A stretch of DNA of 64,000 bases from Saksenaea vasiformis B4078 (taxonomy: Eukaryota; Mucoromycota; Mucoromycetes; Mucorales; Saksenaeaceae). Of the stretch, positions 1-64,000 are shown in pieces (position 1 is the first letter of the stretch; each line of letters begins with the position of its first letter). The notes beneath the pieces are model-generated. The model was not told the origin of the DNA, ran no database searches, and was given only the letters and a program-made list of their open reading frames with translations. Location: the NCBI GenBank assembly GCA_000697055.1, contig JNDT01002363.1, positions 24,626-88,625 of the forward strand. The letters are read 5' to 3'. The position numbers were made by a program, and so were the translations under genes.

Positions 1-179
1 CCTTGTTTTAAAAAAAGAAGGTGGCGTCATGTGGTTTTAATCTATTTTTACGGATGAGCCATAGTTATGTTCACCACTACAGTTTGAAGAACATACAAAT
101 TCAGGGCGTTTACAAACTCGGCGCTGAATTTTTTTTTTTCATTTTCCTCGGGATTGCAACCTGCAAGCCACCTTAGCTC

Positions 180-1346
180 ATGTCAATGCAAATAACCTTT
201 CTTGGCACTGGCAGTGCTCAGCCCAGCGCGACCCGCAATCATCAAGCCATTGCCCTCCGCCTGGGCAGTGACATTTGGATGTTCGACTGCGGCGAAGCGA
301 CTCAGCATCAGTTGCAGAAAAGCTCATTAAAAATGGGTCGCATCGCAAAGGTCTTTATTACTCATATGCATGGGGATCATTGTTTCGGGCTGGCTCCTTT
401 ACTTTGCACCATGACAGACAACCTGAATGCGGGCAAACCAATGGCCGAAAAACCTCCTATCGACGTCTATGGTCCGAGCTCACTCCGTCGTTGGCTTCGG
501 ATCACGCTGCAATCCACACGATCGCGGCTGGGGAGACCCTATCGCGTGCACGAGTTTTTATTCGAGGGAGATAAGGAAGATCTGGGAGAAGATCTGCACC
601 CTGACGAAGTAATGGGTGAAAATTTGCGATTACCCGACAACAGCAGCCATTTCACGTTGCAATGCCAACTAGAAAATAACAAAAGCGTCGAAACTTACAC
701 CGTACAAGTGACCCCGATCAAACATACTGTGTCATCTCTAGGCTACGTTATACAGGAACCGCCTCGACCAGGAAAAATCGATGTAGATAGTATTCTGCCT
801 TTAATCCAACGTAATGCAGAGGCAATTAAGAAAGAAGGAGGTAAGCCCATGGCCATCCTAAGCAAATTGCAGCGAAGCAACACACCTGTGCTACTGCCTG
901 ATGGGACGGCGCTTCAGCCTCCGGCGCCACGCCCCGGGCGGCAAGTCGTCATATTGGGAGATACAAGTGATGCATCCTCTATCGTGCCGTTGTGCAATCA
1001 GCCTGACTTACTGGTACACGAAGCGACGAATGCTCTGACAAGGCTTGATCGGGAAAATCTTAAAGCCGGGGCCGCACCACCGACAATGGAGCAAGTGGAA
1101 CAACGTGCACTAGAACATGGTCACTCAACACCTCAGATGGCAGCGCGCCTAGCGAAGCAAGTCCAGGCAAAGAAGTTGATACTGACGCACTTCAGTGGAA
1201 GATACAAGGGTGATGAGAGCCAGGAAGCTCTAAGCATCATGGAAGAAATCCGTCAATTGGCGATAGAGAACCTGGACAACAGAGCAAATGATGTTTATTG
1301 CGCCAGAGACTTCTGGTCTTTCGATATCGAAACTCCTGCCCAATAG
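180..1346 (+). CDS. tRNase Z, short form (ELAC1-like)
   Basis: A single uninterrupted reading frame of 388 residues encodes a metallo-beta-lactamase-fold endonuclease that removes 3' trailers from pre-tRNAs. The N-terminus carries the ITFLGTGSAQPS strand-loop typical of RNase Z. The zinc-binding HMHGDH motif is at residues 62-67. Further in are PIKHTVSSLGY, the LGDTSD aspartate motif and the C-terminal LTHFSGRY histidine motif, all in the expected order. The length fits the short (ELAC1/bacterial-like) class rather than the long ELAC2 form of about 800 residues. The ATG at 180 is the first in frame and starts right at the conserved N-terminal strand. No introns are needed. It converges on the CHERP-like gene with about 290 bp between the stops. 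Short-form enzymes often act in the cytosol or an organelle; location cannot be told here. Confidence 0.93.
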   Translation: MSMQITFLGTGSAQPSATRNHQAIALRLGSDIWMFDCGEATQHQLQKSSLKMGRIAKVFITHMHGDHCFGLAPLLCTMTDNLNAGKPMAEKPPIDVYGPSSLRRWLRITLQSTRSRLGRPYRVHEFLFEGDKEDLGEDLHPDEVMGENLRLPDNSSHFTLQCQLENNKSVETYTVQVTPIKHTVSSLGYVIQEPPRPGKIDVDSILPLIQRNAEAIKKEGGKPMAILSKLQRSNTPVLLPDGTALQPPAPRPGRQVVILGDTSDASSIVPLCNQPDLLVHEATNALTRLDRENLKAGAAPPTMEQVEQRALEHGHSTPQMAARLAKQVQAKKLILTHFSGRYKGDESQEALSIMEEIRQLAIENLDNRANDVYCARDFWSFDIETPAQ

Positions 1347-1635
1347 AATTCGCGGTCATCGTTGCTTCTATTTTCTGCCTCGGATCACCCCAATCAATTC
1401 CAACGCATACAAGCATCCTCGTAACATGGTATGATATTGTTGCTACATGTTTTTTTTATTTGCCATGTCCATTAGCTGCACTCGATGCCTGGAATTCAAT
1501 TTGTAAACTAAATTGACACATATATATATATCAACGACCTTGCATAGCACAAGATGAAACAATGAACGATTTTTTTGGTTACTTTTTTTCTTCTTCTTTG
1601 TTTGTCGCCAACATATGCTACCATACTCTCTCTTC

Positions 1636-3823
1636 TCACAATCCGCAATCCCGAGCGAGATGACCAGGCTGAAACACGATAACGTTATAGTCAGTTGCCG
1701 TATTGCATGGTAGTCTGCTTTACCTGGGAACATTTAAAACATATTGGACCAGCACCCGAATCATGTCTTCCGAAGCCGTATCCTTTGCCTCTTTGAAAGG
1801 GTTTATAATCACCTGGTTGTCCAAAAGAACGGCTATGGCTCGCCTGGTACTGATGATGATAATGTGGAGCAGCAGGAAGAGGATGACCTCCCGATATCCC
1901 GTGAGGCTCCCTATGATAAGCAGGCGGTGGCGGTGAATGGCGACTGTACTGTCGTCGGTTGGGCGACCGAGATCTCGACCGCTTCATATATGGAGGAGAC
2001 TCTGAGCGGGAACGTGAGCGTGATCGCGAGTAACTAGGCGAACGACTACGTGAATAGCTTGGGCTACTACAATTTCCAGTAAGATCTACGGAGCGGGTTT
2101 TCGCAACACGGGTCTACCTATCGTATCGCTTGCTTCGTCTGCCGTAGCGCCGCTGAGGACTTCTTCCCCGACTTCTGCTTCGACTTCTGCTTCGTCTGTA
2201 CCTATCCCTGCTAGGGCTCCTGCTATAGGTCTCTTCACGATGCCGATGCTCAGATCCTTTTCCACGTTTCGCTGATCGGACTTTCTGTCGTTCTTCTTGT
2301 AGCTTTGATTGGAATGATTCGAGGTATCCCGGCTCCCAACCATTTCGATCTACTTTTGAATCCGTATTTTCTTCAAAACTAGTCGAGTCAGTCAAGTTTA
2401 ACCCAGAATAAAAATCTTCGACAGCATCTAACAACTCTTTCGAAGGAACAGGTCGCTGTTGTGGGATCTTAATCGATCCTGGATCAATGGGTGTGTACGG
2501 TGGAGCATCCAGCTAGATTCCTAGTTAGTTTTCGCCATGGGTATTCCCTAGAGGTACCTTGATAGCAGATACTATGAGACCGGCAGGTAATTCGAAGTAC
2601 CGTTTCTCTGCTGGTGATGGCGCTGCTGCTGGTACTGGCGACGGTACCGGCGGTGCTGGTGCTGATGCTTGTGGTGGTGGCCGAACTACTGGAGCAGGAA
2701 TTGGTGGGGCGCCAACTCGCGGGGCTGCGATGGGGTTAAGCGGCCGTTGCATCACCGGGGGCGCACCGCCAGGATAGACCGGAGGAAATGCTATCGGTGG
2801 TGGTGGCGTCGTAAGAGGTTGTTGTTGTTGTGGCATGAAAGATGGTGGTGGGGGAACCACCACATGTTCACGCATGTGGTTGATCACGCCAGGTTCGAAG
2901 AAGTGTTTGTCACCCCATATCGTTATGACCTTCAGGGGGCGCATTCAGCGTTGGAATGTCAGATATGCGTGTATCCAGAGCATAGATCGTTGTCTGATAT
3001 CGCGGTACAATGTAAGCTCTGGCATTACCTTCATCACTTTTGCTCTCATCTCCTCGTTTGATCCAGCGCTCTGGTAAGCTAACCGTAGCAGAGGCACCAG
3101 CCGCATTCGTATAATTTCTTTCATCCAAGGAATTTGTCGGCGTGTGCTAAATAACATGTACAAAAAAAATGAGATACAGCAGCCTCTTTTAATGCAATAA
3201 ACGTTACCTATGAAATAGAATATCGTTGATGAGGTAGATCAAATGTAGCCGTTCTTCGAATGTTGATTTGGATTGGGATAGAGCAAGTAAAAAATCAGCC
3301 AACGCTTCCACATGAGGTGGCTGACGACAATGCTCAAATATCCATGTCTTCCCGGACTTTTGGCATCTTGTACATTAACATTGCAGACTATATCTAATCA
3401 ACCTCTACCTCGATGTTTGCTCTAGAGCATTCCCTCATAATAAGTTGTAAAAGTACGCGAAAATCTTCCAAAACTTTTGGATCTTCATGTCCATACTGCA
3501 TTAGCGCTTCGCGCAGGGCTTCGTATCGCTTAGAAAGCATGGTCGGATCGTATTCGGGTACGGAATATGGAGGCCGACCCATGTAAGCTGCTGGAGGCCG
3601 TTGAAATCCTGATAAATGACGACAACATTGAATACATCATGTTCAGATTATCTCGTCTCTCGCGTGTCGCTTTACCATGGTATGGTTCCATAACGGGGAA
3701 GAAAACCAATATTTGCGACAAGAAAGCTTTCACCTCGACTGAAATACGTTTAAATCTCCGTCTAGTGGCTTGCCAGACTGGCAATGGATGTAGTACCATA
3801 CGCAAGTGTTCGCTATTACTCAA
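1636..3823 (-). CDS. CHERP-like RNA-processing protein (CID, RS-rich, CCHC), N-terminus unresolved
   Basis: Spliced minus-strand gene. Exons I can place are 1636-1668, 1724-2066, 2118-2512, 2558-2929, 3029-3146, 3208-3356, 3409-3608 and an uncertain first exon ending at 3676; all these introns are GT-AG with matching phase. The product has a CID domain (SGKTWIFEHC then HLIYLINDILFH), a long Pro-rich linker, the CHERP-signature stretch RYFELPAGL followed by ELLDAVEDFYS and NGWEPGYLESF, an RS-rich tail and a terminal CCHC zinc knuckle (CFKC...GHLARDC). Human CHERP acts in nuclear pre-mRNA splicing and ends in a G-patch; here the knuckle takes that place. The N-terminal SURP module expected in the family is not clearly readable, and a foldback repeat lies immediately upstream at about 3830-4000. 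The family call is confident. The start is not: the gene may be truncated or its first exon missed. Confidence 0.8.
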
Positions 3824-3828
3824 ATCCT

Positions 3829-4000
3829 TCTATTGCTTATTGAATTATTTTCTTACACATCTCTAAATAAATCTTGCGTCTCTAAATGGCCTAGTTTGTG
3901 CTAAATAGAAGTCGTCAGAAGATCAATCAATTACATGAACTTGACGTCTCCAGTGGATGCAAAATTTGTGCTAGCACGATAAAAAGTAACTCGTGGTTAA
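3829..4000 (-). repeat. Foldback repeat family, copy D (short terminal fragment)
   Basis: This stretch matches the terminal part of a repeat family seen at 14430-15490 and, inverted, at 48150-49220 and 6220-7075. It holds the diagnostic inverted arms: one around 3863-3907 (CTCTAAATAAATCTTGCG) and its imperfect complement around 3931-3978 (GGATGCAAAATTTG). Only the hairpin end is recognisable here. It sits directly at the 5' end of the CHERP-like gene. Confidence 0.65.
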
Positions 4001-4371
4001 TAAATGGAATACTTTACAAAGAGAGAGTACATCTGGAAGCAACGCCAAATAATTTAAACTGCTAACATTGGTAGTTCGTTTCAACTTTTCAAGCGACAGC
4101 AGACCTTCGCACTGACTAGCTTCTCTGCGTCGCTGTATGAATTTGGGTCGTGGGCTCTGCAAAGCCAAGCGAACGAATGGAGACTCCTTGTGATACACCA
4201 TCCAATCTGACCATTTTGGTTATTTTGGCTATTGCAGACAGTTAACGCTTTCCTCCCAATCAAATGGTCGAAATCGCAGTTGACGCGAACGCACGTGATG
4301 TAAAAAAAGGCCATGTAAATGATGAGCGGGTTCGCTCCAAGCTTGTTTAATAGTCTCATCTCTTTCGAATC

Positions 4372-4917
4372 ATGAGCGAATGTGGAGTTGGGACTTCTAG
4401 ACAAGCTACTTCTTCGAATGGCGATTCAAATTCATACCCAACATGGTTCACATGGCTAGACATATCCCTTGTCGTACCCAATGAAGTATCCACAGCGCGT
4501 GACCAACTTGCGAACGAGCGCAACTGGCTAACTTGGTTTCGGCTGTCATGCACACTCATCGTCTTAGGTAAGGTCACAGCAGAGTACAGCGAAAAGTCTA
4601 CACTGAGCTACTTGTTTTGACGAGTAGGCTTCACCATTCTGCTTCGGTTTCGTCTTCCCTCTAGGGATGACGGTAACAATAACGACGACCACATGGATTG
4701 GGACCAAGCACGAGCCCCTATCGGCTACACTTTTATTGCCGTCGGTCTGTCTTCTTTCTTCGTTGGTCTGGGTAAATATTTCAAAACGCAGAGACTCTTG
4801 ATAAAGAAGCGCAACTTCATCCATGCTGGCTGGGGCAGCTTTACAATGGCTGGGATAGTCTTTGTAGTTGTCTGTGGCGTAATGATCATTGCTAGCAAAA
4901 GTTCGATTTTTACTTAA
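4372..4917 (+). CDS. DUF202 (YidH-type) small membrane protein
   Basis: Two exons, 4372-4567 and 4628-4917, joined across a 60-nt GT-AG intron, encode 161 residues. The DUF202 signature is ARDQLANERNWLTWFR just before the first membrane segment. Three hydrophobic helices follow: WLTWFRLSC...ILL, IGYTFIAVGLSSFFVGLG, and FTMAGIVFVVVCGVMII. A polar loop rich in Asp and Asn separates helices 1 and 2. The same domain forms the C-terminal membrane part of vacuolar transporter chaperone proteins, but stand-alone members like this have no settled function. The ATG at 4372 is upstream of the whole domain, with about 60 hydrophilic residues before it. The domain assignment is firm; no biochemical role is claimed. 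Confidence 0.85.
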
Positions 4918-6219
4918 TACCCTTGTTTATTATTGTATAAATACATATATTAAAGAATGAACTGAGAAGGTAGACCGCCAATGCATGTTACTGTCTGATT
5001 ATTATGTAGACTGCACAGTGAGCCAGGCCAATAAACAGAGCAGCATGTAGACTCCAGTGGGGACCGTCTAGTCCCTACAAGAAACCATAACCTGACCTTC
5101 TATAAACTTTCTATTGATGTCAGAGCAAATTGTGAGATGATTGACAGCATCATAAAAGAGCTTGGTGTTTTTCTGTTTAGGCGGTAGTGCGGCTTCGTAG
5201 GCCCGACGAACCCGAAAAAAGGATAACTGTATCCAAAAATACCCACGGCAGAACGGGACCTGGGCAAAAGTCATTAAATAGCGTACGAATATCAGACAAT
5301 ACTTGTATGCCTTATTGTTGATCTTATATACCATTGAGAAAATCACCTGTCAGTATCTGACTATCTTCACAGTACCGATGATACCGACGACATCGATGAA
5401 AAAATATCTAATCTAAGTGAGAATTCATGCTATCGAAGACATGTAGTTACTGCTATTATTCAATCGTACTTTTGTATTATTTTCCCAAGCCAATACGAGA
5501 CAGAAGTGATAAAATAGAACGTGTGCTCTGCTATAACTTTATATTCGAGCATTATAGCGATTTATATTGACGAGTACATCGCCGATGGCACCGGTAAAAT
5601 CAATAGTTACGTAGTAAAAGCAAGAACAAAGAGTAACTCATGGATGATCACGGCTTTGTTTTATAATCCATGATTTTCAAGCTGGGCCCTCCGCCATAGC
5701 TCTTAAGGCGTCCTTCCTTTTGCTCTTGGATCCAACATGATCTCCAGTTCATCCGTCCATTTCTGCTTTGAACAATTAAATAAGCTCTGTAGCAGCTTTC
5801 TGTTCACCGTTTGTGGCTGCGTTAGGAGTTTGAGCTTTTGCTGTGATTTCCGGTGGCTCTTCCATGAGCATGATGGATCCACCAGTATCGTTGTTGCACC
5901 AAGGTTCTCAAAGTGTTACATCGCCTGCAGATCTAATGTTGAAGTGAGTAGAATGTGACAACATTTATCTACTTCAGTGAACAAAAGATACACAGGACAG
6001 TTAGGAACAGGCCACATAGTCTACATGAACAACAGGAGAACATCAATAGCCTTGTAAATGTGGACAATTGGCATCGTTACGGGGATGTTGTCAGGAATAG
6101 AGCCAAAGAAATACTGTGTTTGGAACAAGCGTTTGCGTCAGCTATATGCTCTTTTACGCTCAACCCGAATTGCCTTTAGCGCTGGAAAGTGACATGTCTT
6201 GATGCTGAGCAGTGGTTTA
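4918..6219. other. Gene-poor interval with weak minus-strand coding traces
   Basis: I find no gene I can name. On the minus strand, 5068-5346 is an open stretch with hydrophobic segments and a possible downstream exon ending near 4999 (GLDGPHWSLHAALF...). Around 5650-6150 there are short frames such as GSIMLMEEPPEITAK and GRLKSYGGGPSLKIMD that look protein-like, but they cannot be joined with convincing splice sites. These may be exons of an unrecognised minus-strand gene or decayed coding sequence. Confidence 0.25.
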
Positions 6220-7075
6220 TTTCGCGTTAATCCAAGGAATAGTTGGCATCTGGATGACCCATTTTTGCATTAAAGTGCTTCAGTGATGGGTTTTTCGGCA
6301 TCTTTTGCGGAAAGCAGTAAAAATGTCTCAAGATCAGGAAAATGTCCCGTTGAAACAAGAAATCATCTTTGCTTTGAGGCGCTTCAGTGATGGATTGCCA
6401 GTATCCCATCGGAAAGCAGTAAAAACGTCTCATAATAGGGACATGTTCCACCTAAAATAAGCCGTACTTAAAAGGGACGCATGAAATTCCTTTTTTTTCT
6501 TTGGCTCTGTTCATTTTAGATCTCCGGTATGTACTTTTAATGGAATACCCATCCAGGATCACTCATGTCTTTTGAGGCATTGTTTAGCCTGTATGACCTT
6601 TATCCCGAACCGTCTCAGCTGTGGTGGCGCCTTTACCCATCACTTAAGTAAGTAAAATAAATGTTCTCGCGCTCAGCATCACTCATCTCGTACAATGGAT
6701 CGCTGGACGTTGTATCGCTTCAAGTCCTCTGCAGTGCCTTTCAATTGGTCATTTTCAGTGCCAATCCCCTCCTCTTCTCCACTCCCACTCATCACGGTGT
6801 GGGATGCAGCCCCCATGGAATCATGGGAATACCTTTCGGGGGTAAGTAAAATGACATCCAAGTATTATTCCATTTACTAACCATGAACAGATTTTTATGC
6901 TGTCTATATGAATTTCGCGTCCATCGAGGGGCCGCGTTGGTGTAAGTAGTGTATGAATTTGTTGCCAACTTATGTATTAACGAACGCATACTTGATTTCT
7001 TTTTTAGCGTAACAGTGGCTCGTCATGGACGCAAAATTTATATAGATTAAATAAAAACTTGTACAATAAACAGTA
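6220..7075 (+). repeat. Foldback repeat family, copy C (diverged)
   Basis: Diverged copy in the same orientation as copy B (48150-49220). Shared landmarks in order are: an internal array with repeated GTCTCA and CAGTGATGG motifs (6260-6450); CTTTGGCTCTGTT at about 6500; CCAGGATCACTCAT at 6552; TCGCTTCAAGTCCTC at 6715; CTTTCGGGGGTAAGTAAAATG at 6833; ATTTACTAACCATGAA at about 6872; and the terminal inverted arms at 6908-6946 and about 7005-7050. No open frame of any length runs through it, so it looks non-autonomous. Confidence 0.65.
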
Positions 7076-8147
7076 GGTTTGCTCATGACAACTCTATATA
7101 GCACAGTTACATTACCGCGCCACGATCAATTAGGCTTTAGCAATGCTACTTTTGCTGTTATACCACAACCTTCCTGGGGAAAAAAGAAAAGTGTAACGTG
7201 CAAATCACGAGTGAGGAGCTCTACATTTCAACCATTATCCTTTCTCGGAAAGCGTCAAACAGATATCTATTCAATATGCAGATGACAGTAGATTAATTGC
7301 CTTTTTTCCTTAGCATTTGGATCGCCCTAACGTTGACTGCACAAGTCCCACTATCGTGGTTACAAGGATATTTCTGTTTCCTGCAGTCCATGAATATGCG
7401 ATGGAAGTCAGCTATCTCTCGATGTATCGGCTGACAGTATATGTTTTGCGATCTACAGGTTCCGTCAGATGGTTCTAACTAATCGATGTTTCATTTAATC
7501 TTGCATCGCAGAAAGAAACAGTATCCATACCAGATGTTTCTTAGCTACCAAATACGTGTAGCACTTATTGCTTCATTGAACATTTGCTCCTTAGGTGCTG
7601 GCTACATGGATTGCACCGATTGTCCTTGATTTGTTTTACTTCTTTTTGGTAACTTAGGTATCCACCAAAGCCGTAGACTACCATGGTGAATATCTTTGGG
7701 ATGTGTGATTAGGTGATATGGTTCTTCAGAAAACAGAACGTGAACCAAGTTTAACGAGTAGGCCTCTTATAACATCCTTTTTCTTAGGAGCCATACCATA
7801 TTCCCGGCTGTTATAACATTGGTCCTACTGCAGAACTTGTCATAGTAAGTAGATATAGTAGCTCCATCGATAGCTGTCTTGAAGGATATTTATTACGGTT
7901 TTGAAGTTGACATATTACATTCGATAAATAATGCATTTTCCCTGCTAGGAATTGGCATCTAAGCTGCCTCTTTGCTCGGTATGGCATCCATATGCAGTAA
8001 GAAAAAGTCCGACTTTTTTCCCTTCTGACTTACTGACGTCATGGGTGCTTACGTGGGGTGCGCTCTGCAAATCCTCATTCGCGAACGATTACGCGTTTAG
8101 CGGAAAGAGTGAAGGCACAGATTTCAGCTCCACTCCACATTATCACA
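7076..8147. other. Intergenic, no recognisable gene
   Basis: Between foldback copy C and PRE3 I see only short frames. A plus-strand patch at 7310-7650 gives hydrophobic strings (for example PLSWLQGYFCF and RVALIASLN), but with stops and no believable splice pattern. It may be decayed coding sequence. Confidence 0.3.
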
Positions 8148-9066
8148 ATGAGTCTGAAAAAAGGAGAAGTCAATCTTGGTGTATGGTTTCTCTACCATGA
8201 CTTTGGAAAACCAAGCTAAAATTATGTTTTTCACTCAACTAGACATCGATTATGGCCGTCGCATTTAAAGATGGTGTCATTATTGGCGCCGACTCACGCA
8301 CGACGACGGGTGCTTACATTGCGAATCGAGTAACGGACAAGTTAACAAAGGTTCACGATCGTATCTACTGCTGTCGATCGGGATCAGCAGCTGATACCCA
8401 GGCGGTAGCCGACATTGTACACTATTACTTGCAAATGTATAGGTGGGTAGATGAGACATGTAGTACTTGGTTTATTCTCACACAGTAGTTGGCTGTAGTA
8501 TGCAGGAAAATGAAGCACCATCTGTGCGTACAGCTTCCGCACTATTTCAAGAACTTTGCTACCAAAACAAGGATAATTTGATGGCGGGCATCATCGTCGC
8601 TGGCTGGGATAAAGAGAACGGACCTTCCGTATACAACATTCCGCTTGGTGGATCTTTACATCGACAACCGTTTGCTATTGGAGGTATGTGAGAGCAATGG
8701 GGAGGGTATCATGACGAGAGCTGAACAAACATCTTCCAGGTTCCGGATCAACCTACATCTACGGCTATTGTGATTCAAAATACAGAGATGATTTCACCCG
8801 CGAAGAATGCATTGACTTTGTAAAGAACTGTGAGTTTGCGACGTGATGATTGATTATTTTCTGACTCTTCAATTCGCATAAAAGCACTGGCATTGGCAAT
8901 GTCGCGAGATGGTTCCTCTGGTGGTGTGATACGTATGGCAGTCATCACACGTGACGGTGTAGAGCGTCTGTTTGTTCCTGGTAACGAGTTGCCACGTAAG
9001 TAATTCGGAAAAAGTTGTGGGGAAAACGTGATACTTAATATCAATGCAGGTCATTGGGAAGGATAA
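8148..9066 (+). CDS. PRE3: 20S proteasome subunit beta-1 (caspase-like site)
   Basis: Six exons: 8148-8180, 8243-8442, 8499-8683, 8740-8829, 8885-8995, 9050-9066, all GT-AG and in phase, giving 211 residues. The first exon encodes only an 11-residue propeptide ending in Gly. The second opens exactly with [12 protein letters not shown], so the catalytic Thr1 of the mature N-terminal nucleophile hydrolase is the first residue of exon 2. Other beta1 hallmarks are [62 protein letters not shown] and [10 protein letters not shown]. The subunit gives the caspase-like activity of the 20S core in nucleus and cytosol. The C-terminus is short (GNELPRHWEG). The start was chosen because it gives the normal short propeptide. 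Confidence 0.95.
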
Positions 9067-9952
9067 TTTTGTCGAATAGTCGATATATTTGCTTCACAAA
9101 TAACAGCATACTTAACTTGTATACATTGGATTGTTGAATGAGAATGTGTTCAATATCGGAACAGATAGAGTGTGGTTCACATGAATGATTTGAGGAGGAG
9201 ATCTGCAACCAAACGTTAGGTTATGTTAGTTATATCAGATACGTCTTCTGATGCGGTTGCATTTTTTTTAAGTTTGACTTGGTACGATTAACAAACAGAA
9301 ATAGGTTTCATAACAATAAAAGGTTGATTAATGCATGTTATGAATAAGTCTATCACTTTTGTGGTTTTCAGCCATATCTTTGTCATATCAGTACTGTGAA
9401 CCGTGGAAACTTAAAAGAGTTCTGGGACCCCACGCTATGGTTGAGAGGGACTTCATACGATTGGCTATGAAGTAGCAGTCAACGTCATGGTAAGTCCGTG
9501 TAACCTGGGGCATTACGCATAGAGAAATGATAAAGTTGATGAGGAAACGTAGGAAATAAAGATCTTTTTCTATATCGAGTAAGATATACGTGATGAAACA
9601 TTGTGCTATGTTGGGCTCTGCTACACATGAAACAGGTAGCTGTTCTACAGAGAGAGGGGGAAACAAATGGGGAATAATTTATTCTACCGGTATGAATGTG
9701 TGTCAGCGAACCGGAAAATTTCCTGCTTATGCGATAACTGACAAAGAATAAAAAGGGGTGCAGAAATCCTTTATTTACCCAGAGTGATTTTAATTTGACA
9801 CTGAGCAAATAGGCATTGGCCAATCGGTTGTGAATCGGGAAAATGACAAAGCTTCTTCGTTTCCCGAGAGGAGCAAGAAAAAAAATATAAAAGTCCGGAC
9901 CGGGACCTGAAAATGTCACCTTCACCTTCTCTTTCTTTCCTAAGTTTCAGCC
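9067..9952. other. Intergenic and transketolase promoter region
   Basis: This 886-bp spacer has no gene I can support. Its 3' end is the transketolase promoter: a TATA-like element at 9886 and a pyrimidine-rich tract (about 9915-9940) just before the start codon, as in highly expressed fungal genes. Confidence 0.5.
9886..9893 (+). promoter_or_regulatory. TATA box of the transketolase gene
   Basis: TATAAAAG lies 60 bp upstream of the transketolase ATG and is followed by a CT-rich stretch. Position and sequence match a core TATA element of a strongly expressed fungal gene. This is sequence inference only. Confidence 0.55.
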
Positions 9953-12458
9953 ATGGTCCAGTCCATTCAACAGAAATCGATCAATACCGTTCGCGTCTTG
10001 GCAGCTGATGTTGTCCGAGGTGCTAACTCTGGTCATCCTGGTGCTCCTATGGGTTGTGCTCCTATGGCTCATGTTTTGTTCAGCAACCACTTTAACGTGA
10101 ACCCCAAGAACCCAAAGTTTATCAACCGTGATCGCTTCGTCCTTTCCAATGGCCATGGCTGTGCACTTCAGTACATCTATCTCCACTTGTTGGGTTATGA
10201 TGTTTCTATTGATGACCTCAAGAACTTCCGTCAGCTTCACAGCAAGTAAGTATATTTTTTTCGTGTTTTGATTTTAGAAGACGCGTTGCACCTTTTTTTG
10301 GGGGAAAGAATGAATGAATCTGTTGGGTTATCAATCTCCGGGGAAACTTGATTATCTGATAAATTGGGATTTTACTTTTTTAAAGGACACCTGGACATCC
10401 TGAATCGACTGATACTCCCGGTATCGAAGTGACCACTGGTCCTCTCGGTCAAGGTATATTCAAAAAGATCGCATCTATTCGCGTGACTCACGTGTACTTA
10501 TTTATTTAGGTATCTCCAACGCTGTCGGTTTGGCTGCCGCCCAGGCTCACTTCGCCGCCACCTTCAACCGCCCTAGTTACGAAATCTTCAACAACTACAC
10601 CTACGTTATCCTTGGTGATGGCTGTCTCCAAGAAGGCGTTGCCGCCGAAGCAATCTCTTTGGCTGGGTAAGTCTGATATACATCTGCGGTATTTGAAACG
10701 GAGAAAATATAACTTTTTTTTGCTTTTTTTTTCATCAGTCACTGGAAACTCGGCAAGCTGATTGCCCTTTACGATGATAACAACATCACTATCGATGGCA
10801 GCACCGAAGTTTCTTTCACTGAGAACACCATCCAACGTTTTGAATCCTACGGATGGCACACTTTGTCTGTTGGTGATGGTGATAACGACCTTGAAAGCAT
10901 TGACAAGGCTATCCAACAAGCCAAGGCTGTCACCGATAAGCCCACTTTGATCAAGATCAAGACCGTTATTGGTAAATGATACACATATGAAGCAAAAAGG
11001 AAGTTTGTTATTGACACATGATATGTGTGTGATATAGGTTACGGTTCCGTTATGCAAGGTCAAGAGAAGGTTCACGGTTCTCCTCTTGCTGGTATGGCGG
11101 GATTTTCCTAGGAAAATCTTGGAAAAGACAAATATTTATTTACTTTATGTTATAGTTGACGACATTAAGCAACTTAAGGAGAAGTTCGGTTTCAACCCTG
11201 AAGAAAAGTATGTCGTTTCGGATGATGTAAGTAAACCAAAAAAAAAAAAAAAGAAGAAGGCAGCGAGTGGATAGCGTTCTGACCTTTCCAAATAAAGGTC
11301 CGTGAATACTGGAATGAGATCGCTCAGCGTGGTGTCAACTACGAGAGCGCCTGGAACGCTTTGTTTGAAAAGTACAAGGCCGAATACCCCGCTGAGGCCG
11401 CTGAGATCACCCGTCGCTTTGCTGGTGAATTGCCCCAGGGCTGGGAAAGCGCTTTGCCCCGTTTCACTCCCAACGACGCTCCTGTCGCTACCCGTAAGTT
11501 GTCCGAGGGTGTGTTGAACGCCTTGGGTGAAAAGTTGCCTGAATTGGTCGGTGGTTCTGCCGATCTCACCGGCTCCAACTTGACCCGCTGGAAGACCGCT
11601 GTTGATTTCCAGCACCCCTCCACCGGCTTGGGTGACTACACTGGTCGCTACTTGCGCTATGGTGTCCGTGAGCACGGTATGTTTGCCATTATGAACGGTT
11701 TGACCGCGTATGGTGGTATCATTCCATTCGGTGGTACTTTCTTGAACTTCTTGACCTATGGTTGGGGTGCCGCCCGTTTGTCTGCATTGAGCCACCTTCG
11801 TGTGCTTTATGTCATGACCCACGACTCTATTGGTTTGGGTGAGGATGGTCCTACCCATCAACCTATTGAGACTTTGACACTCACCCGTGCCACTCCCAAC
11901 ATGCTGACCTTCCGCCCCGCTGATGGTAACGAGGTCTCCGGTACCTATCTTGTCGCTTTGGAGAACCCCCACCGTCCATCTGTCATCGCCCTGTCCCGTC
12001 AAAACTTGCCTCACCTTGCCGGTTCTTCCGTTGAAATCGTCCGCAAGGGTGCCTACGTCTTGTCCGACGTCGCTAACCCCAAGGTCATCCTTGTCGCCAC
12101 CGGCTCTGAAGTCTCACTTGCCGTCGAGTCTGCCAAGGCCCTCGTCGAAGAGGGTATCCCCACTCGCGTCGTCTCGATGCCTTGCTCTGAACTCTTTGAC
12201 GAGCAGTCTGCTGAATACAAGAAGTCCGTCTTCCCTGCTGGTGTTCCCGTCGTGTCCCTCGAAGCTCTTGGTGTCTGGGGTTGGGAACGCTATGCCCACG
12301 CCCACATTGGCATGAGAAGCTTTGGTGCCTCTGCCCCCATCAAGGACTTGTACAGCCACTTCAAGATCACTGCCGAGGCAACCATCGAGAAGGCAAAGGC
12401 TACCATTGCTCACTTTGAGCGCGTTGGCTATGTCCCCGAGCTTGGCTTGGACCTCTAA
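9953..12458 (+). CDS. T​KL1: Transketolase
   Basis: Seven exons: 9953-10245, 10386-10453, 10510-10666, 10739-10971, 11038-11091, 11156-11226, 11298-12458, all GT-AG and in phase, giving 678 residues, the usual family length. It moves two-carbon ketol units between sugar phosphates in the cytosolic non-oxidative pentose phosphate pathway, using thiamine diphosphate. Visible motifs are SGHPGAPMG (substrate/cofactor His), the cofactor motif LGDGCLQEG ending in [18 protein letters not shown], and TFRPADGNE in the pyrimidine-binding domain. Introns are concentrated in the 5' third; the last exon of 1161 nt holds the middle and C-terminal domains. Exon codons are strongly C-ending (GCC, ACC, AAG), unlike neighbouring genes, which fits high expression. 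The ATG at 9953 sits right before the first conserved helix. Confidence 0.96.
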
Positions 12459-13231
12459 ATATAATCTCTCTTCACTTTTTTTCACGTTCATATTCCCTCT
12501 TTTCACCGTGTAACTAAGTTTGATATGGCGTGTGTAATTATTAAATGATTTTTTAGTGGAATCTTGCACAATCCTGTAGGTGTGATATGCCTTTCATTTT
12601 GCCAGTTGTTGATAGCATTTGACGCATCCTGATGTCTTACACAGATAGCTTCCGTAAACCATTAATGCAGACAAGTTTTGCCTTTATGTATCGTCTCGCT
12701 ACAAGATAGGCATTAGGTAGCGTCTTGCTTGTAATTCGTTGCCGTAAGTTCTTGTCCTGTCCTGAATTTCTTCAATCGGCTTTTCGTAACCGTCGACTTT
12801 GATTTTCGCTCCTGCGATTTCCTTCATGATTCTAGCTTTCGGTAAGGAAATGGCAAAGGATTTGCGCTGTGAGTAAGAACTCCAATCAATTCAGCACTCG
12901 ATGAATACATATCTATATAGGTATCATCAGCGCAGTATTGGAGTAGACAGCGCGTCCGAAAAGTCGACAGTTCAAGCTTAATGAAGCGTATTAACAGGCT
13001 CGCACAGTTTATGCCTATACTTTGAACGAGTTCACGCGAATAATCCTGCATAACAAAGTTTGGCGGATGTTTGTACGAATCAATTGTAATGCGAGATTGT
13101 CGTTGCGTCTGTAGAACAGTTAGAGGATTGAACATCCGCTAGCAGTAACCCTTCCATTTTTTTTAGCGTCTGGCGGCGAAGAAACCTTTTTCTTTGCGAT
13201 TAGACTTTACTCTCCGTTTCCTATTTCTGCG
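12459..13231 (-). other. Intergenic with a possible small minus-strand gene (12824-13135)
   Basis: A minus-strand frame at 12824-13135 begins with MFNPLTVLQTQRQSR and reads about 100 residues with normal codon composition. Just downstream another minus frame (about 12705-12845; MKEIAGAKIKVDGYEKPIEE) looks protein-like and could be a second exon. I could not find a splice junction that links them, and I do not recognise the protein. If real, it would share a promoter of about 100 bp with the divergent ERG26-like gene. Confidence 0.35.
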
Positions 13232-14384
13232 ATGCCTCATTCATATCTCGTTATTGGTGGCAACGGTTTCCTAGGACGCCATGTGCAGGAGCAAATCCGT
13301 CTACGCAAAGATGGCTCTACTCTGGCCGTGTTTGACATGACCATGCCTCACACTCCTGAACCAGATGTGAAGTACATCGTGGGTGATCTCCGCAAGTTTG
13401 ACGATGTCTACGCGGCCCTGGAAAATATCACTGCTGTCATCCACACCGCCTCACCTCCACACGTCAATTCCAGCAATCCACCGCGCGATTTGTATTTCTC
13501 TATCAACGTTGACGGTACAGACAATGTCATTCAGGCTTGTCGACAGCGTGGCGTCGAGATTCTGGTAGTGACCAGTTCTGGCAGCGTTATCTCTACCGGC
13601 GAACCCATGGTTAACGTTGATGAATTCACACCGTATCCGCCTCAGGCTATCGACGTTTACACTGAATCCAAGGTTTGGCAGCTAGTTGCAGTAGTTTACT
13701 CCGATCTTTCTAACCTGACTAATAGATTGAATGCGAAAAGATCGTCCTGGCAGCTAATCAGAAAGGTCTACGTACCTGCACTATCCGACCTTCTGCTATC
13801 TTTGGCCCCGGTGATCGCCAGATGATCCCTGGTATGGTAGAAGTGTGCGAACGCGGGCAACATCGCTTCCAAATCGGTGACAACACGTCATTGATGGATT
13901 TCACATACGTTGGCAACGTAGCTTACGCACATGTACTTGCTGCCGAAGCATTGACCGATCCTTCTTCACCTGCGGCTGGACAAGCGTTTAACTTGACCAA
14001 TGGTACACCTGTTCCTTTCTGGGACTTTGCTTCCAAACTCTGGTATGAATATGGCAAACATATGCCCAAGTCCAAGAAGATCATCCTCTCGTACAATGCC
14101 AGTATGGTCATTGCTACGATCAGCGAAGCTATCTACAACGTCAAGGCTCTGTTCTGGGATAAGTCCCAGCTCAAAGAAGGAATGACTCGAGCTAGAATCA
14201 AGCAGGCCATGAGCTCTCGGTATTTCAATATCGACAAGGCACGCAAGCTCTTGGGATATGAGCCCCTGGTGGGGCTAGAAGAAGGCATCAAGCTAAGTGT
14301 CGAGGTAAGCTCAACTATAAGTCAATTGTGTATTTATCCGTGGATTAGTATTACAAAGCACAAAATCAATCAAAGGCGCACTGA
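13232..14384 (+). CDS. 3-beta-hydroxysteroid / C-3 sterol dehydrogenase family protein (ERG26-like)
   Basis: Three exons, 13232-13672, 13726-14304 and 14349-14384, encode 351 residues. It is a short-chain dehydrogenase of the 3beta-HSD family. The Rossmann NAD(P) motif VIGGNGFLGRHV is at the N-terminus, GDLRKFDDV and HTASPP follow, and the catalytic pair is within VYTESK (Tyr and Lys, split from exon 2 by the first intron). Family-typical IRPSAIFGPGD and DFTYVGNVAYAH follow. Closest in style is yeast Erg26, the C-3 sterol dehydrogenase (C-4 decarboxylase) of ergosterol synthesis at the ER; other 3beta-HSD-like enzymes are possible. Intron 1 has a weak donor (GTTTGG) but a good branch point (CTGACTAAT). 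The last exon encodes only 11 residues and ends 50 bp before foldback copy A. Confidence 0.82.
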
Positions 14385-14429
14385 ATAGATAATTAGCATC
14401 GAAGCATAGAAGTCCTAATTATTTTTGTC

Positions 14430-15490
14430 TACTGATATATTGTTTATTGAATCATCTTCTACGCTACTCTAAATAAAGCTTGCGTCTCTGAAGAGCCAAG
14501 TTTGCGCTAAAGAAGAATTGAATAGGCGGCCATCAGTACATCAATTTTACGCTAGAAGGTTAATCAACTTACATTAACTTGGTCTCTCCAGCGGCCGCAA
14601 AATTTATTCGAGCAGCATAAAAACAATTCATGGTTAGCAAATGGGACAATACTTCGATGCGCTTTCACTTACCCCGAAGGGTATGGCCGTCCAGCGTACG
14701 GGGCCTGGCCCGCACCAGAGTGTTGGGGGCGGCGAGATGGCTGGGGGGACCCAGTGGCGTAGGAGCGGCCACGTTTTGAACAGTATGTAGAGGACTTGAA
14801 GCGATGCAACGTCTGGCGATTTATTGCGGAAAATGAGCGATCCTGAGTGTGTGACAACATTTGCTTACTTGAGCGAAGGGCGTAAACCACCAACACAGCG
14901 AAGACGGTTCGGGACAGCGGGAGTGCAGCATAAACGGCATACAGAAAAATATGAGTGATCCTGGATATGTAATAAAAAGTTGACGTCTGTACCGGGGATG
15001 TTTGTACCAACAGAGCCAAAGAAGAAGGAAAAAAAGGAAAAAGAAGTGCTCGCTTTAAATATGCATCAGTTTCCGTTATCTGAGACATTTCTTTTGTGTG
15101 AGATAAAAGGAACACACTTTTTGCATGAGACGACGGGATCCTGTTTCTGACACACCGTTCGTATGAGTCAAAAGGACCCGATCACTGATTCACCCCTTTG
15201 CATGACACGATGATGCCCTATTACCGACCACGTCTTCTGCATGAGAGCAAAAATTGTACCTTTCACACACCCTTTGGCATGATGTAAAAAACCCGATCAT
15301 TGTCACCCCTTTGCATGAGATAAAGAATCCTATCTTTAACACGTTCTTAGACACAAACGTAACATGGAAGAGTATGGCACGCAAATCATGGCATCGGATA
15401 AACGTAAAAATATGTGCTTCTAAACGCAGAGTCTGTCTGGAAGTAACGACAACTATCTTCAAATAAACGCAAAGTCATGGAAAAAATAGA
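14430..15490 (-). repeat. Foldback repeat family, copy A (about 1.06 kb)
   Basis: This is near full length and is the reverse complement of copy B at 48150-49220. It begins beside ERG26 with GTTTATTGAATCA, then the inverted arms (14468-14512 and 14571-14608), ACCCCGAAGGGTA at 14672, a middle part, and an array of six or so units of about 45 bp at 15060-15340 sharing TTTGCATGA and GACACA/GATCAC motifs. Similarity runs on to TTTGCGTT.../CATGGAAAAAATAG near 15480. There is no long open frame. I infer a non-autonomous mobile element; no target duplication is clear. Confidence 0.7.
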
Positions 15491-15619
15491 ATAAATGAAA
15501 AAAAAAAATAAGGAAGTGCATTATTTTGACTTTTTGGTGAGGAAATGACATAAGTAAAAGGGCATGTCTTGTTGAGGAAAGAAAAAAACTTGTAATAGAC
15601 AGCCCAATATATTCGTTTT

Positions 15620-16881
15620 TTAAAAGTTCCAGTTACCCGCGCTGTCTTGTTCTTTTGTTTCTACTTCTTCTTGAATTTGCATTTGGACATAAGCTAGCTT
15701 ATCCACCAAAGTCTTCAATGCCATGGTTACGACTTCTTCTGGCGCCAGTGATCCGACAGTCTAATACCGAAGTCTTAACATGCATGATCTCAAATCTGCT
15801 CATTACCACATTACCTCAGATTCAAAGTAGAAGCGGTCTGGTTTTGCGTTGTAATCAAAGGCTACAAGACCAGACGAGTCGGACATGTGTGGTCATGTAT
15901 ATGATCTACTTACGAGCGTTTGGATCCGGTGGGGGTTCATGTTGTGCATTTTTGCTCAGAGGCCTAAATAACACGCTTAACCATGCAACTAGAGATACTA
16001 TGTATTGGCTTACCATTCCTCCTCTGATTCTTCAAACCAGTACTGGGTGTGCCTTAACTTATTGTATGGATCATATTCAAATGCTACACCACTCACTGGA
16101 CTCCACTTTGCATGTTCTTTTGCAACACCCTGCAACACCAGCATTAATCTTCGTATACTATCCTTTCCATCATAATATTCACCTTTTTCGCAATACACTT
16201 CAACTTTAGTTCATGTCCTTTACGTAATTTCACCAAAAGGATTCCAGAATCATTTTTATCTACAACGCTTATCAGAAACCTTAACAATGTCACTTAGTTT
16301 CTCTACCTTGCAAAACCGGAATAAAGGATGGATTGGATGATACAAGATCACGACTTGTCACTTCCTTTGTGCGATCCTCCGTGCATTTGACATGCAGCGT
16401 CAATTCGACAGAACACTCAGGGCAGTATTGAGAACACGTGCAGTCCTGCAACTATATTTAACAACCATTTCTATTTTTCATGCTGTGCATTTGTTGATAA
16501 TAAATCCATACTCGTGTATAACGTAATTTCTCAACATCTCGACTGTCAATGGGCACCATGCCGAGACGATGAGCAATAAACTCATCGGCCAACACTGTCG
16601 TGTTCGTCTCGATCTCTACCATATCAATGGCTGCAATTTACGATCGTTTTAGTCCCTTCATCGATCGACAACCATGTGACGGACCTACTGTAGGCACCTC
16701 GGCGATCATGACTCGTCGCATGGAATTAGCGACACTGGATGAACGTTAGCATCGAGATAACAGTTGGTACAGCTTGCCTTAAATCAGTATCACTCAAGAT
16801 AAAGTTGATACGATCTTTCGTCAGCTCTCTGATCTGAATGTTCGGTCCTCCTAGTGCTCCATATTGCGAAGTGATGTCCAT
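15620..16881 (-). CDS. RPB3: RNA polymerase II subunit RPB3
   Basis: Nine exons on the minus strand: 16778-16881, 16685-16734, 16512-16630, 16307-16445, about 16184/16198-16259, 16014-16129, 15914-15963, 15815-15861, 15620-15760. The product is the alpha-like assembly subunit of Pol II that pairs with RPB11. Landmarks are [51 protein letters not shown], the zinc-binding [45 protein letters not shown] and the C-terminal [15 protein letters not shown]. Intron 1 appears to use a GC donor (AAG|GCAAGC). In exon 5 the conserved codons for CIAKK follow out of frame by one base at about 16198. Either a base is missing, or the donor GTATTG at 16197 is used and five residues are skipped. The ATG at 16881 gives the normal RPB3 N-terminus. 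Confidence 0.9.
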
Positions 16882-17526
16882 GGCTATGTGTGGTCTGAGA
16901 ACCAAAAAAAGAAGCTGATATTTGTGTGCGTTTCGGCCGCCAGAAAGCAGTCCCAGCACAGAGAATACTCCATTTTGCATGTAATTTTGCGCCGCTTGAA
17001 AGGTCTTTTTGCACTGGCCAATGGCATTAATTTGCGTTGTCTGGAAATGAATTTTACAATAGCCGTTGTAGAATGGCACCCTTCAGGCTGTATCATTCGT
17101 TTGATCATGCCAAGGTAACGGAGGAAGACTTAGAAATGTCCCATTATCTATATGCATGCGTACGATAATGAATATGACCCTCCAATCAAGATGATGGAAA
17201 ATTGGCCTTAGCTGATATCCTCCATGCTCAGCTATCGAAGTCGTAAGATGACTTTACACGGTGTATATATATACGCCACGAATACTACTCATCTCAATTT
17301 TTCGTACGTTGAGAAAGGTCCAGCTTGTCGTGTCTGGAGATAAACAGAGGCTGTACCTTATGTCGCTACCTGAATATATTTAATCTCAATCACCGACAAT
17401 ATAAATACCAATGTAATCTAATATTAGTTCTTGGTCTACCTTTTCTACCGAAATAAACGACACCCCTCAGTCTCACTGTACTTCTCCAGTACCGACACAA
17501 CACAGCTGCTATCCCGGGTGGCATAA
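16882..17526. other. Intergenic, upstream of RPB3
   Basis: No supported gene. The first 200 bp are the RPB3 5' region, where the frame stays open upstream of the ATG. The rest is AT-rich with short frames only. Confidence 0.4.
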
Positions 17527-17605
17527 CACTATGGAAAACCGGTTCCTGACGGATACGTTTTTACTCAACGAAAAGTAGTCAATCAGGAACCGGTTTTTCA
17601 TAGTG
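17527..17605. repeat. 79-bp hairpin with 23-bp arms (MITE-like)
   Basis: The left arm CACTATGGAAAACCGGTTCC is mirrored at the right end by GGAACCGGTTTTTCATAGTG, around a 33-bp loop. The same arm type, diverged, bounds the element at 19396-19536. A Tc1-like transposase remnant lies between them, so the two hairpins may be the ends of one decayed element. Confidence 0.7.
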
Positions 17606-17639
17606 CAAAAAGAAATTCTTTGAAATGCTTAAAGGTTTA

Positions 17640-18420
17640 ACATATTGATCTTAGTTTACATAGCTGTCTAGTCCGCAAATGGAGTATCATATCGAAAAAG
17701 GTGGAAACGCCTCCCGCAGCAAGGAATTCTGATCCAGTCATAGCATTGTGAAAGGAAAGCTAAACAGCGGGAGAAAATACAGATGAGATCTCACGAAGAA
17801 TTGCATCTTTACTTGATGTGCCTGGATTCAGCTTGCATACTTATAGAAATTTTAGCGGTTCTTTGGAAGCCATATCAGCGAAAGGCACTGTACCCAGCTG
17901 GAAACGGAGTTAACAACTGATAGGGAAGTTACAATCACTGCAGTATATGGTGCCATATCTGAGGCAGAGGTAATAGATATATCTTTGAGAAAGCCTCAGG
18001 CTACATCTGTGTCCAGAAAGAGAAAGCTTAACAAAAAAAAAGGCAAAAACAGTTCATGATCGGGTCGGTACACGACTGAACACTTCCTGCCTTTTATATC
18101 TAATGTAATGGACGTGCTGGATGAACACGATAAGAAATCCCATTACATCGTAAGGGACAATGATCCAATACACAGGCCAGCAGCTATGCGCGAGGTGGTT
18201 GAGCGCAGACGTTATAAATATCCTTATTTACTACCATATTCCCTTTTTCTAAATCCTATTGAAGAGTCTTGGCCAAAGGTAAAAGCAGGTATCAGGAGAA
18301 ATACTCTAGAAGCCGATGACAGACTTACAGATCGAACTTGTGAATTGGCAAATAAGGTAACTAGATCCGATTTTCAAGCCTGGGGTCGGCATGCTATGAC
18401 TTTTTTTACGCTATAAAATG
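17640..18420 (+). pseudogene. Tc1/mariner-like DDE transposase remnant
   Basis: The readable C-terminal part runs from about 18064 to 18416. GRYTTEHFLPFISNV leads into HYIVRDNDPIHR, which carries the second catalytic Asp. YLLPYSLFLNPIEESW, with the third acidic residue (Glu), follows, then VKAGIRRN. This is the DDE_3 layout of Tc1-like transposases. Upstream (17640-18060) the frame is broken by stops and frameshifts, and the N-terminal helix-turn-helix part is not readable. The copy cannot be active. Confidence 0.8.
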
Positions 18421-20007
18421 AAGAGCGAGAGGCGTAATATAGTTTAACACAGAGTCATAAATTATCGTGAGATCCTTACAGACAATCCCTGTTGCTATCT
18501 TCAGATAGAGAGCTCCTTCTGAAATAAGAAAACGGATTGTTAAAATCACACATCATTTTGCATGATTTCATAACAGAGCCATCTTATACCATTGCGAGAT
18601 AGGAAGGATCATCCGAATTTATTATTCGATCCTGAATTGAGGAAGTTCGGAACGAAGGCATATACGTAATAGTATTATCAACCTTCCTTCTTAAACTGAA
18701 TTTAATCTCCCTATCAGCTGGTATCTAGATTGATCGCGCCGCGTAAAGTATCGATCTTCTCCTTGCTGTCAACAAGGTTTCCTCCGCTTTCTATTCCTCA
18801 TCTTCTGGAACCACGTCAGATTAAAACCGTATTGACACTTTAATTTGAACCCACTCTTCAGCCCACTCGCGGCGACGCTTGCTGAGATATTGATCCTGGT
18901 GGCGATTCTTGCGTGGATCTCGACCCTGGCTGCGGCCACCGTATTGGCCTTCATGCAGATGTAGAGCACTATGAATGCTCCGACTCATATTGCTTCGGTT
19001 TGATATACTACAACAAACAATAAAGCCGGTGACTCTTGATTATATAGCTAGCCATGCATTGTTCTTTTTCTCTCTATTCAGCACCCATCAGAAATTGATG
19101 CTAGCTAAATTAGCAAGCATACTTTCACTTGTTTGTACAGCATCAATTCAGGAATCAGAGATCTGTTTTCGACTTCATAATACATGATCCTCAGTAGTAT
19201 CGTTCACATATGGTAGCTGTGCGTCTAACCTCTCTGATAAAACGTATTGACATAGAGATCCCCATAGATAGCTTAATCTATGTCCAGAAACATGACCATA
19301 ATGAACGCTGTGAACGATAAACATATCTTAATCGTCATTATTATAACTCATTCTATAGTAGATTAATGACGCTTGTAACGCACACATTCTTGAAACACTA
19401 TGAAAAATGGGTTCCTGCTTGACTATTTTTCCTTAACAAAGAAGCAGTCTATCGAGAACTGAGGTAGTACGGGACCCTGACGGGCTATTTTTCTCTTAAG
19501 GAAAAGTAGTCAATCAGGAACCCATTTTCCGTAGTGGACATGTTAATAGAAATTGCCGTGTGACGGCTCGAGTTGAGGTACTTGAAGTCCATCAAGTTTA
19601 TTTGTGACAACACTTCGGTACGTCCTTTTCTCTTCTTTCATTATGCTTCAATCTCTTTTTCAGTGGTGCTCTATAACGATAATCAACCTACTTGCAAATT
19701 TGCTAGAATGGACCTGGCATGATCTCGTATTGCTTTTAAAGATTAAGAAATCTATCGAAAAGAGTACGAGCTGGCACGTTCACTGGAAGGTGAGAGTAAG
19801 GCGTAAATGACTTGGGATTATTGAAATACACCTGTTTAGTTACCAGCAAGGACTGTGGTGCTGCTGGCCATGCTAATAAGCGGTTTAAGATCTGTCCCTT
19901 AAACACCAGACACGGCAAGGCGCCCGGTAAGCATACAAGGTACAGCTACTTGAAATTTCTCATCAACTCCTTTCTCTTTATAAGCTGCTTTCAAGCGAAA
20001 GCTTACC
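18421..20007. other. Intergenic with a stray zinc-motif fragment
   Basis: Apart from the element at 19396-19536, nothing codes clearly. A plus-strand patch at 19838-19925 reads KDCGAAGHANKRFKICPLN, a zinc-motif pattern that resembles the N-terminal finger of the adjacent Fanzor-like gene (CSTCGGTDHTRSSSKRCP). It may be an upstream exon of that gene or a partial duplicate. Confidence 0.35.
19396..19536. repeat. 141-bp terminal-inverted-repeat element (MITE-like)
   Basis: Ends are CACTATGAAAAATGGGTTCC and the complement GGAACCCATTTTCCGTAGTG, with internal segments resembling both ends of the 79-bp hairpin at 17527. It is too short to code. It lies 980 bp downstream of the Tc1-like remnant and about 470 bp upstream of the first Fanzor-like gene. 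Confidence 0.7.
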
Positions 20008-22493
20008 TTGACCAAACAAGCTGAGACATCGAAGGCAAAGAAACGCGGAAGATATCAGAAAGCTGAAGAAGCAACAAATATAAGCGCTTCAGGAAAACCA
20101 TGTTCGACCTGTGGTGGTACCGACCATACCCGATCGTCGTCTAAACGATGCCCCATGCATAAAGCATCGAAAAGGGACATCATTGCAGACCGGCTTGCCC
20201 AAAAAAATTATGAAACGTTCACACGCAAGCTACCCTTTTCATCTGTCGTACGCTCAGAGCACGAAGAAGCACTACGCACGAAAATCATACGGTTGTCAAA
20301 ATTTTTGCGCGAAGTAATCTTTCGTGCCCAATTACTCGTAAATTCGTATATAATCGCTAATTCCGATCGCGCAATGCCTTCATACGTATATACGCAGAAC
20401 TTCTGGTATTCCGTTAGTCAGCTGGTAATGGGAATCAACATCAGCAATAACAACAGTAACTTCCCACGCGAGATGTACGGGCATTGGGAGAATCTCTTAG
20501 CTCGTCATCCAACTGCTGTGTATCACGTTGGTGATTTTACGGGATACAGTGGTAGTCTATCGGCAGCGTGTGTCACATTAGCATCCACGTATTCCAACAA
20601 CGTAGTCGAGAACTTCGAAAGCCGAATGAAATTTTATATATCACGAAGGCTGATCAGCCTTCTACCAGTAAGATTCAAAGTCGCGAGGTACTACTGATTT
20701 ATTTTGCTAATGTAGAATTTGTACAAGAGTCAAGCTAAAGCAATCGCCGGAGATTATGTATACGAACGCTTAGTTAAGGGTGATCCATACTGGCCATTTC
20801 CTGATAAGCCAATGGACTCTGAAGTTGAATCCGTCGTGGAGACCATATGTTGCGAATTTACAGGATTAATGCCGGTAGAACCAACTACTGCAGAACGACT
20901 CTCTGCACGCCCTGGAGAGTACGTGCCGGTACTGGCTTATATCCTTAGAACGCACGAAGACGAACATGAGAAGGCAGGAAAAGAGTGCAAAGATTCGCCT
21001 CGTTTGTTCTCTTTATCACCATCACCATCTACGCATTGGCAATTTGTGTCAATCAATTGCAACGTTCTTACCGTCTTAACAGGCGTTCCACGTGGACGTG
21101 ATTACGATGCTCAGCTTGCTCAGTTCCATCAAGTGTTTAACTTTTCCAAGCTCGGCTATAAGACGTAAGCAAGCGCTCATTAGATAACTGTCTGATGCCA
21201 TTTTCCTGTAGCTTTGAACAACTGAAAAACTCGGCGAACGAGAGCGGTACAGCATTTAAGGCTGCTGTTCTGAGTGATGGATATAGCGTTGATATACAGT
21301 TTGCTCGAGCTCGGAAACCGGAAGCTGCAATCATCGACACGAGCCTTTCAGTTGACGATCTGACTATGGAGAATGTATATGACCATTTCACACCATGCGC
21401 CATAGATCCTGGTATTAATCAGGCTTTTACTGCTGCGTACGGCCAAAACAACGAGCGTCATGAAATAAGGCGATGTTCTACGAACGAGTATTATTCGTAT
21501 ACGGGTTCACCGAACAGAGATATACAGATGCAAGTAGAAAAGAAAGAACAAGGAGTCGAAGAGATTGAGAGCTCTCTGGAATCCGGAAAGACGTCTGACG
21601 TCGATTCATATAACCGCTATCTGGAGTGCATTTTTCTTCATATGAATACCTTATTCGATTTCTACGTCCGGGAAGAGCAATGGCAAGGTTCCACGGCTAT
21701 CAAGGGGTGCAAAGAGCAAGAGAAGAGATGGTTAACATTCTGGTATCTGGAGGCAAAAAGTACAATCGTAGAAAACGAAAGCGCACAAGATCAAATAGGA
21801 GAACACGCAAAAAAGGTCGCAAACGTCGTAAAGACGCACGGAGTAAGAAAAGCACGGCCGATGATAAATCATTAGCTCATTGGCAAGTACTTTTAATTAT
21901 ACCAATTTACTACCAACAGTAACTAATGAATTGCTAACAGTGTTCCTCGACCAAACACTTCTTCCGAACGAAGCACGCTCAGGAGAAAGGGATGCTTTCA
22001 TCAATGGAGGCCCGCAAATTTCACGAATGAGGGGAAGAAGACACCTTTGATTGTATTCGGCGACGGGATGTTCAATAACAGATGTAACTACAAGGGACAT
22101 CGCAAAGGTGTGGTCAATATCCTATGGAGAAGTTTGAAGAGAAGGGAAAGACGCGGAGAGTTACTAGTTGTAACAATTGACGAGTACCTCTCCTCGCAGG
22201 TCAGTACTATGACGCTGGCGACATCGATATGCTCAAATGTATGTTTAGATCTTTCATAATTGCTGAAACAGATCGCTTCAGAAAGTTGTAACCAGCGATC
22301 ACATCTCCCACCACAGCATCTTGGAATGCAAAACCTGTAAGACGTTGTGGAATCGGGATGTGATGGCAAGCAAGAACCTATTTCGGATTGCTGAATCGAT
22401 CTGGAGGGGCCAAGCCAGACAAGCCGAATTTGCCAGGTCTTCAAGGGACAATATCGCCGGTACGAATGCGGTTCCCTCCACCGGGAAGGTTTA
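20008..22493 (+). pseudogene. TnpB/Fanzor-like nuclease gene, copy 1 (decayed)
   Basis: Spliced gene similar along its whole length to copy 2 (25580-28012). Exons are 20008-20667, 20716-21164, 21212-about 21885, a further exon to 22199, and 22249-22493. The N-terminus has a zinc-type motif (CSTCGG...CPMH). The C-terminal half has the split RuvC-like nuclease of TnpB: CAIDPGINQAFTAAYG (first Asp), LIVFGDGMF, RRERRGELLVVTIDEY, then the zinc ribbon region with CKTCKTLWNRDV (last Asp). Damage: a one-base shift near 21669 (FY/GPGR...), a first ribbon Cys read as Phe (TTT at 22252), and an in-frame TGA at 22264. No ATG precedes the zinc motif in frame, so the true start is unresolved. Fanzors are eukaryotic, transposon-borne TnpB relatives; known members are RNA-guided DNA endonucleases. 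This copy is probably dead. Confidence 0.75.
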
Positions 22494-23179
22494 GATTTTT
22501 ACGGTAAGCTTGTCGTTACATATATAAAATTGAAATCAATTTTACTGATTGATCCTTTAGGTGCTCACACCGGTAAGTTCTTCTTCGGATCATCAAACAA
22601 GTTGCTAAATAATGAATGTTTGCTACGCTTAAAATGGTTTCTTGCGTCGTCAATCGAGAATTGTGTATATCGATTCTCAGGACGCAAAAAATCATTTTAG
22701 GCAACGCAAAACGTTCTACAACAAACAGTACTCCATGTAATACGCGCATTGCGGAACGAATTTTGCGCCAGTGACCAGAGACTTTTGCGTTGTTTCGATC
22801 TGAATGCCCATGACCACATGAAGGCTGATGGCTCTCCATTGAATATAAATGATGTCATCTCATTGGTTGTTGATATGTCTGACAATGATACACAAAACGA
22901 GTGGGCAGAACTGTCTCATTCAAATCCATCTGGTTTTGACTGAAAGATAGCGGGGAAGGAGGTAGTCATGTAAACGCCGACCTTATACGAATGCGTACAT
23001 TGACAGAAGCCTCATTATTTGCTGACGATAACAGAGATGAAAGCCTAACTGGCTTTGTCCACTTTCCGAACAGGCCATGTGTATAGCATGAGCATGAAGC
23101 TAGAACGAGAGGTTCATATAGGGAATACGCCCCATAGCAAATCGAAAAACTGCCTGATTTGGTGATTAAAAAATGACGA
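22494..23179. other. Fanzor copy 1 downstream flank
   Basis: Holds the shared ACGGTAAGCT motif at 22501, the hairpin at 22629-22700 and a plus-strand fragment at about 22700-22943 (RNEFCASDQRLLRCFD...) that I do not recognise. No gene is supported. Confidence 0.35.
22629..22700. repeat. 72-bp imperfect hairpin
   Basis: Left arm TTAAAATGGTTTCTTGCGTC pairs with the complement of GACGCAAAAAATCATTTTA around a short loop. It lies about 130 bp after the end of the copy 1 coding homology. It may be a small foldback element or the end of the Fanzor-bearing element. Confidence 0.6.
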
Positions 23180-23560
23180 AGCAACGCTTACGACGAGTAT
23201 AAATGTCCGAACGCTCCACGTTATATCAAAATGTACAACAGGGATGAAGAAGGATCTCTACCTGGCGTTCAGAGGAAGTCTCGTACTAGATATTATAGCG
23301 GGCTGAATGAAGCTCATTCCGAGTTTCTTGTAGATTACATTGACAGAAATCCCGCTGCTATCCTGATTGATATAAAAGGAGCTTATATGAGGCGTTTGAA
23401 GACTTAGTTATCTCAGAATCAACATTGAATAGGTATTTAGTCAATAAATGTTGTATAAACCTGAAAAGCTGGAAAAGCTTCTTGCGAAAAGAGAAAGCTG
23501 CAGAATGGGAAAAAGATGCAAGACTTGGAATTCACTAACGGTGGCACAGTTATACAGTAA
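23180..23560 (+). pseudogene. Second Tc1-like transposase remnant (N-terminal helix-turn-helix part)
   Basis: In pieces over three frames one can read KMYNRDEEGSLPGVQRKSRT, YYSGLNEAHSEFLVDYIDRN, and FEDLVISESTLNRYLVNKC. This is the style of the paired helix-turn-helix start of fungal Tc1-like transposases (GL.. HS.FL.D.ID.NP, then S.STL.R.L). Frame breaks occur near 23390 and 23400, and the catalytic domain is absent. It is a different piece from the remnant at 17640-18420. Confidence 0.55.
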
Positions 23561-25579
23561 TCACTATCATGAACGCCTATCACCAAGAAGAAAGTTCACT
23601 TAAATCTGAATTCTGAAAAGACTGAACAAATATAAATAGGCAGACAAATTCACAGTCTCGAGGGATTCTATCCGTTTCCCTTTTGCTTAACTCATTCAAG
23701 TGCCACACGTGGTACTGGATAAAATCATATCATTAAACAATGAAATAAATAATATATGTATAAGGTTGCTTTTGGTGGAGTTCATCGGCCAAATACCTAA
23801 GTTATTGTTCGACAGTAGCGCGGACACAGAGATTGTCCCATCCACCTTCTCTTCTGCTCGCCTCTCTCCTTCTCGATGATAATAATTTAGTATAGTGTAC
23901 CCTAGTAATTATTGTTTCTCTCGAGATAAATAAGGAAGATGGTAACGCAATCTCTGGATCCACCTCTCGAAGGATGATCATCATCAAAGACTAGGTTTCA
24001 TTTAATTGTATTTTTTCGTGACATAATACAGTGTCCTCTCCGTTAATTCAGTCCCCCGATACCAATGTTCTATTGTTTAGAAAAGTATGAAGTTATCAAA
24101 GACCGAGATCGGCTATCCAACCACTCTTTATGGAGATCCTTCCTCGGTTTGTGGAGATGATTCTTCAGGTTTCTCCGTGTAACAATGGAGATCTGCTATG
24201 TCCAATCCACAGATGAACCACAGTGAGCTTTCTCTTTATTTCGCCCCTCGCCTATTTACAGGGTTACACTGTTACCAAGACCTTGGATTAAGAGGAGACA
24301 CCGTAAAATGTGTATTCACAGCACCCTCACTAAGAATTGTACTATAACTATCGTAAAAGCGCAATTTGTCATATTTTTAAGGCGAGCGAGCGATGGAGAC
24401 TGAATGGTGAGTATGATAGTATCTGCATAAAAGTGATAGCCAACTTGTTGTGTTGAGTAGATCTTTGTGTATCAGGCGTCAGTGGAACTGTCAAGCGTAA
24501 ATAACGAAGAAGTGTAAGTGTTTCCAGGATCGCTTAAATGATTAGACATGTCCCATAGTATACTGAATGGAGGGTTGTGTAGCGATTTCATAGTGTTTGA
24601 CAGCGGCGCTATTGCATTGTCTGCATTTGCGCAATTTCTTTCCTCCTCAACTGTATCAGCGAGCCAAGTTGTTACCGACCAGCTTGATGAAGATCGAAGC
24701 TAGTTGATAATGGTTGACCTCGATGCCGTAAAAGACAAATAAGAGAAAAAAGGTCTCGTGTATCTTTATTGATTGACTTTAATATTTATATCCAATGCTT
24801 GTGTTATTATGTCTATAACACAAGTTAAGAATTCCTTCTTCGACATACACTGGCCACTCTTCCTGCCTTTGAAGTCACACGAGCAAATATTTTAAAAGTG
24901 CTCCTACTTGATGGACGGATTCTGTTGCGCATCCGCAAGCCATCCGTTTTTCTACATGAGCAGGAAACAAGGACTGGAATTCAAAGGATACTTGACTCAG
25001 GTCGTTAACTCCTGCCTTAAATGATGTGTTCTCCCACAGGAAACGACTGAAAGCATCTGAGTAGTTGAATCTGAGGCTTTGATTGTTCTCACGGTAACGA
25101 GAGATCTCATCCATCAATACTTTGTTAAATACAATGGTCTCCTCTAAATACGCTGAAACATTGCCAATTGAAGGCAAAATTGAACACAACAGCATGTCAA
25201 ATGGTGCGTCGATGTAAAGGATATCCGTGAATTTGGACTGAGGGATATTACGTACAAATCACAATTTCCAAGTGCATATGGCCTCTCATGGGTTCATCCG
25301 TCATATTCATGGAAGGCTGATCGCTGTTACAATCCCTGATCCTGGTGTTCAAGAACTATGAAGCAAATTCGTTCAACTTATAAGTATCTATCGGATCGTA
25401 CAACTTTTTATCTTTAACTCTACAAACGTGAGTTCTGGATATCTCTTCGTTAACGGATTTTAGCTTTTTAACCGCTGGAGCGGAGTACTGGGGGAGGAGG
25501 AAGGGGGGAGTACCGCGTCGCCGACAGCATGAAGAACAGAATGAGAGTGTAAAACGGTCTAAGAAACGTGGGCGACAAG
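23561..25579. other. Gene-poor interval with a possible GDSL-esterase-like fragment on the minus strand
   Basis: The minus-strand stretch 24893-25260 reads IPQSKFTDILYID, AYLEETIVFNKVLMDEISRY, and FNYSDAFSRFLWEN. The order (Pro-containing strand, FN..L...I..YR, then a D.F..F segment) resembles the C-terminal part of GDSL/SGNH esterases. It is short, lacks the catalytic GDS and DxxH motifs, and is probably a relic. The rest of the interval shows nothing. Confidence 0.3.
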
Positions 25580-28012
25580 ATGCAGGCGAGCACAAGTAAC
25601 ACAAATTTCGTTCCAAAGCCATGTCCTGCTTGTAGTTCAACTACACATCGCAGCTCTAGATCGCGAGACTGTGCTGCGCATAGCAAGTCAACCCAAGAAA
25701 TTCTGGAAGACCATCTTGAAAAGAAGATGAAGTTATTTACTCGGAAATGCACTGTGCACTCGGTTGTCCGAGAAGCGTATCGCGAAAGATTTTGTCAAAC
25801 TACACGAGACCTTTCAGTATTTTCCAGAGAAGTCATTGCAAGGACGCAGTTATTCGTAAATCAGTACATCCTGGATCATGAAGTGGTACCTGCGATTTGC
25901 TTTACACAGAACTTTTTTTATTCCGTTACGCAATTCGTACTTTCCAAACCAGTGACAACTACCAACGACAAGATGCCTGAAGACCTCAAGAGCGCATGGG
26001 AGGCGTTTAAAAACGAACACTCATCTTTGCAGGAAATTCCGCCTACAAGTCTCCGCTATTCTGATGTCCTAAGTGAAGCATGTATCACACTCCCCACATG
26101 CTATGTGAACAACATAGTGGAGAATTTTGAAACAAGCACTGTATCTTTGTTCAGCACAAGCTTTCTGTATCATTCCACGTAAGTCTGGTATCTTGCTGTC
26201 ATACTCCACCGGGACTAATATCTATCTATAGACTCTTACGAAGAAAGACGCAATGGCTATTGCATCTAGCTATGCTTTCGAACGAATTGGTGGAGGGTCT
26301 CCCAGCTGGCTGGATTCTGTCGAGGTATCCTTACCTTTGGTGGCTATCATGGACAGTATTTGTGAGGAACTTGAAGAACTCACGCCCAAACCTGCAACAT
26401 CTCAGACCATATCCGCATCTTCTTGTTCGTATTTACCTGTGTTGAAACGCATCTTGGAATCTTATGAAGAGGAGCATCGCATAGCCGGAATTTCACAAGA
26501 GGCGTCAGATGATAGCTCTTTGGAATCTTACGAGGATGATCATTGCATAACCGGAAATTCAGAAAGAGCGTCAGACGATACCTCTCTTCCAAGGCGTTTC
26601 GCGATTTCACCGAGGCCCACAACCGGATGGAGGTTTATCTCTATCAATGCAGAACTTCTAGCTAGCCTATTGCCTGTGAGTAGGCCGAAGAAACCTAGCG
26701 ACTACCCTAAAACGTTCTTTGATGCCCTTGATTTCTCCTGTCTTAGAATTAACAGGTATGAAGCACAAAGGCTTACCTTTCTACAAAATATTCACTTTGT
26801 TATATACTTGCATTTAGCTGGGAATCATTTACCGAGGATCCAGACTGCAAGTTCGCTTGCAAGATTCTCACGGATGGATACACAGTTAGTTTACTATTTG
26901 CAAGAAGGGCAAGAGTAGATGTGGCGAGCACTGCGCTGGACTTGGAAGATTTCAGCATTGACGAGGTCAAGCATAATTTTGAGCCGTGGGCTCTTGATCC
27001 GGGGCGTAATCAATTCTTTACAGCCGTAGATGGAAGTGGCTCCGGGTCGCATCAGATACGACGGGTCTCCAATAAGGAATACTACGCAATGACTGGTTCG
27101 GGGAGAAGGGCAAAGAAAATACAAAAAGAAAAAGGTGCACAAGGAATTACCGAGATAGAAACAAATTTGCTTACGAGCAAAACGGCTTCCTCCGACTGTC
27201 ACCATGAATTTGTGGCATGTTTCCTTGAAAACTTCCCGGCATTAACCGCTTTCTACGGCCCTCGAATGGCGGAGACACGGTTTAGAAACTACCAAGGCAC
27301 GCAACGAGCTCCAGAAGAACTGGTGAATATACTTATCAATGGAGGCAAGAAGTATTGTAAGGGAAGGAGAAAAAAGACGAGGCACAACCGGAAGAAAAGA
27401 AAAAGGCGAGCTTGTAAACGCAAGGAAAAGCAAAGATTGCGGTGGCGCTCTGGGTAATTAATATTATACATACATAGGTGTAGATATTGATGAAAGCCTT
27501 TCACTTCAGCCCAAGGGAATCGACAACGAGATTCACTGTCAACAAACCCCATCCACATACAAGAAAATGGAATCCGTCTTCTTTTCAAACAACCAACAAA
27601 ATTCCCCTTATAGTCTTTGGATCGGCCATGTTTGGCGCGAGTGGGCATGCCACACGGAAAGGAAAAAAAGCAGCCGTGGTCAACAAATTATGGAAAACGC
27701 TTAAAAGAAGAGAGCGTCGTGGCGAGCTGGCCGCCGTGACCATAGACGAATTCTACACATCTCAAGCTGGTTCGGTTCATTTTATGTCCGTGCTTATTGA
27801 AATAGTATCTCTAGGTTTGCAGCGCTTGTATGACAAGAGACTTGAGCAAGGTAACAACAGCCGATCGCATCTCCCACCATGGTATTGCAGTATGCAACAA
27901 CTGCCATACACTTTGGCAAAGGGACGTCAACTCGGCCAAGTCCATGTATCATATTGCCGACTCGGTCTGGCGTGGGCTCAGACGCCCAGCGGAATTTTGT
28001 CGACCTGAATAA
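25580..28012 (+). CDS. TnpB/Fanzor-like RNA-guided nuclease homolog, copy 2 (nearly intact)
   Basis: Five exons: 25580-26178, 26232-26755, 26818-27453, 27510-27765, 27815-28012. Phases agree throughout except exon 1, which is one base short of frame near 26127. The N-terminus has a zinc-type motif (CPACSSTTHRSS). The C-terminal half holds the RuvC-like parts: ALDPGRNQFFTAV (first Asp), a basic NILINGGKKY...KKTRHNRKKRK linker, IPLIVFGSAMFG, RRERRGELAAVTIDEFYTSQ, the zinc ribbon VCSAC...VCNNC, and LWQRDVNSAKSM (last Asp). Fanzors carry a shifted catalytic glutamate next to the TS..C..C ribbon, and IDEF fits. Intron 4 has a GC donor (CAA|GCTGGT); the equivalent intron in copy 1 has GT and the same length (49 nt). 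Predicted size is about 740 residues. Function is inferred from motifs only. Confidence 0.75.
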
Positions 28013-28098
28013 TTCATCCCGAGATCGCCACTACGAATGTGGTTTGTTGTGTTGCTTTCCGGCAACAAACATTTAGATATTTACGTTTACGGTAAGCT
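28013..28098 (+). other. Conserved 3' flank of the Fanzor-like copies (candidate guide-RNA scaffold)
   Basis: Downstream of the copy 2 stop, similarity to copy 1 continues. Shared pieces include GATCGCC/TATCGCC, TACGAATGTGGTT versus TACGAATGCGGTT, a TTTAGAT stretch, and ACGGTAAGCT (28089 and 22501). In TnpB and Fanzor systems the guide RNA comes from, or overlaps, the 3' end of the nuclease locus. Conservation past the stop fits that, but plain shared ancestry explains it equally well. Confidence 0.3.
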
Positions 28099-29392
28099 CA
28101 ACACGACTTTAGTACATTCTTCTGAACGTTTCGCCTCCCGTATTGTCCAACTATAACTTGCTATATACGTCAATTGGGTAAGTGATCATTCTTTATTCAA
28201 AGAAAACTGGATTCACACCGTTTCTCCGTATCTCTTACTTCCAGGACGCCAAACTTGCTCTATTGGTTCACGCAAAATTATTTCTGACCTGGCGTATATT
28301 GTTTTGAAAAATCCAGTAATACGCGCATAAAATTTGGTTCAAGACTAACGTTGTAACTGTTTGAATGTTGTAACTGTTTGGAGGATCAGCTTGTACAATT
28401 AGTTGTATACACTATTAGATATTTATGCAACAGAGAAGGTTGCTGTCGATATTAAAGTGAGAAGACGTCAAGAACTTAGCAAGTCAGGTCTCTGCCAACT
28501 ATCTGGGAACGGGGTCGGCAATTCATATCACTTCCAAGAACAACGAGAAGACGGATTGGAAGAGCGCATTGGAAAGCACGTATATTCGTGTTTGGAATGG
28601 ATAGCGTAATCTTAGGCAGCTAATGAAGAGCCCCATTTGCCCATAAACTGTGGATTGATACAGCAGTGACTGAGAAAAGCTATTGAAGTTTCAAACAACC
28701 AACATGAGATACGTACTGTCAACAAACACAAAACCGGAAGATGCACGTTCAACTCTTTAGCAACAAATAGGTTTGTTCCTTCAATGTCTTCAGCGAATAA
28801 TAGATCATGGAAGATTGCAGTTTTTGTCTGTGATCCGTGCGGGAATAGATCCTTCACCGGGATGAAAGTGTTACCCACGATACCGCAACCATCGCGGCCT
28901 CGATGCTAGCAAAATAAAGGCGCCCCATCTCATCTCATTCAGATATCATAATAGGTTGGGACACGTCATGCGTTTCGGTAGCTTTTCTCTGAAAATCTTA
29001 AATCAACTTACAGGTAATGCAAGTGCTTGTCTTTATCGGTTCTTTCCTAGTGTGAAACCCATCTCTTCACAGGTGGAAATTTATTTATAGCAGAGCGACA
29101 AAGTACTTGATAAACAATATGCAAGTTGTAATACAATGTCAGTTGCAGGCATTGCTTCAACTCAGCAAGTGTCCAATACTTGCATGATAATTTTGTAGTC
29201 TCATCACTTTGTCGACTAAAACTATTACTCACCACGCACGATCCGGTCGTCGGATTAGTATTGACTTTTTATTCTCTTCTCGTTTAAGTCAAGGAGGTCT
29301 AGGGACGCTTAAAGTCTCGCGTTGGTAATGAAAGAAGAAAAAAGAGCAAGTGACGTAGGATGCATGTAACTCGAGCGAGAATTTCGGGGTGA
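28099..29392. other. Intergenic, unrecognised minus-strand fragment
   Basis: A minus-strand stretch at about 28715-28880 reads NTFIPVKDLFPHG, AIFHDLLFAEDIEGTNLFVA and ELNVHLPVLCLL. It looks protein-like with a possible GT-AG intron after VLCLLT. I do not recognise it and see no full gene. Confidence 0.25.
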
Positions 29393-29443
29393 ATGGGAAA
29401 CCAGTGTGTTCCAACTCAGCTTTTCCCCCTTCTTCATACCATT

Positions 29444-32400
29444 ATGAGCAATGAAGATCCGCATTCTCGTCATCCCGCGTTCGACTTGCGTAAAACCATT
29501 TCACTTCGACGTTCGGGAAACATGAAGATGGCTGGTGAAAACGAACCCAAACGATCGCTTGATGACTATGTTTCAAGCAACAAAGACGTACAGGCTGCTT
29601 TTAACCAGTTAACAAGGAATAGAAGTAGCCGAGCTGGTGGATCAGAGGCTAGTCATTCTGCGTTTGAGGGGCAGCATGGGGTCCCGCATGCAGCAATAAA
29701 TTCAGGCAGCAACAATTCATTCACACAGCGGCTTATTGATCGAGGCATAGCTGTGCCTTCCTCTATATCTCACTGGAAATCCGCTGCGTCTTCAAGCGAT
29801 CCCATTCTCTCTTCTTCTACTGGATCTTATCTGTCCTCTTCAATGGGATCTTGCAATAACGACTTTGACTCAAGCGCTTACTATGGTTTGTCGCCATTCG
29901 TCACATCGTCGTCGTTCCTGATGACAAGCGAATCAACCGGTCACCTTGGTGCAGACATGGCACAAGGAGGGGTACATGGACGCCATGAGTCCTTAAGACA
30001 CCGTTATGATAAAGAAACCGCCAATAGCACGCAGAGGGCATCTCAGAATAGTGAAGAAGAGGAGGAATATCACGTTATGTCATCACCCGAATTAGCAAAG
30101 TTACACCATCATCGCTCAAGAAGATCGCGACCAGACAGAGATGATAGTGATATTGAATTATCAGATGACGATCTGGAAGATCCTAGAAAGCAACACTCAA
30201 CACCGAATCTACTTACGACAACGACACCGTTTCTATTACGAACGGCAACTGCACGACGACGGCATCACGATAGTGTCTCAAAAGCCCGTTCGCCTTCACC
30301 ATTGGCGCGTACTTCTATGTCTACTGTCGAAGAAGCCGCGTCAGGCGAAGAGGAATTGGCAGAGAAAGGTGTTTCAAAACAATCTGCACCACGGCCAGGC
30401 ATCTTTAACTTGCGAGATCCTGAGAGTTACGCAGACGTGTATCCCTTAAGAAGCACGAGTAAGGATGAAGAAAAGGGGAACGATATAGGAGGCGTCGGTG
30501 TTGCCCAGGAAGATGACCATGTGCAACAACACGCAGTGCTAGAGGCACGTACTACCGTTGATGCGTCGGATATAGACGGTGGATCACGCGATCTTGCAGA
30601 AAATTATAAAAAGGCACCTGATACTCCAGAATCAGATCCACGGGAGGCCCCACCTCAGCTTTCCGCATCGATCAACAAACTGAAAGAGATGCTTACCTCA
30701 AAGCGGCCGTCTTCCGCCAAACTTAGCGCCCTACTATCGCCAACAAGTGACTCTCACGATGCTCTCCAACGATTGGATTCGCAGGCTGCAAAAAAGCCAT
30801 TTACAACACTACCACCCCCACCGCCACTTCGCGAACCACCTCGGAAACATTTGCTACAGACACCAGTATTTCAAGTAGTCAATGCCAATACCGTTAAAGA
30901 TCGATACCTTTTTTTATTCAGCGACCTTCTGCTGATCTGTAAACCAATTATGGACGAAAATATTATTGTCGGAGGAAGTGTCACAAATAACCGGGAGAAC
31001 AGCAGGTACCGTTTCAGGCCAAATGAAGACAGCCTGTTTCAAGTCAAGAACATTGTTGAACTTAGCAAGGTCACATTGTATATTTCTCGTGAAGACCAGC
31101 AACAGCAGCAGTTGCAACATAGACCGTCTATCATCGTCAGTCCTGATGCTCAGTCAGTATTACCTGCTCCACGCAAGATGCATCCAGTGTTAGCATCGGC
31201 GCTACGCAAGTTTGAAACGAGTGCAGAGAACGGAATTGCTTATCTGATTGATAAACAAGTTCTCACGAACGATCCCTTAAGCATAGCGAACTTTTTATTC
31301 AAAACTCCCGACTTGAATCGGCGACAGTTAGGTCACTATCTTACAGATCCGAAAAACAGCGATGTGTATCATGCCTTCTTGGACTGCTTCCGACTCGTGG
31401 GTTTCCGACTTGACGAAGCATTGCGTATTCTACTTACGACTTTCCGATTACCTAGTAATTGGGAAGCTTTAGAGTATCTGATTGAACGATTTGCAAAGAA
31501 GTGGCATGATGCAAACCAGAACGTTGTTAAGTTCCATGAAGACATGGTCGTCAAAGTTATTGTGGCAATGCTTTTCTTGAACGCTGAAGTCTGGTACGAT
31601 GCGAACAGCGAAAGAGATGTATTCTGGTGGGCTCGTGAAAGGAAGGAACGAAGGGACAGACAACGGATGACGCGTCGGGGAAGCATGGACCGGAAGAGTC
31701 ACCGCGAGAGCGTGGCTGTTGAACCTCTGCATTATATCACAGCATTACGAGCAGAGGGGAGGACGCAATCGTCAATGTCAGATTTCTGGGATAGATGGAC
31801 TCATTTCGATCAATATGCACTAGTACCGCGCGAATTCATGGAAGATATGTATCGATCTATCATGGCGGAACGTCTTGAAACGGGATGGGACAATAAACCA
31901 GGTCGCGCATCACCGGTGCAAGACAACGCTGCAGAAAATTCAGATCAATCGGAACAGGATGTAGTTATTACAGTGACACCTCACCGGTTACCTACACGAC
32001 TTACGAAGGGCGTTCCCTCTGCACCGATTACGATTTCCATTCCAGCTCCTGATTCAGGATTGCAGATTAAATTACGTGGACAGGACCTAACGTGCGAACC
32101 AAACGTACTCGACTTTTCATTGTCATGTGTCCAGACGTTCACTATCACGGGACATACGTTGGGACGGACAAGTTTGATGTTTATCAAATCCGGAGAACAT
32201 GCGGGTCACTATGTGAGTCCGACATTGCCGCGTACGAAGAGTATTGTGGTGGAACGTCCATTTATGCGATATACTTTCCAAATCGGCTTTAGCCATACAG
32301 ATATGCGTGCTGTCAAAGCGGCGGCGGCAGCAGCAATGACAAGTGGAAAGAGTGCGAGTGGAGGAAGTGCAGTAGATCGTAGCAGCAATTCGGTGAAAAG

Positions 32401-33037
32401 TCCGACTGACATGCCCTCTCCAGTGATGATGACAAATGGAGATATCGGTGCCCAAGCGGAAGCAGAGGAGTCTAGTGGCGTTATCGGACAACGAGAGCAA
32501 CCAGCAATGGTAAGACGAAAATACACATTCAGCGTTGAGACAGAGAACGAGCGGCATGAATGGATCAGTCGCCTCAGAAGTTTAAGCGGCAATGTCTGTA
32601 TTGGAACGGATACGACGAAGGAAAAACCGGTGAAAGCAAACAAGGACTATTCGTCGGCGGAGGAACGTGTAGCGCTCCAAGTATTGAAAGAAGTGCTACT
32701 GGCAGATGAGGTGAAAAAGGGGACAGCAAACGTGGCAGCATTACGGTCGACCATTCTGGGAAGTCGCTCAAGCGTATTCGACCCGCATCAAAAACCTACA
32801 ATCGGTTTAACGCCATCTTCAAAGAATATGGATGATCCTGGTCAAGATGATAGTAGCGTCGGGGACAAGAAGAAGGCTGAAGAAAACAAAGGGGGTGATC
32901 GGGCTTCACTCATGCCTGTGCCAGCAGGGACAACTAATGTAGTTACGAAACGAGGACATGAGATCATCAAACTCGTCGTTCAGAATTCCATGGTTCCCCT
33001 TATGCTCGGATTTCTTCGAAATCAAATACCGGAGTGA
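29444..33037 (+). CDS. Sec7/PH-domain ARF guanine-nucleotide exchange factor-like protein
   Basis: A single intronless frame; an upstream ATG at 29393 would add 17 residues, but 29444 (MSNEDPHSRHP) looks the better start. Numbering here is from 29393. Residues 1-480 are low-complexity (Ser, Glu, basic). A PH-like segment (KDRYLFLFSDLLLICKP) covers about 490-575. A Sec7 domain covers about 610-740 (AYLIDKQVL, IANFLFKTPDLNRRQLGHYL, VGFRLDEALRILLTTFRLP). A second split PH-like region covers about 870-1065 and ends YTFSVETENERHEWISRLR. Sec7 proteins activate ARF GTPases on Golgi, endosome or plasma membranes. The catalytic loop here reads FRLPSNWEAL instead of the usual FRLPGE, so the glutamic finger is replaced by Asn689. 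The family call is good; exchange activity is doubtful. Confidence 0.85.
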   Translation: MSNEDPHSRHPAFDLRKTISLRRSGNMKMAGENEPKRSLDDYVSSNKDVQAAFNQLTRNRSSRAGGSEASHSAFEGQHGVPHAAINSGSNNSFTQRLIDRGIAVPSSISHWKSAASSSDPILSSSTGSYLSSSMGSCNNDFDSSAYYGLSPFVTSSSFLMTSESTGHLGADMAQGGVHGRHESLRHRYDKETANSTQRASQNSEEEEEYHVMSSPELAKLHHHRSRRSRPDRDDSDIELSDDDLEDPRKQHSTPNLLTTTTPFLLRTATARRRHHDSVSKARSPSPLARTSMSTVEEAASGEEELAEKGVSKQSAPRPGIFNLRDPESYADVYPLRSTSKDEEKGNDIGGVGVAQEDDHVQQHAVLEARTTVDASDIDGGSRDLAENYKKAPDTPESDPREAPPQLSASINKLKEMLTSKRPSSAKLSALLSPTSDSHDALQRLDSQAAKKPFTTLPPPPPLREPPRKHLLQTPVFQVVNANTVKDRYLFLFSDLLLICKPIMDENIIVGGSVTNNRENSRYRFRPNEDSLFQVKNIVELSKVTLYISREDQQQQQLQHRPSIIVSPDAQSVLPAPRKMHPVLASALRKFETSAENGIAYLIDKQVLTNDPLSIANFLFKTPDLNRRQLGHYLTDPKNSDVYHAFLDCFRLVGFRLDEALRILLTTFRLPSNWEALEYLIERFAKKWHDANQNVVKFHEDMVVKVIVAMLFLNAEVWYDANSERDVFWWARERKERRDRQRMTRRGSMDRKSHRESVAVEPLHYITALRAEGRTQSSMSDFWDRWTHFDQYALVPREFMEDMYRSIMAERLETGWDNKPGRASPVQDNAAENSDQSEQDVVITVTPHRLPTRLTKGVPSAPITISIPAPDSGLQIKLRGQDLTCEPNVLDFSLSCVQTFTITGHTLGRTSLMFIKSGEHAGHYVSPTLPRTKSIVVERPFMRYTFQIGFSHTDMRAVKAAAAAAMTSGKSASGGSAVDRSSNSVKSPTDMPSPVMMTNGDIGAQAEAEESSGVIGQREQPAMVRRKYTFSVETENERHEWISRLRSLSGNVCIGTDTTKEKPVKANKDYSSAEERVALQVLKEVLLADEVKKGTANVAALRSTILGSRSSVFDPHQKPTIGLTPSSKNMDDPGQDDSSVGDKKKAEENKGGDRASLMPVPAGTTNVVTKRGHEIIKLVVQNSMVPLMLGFLRNQIPE

Positions 33038-35250
33038 ATATGTGTAAAAGTACTCTTATGCTTCTCTCTTTCATTCTAATATGGCAGGGCCATTATTTTT
33101 TCTGCTTCCCCCCATGCCCCTGACTTTTTGCTGGATAGTACTTGAATGAGCATCAGTTGTTCATTTTATCAACAAATACATACAAAGCTCTACATGCATG
33201 TTTGTCGTATTAATGTTTGTATTCATGTCTGTTCCTTTCTACTTCTGCCAACAAAATCATCACATCCAGAATTAGCTTTTTTCCGCCATTTCGTACCACA
33301 TCCCTGAAGTAGGCAGATTTTGTTATCATTTAGCCATACTCATATCCGATTGTTTCAGTTGTTTGCTACGACTATTTCTTCCGCTCCATGATCCTACTAC
33401 CAGTAGAGTTGAGCTCAGGAGAATTGCGCTCACGCCTGATCTACCAGTAAAGTCATGAATTTAGTCCATATGAGGTAAACGTAGACTGATCAACTCCTTC
33501 CACATTGCTTTTAATCGAGAAAAAAGGACAATTGAAAAACTCTTTTAATCTGGCTCCATTGCTTATGAGTAACAGTCCAGATAGAGCGATAGACGAAAAG
33601 ATCGATCTTCACTGGATAGTGCATTCCATTGGCATCTCTGCTCGCGACTTGTATGATATAACAATTGATCCCAATCTGACGGTAACATGGCCTCTCCACT
33701 ACTTGTCCTTTCTTAAGCGAAATACATTTGTCACCTTTTACCCACGATAGGGTGTTATTTTGATAACAGCTTTTCTATCCTTCCCATTAACGAAGAAAAC
33801 AACTATACGCACGGTAACAATATTTGCAGAATAAAGAGATTCATTCGAGTCTGACTATTTGATATGTTGGTCAGTAGTCATTTACCATACAGCCACCTCA
33901 GCTATTCCCGTTTTTAATGCTAGAAAAATTGACGATCAAGGTTGATATGAAACATGTCACGAAGCAGACGACCGTCATATAGAATGAAATGGCCTGTTCT
34001 GTAGATCTCATCATGACTGCAAATGTCTGAGTACGAGGAGCGCAGATTCCCGAACAGTAATGCTCGGCGTTCAACAGGTGTAAACGATGTATTCCTCAAG
34101 GACCGCTTGATCTGTGGTAAATCCGTCGTAAATTTCTTTGAAGAAAACATAATCGAATCCTTTTGGCGTCGAAATACTGAGAAGAATACAATATAGCCAA
34201 TTAGAAAATACATATTCTGTTTTACCTTGTCTATCGTTCTTCAGCGATCTTGTATACTGTAGGTATTTCAAATCCAAGATTGACATAACAACCTCTCTAA
34301 TGTTCTCGTCATTCTTCCCGTTATCAGTTTCAATATCCGGGGAGATCATCCACATTCTTATATTCGTTGACTAACAATCGAGCTGCCGTATTTGTTGCTG
34401 GCTGACGGCCGGCTTTTTAAAAATATTTTGATTTTACGCAACAAGCGATTGCTATTAGAAGATAGATTGATATGTGAAATATTGATGATGTCGTTCTAAT
34501 CTTGAGTCGCCACATTGGAATCCTTTTGCCAGTTGGAACCTATCTGTTTCTCCAAATATTATATAATTGTAGAAATATCCAGTGAATAAGGATAAATCTA
34601 GAATCATTTCGGCCTTGTATGTCCTCTTGATCGGGCAAATGGAAATCCATATAACCTTTCCTGTGGCAATAGTTGAAATTCTAAAACGTTAATCAAGGAT
34701 ATCTTCTATCCTTCTTTTCAGTATCTTCGGGTCTAGCTAATCCTCCAGCCATCAAAAGGTATAAATGGTTCCTCAATGTGCGTGAATAAAAAGGATGAGA
34801 GATATCTTGGAGACAACCTTGAGTCTATTTCATATCTGCGACTACAAATGGAATTTCATATCAGAAATGATCTGGTCAGACTCAGGAATCCAGTAAAATG
34901 ACAAAGGATACGATCTAAATGTCGGAGCCTTACCCGCAAAATTATTTTACCGAAGTACTTCCAGGAAGTTCTCAAGTTGCAATTAACTTCCAAGAAGTTC
35001 TTAGACACTTCACGCATCTTCCCTTCATAGAAAACAATAGAAAAAATAATGTATATAAATATCCCGCGTAGTTTGTGCAATAAAGATCATCATCCGTTTA
35101 TCTTATTTTTATTTCCTCTGTTTACGATTATCTTTGATGATCCCTTACCAGCTTGATTGGACTTATAGCCAAAACAGTAGTTGTGTACGGACACCCCACG
35201 AAAACGACATCCGGGATCGATACGACATCGTTGAGATGTGCAAAAATATA
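33038..35250. other. Intergenic with short unrecognised frames
   Basis: The first 250 bp are the 3' region of the Sec7 gene. Minus-strand frames at 33920-34213 and 34071-34355 overlap and could belong to one spliced minus-strand gene (VERRALLFGNLRSSYSD; GFDYVFFKEIYDGFTTDQAV), but I recognise no family and no secure splice sites. Confidence 0.3.
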
Positions 35251-35324
35251 TGCTCACTACAGGGGTCGAACCTGTGACCTTGGCGTTATTAGCACCACGC
35301 TCTAACCAACTGAGCTAAGCGAGC
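35251..35324 (-). tRNA. tRNA-Ile (anticodon AAT)
   Basis: A 74-nt cloverleaf on the minus strand. The acceptor stem GCTCGCT pairs with AGTGAGC (one G-T pair), with discriminator A. The D-arm is GCTCAGTTGGTTAGAGC, which contains the A box. The anticodon stem TGGTG/CGCCA encloses loop CTAATAA, anticodon AAT. The T-arm is ACAGGTTCGACCCCTGT with the B box. There is no intron. Just downstream on the minus strand is a T-run (TATATTTTTG) that would end Pol III transcription. It is the only tRNA I find in the window. Confidence 0.95.
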
Positions 35325-35339
35325 TTGATATTTTTTCTA

Positions 35340-35740
35340 TTTGGTAAGAAAGGTATATCGCAGAATATCGGATGGCTAAATAGAAAAATAATTTTTTGAT
35401 AAATAGTAATTTTAAATTATTAGATTCTTTTATTATTTTTTTAATATAATCTTTTATTTTTATTATAATTTTTTATTATAATTTTTTTAATTATAAGTTT
35501 TTTTTTAATTGTAATTTTATTACTTTATTATAGTTTTATTTCTTAATTATAGCTTTTTTTTAATTGCAATTTTTTTTATAATGGTAGCTTTTTTCTTAAT
35601 TATAACTCTTTTTTTTTAATTACAGTTTTTTTTTTAATTGTAACTTATTCTTATAATTGTAGTTTTTTTTTTAATTGTAGCTTTTCTTTTTGATTGCAGT
35701 TTTTTTTCTTAATTATAATGTCTCATTAATGTAGAATAAA
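35340..35740. repeat. AT-rich degenerate tandem array (T-runs with AATTGTA units)
   Basis: Long T-tracts are separated by AATTATA/AATTGTAG/AATTGCAG units every 18-25 bp. A related, GC-richer array with AATTGCAGCTCTTT units lies at 41760-42005. The pair brackets most of the LTR cluster. Confidence 0.6.
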
Positions 35741-36194
35741 AAGAGATCAATAGATTTAGTGAGACTAGTTGTGAAATTTGATTAATTGAAAGATGAATAA
35801 TAATGGTATAAGTGTAGTTTTGTATAAGAGAGAAAAAAAAGAAAAAGAAAAGAAAAGAAAAGAAAAAAAAAATATGTCATTCGGTGTAAACCTTCCATTT
35901 TTCTTTTTTTATACATAGTTATTTTTATTTTATTTTATATTGGATGGAGATTAATAAATGGAGATGAGAAAATATATTGTTATGCATAGAAAACGGCATA
36001 GTAAAAGACATATAGACACTTCAAAGGACCTGCCGCCATTTCTATTGCAACCCTGCTGATCACATGTCCATCCATTGTTCCTGATGATGTAGGATCCCAT
36101 TTTTTTATTATTTTATTTATTTTTTTTGCTTATTTTAGTTTTTTTTTCTTTTGTTATCTTTTTATTTTGTTATTTTTTTTATTTCTATTTATTT

Positions 36195-36426
36195 TTATCT
36201 TGAAACTACCAGTATTAAATAAATGGGGATGAAGAAAAATGATGGAGAAAAAGAATGAAGAATACTAAGATACAGCAACCGCCGCTTCAGATTAAAAACC
36301 TCCAAATCACATGGTTTATACCTTCCACATTTGTGCTGCGTAGCAACACAGGAAGGTTCACAACGTAGCAACACAGAAAAGTTCACAATGTAGCAACACA
36401 GGAGAGTTCATACCGTTGTAGCGCGT
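36195..36426 (+). repeat. LTR-cluster segment with three 25-bp units, inverted partner at about 41110-41330
   Basis: Contains GTAGCAACACAGGAAGGTTC-like units three times (about 36341-36411). The whole stretch is the reverse complement of about 41110-41330, which has two such units. Confidence 0.7.
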
Positions 36427-36690
36427 GTCGTATTCTACATACAGAATGACTAAATCATATCACGACATCTACAGATAAACCTCACAGACGAGAAACCGGA
36501 TAAATAATGATTAAGCTGAAGTACAAATCATATCAGGGTCCAATATCCGATTGTACCTGAAACCTCTTTAACATCGATCATTGGTTCATCATTGTAAAAT
36601 TTTTATTTCTCAAGAACACCGCCACTGCTATAAAAGCTCCCTGTAAAACAATAATAAACAATCATCTAAGAGTCTCAACGTATTCCCGTT
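36427..36690 (+). mobile_element. Solo LTR-like element A (about 264 bp)
   Basis: Begins TGTCGTATTCTACATACAG and contains a TATA box (TATAAAAG, 36629) and, 20 bp later, a poly(A) signal (AATAAA, 36653), the usual U3-R order of an LTR. The end is near CGTATTCCCGTTGT. An inverted copy lies at 39950-40199 with over 90 percent identity by eye. No gag, protease or reverse transcriptase sequence is adjacent. Confidence 0.6.
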
Positions 36691-37036
36691 GTTATCCATC
36701 TCTCAATTAACCAAATTTCACAGCGCGCCGATTTTTACTCTGTGGCAATCTTGCCTTTTTATTTTCTTTTATCCACAATATCGATTTTACTTTGTTCTTA
36801 TTTTTTTATTCTTTTTCAAGTGGATCAATAAAAGATGTCGCCTTGATACAATATATCTTTCAAAGTTGTAACACAACTTTGAAGTCCTCTAGGTTCTTAT
36901 CATTAGGCTCATGGAATCTTATACAAACCGACATCCACTCTGACAACGGCACATGGCCTCTGGTATCACTCCCAACAAGACCCCCAAACCTTATCCAAAG
37001 GCACATCTACTCAAAACCGCATACAATCGAAACCGC

Positions 37037-37145
37037 ATATGATCCAAAGTACATACGATCCAAGATGCATATGATCCAAGATGCATACGATCCAAAGTGC
37101 ATACGATCCAAAGTGCATATGATCCAAAGTGCATACGATTGAACC
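37037..37145 (+). repeat. 16-bp minisatellite, about seven units
   Basis: Unit GCATACGATCCAAAGT with variants (CATATG, CCAAGA), nearly perfect in the last units. The inverted partner arm at about 42800-42880 has only around four degenerate units, so copy number changed after the duplication. Confidence 0.8.
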
Positions 37146-37204
37146 AATTACCTGCCGTCATTATCCATTCGAGCCATGATAGACTAGATGATCATCCACT
37201 TAGC

Positions 37205-37470
37205 AAAATTATTTTCTATCGATCTATTTTGTATAAATACCCCTCCAATTCAATGAATAAAACATTAGGTTATAATAGCATATTCTTCTCTTGGTTATCT
37301 CAAGCCATCTCAAAAGGTCTTTTCCAAAGGTTCTTCTCTTATTTCTCAAACCGCCTTTTATTGCTCGCCTCCGTTGGTTATTCCCACCGTTAACCCGAAT
37401 CCATTGATTCCTTTTCTTTTATTTTCTTTTTATTTTACTCTCTGTCTGACAAGCGACGACAATTCCGCTG
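37205..37470 (+). mobile_element. LTR-like element B1
   Basis: The core is TTTGTATAAATACCCC (TATA), then GAATAAAACATTAGGTTATA, AAAAGGTCTTTTCCAAAGG and CGACGACAATTCCGCTGTC. The TATA to AATAAA spacing of about 25 bp suggests an LTR. Related copies are at 37920-38080 with a 38330-38470 continuation, at 39003-39150, and inverted at 40780-41060 and 42430-42740. Confidence 0.6.
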
Positions 37471-37919
37471 TCCTCTTTTTATTTCTCTTTTTATCTTTGA
37501 CGAAACTCTTTGACGAAACTCTTTGCTGATTCAAGGTAACCATATCAGCGATCTTACTAACGGACATATTTTATTTTATCCAGATCTCCTTGGATATTGT
37601 CAGTACCGACAACAGTTACTCTATTCAAACCTTTCTTTTTCTTTCTTCAAGCTTTACCGCTTAACCAAGTCTTGGTGTTCGACTTAAATCTACACCTGGT
37701 GCTCACTCAATTCTGAACCTTTCTATCAACGAACATTACTCAACTGATACCCTTAACAACAATCACCGTCATCCAGCTTACGCTACGACAACACTTGGAA
37801 CAACACTACCCATATACAGTAACCGAAAAATACAGCGTAACACCGTAGCAACATGGGTAAATTAGTAACAAGGCAACCCGGGAGAATTTAGTTTCAAGAT
37901 AGATTTCTTTTTTTGTATC

Positions 37920-38470
37920 AATCAATTTTTGTATAAATACTTCAACTTTTTGTTCAATAAATCAACAGGTTAAAACAGCATCTTTCTCTTGGTTTTTCTC
38001 AATTACTCAAAAAGGTCTTTTCCAAAGGTTTTCTTTTATTTTTCAAGCCGCCTTTCTTTATCTGCTCTGGAGGATGGTCGTGTCTCATCGGAACGTCCGA
38101 AAGTTTAGTAAATGCTGCATGTTTGCACATCACACGTCATCTCTTTCAAACGACCCTTCTAAATAAAATGAGTGCGTCCTCTTTAGAAGCGTTTATGCTA
38201 TTGTACAGCGGTGATCATTTCAATCGATCATATTTCTTCGAACATCGGCGGCCGCTCAAACGTTGCATATTTATTCGTCATCTTTTGATTCAGAAAACGA
38301 TCTCATATCTACAAACCTTCAGGACATCCGCCTCTGCCTCCGTTGGTTATTCTCAAGAAACCACCGTTAACCAGAATCTATTGATTCTTTTTCTTTTTCT
38401 TTTCTTTTTCTTTTTTTTTTACTCTTTTTCCTGACAAACGACGACAATTCCGCTGTCTTCCCTTTTCATT
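37920..38470 (+). mobile_element. LTR-like element B2, interrupted by about 250 bp of unrelated sequence
   Basis: Homology to B1 runs 37920-38080, stops at CTGCTCTGG, and resumes with CCTCCGTTGGTTATTC at about 38338. The 38081-38337 insert is absent from B1 and from the inverted partner at 40780-41060, so it arrived later. No clean target duplication is visible. Confidence 0.55.
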
Positions 38471-39002
38471 TTATCTTTTCTTTTATTTCTTTTCTTACCG
38501 AACCTCTTTTATTCCTTCTGATCCAACCCGCTGATCACTCGAAAAATATCATTTTTTTATCTCTATTTGATATCCATATTTGACAGATCCAACACGAGAT
38601 CATAGGTAATCATACAAACGATTTAACTAACGAATCAGATTCTTTTATCAAACAGGAACTCTTCCAACCTTGTCTTTATCGACAACCTCTTTTCTTTTTC
38701 TTTTCTTTCATTTATCTTCATTGATAAATACTCCAAGTCTTGGTGTCCGACTCAAATCTACACCTGGTGCTCACTAACATCGAACCAAATTCCACGAAAC
38801 TGAACTCTTATCTGAACCGAACTTTTATTCATTCTTATTTTCTTATTACCGCTTCTGTCATATCGCTGAAGTCTACCTAAGAACTTAACTACCCGAAATT
38901 TCCAGCGTAGCAACGACTACCGCGTAGCAACTCGGGTTTTAAATACCTGTAGAGCACGTCGGGTTTATCTCGCACACCTTAATTATTTCCTTATTCTATC
39001 TC

Positions 39003-39150
39003 TCGATTTTTGTATAAATACCCCACCTTTTCAATGAATAAAACATCAGGTTATAACAGCACAATCTTCTCTTGGTCTACTCTAGCCATCTCAAAAGGTC
39101 TTTTCCAAAGGTTTTTCTTTTATCTTTTCCTCAAGCCTTACCGCTTACCC
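39003..39150 (+). mobile_element. LTR-like element B3 (partial)
   Basis: TGTATAAATACCCC, GAATAAAACATCAGGTTATA and TCAAAAGGTCTTTTCC match B1. The downstream half is missing; the sequence jumps to the AAGTCTTGGTGTTTGAC segment that lies further along in the other copies. Confidence 0.55.
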
Positions 39151-39949
39151 AAGTCTTGGTGTTTGACTCAAATCCACACCTGGTGCTCACACAAACCGAA
39201 CTGTTTTCATCTACCGAAGCTACTTTTTCTATACCTTACCAGCTATTTCTGTCATCAAGTTTACGCTTAGCCACTACCAGGAAACATACCCATTTTTACC
39301 GACAAGTCAAAAATACAGCGTAACATCGGTTGTAAGTGAGTACCAGATACTTTTATAGTCGGTATCAAAGATTTCAAAGAGTTAATGATGATAAAGGTAT
39401 CAACGGAGTGATCAGAGATAAAAAAGGGAAGCGTGAAAAAAAAAAGTCAAAGGCGGTAGAAAATCAAAGAGAAATAAAGATACACTTGCTTGCCAAAGTA
39501 ATATCGTGCTGAAAACTGTCTTTACTGTGATCCCTATGAGGGCTATTTATACTAGTTCTAGTCTATGGCTGTTCTACAAATAATCATTGTTGTGATGGAT
39601 ATTTAGCAAGTCCGATCCATGAAAAGGATCAAAGTGATCGTGTAACGAGATCAAAGTGATCCCTTCGGAGTAGGAGTTTGATTTCGGGTTTTCAGGAGTG
39701 AGATGAGTGTGTGGAATTGTCAAGATGTCGGAATTGTATTGCAGTAGGTGAGAAAGGTGTCTGTATTGCCGGGAAGAAGGTCAATTCCAACTGTGTGAGT
39801 TGCGTATAGTTGGTCGGTATTGTTGAATATGTCCAGTTTTGAGATTATGTTTTGGTCATTGCGAAATGTTGAGCATGCTTATGCTCCACATCGTCGTCTG
39901 GGTCTGAATCTTGAGCTGAAGCAGCTTGGCACCTTACAACGGGAATACG

Positions 39950-40199
39950 TTGAGACTCTTATATGATTGTTTATTATTGTTTTACAGGGAGCTTTTATAG
40001 CAGTGGCGGTGTTCTTGAGAAATAAAAATTGTACAATGATAAACCAATCGATGTTAAAGAGGTTTCAGGTACAATCGGGTATTGGACCCTGATATGATTT
40101 GTACTTCAGCTTAATCATTATTTATCCGGTTTCTCGTCAGTGAGGTTTATCTGTAGATGTCGTGATATGATTTAGTCATTCTGTATGTAGAATACGACA
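39950..40199 (-). mobile_element. Solo LTR-like element A, inverted copy
   Basis: Reverse complement of 36427-36690, with the TATA box and AATAAA conserved. Downstream in its own orientation it continues GTAAGGTGCCAAGCTGC, unlike the left copy, which marks the element edge near CCCGTTGT. Confidence 0.6.
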
Positions 40200-40339
40200 C
40201 TAGTATTTATTCTCGAAAAAAGAAAAAAAGAATCAATCTTTTAAAAAACTTTTCTATCTGAGTTGATGATATTTATGTCTTGTTGACTTTGGAGTAGATT
40301 GTTAGCTTATGTCTTAGATATCGCTATTGTCTGTTGTTA

Positions 40340-41080
40340 CGCTGAAAATTTCAGGTAGTTAAGTTCTTAGGTAGACTTCAGTGATATGACAGAAGCAGTG
40401 ATAAGAAAATAAGAATGAATAAAAGTTCGGTTCAGATAAGAGTTCAGTTTCATGGAATTTAGTTCGATGTTAGTGAGCAGCAGGTATAGATTTGAGTCAG
40501 ATACCAAGACTTGGAGTATTTATCAATGAAGATAAATGAAAGAAAAGAAAAAGAAAAGAGGTTGTCGATAAAGACAAGGTTGGAAGAGTTCCTGTTTGAT
40601 AAAAGAATCTGATTCGTTAGTTAAATCGTTTGTATGATTACCTATGATCTCGTGTTGGATCTGTCAAATGTGGTATCAAATAGAGATAAAAAACGGTATT
40701 CTTCGATGATCAGCGGGTTGGATCAGAAGGAATAAAAGAGATTCGGTAGGAAAAGAAACAAAAGAAAAGATAAAATAAAAAGAGAAGACAGCGGAATTAT
40801 CGTCGCTTGTCAGGACAAAGAGTAAAATAAAAAGAAAAGAAAAGAAAAAGAAAAAGAATCAATAGATTCTGGTTAACGGTGGTTTCTTGAGAATAACCAA
40901 CGGAGGCAGAGCAGATAAAGAAAGGCGGCTTGAAAAATAAGAGAAAACCTTTGGAAAAGGCCTTTTTGAGTACTTGAGAAAAACCAAGAGAAAGATGCTG
41001 TTTTAACCTGTTGATTTATTGAACAAAAAGTTGGGGTATTTATACAAAAATTGATCGGTACAAAAAAGAAATCTATCTTG
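40340..41080 (-). repeat. Inverted counterpart of the 37900-38930 segment
   Basis: Reading the minus strand gives TTGTATAAATACCCCAAC, AATAAATCAACAGG, GACAATTCCGCTGTC and AAGTCTTGGTATCTGAC, and ends GAACTTAACTACCTGAAA, in the same order as 37900-38930 but without the 38081-38337 insert. Confidence 0.65.
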
Positions 41081-41759
41081 AAACTAAATTCTCCCGGGTT
41101 GCCTTGTTACTGATTTACCCGTGTTGCTACGGTATGAACTCTCCTGTGTTGCTACGTTGTGAACCTTCCTGTGTTGCTACGCAGCACAAATGTAGGGGGT
41201 GTAAACCATGTAATTTGGAGGTTTTTAATCTGAAGCGGCGGTTGCTGTATCTTAGTGTTCTTCATTCTTTTTTTCTATCGTTTTTCTTCATCCCCATTTA
41301 TTTAACACCAGTAGTTTCAAGATAAGAATAAAATAGAAATAAAAAAATAACAAAATAAAAAGATAACAAAACAAAAAAAAACTAAAATAAGCAAAAAGAA
41401 AAAAAAATTAAAGAAAATAAAATAATAAAAAAAAATGGGATCCTACACTGTTAACCAATCTAAAGGAGTATTTTTAGAGATCGGGTTAAAGAAGAGCTGT
41501 GCGATAATTCAGAATGTAGTTCATTGGGACTGTCTCAGTTGAATTAGGGACAGCAGAATTGAAAGAGCGGATCTTATTGTTCCCGAATTTCCTGGTAACT
41601 GGATCATGAATGAATATGTTCCGATTGGTACTCTGAGTATGGACATGTCTTAGGATAATCTCGTAAAGTCATTGTAAGACTGACATGGTCGTATTTTCTT
41701 ATATGTCGTGATGACATTGAGCTGCATAAATAGTGGTATGAGTAAAAGATCAATGTCAG

Positions 41760-42005
41760 ATACGACATTAATTGTAGCTTTTCTTTTTAATTGCAGTTCT
41801 TTTTTCTTAATTGCAGCTCTTTTTCTTAATTGCAGCTCTCTTACTTCATTGCAGTTTTGTTTCTTAATTGTGACTCTTTTACATTATTGCAGTTCTGTTT
41901 CTTAATTGCAGCTCTGTTTTCTAATTGAAGCTCTTTTCTTTAATTGCAGCTCTTTTACTTAATTGCGGCTCTTTTTCATAATTGTGGTTCTTTTACTTCA
42001 TTGTA
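41760..42005 (+). repeat. Tandem array of about 20-bp AATTGCAGCTCTTT units
   Basis: About twelve degenerate units of CTTAATTGCAGCTCTTTTT type. Same unit family as 35340-35740 and in the same orientation, unlike the surrounding inverted arms. Confidence 0.7.
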
Positions 42006-42119
42006 AACATAGATATACTTTTTACAATTTGCTTGAATGACTTAATGAATTTGTATCAAATAAGCGAATGAATATTCGAACAAATATAACATTATGCTGT
42101 ATCTTTTAGTTACTGTATA

Positions 42120-43170
42120 TGGATGGTATTATTCCAAGTATTGCCGTAGCATAAGCTGGACGATGGTAATTGTTGGTAAAAGTACTGATTGAGTAATGTT
42201 TATTGATAGAAAAGTTCGAAATTGAGCGAGCACCAGGTGTAGATTTAAGTCAAATATCAAGACTTGGTTAAGTGATAAAGCTTGAAAAAAGAAAAAGAAC
42301 AGGTTGGATAGAGTAACTGTTACTGATATTGACAATATCCAAAGAGATCTGGATAAAATAGAATATGATCATTAGTAAGATCGTTAATATGGTTATCTTA
42401 GAATTGGTAAAGAGTTTCATCAAAGATAAAAAGAGAAATAAAAAGAAGACAGCAGAGTTGTTGTCGCTTGTCAGACAGACAGTAAAAAGAGAAGAAAACA
42501 AAGAAAAGAAAAGGAATCAATAGATTCAGGCTAACAGTAGTTTCTTGAGAATAACCAACGGAGGTGAACAATAAAACGCGATTTGAGAAATAAAAGAAAA
42601 ACCTTTGGAAAAGACCTTTTGAGATGGCTTGAGATAACCAACAGAAGATTGTGCTATTATAACCTTTTGATAATCTAATGATTTATTCACTAAATTGAAA
42701 GGATATTTATACAAAATAAATCGATAGAAAATAGTTTCGCTAATTAGATGAAGATCTAGTCTATCATGGCTTTAATAGATAGTGACGGCAAGTAATTGGT
42801 TCAATCGTATACGCTTTGGATCGTATGCACATTGGATCGTATGGATTTTGGATTGTATGCGGTTTCAGTTGTGCGTGGTTTTGATCGGATATGCCTTCGG
42901 ATAAGGTCTGAAGGTCTGTTGAGGGTGATATCAGAGGTCCTGTGCCGATGTCAGAGTCGATGTCGGTTTGTATGGGATTTCGAGAGCCTAATGATAGAAC
43001 CTGGAGAACTTTAAAGTTGCAACTCAACTTTGAAAGATGTATTGTGTCAAGGCGGTATCTTTTATTGATCCACTGAAAAAGAATAAGAAAGATAAAAATA
43101 AAATAAAATCGATATTGTGGATAAAGGAAAATAAAAGGAGCAAAATTGCCATAGAGTAAAAATTGGTACT
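42120..43170 (-). repeat. Right arm of the 1.05-kb inverted repeat, contains an inverted LTR-B copy
   Basis: Reverse complement of 36728-37830. Contains the B-type element at 42430-42740 and the shortened minisatellite at about 42800-42880. No long reading frame. Confidence 0.7.
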
Positions 43171-43627
43171 CTATAACGAATATTCTTTCTTAACGAGCAA
43201 ACGTTAATATCAAAAACATTGTTCCTATCTGTTCGTTTTGATCCCTAGGTCGACATGATAGCTTGTCTCTTAAGGATCGTTTGTGATGTCAGCAAATAAG
43301 CATGGTTCTACCAAAATAGCAACACGTCGAACAATGTGCTTGGCAAAGCTGGACGTTGGTGATAAAATCGTGGTAGATATATGTAGGAGGGTTTTGTCGC
43401 TCTGTTTCTTTCGCACTTTTTGCAATCTGGTTGTTAACTTAATATGTAAATGTTTCTTTATGGTAGCGCTGATATTGAAATATATTTTTTTATAATCAAA
43501 GGGCGGTTGAAGGTTGCATAGCAATGTAGTGCTAAAATTCACATTGATGCATGGGTATGCCGCCATATTAACTGGATTTCGTCCAAACAAAGATTGATCT
43601 ATGGTATGCGAACTGTAAACATTGTTT
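43171..43627. other. Spacer between the LTR cluster and the coiled-coil gene
   Basis: Short frames only; I see nothing else in it. Confidence 0.4.
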
Positions 43628-45034
43628 CTAAAAGCAGATTGCTTTTCCTTTGATTAGAACTAAATCATTTCCCCCATCATCATTCGCATAAAATGGTGGA
43701 CAAATAACAATTTGTAGGATGGACCCATTTTCTTGCGAACCATGTTGTAGCTCCATTTCCTGAACAGATAATTTGTCTTTTCCTTCCAGTCGATCGCGTG
43801 CCACAATTAAGTGTTCCTGACCATGCATTGCTAGACCACATTCGCACGCAGCATCCACAATTTTTGTAAGCTTCGATACCACATCCGCTCGATGGTTTGG
43901 ATCAAACACGTTATCGAGGAGATCTGCCAACTTGGTCACAATGTCATTCTTGGCAGCACTTATTTCCTCAATAGCGCCACGATCACCGTTTTCCACAGCC
44001 GTAACAACGACCTTGCATAGTTGCTGGCGTAACCGTGTCGAGTAATTACAGTTGTGTTCTCCCATCCATTCATAAAGTTCGTGATATGCCTCATTTATGA
44101 TAGGGAAGCCAACGTGAACAGGTGCACGGTAGATTTGAGTAACGATGACCTGCGTAATAAGCTTTTCCACAAGCAAACAAATGGTACTGTATTCCAACTG
44201 CGGAGTGTTATCTTCAGCCGGTTTGGCCAGTCGGGTAATAGCAGGTGCTAGGTGAGGCCAATGTTCAGCAAAGAAACGTGTGGCATAAATACGGTCGCGT
44301 GCACATCGCCTCAGAGTCATAGGGAATGCAGCGATTTTGGACTGGATCATGACCAGCTTGTTACGAAGTGTCGAGAAGTCGTCATCAGTCACCATAAGAG
44401 ACTTGAGATGCTGGTGGAATGCTGTCTGCATTTTCGTGTACTCATCCTCTTTTGCCCGTAACATATCCTCAAGTTCTGCACACCGTTTCTGAAGTGCAGC
44501 ACATGAATCCTTCTTTTCTTTACGCAGCTGTTTCACTTGGTCTGCTAACTGCTCTTTCTCTTTTGAAATTAGATCAACCTGGCTTTTCAACAGTGCCTGT
44601 CTTGAGGATTTCGGAAGGGCCGCGATCTTCGTATCAGTTCCAGAAGAGTTATTCGGCTCTCCTCGACGGTCTGGTGTAGCTGAAGAGTTTCTAGCGCTCT
44701 GCGTACTGTTTGACGATTCGGAATCCTCATAATTGAAGAGAGAGGTAGATCGAGTAGTGGGAAGTGGAGGCAGGGGGTGCTGGTATCTCTTTGTGGTATC
44801 GTGTGTTCCATGCATATCTGTAGCAGAGACAGGGCGGGAAGTTTGCCGTGGCTGCTGCTGCTCCTGTGGTCTACTTATAGGGTTGGTGGAACTAGTTTGG
44901 TGGGCTGAGCTCCAACTCATGCTTCGAGGTGGTGATTTTTGTGATTGCGAGTCGGTAGAACCCGAGGTTTGCTCTTTATCACCCTCTTTCCACAAAATTT
45001 TGATCCCACGCCATCCGGAGAATGATTGTGCCAT
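43628..45034 (-). CDS. Conserved fungal-type coiled-coil protein, function unknown
   Basis: Intronless minus-strand frame. The ATG at 45034 (MAQSFSGWRGIKILWK) is preferred over one at 45148 because the extra 38 residues are low-quality and hydrophobic. This gives 468 residues. Numbered from 45034, about 1-150 is Ser/Pro/Gln-rich and disordered. About 155-235 is a coiled coil (LISKEKEQLADQVKQLRKEK and following heptads). About 240-440 is a helical globular region (DDDFSTLRNKLVMIQSKI; FFAEHWPHLAPAI; EWMGEHNCNYSTRLRQQLC), and the end is a short beta-rich tail. This build occurs in uncharacterised filamentous-fungal proteins. I cannot assign a function. Confidence 0.7.
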   Translation of the reverse strand: MAQSFSGWRGIKILWKEGDKEQTSGSTDSQSQKSPPRSMSWSSAHQTSSTNPISRPQEQQQPRQTSRPVSATDMHGTHDTTKRYQHPLPPLPTTRSTSLFNYEDSESSNSTQSARNSSATPDRRGEPNNSSGTDTKIAALPKSSRQALLKSQVDLISKEKEQLADQVKQLRKEKKDSCAALQKRCAELEDMLRAKEDEYTKMQTAFHQHLKSLMVTDDDFSTLRNKLVMIQSKIAAFPMTLRRCARDRIYATRFFAEHWPHLAPAITRLAKPAEDNTPQLEYSTICLLVEKLITQVIVTQIYRAPVHVGFPIINEAYHELYEWMGEHNCNYSTRLRQQLCKVVVTAVENGDRGAIEEISAAKNDIVTKLADLLDNVFDPNHRADVVSKLTKIVDAACECGLAMHGQEHLIVARDRLEGKDKLSVQEMELQHGSQENGSILQIVICPPFYANDDGGNDLVLIKGKAICF

Positions 45035-45148
45035 GATCTGGAGAAAAAGAAGAAAGAAAGGAACTTTGTGCGGCTTGAAGAAATTGGTACTATCTTGACC
45101 GTAACACAAACAGTTTTTTTTAGCACGAAAGCTGCCCGTTTTTTTCAT

Positions 45149-48100
45149 GGCTGTGAGGAATGATTCCTATCAGAGTCATACCTTCGGTGATATTTTTTCA
45201 GTGTTGGATCATCGAAAAGTAAATTCCAAATTATGTCGTTGCTATCATCCTAGTTGACAACTCGCACCCCAGCAATCAAGTTACACAAATGCGCCCCCTT
45301 CACCGTTGGCATGAAGCTTCTTAATTACTAAACGAAACAGTTGAATAGATTTTTTTAACCGTCTTAGCAGTATTGCACCGACGAAACGATATGTTTTCGT
45401 CAAACAATAAATAAAACGTGGAAGTAAAACTGACCACAATCCGCTAAGTTTGCGACGAAACATACCATACAATTATTAAAGTTCGCATCTTGCCGCATTG
45501 ACGCGTTTGCCTAACCAGGTTAATGGCCTAATCAGTACTGTCGCCAAGGTAGCAGAGGAGACCTAGATTAATGTATTGTAGAACTGGTCTCTGCGTCTTT
45601 CTAGATGGTCAACTCCTACTCGCTCCTGATGTGGCATGAGTTCTATGAGACCAATGAGTGCACTTCGCTTTTCAACTGAGTTTACGATGGAGACATTTAT
45701 ATGCATGTTGCTCGTCCTAGCTGCAGGCGGTCCTTTTTTTTCAGTTTGTAGCTCTCGTCTTTCATCACGTTTCTTAGGACACCGCATTAATCAACTTGAA
45801 TTTAAATATCACAGAAACGATACGCGGATATTGAAATGTTGGCATTATTCACGACGGCAAGTTTTCTAACTTGTCCAAAGAGAGACTCTTCTCACAGATC
45901 AGCCTATCATGGCCAAAGCGTAATTCAAGCAATAAAGTTTCTAACAAACAACCTTTCAAGAATAAAAGCGGCGCAAGTCCAACTTTGGAAAACGCTCTTG
46001 TCATACTTCAACACTAATCGTTTTGTGCGAAATGGCTAGCATTGGCTGTGTAAGGTTATCTTATTCTCTTCACTTAGCATCTATGTTTTAGTGTAAGCCC
46101 TTATCATCTAATATTTACCAATGACAATTGTATGGCTCAGATCGGGGTGCTTGAACGTGTTCCATTTTTGTCGCACTGTTGCCCGCGTGTATGACAAGAT
46201 ATTTGGGATGTATGTAAAGTCCGATGGCTTTGAAAGCAGAGAGCAACAGTTAATGGGTGATCCTTTGATTTCGATGAGAAGCCGCTTGATGTTGTGAGAC
46301 TCATCTATGGACAGGATGCTAATCAACAATGGATAAAAAGATTTAGCTTAACGAAATACTGGTTCGAGCCTGGGAGATATGGAATTCGTAGCGATGAATG
46401 ACAGTAAATGAGATCAAATTATATATTACTTACGAGTAGTAAACGCGTCTATTTCTAACAAACTGTTCCGCAATGGTGGAGAGTTTGACAGAACAAGTTT
46501 AGATCGAGAATATTTGCGTTCCAGATGCCATTTCGTCGCAGTTCTGGTTGTTTCGATCGTACTGCTTTTCCAAAGTTAAGTCGCATCTTGCAGATGTCCT
46601 TGACGGAATTAAGAACTAATCTTGATGGATAAAAGATGATGTTAAGTGCCGCGTTGTAAGAGTCTGAATTGACGCATCCAAGTATAGATCTTCAACAACG
46701 CGATGCCCAAACCCTCGCCGAGTTCATGCAAGACGCGTGAATAAGTTGATTTAATGAGTATGAAGGAGGTTAACTTAGGACGTCCAATCGTACTTACGAA
46801 GTGCCGGGCATGATAGTCCTATGTACCTGATTCATGGATCCTTGTTCTTTTTTTTTTTTCATCTCTCGACTCTCGTCTTGCGGATGGCCGTAGGGATTTC
46901 GTGGCCGATTTTGTTCTTTCTTGTATTCCTTGAAACGGCCTTTATGGAGACCAGGATGTTTTAAACGTGGACTCGTTTTCGCCAGGTGGTATTTGATATC
47001 TTGGAGGAGCGGTTGTCAATCCAGGCTCTGTCTCACTGTCTCTTTGGTGCCATCCTGATGGACAGATAAAGCAATGCGGACGTTTCTGTGGCCGCAATGT
47101 GTATTTTGCAATGGTTACCTGGTTTTCGGCCGTGCTACCATCGCGGTGAAATGCTATTGTAATTTTGGCAGCAAACTGCACCCATCACCTTCTGAAACTC
47201 ACTCTAAGATCGAGTTTCATCCTGCACTGGCATCACAGAGTTCATTGAAGAGAGTCCACATACGTTGTTCGCGACCTTGTTTGGCACAATAGCATTACAT
47301 TTTTGAGGTTTGATATTTCTCAACTCTTGCACAGCTCCTTCTTACTTTCTCTTGCGGAGAGAATTTTTGTTATGGTGAAGACAAATAATTCGCAAGCATC
47401 CGGCGGTAGAGAAAGTTTGAGGGAAACAGAAAATTAAACATATACGGTAGTAACACATATAATTGAGCACAGTTATGGTATACTTGAATACAAGTAAAAG
47501 CTGTTATGCTGTATTCGGGTACACAAAGATACGGTTAATTTATCCGAATACACAGCAGGGATTCGAAAAAAAAAGGTCTGTTAGTAGCAATTCGCGCGTC
47601 ATATCGGCAGAATCCTGAAAAGATAAACTTCAATATGGGTAGAGGGCTAGGTGCATCAACGACTGACTGCTGCTACTGGTGCTGCATGATATCAGCTTCA
47701 GGATCGTCCAGGTATATCCGATCATGAGGAAAAGATTCTGAAGTTTAGCCGACATCGAGTTGTTGAGAAAAGCGAGAGGAGCTGATTGATTATCATGTCA
47801 AGGAAACAACGCGTTCTCCTAAAATAATTATAATTGAAATGGAAGATGTTTCGTTTGAGACAAAGATTTCTATCTTCAATGCCAAAGTATTTTCTGTGAA
47901 CACTAGAAATCCAACCAGGGGCGCATTTCCATTTGAATTGAGAGCGCCAACCAAGGTTAAGAACCCGCACAAATTAACTTTCGTTAAAAGCGTGAACAAG
48001 CAGGAGGAAGCGCCAGTGTAACGTACAAATTCAGACTCCTTAGGATGAGTATCCGCAATGCAGAAAAAAGAAAAAAAGAAGAGACACCGAGCAGTTCATT

Positions 48101-48149
48101 TATACGTAAAAGTTAGAAATCTGCAATTTTATAAAACCTATTTAGGAAA
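45149..48149. other. Gene-poor interval, one possible minus-strand exon
   Basis: The minus-strand stretch 46830-47180 reads RPHCFICPSGWHQRDSETEP and, in the next frame, HKGRFKEYKKEQNRPRNP. The CxxC with following basic text looks like coding sequence with an intron or frameshift, but I do not recognise it. Frames at 45563-46329 on both strands are short and unconvincing. A GGTTCGAGCCT box at about 46362 has no tRNA around it. Confidence 0.25.
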
Positions 48150-49220
48150 AACTACTGGATTTTTCCCATGACTTTGCCTCTGCGCTTTGAAGTACGTATT
48201 TTTACGTTCATCCGATGTTATGATTAGCGTGTCATACTCTTCCATATTGTGTTTGTGTCACGGATAGCTTTCCATTATCTAACGCAAAACATGCGTCAGA
48301 GACAGGGTTTCATTGTCTCGTGCAATGACGTGTTAAAGGTAGGCGTATCAGTGATCAGATCTTTTTACATCATGCCAAAGGGTGTGTTATCTCGCGCAAA
48401 AGGCGCGTCGGTGATAGGGTACCATCGTGTCATGCAAAGGGGTAAATCAGTGATCGGGTTCTTTTGACTCATAAAAACGGTGTCTCAGAAACAGGATTCC
48501 GTCGTCTCATGCAAAAAGTGTGTTGAAGATAGGTTCCTTCTATCTCACACAAAGGAGATGTCTCAGATAACGGAAAGTGATGTATATTTAAAGCGAGCAC
48601 TTCTTTTTCCTTTTTTTCTTCTTCTTCTTTGGCTCTGTTGGTACAAACATCCCCGGTACGGATGTCAACTTTTTATTACATATCCAGGATCACTCATTTT
48701 TTTGTATGCCGTTTAGGCTGCATGACCGCTGTCCCGAACCGTCATGGCCGTGTTGGTGCTTTATGCCCACACTCAAAGTACGTAAACGTTGTCACACACA
48801 CACTCAGTATCGCTCATCTCCCACAATAGATTCGCCAGACGATGTATCGCTTCAAGTCCTCTTGCACGCTGTCTACAATGGCCGCTCCAAAGCCATCGGG
48901 GTCTCCCCCACTTCTTGCCGGCCCCGCCGAATCAGGTGCGGGGCTTTGGCCCCCGTCAATGGACGGGATTACCCTTCGGGGGTAAGTGAAATGGCATCCA
49001 AAGTATTATTCATTTACTAACCATGAATTATTTTTTATGCTGCCGGAATAAATTTTGCGTCCGCTGAAGACCAAGTTCATGTAAGCTGAGTAATCTTCAG
49101 ATGAAAAATTGATGTACTGATGGCCGCATAGTCAATTCTTCTTTAGCGCAAACTTGGCTCTTCAGAGACGCAAGGTTTATTTAGTGTAGCGTAAAAAGTG
49201 ATTCAATAAACAGTATGTAT
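48150..49220 (+). repeat. Foldback repeat family, copy B (about 1.07 kb)
   Basis: Near full-length copy in the opposite orientation to copy A. Order: CCCATGACTTTGC; an array of about six 45-bp units (48270-48560); TTTAAAGCGAGCACTTC; CTTTGGCTCTGTTGG; CCAGGATCACTCAT; a GC-rich patch (48880-48970); CCTTCGGGGGTAAGTG; TTTACTAACCATGAA; inverted arms at about 49046-49085 and 49141-49185; and TTCAATAAACAG at the end. It ends 11 bp from the stop of the next gene. Confidence 0.7.
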
Positions 49221-49230
49221 ATGGTTATGA

Positions 49231-50517
49231 TTATACAGCTTGGGTAGGTGGGGAACTCCATATATCTATAACACCCGGTCTGACTTTGTGATGTGGTCGA
49301 TTGCGCATAGAGCGCATGTGTGCGACAGATATGGGTATATCGTCATCATCATCATCATCATCATCATCGTCCTTCTTTTTCTCATTGTCGTCGAGATTAA
49401 GTCGTTCCTTGACTTTTTCTTTATATTTATCTGCTGCAGAAAGATATTCTTCTTGGTCTGCTTTTACTTCTTTTTGAGTGAGAACTGCGATCGGAACAAG
49501 ATCCTTATCATCTTCCTCTTCATGATCATCGTTTAGCAAAGACGATGGTCGACCGTTAGAAAGGATATGGCGCTTTGCGCGCATAGTACCAAAAGGCACC
49601 ATCCCAGCAGTGGCGGCAAGTGGCACATTGTCGTCATCGTCAATTTCTGCAGGAATTTTCCTGGTTGTATCGGATGCAGAGGCAATCCTTGTGTGGCCGA
49701 CCTGCATTGGTCTCCGCCGGACAGGTGCAGTTGGAGAAAGTGGCATTTCTGGTGGCATTTCGGATGGACGGGTTTTTGTTCTTGGAGCATTGAGGGACCG
49801 TGATCGAGAGAGGTCAACTTTTGGCACTGGTACTTTTTCTACAGTGGCGTTCATGCAGTCTCGTTGATGTTTTGCGGCTTTGTGAAGATCGTGTGCAGAC
49901 GAGAACTTGCGGAGTCCATGAGAAGGACCTGAAAACAGTGGTGATGTTGGCATGGTGTTGCCTGGGATTTGTGGTGTGCGTGGTGATGTTGGCATGGCAT
50001 TGCTCAGGATTTGTGGTGCGCGTGGTGATGTCGGCGGAAATTGATGTTGAACCGGAATGGCTGGTATGGGTGGAACTGGTGGGTGGGGCGAACTTCGTGT
50101 AGGAGTGACAGCGTCATTTGTGGCACCTGTTAACTCTCGTTGGCAAAGTTTATTTAATGTTTGTTCTCGTACTGTGAGACTACGTGCACAAGGGCGGACC
50201 TGGCGACCTGATGTATCACGCCCAACTGATTTTGAACGTGGTCGACCATTGGGACGTACGTTGCCTGTTTTCAAGTTGGACTCACATGCTGGTTTGCGAG
50301 TGGGAGCTGGCATGCGGTTCGTCGGAGGTGTATACGGATCAGAGAATGTAGGTTCAGGTATAACTGATGCCAACGGGACGTTGGTACCTGAACCGAGCGG
50401 ATTAATGCGAGGAGAACAGATCGGGTCGGCAGCTTTGTGTTTTCTGAAGAGGCCAAATAAGGGTTTCGGTTTCTTGGATTGCTTCGCGCCTGAAGAAGGA
50501 ATGGGTAATTCAACCAT
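49231..50517 (-). CDS. Disordered Pro/basic/acidic protein, function unknown
   Basis: Intronless, 428 residues from ATG 50517 (MVELPIPSSGAKQ); the frame stays open upstream but with no better ATG. The N-terminal half is basic and Pro/Ser-rich, with three repeats of a PTSPR(A/T)PQI-type motif. The C-terminal half has acidic stretches. Three times an acidic run is followed by V/I-P-I/L and a small residue: DDDDNVPLAAT, DDKDLVPIAV, DDDDIPISVA. The last run of 11 Asp is encoded by an ATC-repeat microsatellite (49335-49362). No domain is recognisable; probably a cytoskeletal or polarity-type scaffold at most, which is a guess. The stop is next to foldback copy B. Confidence 0.65.
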   Translation of the reverse strand: MVELPIPSSGAKQSKKPKPLFGLFRKHKAADPICSPRINPLGSGTNVPLASVIPEPTFSDPYTPPTNRMPAPTRKPACESNLKTGNVRPNGRPRSKSVGRDTSGRQVRPCARSLTVREQTLNKLCQRELTGATNDAVTPTRSSPHPPVPPIPAIPVQHQFPPTSPRAPQILSNAMPTSPRTPQIPGNTMPTSPLFSGPSHGLRKFSSAHDLHKAAKHQRDCMNATVEKVPVPKVDLSRSRSLNAPRTKTRPSEMPPEMPLSPTAPVRRRPMQVGHTRIASASDTTRKIPAEIDDDDNVPLAATAGMVPFGTMRAKRHILSNGRPSSLLNDDHEEEDDKDLVPIAVLTQKEVKADQEEYLSAADKYKEKVKERLNLDDNEKKKDDDDDDDDDDDIPISVAHMRSMRNRPHHKVRPGVIDIWSSPPTQAV

Positions 50518-51432
50518 TGTGCGATACTTGTGAAAGAAGCGAGAGAGAGAGAGAAAAAAAAGAGAAGGAAAAGAGAAGGCACTTTGAATTAGCGCCAAGA
50601 GCTAAGACGTTCTAGTGTGGTACTGCTAAGCTTCCATTTACTCCGGTAGCACAAAATTTATCAACGCAGAGCAAATCTCTGACTACCAAGGTACCATAAG
50701 AAAACGGTAGATGAAGCCATTAAACTTTTTGCGCTAGACGATTTGGAACTTATAAAAGTGCAGCATCTTTTTTGAAAAAAATAAATTGCATCTGCTCGGC
50801 TTATCGAGAGCACGTGGGGACATGCCATTCATGTCATTTTCTGATCTGCTTCCAGTAATATGATTTTCCTTCGATATGCCTTCGAACTATTTGCAATGTT
50901 CGTGTTGCACCGATTCATTTGGAAAAACTATGCATAGGAATGAGGAAAGCAGGAACAGACCTTGATTCTTGTGAACTCCCGCCTTCTCAAAGTTCCAAAA
51001 GGGACCCACGTGCGCGAATGAATTACGGGCATGGACGCAAAACTTAGAGTGACGCCTATTTGAGCATCATCGCCGATGCTGTGCTATGTTTACAGCGTTT
51101 CCAAGGAGCATGTCCGAATGACTCGGCACACGAACCTTATTCCCAAGGTTAGAGGAAAGTTTGACCTGCATGCAAGAGCCTAAATTACTTGCCAGCTGAA
51201 GTAAAAAAGGAACATATCACCGAAGGCGTACCTGAAACCATCGTGTGTAGGATCATCCCGTAGTTCGAACGTATGAACTCGACAAAATGCCACTCCGACC
51301 TACAATAGTTTTGAGGGAGACATGTGCGCCGGCCGAAAATGCGGTCATGCAGCACGAGCTTAACTACCTTCTATTATTTCGCCTTCGGTTCCGTAGTCTC
51401 CTCTTTTTCTTTCCGTACACTCGAGGTCGGAA
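50518..51432. other. Divergent promoter interval
   Basis: Shared upstream region of the disordered-protein gene (-) and CEP104 (+). No gene or repeat recognised. Confidence 0.4.
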
Positions 51433-54400
51433 ATGACAGCAACGACGACAACAGCAGCACTTTCATATGAAATAGCACATTGCTCATCCTGGGACGATGA
51501 CTTTAGTCCTGACCAACTCATCACTCCGGCTCCTACAGGCAGATCGCCTGACATGACCAGTTTTGAAGCGCTTGAAACTGATGTCAAGGTCAAAGGCTGG
51601 CAGCCTAAAAAGTAACCGCAAATTTATATTTTCCTCGATCATTACACGAGGCGAGCTGTCTATTCTCTTTTACTTTTTTTAGATGCCCTACCTACCCGCA
51701 GGATCTTATTATCCACCTACTATGCGGCCCTGCCCGCATAACTAAAGTTCAGATTCTTTCACATCACTATAAAATTGCCACAAAAATCGATGTCTACGTA
51801 GGCGTCTTAAAGGAATCTGTCGAGTTGTGCAATAACGATCAGTTATCGCCCGAAGTAGACCAACTTCATGACAAACACAATGATGACGACGACGACGACG
51901 ACATGTTAATTGAGTTTACTCGGCTGGGGTATGCTTTTACTTCAAGCCTGTTGAAGATACAAACGCTGCCCCTATGTATAGATACGTCTGTTTTGACAAT
52001 AATGCGCGTGCTCAGTACCGAGCTCGTGAACTGAAATCCATTAAGATCAATGCCGATGGCGAGTATATCCGACTTGTTGTACGAAATTGTCATCGAAACA
52101 AGCTGAATCGCTATAATCAGGTATTTTAAGCTCTCTTCAGGATCATCCTATACAGGGGACCAATATGGAAAGAAAGAATACTTTTCACAGAGTAGTACAT
52201 GTGAAAGACTCACTGTAACTTCTATATAGATTGGTGTCATTGCATTAAATATCTTGGGATATCCGCTGCATGAAGCTAATGGAAATGCTGTAAGTGTGAT
52301 GCTGCACACACACAGAGAGGGAGGCATAGGTTTAATACCCTTTAAGAGTTACATGAACGGAACAGTTCCGCAATCATTGGATGAAGCAAGTTTATTGAGC
52401 TCATCAACAAGGCGAACAAGCGTATCAAGCAATCATAGTATGGGCAACAATCTATCAGCTTCTGTTATTATTGAAATCGAACTTCAACAATGGATATCAG
52501 CGCTGTCACATGCAGAAGAACAAGCTGTCAAAGGTTTTCTTTTTCTTTGGTACTCTTTTAGCGAGAAGTTTGCTCATGTGGCGTATAGACGAAGCGTTTC
52601 AATTGGCGAAGACATACAAGATATTGAGTGAAAAGCTTGCACAGTTCGCAAAGATCCTCGATGGCCTTGAGGTTGGTAAGAAGCAGGCAGTGCAGGCAAA
52701 GGATTATGATGAAGCAGAAAAAATAAAGGTACGCTGTCATCGTATTTTCGATAAAGATGAACTTAGCGTAAACCAGGCTGATATAAATGAGATCAAGCTA
52801 TCTTCGGTGAAGTTGCTAAAGCAAGCGGGAATCAAAGTTACAAGCACTGGTAGGGTGGTTTCTGCAGATTCACCGGACAGTGATATACCCGAGGTAGTGT
52901 ATGCAAGAAAGAAGCTAAGCGTAGCTAACGTAGTGCAGAGTGGCATTGTAAGTCTCGATGGCAATGCTGCAGAGGCATCGCTAGAGGTGCCTTCTCAGTA
53001 CGTTCAGAAGCAGTCAGGTGATCCATATTGCTATGGAAACCAGGGATTAGATATTAGCAGCGTGCACAACGGCACGGACAGTGGAAATGTCTATCAGCAA
53101 GTGCCTATTGGAACTGTCACATCTACTGCAGATGGTGAAGCAGAAGCATTATTTGATGATCCCAACTGTGTCCCTGAGCCCATCAAGGAAGAAGATCGAC
53201 AGAGATTTTCCACGGCAATTCAGGTGTTTGGAGAGAACGTGGTTGCGCGTGTTCTGAGTATCAAAGGAAAATGTCGCGAGCGTGGTTTGAGTTACGTGAA
53301 GAGTCGCATTCAAGACGCTTATACACTCAGCCAAGAGAATCGGATCGATAGACTAATCGAGAACTTTGACCAAATCAGCGTGACAGACGACCATCATATC
53401 ACATTTATCGACGCGGCAATGATGATGATCCAGGAAGCGATATTGGATTCCAGAGAGAATATTGTTAAAATGGCTATCGTAATGTGGACGCCACTGAATT
53501 GTATGTTCAACAAAAGACCGGTTTTGCAATGCTAATTTCGAACACTGCAGCCTTCTGTCTTGCTGTCAGTGGAGGATCCCCACTATTCACCCAAGCTATG
53601 GAACGTGCATTTCTAGCCTCACTGAAAAGAATAGGAGATAGCAACTCTCGTATTCGGCAGCCAGTTATCCAGCTCATCCTTACATTGGCTAAGACGTACC
53701 CTATCCTTTCACAAATCTTTGGCCATACGCAGCGGCCTATCCATAGTCATAAAGACGCCAAGGCTCGATTGGAGCTTGTGGAAGAAGCTATCAAGGAACT
53801 TGGCATTGATTTACCACCGCATAACGGTACCATACGGATGGATAATCTTATGGAATTCGTCGCGGCCTATGTAAACCATTCCCACGAAGATGTGCAGGAA
53901 GCTGCTGTTAAATTGCTTATTGGTGTTAGCGATCTTGTTGGTTTTCAACAAGTAATAACGTATATCGACAACGAAACAAAGTCATCTCTAGTGGAGGTAT
54001 TTTAGTCTAACCGTTTGCCTTTGCTAAACACTGGCTGTAGATAGTTCAAAAGATGCAACCGTCAACTGACCCAAAGGGCAATGGACGAGACGTGTTAGAC
54101 CAGTTTATGTCGCAACTGGATACGGTTTCCGTTCCTGATAAAAAACCAAACAATACTACGGCCTCATTGCAAGCTTCTAAGCGATCAGGCGATCTAAAAA
54201 GGAAATCTTTGATCGAAAAGAAAGAACGCATTACTAAAATCGAAGGTTCGTGTATGGCGAGATAATAAGAATAATGATTGCTGACTAGCTGTTTACAATA
54301 TCAGGACGTGCAGCAACAGGAGATATACGCTCCACGATAAAAAAGGTATAGCCATGAGAGAAATTTCCTCTTAATCCTTATACCGTTTCTAACAGAATGC

Positions 54401-55134
54401 CGCCACGCGTACTAGCCGTGGTACCACGCTAAAATCCGCGAAAAAGGCAACAAAGGAGGAAGAGCAAGACGCTAACGCCAGTAGTACTAACAAGTAAGTT
54501 TTTGGAACCAGCGCCATTTCAACTAATATCTCTGCAGTTGTATTTTTTGCGACGAAGTCAGCCCTGAATTTAACGAAGATACCCTGATTGCACATTATTA
54601 CAGCACTTGTCCTGTTCTGACAAACTGTCCGATGTGCGACATTGTACGTCACATCGTTGTACACATACACAGGAAGAATTAACAGTGTGGACAAATAGAT
54701 TACAGAGATATCCACCTTGAATGACCATATCTTCTCCGATTGCGAGCAAAGGCGTTTGGTGAAACAATGCAGTCGGTGCAAGCAGCCAATATCAGTGGAA
54801 CAATGGTTACAGCACTCTCTGAAAAAGTCGTGTTCTGGTAAGATGAAGATATTGTACTCGTTCATACTAAGACAGTTCTTTAGAACCCAAACATCCCGAC
54901 GAAGTTCGTTGCCCGCTGTGTATGATAACCATTGATCCTTCTACTGAAGCAGGATGGAAAACGCACCTGTTATTGAGCAATGGATGCCCTAAGAACCCTC
55001 GATCACGAGTCAATCAAAAAGGCGAGGATAACAAACCGAAAGTGGCAGACACAGCGCCAAAGATCAAGCGCGATGTCACAGCGAAATCTACAAGGCCTAG
55101 CAGTATTATCAGCAGCGCCAAAAGAAAAAAGTAA
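51433..55134 (+). CDS. CEP104: CEP104 homolog (microtubule plus-end / centrosomal TOG protein)
   Basis: Twelve exons: 51433-51611, 51683-52120, 52230-52289, 52347-52533, 52562-52728, 52777-53996, 54041-54245, 54305-54345, 54396-54493, 54538-54643, 54708-54837, 54884-55134, about 1,030 residues. The N-terminal jelly-roll matches CEP104 (VQILSHHYKIATKIDVYVG; ARELKSIKINADGEYIRLV; NKLNRYNQIGVIALNILG). Next come the paired coiled coil (KDYDEAEKIK), a TOG array (AMLISNTAAFCLAVSGG; RIRQPVIQLIL), and the C-terminal zinc array (CIFCDEVSPEF; CPMC; CSRCKQPI; CPLCMITID). CEP104 caps ciliary-tip microtubules in animals and protists. Two places need one extra base to keep frame: about 51932 and the AAAA run at 53467-53470. 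The 48-nt segment 52729-52776 could be intron or coding. Junction 54643/54708 is less sure. Confidence 0.82.
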
Positions 55135-57129
55135 AAAATGTAGCGTGAAGAAAAGAAAAGAACGATATGTATTTTCTCTGGTGAAATGCAATGAAAATCC
55201 AGGAATGCTGTCTATCTCTCATTTACCGTAGGACAACCAAAACATTGAAGTGTCGCCACAACGCAGCCTATGTTTCTATTTCAGTCTCGATGAAATTCTT
55301 TTTTTTCCTGTGCTCTAGTTAGTTGATTAAGCAAAGAGATAGCAAGATGACTACGTGTAACCTGGGGTAGTTCAGGGCACCGCATTGATCGACGCACAAC
55401 TGACAGTTGGTTGTGGAGATCTCTGCAGAGCTTCAACAGCACTCTGGACCACATGCAGAAATAAATCGAGCATGTCAGTTACAATCGCCCCACGCCTTGG
55501 GCGCCCCGTAAACTTGATGAGAGTCTGGGATCTCCTGTCGAGAACGAACGCCCCATTAACGGAAGTTCGTATTACGAAACGTAAAATGACACGACTTTTC
55601 GTTTGTTTTATGCTTGTAAACGCCAAAACCAACTTGAAAATAAACATTTAATTAACCATTGGCTTCTTGCGTTCGCAGGCGCAGCAATTAAGTTTCTTTC
55701 CGCTTGTGGACAAAACGTTTCCGTGTTGGTTTGGTGCGGTTCCTCACCTGGATACCTTACCTTTTTTCTTTTTAGCATGAGCCTTAACTCTTAATCTGTA
55801 CAAGACGTATTTGTATATAGCAAATGACTTCATAGCAAATAATACCGCATCAGCCCTTGACGTGCGCACAAGAAGTCTTGTTTATACGATACAATGTCAA
55901 ATCATTCGTTTGTGCACCAATACGTTTGGCTTCTTAGAGCCTGTGTTAAAACGAAATTATGCTGCAGTAGTAAATCATTGCACTATAAACCCATACTACG
56001 CTTAAAAAAGTACTAGATAATAATATTCACAGCAGCAGAACTTCAAGAAACTCTATAGGAGGGGAAAAAGAGCAGTGTGTATATGTCGGATACTATGCCT
56101 TCTTTTTGGGGTTCCGACTCTAGAAGCCCTCAGATCATTCAGGGAGAAATTATCTTGACAGGAGTGGCTTCTTTAGGTTACATCATTTCTCTCACTGCCG
56201 ACGCGCCAAGGCCTGCAATATTCTAAGTTGATACGCACTACCTGTTTATTAGATGACTGTGTTACTTGGTTCTGGGATTCGAGGTCGCACAAGGTAAATG
56301 ATTGTTATGAATCATTTCACAATGCAGCTCATGTCCTCCCAGTTTAGTTCTGGATCCTCGTAAGTCACACGTTAATCTACGCCATATGCCCCGTCCTATA
56401 TGAGGCTAGTCGAAATTTACCCAGTGTCGTCGATAGAAGGCTCGAAGCAACCGCATCGTACCTCTATTGCAAAGGCGAATTAATTGTCAGTGAGCGCTCG
56501 AGGAAATACAACTACTGATCATTAAAATATGTTTTATTCTGCTCTAAATGAATTTAGCGTTTCGCCAGGACCGATCTGCGCTGAAAAGAAAACAAACGAC
56601 TGCAGTTAGCATACCGATTATGGCAGAAAGATCATATATTACTTATATGAAGTTTTTGTCACAAAATTCATTGGAGCGTCGTTTATCTTATTTAATGGTT
56701 AGCAAGTGGGTATATCTGCTGCTTGTGCAGTGAATTCACCGTACAAAATCCGTGGTAGTACAGCCAAGAAAGAAATGAAGAGTTGGGAATGCCGTATCCG
56801 GCGCGAAGAAAGCCTATCCACACACCGTTGTTATATGAATACTATTTTGCTTGCTTGCATCTATAAACAACAAGACGAACTGAAACGTCAGGAATTAAAC
56901 ACGTCAACCGATTAGTTCCTTACACCTTTGTTGTACCTCGGTTTGTGTCCGAAATCATTTGTAGTCGTCGATGCTGATGCCAGTCGGTGATAATCATGCG
57001 TTCAGTTAGGGATATCTCAAGTATGTGGTTAAGATATATTATATACATCATCATCATCATACATTATTATCATACATCATCATCATACATCATAATCTCA
57101 TCTCATCTCATCATACATATCTCATCTCA
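55135..57129. other. Intergenic, ends in a CAT-type microsatellite
   Basis: No gene is supported in 55135-57040. From about 57044 to 57129 there is a CATCAT/CTCAT microsatellite that abuts the first Helitron end. Confidence 0.4.
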
Positions 57130-57168
57130 TCTATAATATAAAGAAATGTCAACGAGCACCACAGCTGG
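57130..57168 (+). mobile_element. 39-bp collapsed Helitron (5' and 3' termini only)
   Basis: Starts TCTATAATATAAAGAAATG after an A and runs into CGAGCACCACAGCTGG, followed by T. That is a 5'-TC start, a CTRR (CTGG) end and an A/T target, the Helitron rules. The same start begins the neighbouring 798-bp element, and the same end closes it. Confidence 0.65.
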
Positions 57169-57966
57169 TCTATAATATAAAGAAATGTCAATTGAGTTTG
57201 AAAATTTTTGTGGCTTTTTACTGGCCCCTTTGCCTCTTTTTTGTCCTTTTTCATTGGCTGAATAAGTCACATGATTTTTCGCACTTTTTTATCTGTTGCT
57301 GCTGACTCCCCCCCCTTTTTTTTTTTTTTCCTTTTCATCATCTAAACCAAGCACTTTTTGGAGTGAACTTCTCTCAGCACCGAAAGACACTAGGCCAAGC
57401 ATTATCAATTAGAAAGTGTATTATTCACCGTCTCCTTCTCCGTCTTTTTCAATTCTTTCCCATAAAACAATTGCCGTTGAGCGAAGCGAAAGTCACACAA
57501 GCACTTTTCGGAGTGTACTTTCCTCGGTAGCGAAAGACGCTAGATCAAGCATTATCAATTAGAAGGTGTATTATTCATCATCCCCTTATGTGTCTTTTCC
57601 AATTCTTTCCCATACAACAATTGCTATTGAGCGAAGCGAAAGTCGCAACTTTCAAAAAAGAAGTATGATCAAGCAAAAAATATAAAGATCTTTCTTCTTT
57701 TATACCATCTTTTCTTTCACATCATCTCTTCCTTCACAGTGCGTCTTCTTTACATCATCTTTTCTTTTACATAGATTCTTCCTTCATGCACTCTTTTTTT
57801 TGTATATAGTTCTTTTTTATCCATATATTCCAGCAACAAACTTTCGGCAATTGAACTAATTATTTCTTGCCAACTGAATCTTCAGTCTTCCATAAAATCT
57901 TCTCAATAATATTTCTTTTTCCCATAGAAAAGCAGTGTTGCGAAGCGAAGCGAGCACCACAGCTGG
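57169..57966 (+). mobile_element. Non-autonomous Helitron (798 bp)
   Basis: Begins TCTATAATATAAAGAAATG immediately after the CTGG of the 39-bp element. It ends GCGAAGCGAGCACCACAGCTGG and is followed by T. The GCGAAGCGAAGCG stretch just before the end can form the short subterminal hairpin typical of Helitrons. No long frame inside. An internal direct duplication of 150-bp period lies at 57351-57650. Confidence 0.7.
57351..57650 (+). repeat. Tandem duplication, 150-bp period, inside the Helitron
   Basis: GCACTTTTTGGAGTG at 57351 recurs as GCACTTTTCGGAGTG at 57501. Both copies contain AAGCATTATCAATTAGAA, GTGTATTATTCA and TGAGCGAAGCGAAAGTC. Around 85 percent alike by eye. Confidence 0.75.
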
Positions 57967-58717
57967 TACATATATACATATTTGGTTTGCAATTACCAAC
58001 TCCGATTGGCTGGATATATAATAGTTTGGATCAGTTTTTCCGCTGTGATTGGTTAGAAATAGGTGCATTTCTCAATCCTCATTGGAGCTCGCTAAATCAC
58101 ATGATTTCATCTTTCTTACTGTTACTTCAGTGTGTGTGCATGTACTTAACTTGGCAGCATTTCACGATCTTACTTCTTATACTAGCCAGCTTATTTGAGC
58201 GTGGAAAATCAATCTGGCATGATTTTAATCCCTATCCCTGTTTAATATGTATCTTATATCCTTTTGGTGATGTGTAATTACCATATTTACCATGACAAAC
58301 ATTATGTGAGATACAAAAATAAACCTTTATTCTTAATTATTATCTTTGCTTCTTGATTATCCTTTTTCCTTTGACTTTGTCGATAAAAACACACACAGCT
58401 TCCACGTTCCATATTCCATTCTATCAGTTCATAAAATATGCCTTCTGTCCATCCTTCTGTTTGTCCTTCCTGCAGACGAAATGACCATCGCCGCAGTTCC
58501 AGTAGACTCTGCCCAAATAATAGACGTGTCAGGAATAATAGCCGTGTCATTCAAATTGTGTTTAGTGCCGAAGAGCACGTATCAACCTGGACAAATGCAT
58601 AAATGCTGATAATTTCTACCTTTTGAAAGTTATAACGATCATGAGCAAACGCCTCAAGTGGGTGCAGCGTACGTATTGTCTCACTCACAGGCATAAGTTT
58701 CTGATATGCTCACATTA
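57967..58717. other. Intergenic between the two Helitron regions
   Basis: No gene or repeat recognised; AT-rich with hydrophobic-looking short frames. Confidence 0.35.
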
Positions 58718-59130
58718 GGCCCAGTATTCGTCCACTGATGCCAATTGCTCCGGCACTGAATTCTCGCCCAATGTCTCCCATGTACAGTATGCTCAATGGT
58801 AATATGCTTTGAAGGTCCTCTAATAGAAATGTATTAATAGGCCCAATATTCGTCCATTGGTACCAATTGCTCCGGCATTGAATTCTCGCCCGATGTCTCC
58901 CATGTAAGCTCAATGGTAATATGCTTTAAAGGTCTTCTAATAGAAATGTATTAATAGGTCCAGTATTCGTCCATTGATGCCAATTGCCCCGGCAGTGAAT
59001 TTTCATCAACCTGCTTCCGTGTATGTCCAACTGTATATGCGCCTCAAAAAAGTTGCTAATAGTAATGTAATAGTAGCCCTAACGTACCTCCACTGAGATC
59101 AATCGCTCCAGCAGAAAGTTTTCAAGAGAG
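58718..59130 (+). repeat. Tandem array, three to four units of about 120 bp, upstream of RepHel
   Basis: Units start GGCCCAGTATTCGTCCA (58718), GGCCCAATATTCGTCCA (58840), GGTCCAGTATTCGTCCA (58957) and a diverged TAGCCCTAACGTACCTCCA (about 59074). Each has TGCCAATTGCTCCGGCA and, in the first two, TAATATGCTTT. It ends about 80 bp before the helicase start and may be the element's promoter region. Confidence 0.75.
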
Positions 59131-59209
59131 CAATTCTGAGTAATATGAAGAATCATTTCGAACTAAAAGTTACTGATAGAAAAGCAAATTTAGTCGCCAA
59201 AATCAAACT

Positions 59210-62200
59210 ATGTCACCAGCCCATCCTGCAGCAAGTACTTATTCACTTGCACAAAATATTCATCGAGGTTGGCAAGGTGCTTCTTCTATGGTTGCACGAC
59301 AAACGAACTTCAGCGAGAGCATTATTACGGGACAGCATATTGTCACCGATGAAAACAGCAACAGCTACCGGAGACACGTTCTTCCTGGAATGGATGCTGA
59401 ATGCTCGAAATGCCACGCGCGTATGTGGATATGGGAGAAAACAACAAATTCGTCATTGAGAAATCCTGTGTTCACCATGTGCTGTTCTGATGGGAAGGTT
59501 CAACTTCCTACGGTTGATACACCTCCTCAGCTTATCATTTCTCTCTTGACTGGGAGAGACGAAAGTTCTATACATTTTCGCAAAAACATTAGAGCCTACA
59601 ATAATGTGTTTGCATTCTCATCTTTGGGAGTTCAATTAGATCACGAATTAGCAAACGGCAGAGAAGGAGTCTACACTTTCCGCATTAATGGGAACGTTTA
59701 CCACCAGATTGGTCCAATATGACCTCAGGACGGACAAGAGCACAACCCTTGCTTTGCTCAGATATATATATATATATATATATATGATCCTGAGACTCAG
59801 ATTCAGCACCGTGAACAGATGTTCCAAGGGCTGTACCAAAGTCTACTATTCCAGATTCAGGATTGGTTCCTCCAAAACAATGTGTTTGCTCAAAATATTC
59901 AGTTTGCAGCTGAACGTATCCGAAATGAACCAACCGTTGATGTGAGCATCCGTATTGCTGGCAGTACGTCGCGTGATCAGCGCCAATATACTGCACCTTC
60001 CGTTCCTGAAGTGGCAGTCATCATCCCTGGACAAGAAGGTGACCAGCCACCCAATCGAGATGTGATCTATATGACAAGAGACGGCGATGTTCATCATATC
60101 CACGAACTACATTCCATGTATGACCCTATGCACTATGTACTCCTCTTCCCTCATGGTGATCTTGGCTGGTCAGCAGATTTGCCACTGAGCGATCCTGAAA
60201 CAAGGGTATTAATTCCTCGAAGAAATAATGTTGCTACTGTGGTGGAAAATGAAGACGAAGATGAAGACGAACATCACGAACGAGTGCTACAAAGGGGACC
60301 CCAAGAACGCGTCTCAGCAAGACAGTACTACTCATACCGCTTCCAGCTCCGTGCAAATTATTATTTGCATTTCTATGGTCGACTTTTTCACGAGTACATT
60401 GTAGACATGTATGCAAAAGTGGAAAGTCAGCGTCTGCACTTTATTCGTACACACCAAGATGAGCTGAGAGCTGATCTGTATTCAGGAGCGGCGGATGCTA
60501 TCTCTAATAGAGATGTAGATCCAATGCAAACTGGCCGAAGGGTTGTACTGCCTTCATCATTTACTGCCGGAGCGCGATATATGCATCAACAATACCAGGA
60601 TGCTATGAATATTGTCAGTGTGCTAGGAAAGCCTGACCTCTTTATCACCATGACATGTAACCCAAAATGGCCCGAAATTCAGAATGCATTATTACCTGGG
60701 CAGACTGCTTCGGATAGGCCCGACATTTGCTGCCGCGTCTTCAATGGGAAGTTTAAAAGCTTGATGGAGGATATTCGCAAGAAGCACGTATTTGGACGGG
60801 TGATCGGGTGGGTACATGTGATTGAATTTCAGAAACGCGGGCTTCCCCACGCCCATATACTTTTGATTTTACATCCTGAGGACAAGCCGACAACAGTGGA
60901 ACAATACGATAGCATTGTCTCTGCTGAAATTCCTAACAGGCGCGCTTTGCCGAAATTATACGAGACTGTTACAACAATGATGGTACACCATAAATGTGGC
61001 CAACATAATCAAGCCGCGGCATGCATGGTCAATGGTCGATGCAGCAAGAAATTCCCAAAGCAGTTCAGTTCCGAAACTGTAATCGATGGTGAGGGGTCTA
61101 TAACCTACCAGCGCCGTGATAACAGCAATGAAAACATTGTAGTGAACAATGTTCACATTGATAACAGCTGGATCGTTCCTTACAACCCATACCTATCAAC
61201 AAAGTACAACGCACATATAAATGTGGAGATATGTGCAAATGTACGAGCCATCAAATACCTGTATAAATACGTTTATAAAGGTTCTGACAGGACCAATTAC
61301 CAGATGCAGGTGGATAGTGATACCACGCAAGCAGTAGACGAGATTAGTGAGTGGCGAGATGCTCGATATCTTTCTGCCACAGAGTGCTGCTGGCGGATGT
61401 TTGCATTCAAGATTCAGATACAGTTTCCGACAGTATATCGATTGCAGATTCACTTGCCAAATTCTGAGCAAGTCTATTTCCGCAATGGTGCCGCTCTGGC
61501 AGATGCTGTTCGAAACCGCAGGCTTACAACACTAACGGCATGGTTCAAGCTTAATCAAGACCAGCAAAGTGCAAGGCAGTATTTATACATGGATATTCCT
61601 TCACATTACTCCTTTAACAAGCGTACTGGCGTTTGGATTCCGCGTACTCAGTCCACTGGAGCGATTGGCAGAATGTATTTTGTCCATCCTAAAGATACCG
61701 AACGATTCTGCTTGCGTGTCCTTCTACTGCATGTCCGGGGAGCGATGAGCTTTGAATACTTACGTACGTTTGAAGGCCGTTTGTACTCGACTTTTCAAGA
61801 AGCAGCGCGTGCAAGAGGCCTCCTCCGCAATGACAACGAATGGGAAAACTGCCTTGCTGAAGCATCGTTCGTGAATGCATCTTCCCGTCAACTGCGCAGG
61901 TTGTTCTGCTGTCTTTTGGTTCACTGCCACGTGTCTGATCCTGCGCAACTTTGGGATCGCTACTATACAGAACTGGCTGCTGATTTCATTTATCGATTCC
62001 AGCAAAGTCATACCATAGAACACCTAGATGTTGAAGAGGCCTGTCTTTCTGCTACGTTACGTGATATGGAGCGCTTATTACGTAATCAAGGAAGAACTCT
62101 TTCTCAATTCCCAAGCTTGCCTCAGCTACCGGTGCAAGATGAAGATGAAAACGCAGAGAATGCCATTTTTGCTGCAGAACTTGACTACGATGCAGAAATT

Positions 62201-63710
62201 TTACATGAACAAGTATCACAGCGAGAATCTCTGCTTAATGATGACCAAAAGCGTATCTTTGGCGTCATCAAACAAGCCCTTCAATCCACCGATCCATCGA
62301 CGTGGTCTAATCCCGATTCCAACGTGTTCTTCATTGACGGCCCAGGCGGTACTGGGAAGACATTTCTTTACAATACGATTCTTGCTCTACGTACGTTCTC
62401 AGCATCGCATCGCCCTTGCTGTTGCATCTTCTAGAATTGCCGCCATGCTCCTTGAAGGCGGAACAACTGCACACTCACGCTTCAAGATCCCTCTGAACCT
62501 TGATCTTTATCCTACATCCTCTATAAGGACCCAGTCTTCTGAAGCAAGTGTTATCAAAGACGCTGCAATAATTGTCTGGGATGAAGCTCCTATGATGAAC
62601 AAGAGGGCTGTCAAGTGTGTCGATACTCTCCTGCGCGACATCATGCGGGGTGATTCTCTTGGTCTAGAAGATATGCCTTTCGGTGGCAAGGTTGTTGTGT
62701 TTGGTGGTGACTTTAGGCAGATCTTGCCTGTAATTCCAAGGGCCAGCCGAGAACATATTGTTGATTCATGCATCTCACGTTTGCCCTGGTGGTCTCTGGT
62801 GCATAAGCTACAGCTTACGGAGAACATGCGGGTACGACGAGCCCGCAATGAGATAGACGCGTCAACCATTCAGCAATTTTCGAACTTCCTACTCGACGTG
62901 GGTAATGGTAACCATCCCACTCCTGGGTGTCCTCTGAAAACAGTGGCATTATCCAACTGCCAGCTGAATGGTGCCATACCAACAAGACTATTGAAGAAAT
63001 AGTCGACGTTACATGGCCCAATCTTCAAGCTACATCGCAGGAAAATGCTATCAACATAGTCAAGTCTGCTGTTCTTGCTCCTCGAAATGCAGATGTTGAT
63101 AGAGTGAACTTGAAGGCAATGGAGAAACTGCCGGGGCATACTCAACAATATCTATCTGTGAATAGCGTCGATGGCACTGAACATTCTGCACTGTACCCTA
63201 TGGAGTATCTTAATTCCATTGGACTAGCGAGCTTACCCCCACACAAGCTGCGCTTGAAGCTGAACCAGCCAGTGATGCTTATCCGGAATCTTGATCCTAC
63301 CAATGGGCTATCCAATGGGTGTCGCCTTATCTGTAGACATTTCTCTCGCAACTTGATCACAGCTGAGATAGCGGTTGGCGCTCATGCAGGAACAACAGTC
63401 TACATCCATCGAATAACTCGATTGACAGAAGATCACATCCTCCCATTTGTGTTATCTCGACATCAATTTCCCCTTAAAGCCCGCATTTTCTATGACAATC
63501 AACAAATCGCAAGGTCAAACACTTGAACATGCCTCGGTCTTTCTTCCAGTGCCTGTGTTTTCGCATGGTCAATTATATGTTGCACTCTCTCGAGTAAGCT
63601 CTCCGAACAACATCCATGTCTTTCTGTATACCAGCCAAAATTCCAACAACGATCGTTCAATAACCACAACCAAGAATGCTGTTTACAAAGAAGTTTTCCA
63701 GTCATTGTAA
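59210..63710 (+). pseudogene. Helitron replicase-helicase (RepHel), broken
   Basis: Reads in order: N-terminal zinc motif (CSKCHARMWIW); Helitron-like N domain (HELHSMYDPMHYVLLFPHG); Rep nuclease with the HUH motif in RGLPHAHILL and a tyrosine region upstream (YIVDMYAKVESQRLHF); then a Pif1-type SF1 helicase with Walker A GPGGTGKT, DEAPM, GGDFRQILPVI and the C-terminal motif INKSQGQTLEHASV. In rolling-circle transposition Rep nicks and the helicase unwinds. Damage: an in-frame TGA at 59720, and frame changes near 62388, 62930 and 63475. The frame starts at ATG 59210. Expected length is about 1,480 residues, normal for the family. Neither terminus of this copy is visible in the window. Confidence 0.88.
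59762..59785 (+). repeat. (AT)12 microsatellite inside the RepHel coding region
   Basis: A run of AT dinucleotides translates as alternating Ile and Tyr where Helitron proteins have a short IYIYD strand. It is in frame with both sides, so it has expanded in whole codons. Confidence 0.8.
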
Positions 63711-64000
63711 GCTTTTTCTCTTTTGATCATGTATTGACAATACTCTAACATCATCGATAGTTAACCCCTATATTTCTATATGCGCTATGTATCTAAATGT
63801 ACTCCAATTATGCTATCACTACTACTATTACTATGCAACGGTTATTTCTATGCCCTTCTTTTAAAACCATTTATCAATGTAAGCATGTTTTTCTTTCAGC
63901 GTCCAATTCATCTGTTCTGCAGCATATTTCATCTTGCCCATAGACTCTTGCACCTTTCCGATAGCCTTTTTCATCCTATCCATAACTTCTTTTATCTTTG
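63711..64000. other. Downstream of RepHel to the window end
   Basis: No coding sequence and no CTRR terminus with hairpin recognised. The Helitron 3' end probably lies beyond the window. Confidence 0.4.

Follow-up and report, generated by a model that had tools for sequence, protein, structure and literature searches.

A decayed Fanzor1 gene of Saksenaea vasiformis adjoins a conserved RNA, probably an omegaRNA scaffold, with a predicted intron in sister families

We analysed a 64-kb stretch of Saksenaea vasiformis DNA (the window) together with the genome searched (38.7 Mb, 666 contigs). The explanation that we consider likely is that the window carries a decayed Fanzor1 gene in a Tc1/mariner-type transposon, and that the adjoining RNA is an omegaRNA scaffold that is split by an intron, and spliced, in sister families. 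With more reserve, we lean towards a guide-RNA scaffold that a spliceosomal intron interrupts; the nuclease would then be armed only via host splicing, and both versions of the scaffold would occur in one genome. The Fanzor gene itself belongs to a known family and has decayed. The new elements are the conserved RNA beside the gene and the predicted intron in its third hairpin, H3; the kind of gene is known.

The Fanzor1 gene

The gene lies at positions 25580-28012 of the window on the + strand and has five exons, separated by introns of 49-62 nt; an adjacent transposon (element 1) also bears a Fanzor gene. Exon 1 (25580-26178) encodes an N-terminal CxxC..H..C motif. Exon 2 (26232-26755) is followed by exon 3 (26818-27453), which holds the TDG motif of the WED domain (KILTDGYTV, codon 26870) and the DPG aspartate of RuvC-I (ALDPG, Asp codon 26996). 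Exon 4 (27510-27765) encodes the displaced RuvC-II glutamate in IDEFYTSQ (Glu codon 27748), where, by sequence, IDEF stands immediately 5' of TSQ. After intron 4 (27766-27814), exon 5 (27815-28012) encodes the C4 zinc ribbon (CSAC, codon 27818; CNNC, 27893) and the RD of RuvC-III (Asp codon 27923). TDG, DPG at RuvC-I and an alternative (displaced) Glu at RuvC-II are described as Fanzor1 signatures in PMC10711439. The distance from the first RuvC Asp to the TS pair is 234 residues, the spacing given for the Fanzor/TnpB motif in PMC3627910 being 125-275, and the gene fits the full pattern D-X(125-275)-[TS]-[TS]-X-X-C4-X(5-50)-RD.

Joined exons 2-5 matched the TNB zinc ribbon profile PF07282 with 36.7 bits (E 4.9e-9; cut-off 26.3); exon 5 alone scored 18.1 bits, under the cut-off. 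At least 137 matches to PF07282 and at least 155 matches to exon 3 were found in the genome. A protein search with the joined exons returned two proteins in total at E < 0.001. One, P0001 from Apophysomyces sp. BC1021 (Mucorales), is the only close named protein (E 1.7e-104, 56% identity, 41% of the query). The other, P0002, matched 20% of the query (E 1.4e-7) and itself matched the solved SpuFz1 at E 4e-10, which gives a chain of homology from the Fanzor gene through P0002 to SpuFz1. Direct comparison with solved structures gave weak matches only; GtFz1 came first, with the zinc ribbon matched at E 0.013. Taken together, the sequence evidence supports the assignment of the gene to Fanzor1, the eukaryotic relatives of TnpB, with RuvC signature residues.

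In these respects the preliminary description of the locus was borne out. The five exons, ALDPG, IDEF-TSQ, CSAC...CNNC and RD that it had listed are all at the codons given above. Its Fanzor/TnpB identity agrees with the profile match, for which it had proposed an HMM search, with the motif spacing and with the P0002 chain. The N-terminal zinc-type motif to which it drew attention is present as the CxxC..H..C stretch; since P0002 and the neighbouring Fanzor of element 1 have one too, this copy is not unusual in having it.

Exon 2 also holds a 66-nt tandem duplication (26454-26585, 80% identical), which yields a 22-residue acidic repeat and seemingly occurs in two relatives (L051 and L061) as well.

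Two lesions and past selection

Near 26127 the reading frame of exon 1 is disrupted. Two relatives, each with 87% identity in the aligned portion, have a different length at this point. Intron 4 has the donor CAA/GC (the slash marks the cut). We tried to compare this donor at 19 loci and could read it in 13 other copies; 12 have GT and one has CAG/GC. The donor of intron 4 also lacks the G before the cut. If it fails, the zinc ribbon and the last Asp are lost. With the frame break and the CAA/GC donor, the copy at 25580-28012 has no intact reading frame, and it is probably a pseudogene with two lesions rather than one. Because a second probable lesion lies at the last donor, there is no support for the earlier statements that the gene is nearly intact, that it would be complete with one base restored near 26127 and that it could still encode a nuclease. 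The interval first proposed, 25580..28098, does contain the gene; as limits of the whole transposon it falls short, since that extends from 22729 to 28318.

It is very improbable that the copy still works, with the CAA/GC donor in use and the frame break either an assembly error or bypassed. The signature residues are present, GC-AG introns are known and one other copy has a GC donor as well; against this, the copy departs from its relatives at two separate points, and its donor has no G before the cut.

In exon 3, 18 of the 19 compared copies were saturated at synonymous sites, and dN to the nine nearest was 0.23-0.32. Such low dN at saturated synonymous sites speaks for long-term selection on the Fanzor protein. 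The sole unsaturated comparison (L037) gave dN/dS of 0.52. Among 18 closely related pairs, dN/dS ranged from 0.12 to 0.85 with a median of 0.50, a mixture of decay and constraint.

Two transposons arranged head to tail

The Fanzor gene is carried by element 2 (22729-28318, +), a Tc1/mariner-type transposon with TA at both ends. Element 1, the neighbouring Fanzor transposon (16966-22730, +), precedes it head to tail, and the two abut at one common TA (22729-22730). The limits of element 1 follow from a copy on another contig (C391), which matches most of 16964-22730 in five pieces (93.8-97.2% identical) and places the ends at 16966 and 22730, each at TA. Element 1 includes the DDE part of a transposase (18060-18413, +; PF13358 DDE_3, 29.6 bits, cut-off 28.6, an 86-residue piece) and a multi-exon Fanzor gene (20002-22494, +, start approximate), whose frame is broken too.

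The left end of element 2, TACTCC...TTTTGCGCC...TTTTGC, was placed by its likeness to the left end of element 1, without a second copy. The right end, ...AAATCCAG followed by TA, is the point at which homology with one relative (L057) ceases. It closes a right terminal repeat (28265-28318, +, start approximate) that contains two CGCAAA-like boxes and ends in CAG/TA. The right ends of several families have the two boxes and CAG/TA in common and differ in their flanks; some copies depart from this form. Many alignments stop at 28102, and we considered this position as the right end; it was dropped because relatives continue past it and the common CAG/TA end lies beyond. We looked for the left end as a near-identical counterpart of the right repeat and found none; the comparison with C391 supplied it.

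Element 2 has a probable N-terminal transposase remnant (23177-23535, +) without a Pfam match of its own. At another locus (L063), a piece matching 23177-23535 is followed by a piece like the DDE part of element 1. The transposase of element 2 seems, from these matches, to be reduced to its N-terminal part. With terminal repeats, TA at both ends and DDE_3 in element 1, the Fanzor gene is carried by a eukaryotic transposon of a non-IS607 type.

Several other features of the two elements were recorded. A genome search that allowed up to 2 mismatches located the first 19 bases of the left end of element 2 at a single place. A guide of element 1 reading past its right end would read the left end of element 2. 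Two places in the window have the 12-mer TAATACGCGCAT, 22738-22749 (left end of element 2) and 28317-28328 (from the right TA into the flank); it was perhaps copied during repair. Two related palindromic, MITE-like repeats lie at 17527-17605 and 19396-19536, the second where the C391 copy differs in length. A minus-strand open reading frame of 127 codons (24878-25258) gave no match in a Pfam search, and the segment 25065-25323 recurs on several contigs.

Elsewhere in the window we found a gene with a Sec7 domain (29393-33037; Sec7 130.2 bits, weaker PH-type matches), a tRNA gene on the minus strand (35251-35324; Rfam 64.5 bits) and an AT-rich region (36000-42000) with a strong swing of GC skew from about -0.32 to +0.21.

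A conserved RNA 3' of the Fanzor gene

Alignment revealed a conserved block 3' of the Fanzor gene, in which two hairpins, H1 and H2, covary and a third, H3, is conserved. In element 2 this candidate omegaRNA scaffold occupies 28024-28100 (+), with H3 continuous and intron-free at 28080-28096; it matched a covariance model of the block with 71.3 bits, element 2 being one of the sequences from which the model was built. In element 1 the corresponding scaffold exon (22453-22503, +) comprises H1, H2 and the 5' arm of H3 (TTTACG), and its H1 overlaps the last codons of the Fanzor frame.

We measured covariation of H1 and H2 in 19 distinct copies against shuffled and slid controls; relatedness is kept by the slid control and not by the shuffles. 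Paired cells amounted to 92.0% (76.2% after shuffling), cells with a change on both sides numbered 45 (14.9 after shuffling), and the covariation score was 0.539, compared with 0.263 for shuffled and at most 0.219 for slid versions. Two measures were weak. Pairs changed on both sides numbered 10 versus 7.3 shuffled (22 of 500 shuffles reached 10), and further pair types numbered 20 versus 20.4 (377 of 500 shuffles reached 20).

A pattern for H1 in which the loop and the outer pairs were fixed and two stem pairs left free gave 79 matches genome-wide and 6 when reversed. Both free pairs were standard in 66 of the 79, which are paralogues and hence not 79 independent trials. Most of them (61) either have a listed Fanzor piece no more than 1.5 kb away on their 5' side or fall within a match to the Fanzor locus of element 2. 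The other 18 are not near a listed piece; we do not claim them as elements without a Fanzor gene, some of them being at contig ends and the Fanzor lists being incomplete. The block model matched 47 of 67 locus sources, many of which overlap or are among the building sequences. Nothing in Rfam matched the H1-H3 RNA, and the block model found no H1-H3 block in eight Fanzor-type loci of other families (L001-L008). Four of these loci (L003, L005, L006 and L007) form another Fanzor-type subfamily without H1-H3, with a conserved stretch of its own, CTCTTGCCTTACAGTTGTAAGTATA..., 3' of the gene.

Where both could be placed in a copy, 124-283 nt separate the aligned block from the right end, intron included. 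H3 is 153 nt from the right end in element 1 and 222 nt in element 2. In L064 the block start is 184 nt from the TA, or about 127 nt if a 57-nt intron is subtracted, within reach of the 150-nt GtFz1 RNA. A possible further intron of element 2, GTAAGT...CTTACTTCCAG (28178-28244, +), lies between H3 and the right end and is shared with L057.

From its position and structure, the H1-H3 RNA is probably the scaffold of an omegaRNA. An unlikely alternative is that the interruption described below belongs to the 3' UTR of the Fanzor mRNA as a normal intron, that the hairpins serve this mRNA and that the true omegaRNA is separate, unspliced and near the right end, as in Spizellomyces. Distances speak for it: the three solved Fanzor1 omegaRNAs are 75-150 nt long according to PMC11423790, and that of SpuFz1 runs into the right end as described in PMC10432273, whereas the hairpins here stand 124-283 nt before it. 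It is opposed by the 61 of 79 covarying H1 matches that accompany Fanzor sequences, by the overlap of H1 with the last codons in element 1, an arrangement also described for the reading-frame end and omegaRNA of GtFz1 (PMC10432273), and by an intron that splits a hairpin continuous in the sister group.

An intron-like interruption of H3

The two groups of families differ at H3. In the family of element 2 the arms are adjacent (TTTACG, 4-5 nt, CGGTAAG), without an intron. In the family of element 1 a piece of 49-59 nt with donor- and acceptor-like ends divides the hairpin, always at the same point. In element 1 itself the predicted spliceosomal intron is 57 nt long (22504-22560, +; GTAAGC...CTTTAG), and the 3' scaffold exon (22561-22577, +; GTGCTCACACCG plus GTAAG) provides the apical part and the 3' arm of H3. 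Intron-bearing (element 1) and intron-free (element 2) scaffolds thus stand side by side in the window. An intron would predict such a pattern, in which a scaffold occurs both uninterrupted and with an insertion, bounded by splice-site-like ends, at one fixed point.

The pattern TTTAGATNNTTACG (ending in TTACG) followed by free bases gave 68 matches genome-wide and 9 when reversed. We read 67 rows after TTACG: 43 continued with GT[ATG]NG[CT], 20 with a second TTACGG arm (a continuous hairpin) and 4 with neither. The 43 donor-type rows had GTTAGT (19), GTACGT (10), GTAAGC (8), GTATGT (3), GTAAGT (2) and GTGGGT (1); position +4 is free and the G at +5 is kept, so that this group varies as splice donors do.

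A longer pattern (TTACGGT, then 35-65 unspecified bases, AG, 11 unspecified bases and GGTAAG) itself demands GT, AG and GGTAAG, and gave 46 matches compared with 3 for the control. These include 33 of the 43 donor-type rows; the other 10 do not fit the 12-nt format, and the L057 copy of one such family retains the donor, CTGAC and CTTCAG. Another pattern, whose tail was left free, gave 1250 matches and 2064 for the control; it was too unspecific and was left out of the counts. The 46 matches comprise eight interior families of 49-59 nt, whose mean identity to one another is 0.41 (0.37 after shuffling). Their donors are GTAAGC, GTAAGT, GTATGT, GTACGT, GTTAGT, GTGAGC and GTGGGT, with GTAACC once, and their acceptors TTTAG, CTTAG, GTTAG, TCTAG, ACCAG and CGTAG. 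Several have TTTACTGAT- or CTAAT-like stretches 5' of the acceptor, which may be branch points. As in spliceosomal introns, the ends are kept, the interior drifts and the length is like that of the coding introns (49-62 nt). An Rfam search gave no match to a group I intron at the gathering threshold in the window, nor any in 22300-28500 when E values as high as 1 were admitted.

Removal of the intron-like piece brings TTTACG and NTGNNNNCAYCGGTAAG together, and the product can fold as a hairpin. The five inner pairs are standard throughout in 12 of the 15 distinct 12-mers, and 3 break a pair; the outermost inner pair requires the C of the upstream exon, and only pair 1-10 shows much variation between standard pairs (GC, GU, AU). 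H3 has no covariation in its outer arms because these hardly vary. Free folding of the joined pieces gave H3 for element 1 and L065, and another fold won for L064 and L045. The hairpin could also form with the intron still inside.

A further, improbable reading does without an intron and takes the stretch from GT to AG either for a long single-stranded segment of the RNA or for a DNA signal that has been conserved. GGTAAG also occurs in intron-free families and can pair with TTTAC there, so the donor-like word could be partly structural. The first word nevertheless shifts among GTTAGT, GTACGT, GTATGT and GTGGGT in the manner described above, and eight unrelated interiors have retained the length and both ends. 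We had also considered GGTAAG as a splice donor in every copy; this was rejected for the element 2 family, in which there is no clear acceptor and GGTAAG can pair with TTTAC.

Discussion

The order of parts in these transposons is transposase, Fanzor, structured RNA at or just past the Fanzor end, and right end with TA. We propose that, in an intact copy, H1-H3 would be the omegaRNA scaffold bound by Fanzor, and that the 3' part of the RNA would cross the right end into the flank and so supply the guide. Fanzor would then cut an empty site matching this guide. Scaffold binding and a flank-derived guide are proposed here by analogy with SpuFz1, GtFz1, PpFz1 and the Fanzor1s of insect viruses. 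In the large group of families that includes element 1, the short spliceosomal intron within H3 would be removed before or during maturation, and the mature guide RNA would arise by splicing. The element 2 family would use the same hairpin without the H3 intron. The gene with its motifs and lesions, the ends of the elements, the covariation of H1 and H2 and the splice-site-like ends at a fixed point were observed directly; from them we infer the identity of the omegaRNA, its extension into the flank and the removal of the intron.

If the scaffold must be spliced, this would be a route to guide RNA of which the text available to us of PMC10432273, PMC10711439 and PMC11423790 makes no mention. 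Fanzor activity would then be tied to the nucleus and to splicing, which could explain loci missed by searches for contiguous guide RNAs and suggests that searches for eukaryotic scaffolds should permit introns. The intron-bearing and intron-free scaffolds are a natural pair for testing.

Comparison with known systems

The word intron is absent from the main text of PMC10432273, PMC10711439 and PMC11423790. Our search brought up no publication that describes an intron within the guide RNA of a Fanzor; most subscription papers lie outside its range, and one may exist elsewhere. PMC3627910 already describes Fanzor1-bearing Mariner elements, as well as Fanzor1s of Mucor, Rhizopus and Phycomyces. 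The transcript of an omegaRNA is described as extending about 15 nt past the right end, this part being the guide (PMC10711439, PMC10432273).

SpuFz1 in Spu-1 of Spizellomyces punctatus is similar in that a Fanzor1 gene lies between terminal inverted repeats with a putative TA target-site duplication (PMC3627910) and a conserved RNA lies between the stop codon and the right end (PMC10432273). It differs in that its omegaRNA is a 75-nt scaffold with a 14-15 nt guide at the right end (PMC10432273). The scaffold described here is further from the right end and is interrupted in many families. Parasitella, the source of PpFz1, itself belongs to the Mucorales. PpFz1 (Parasitella parasitica) is likewise a Fanzor1, and has a 75-nt omegaRNA of two stem-loops (PMC11423790).

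PGv-1 and PUl-1, described by Bao and Jurka in 2013, also combine Fanzor1 with a Mariner-like transposase and TA duplications, and the text available from that report mentions no guide RNA for them (PMC3627910). They differ in belonging to other hosts and viruses. Many bacterial IStrons carry TnpB, and a paper in Science in 2024 reportedly described a conflict between splicing and guide RNA in IStrons. These too unite an intron and an insertion sequence in one mobile element (PMC4227781). The intron of IStrons is a self-splicing group I intron, whereas the one predicted here is a short spliceosomal-type intron within the scaffold; IStrons are nevertheless the nearest parallel.
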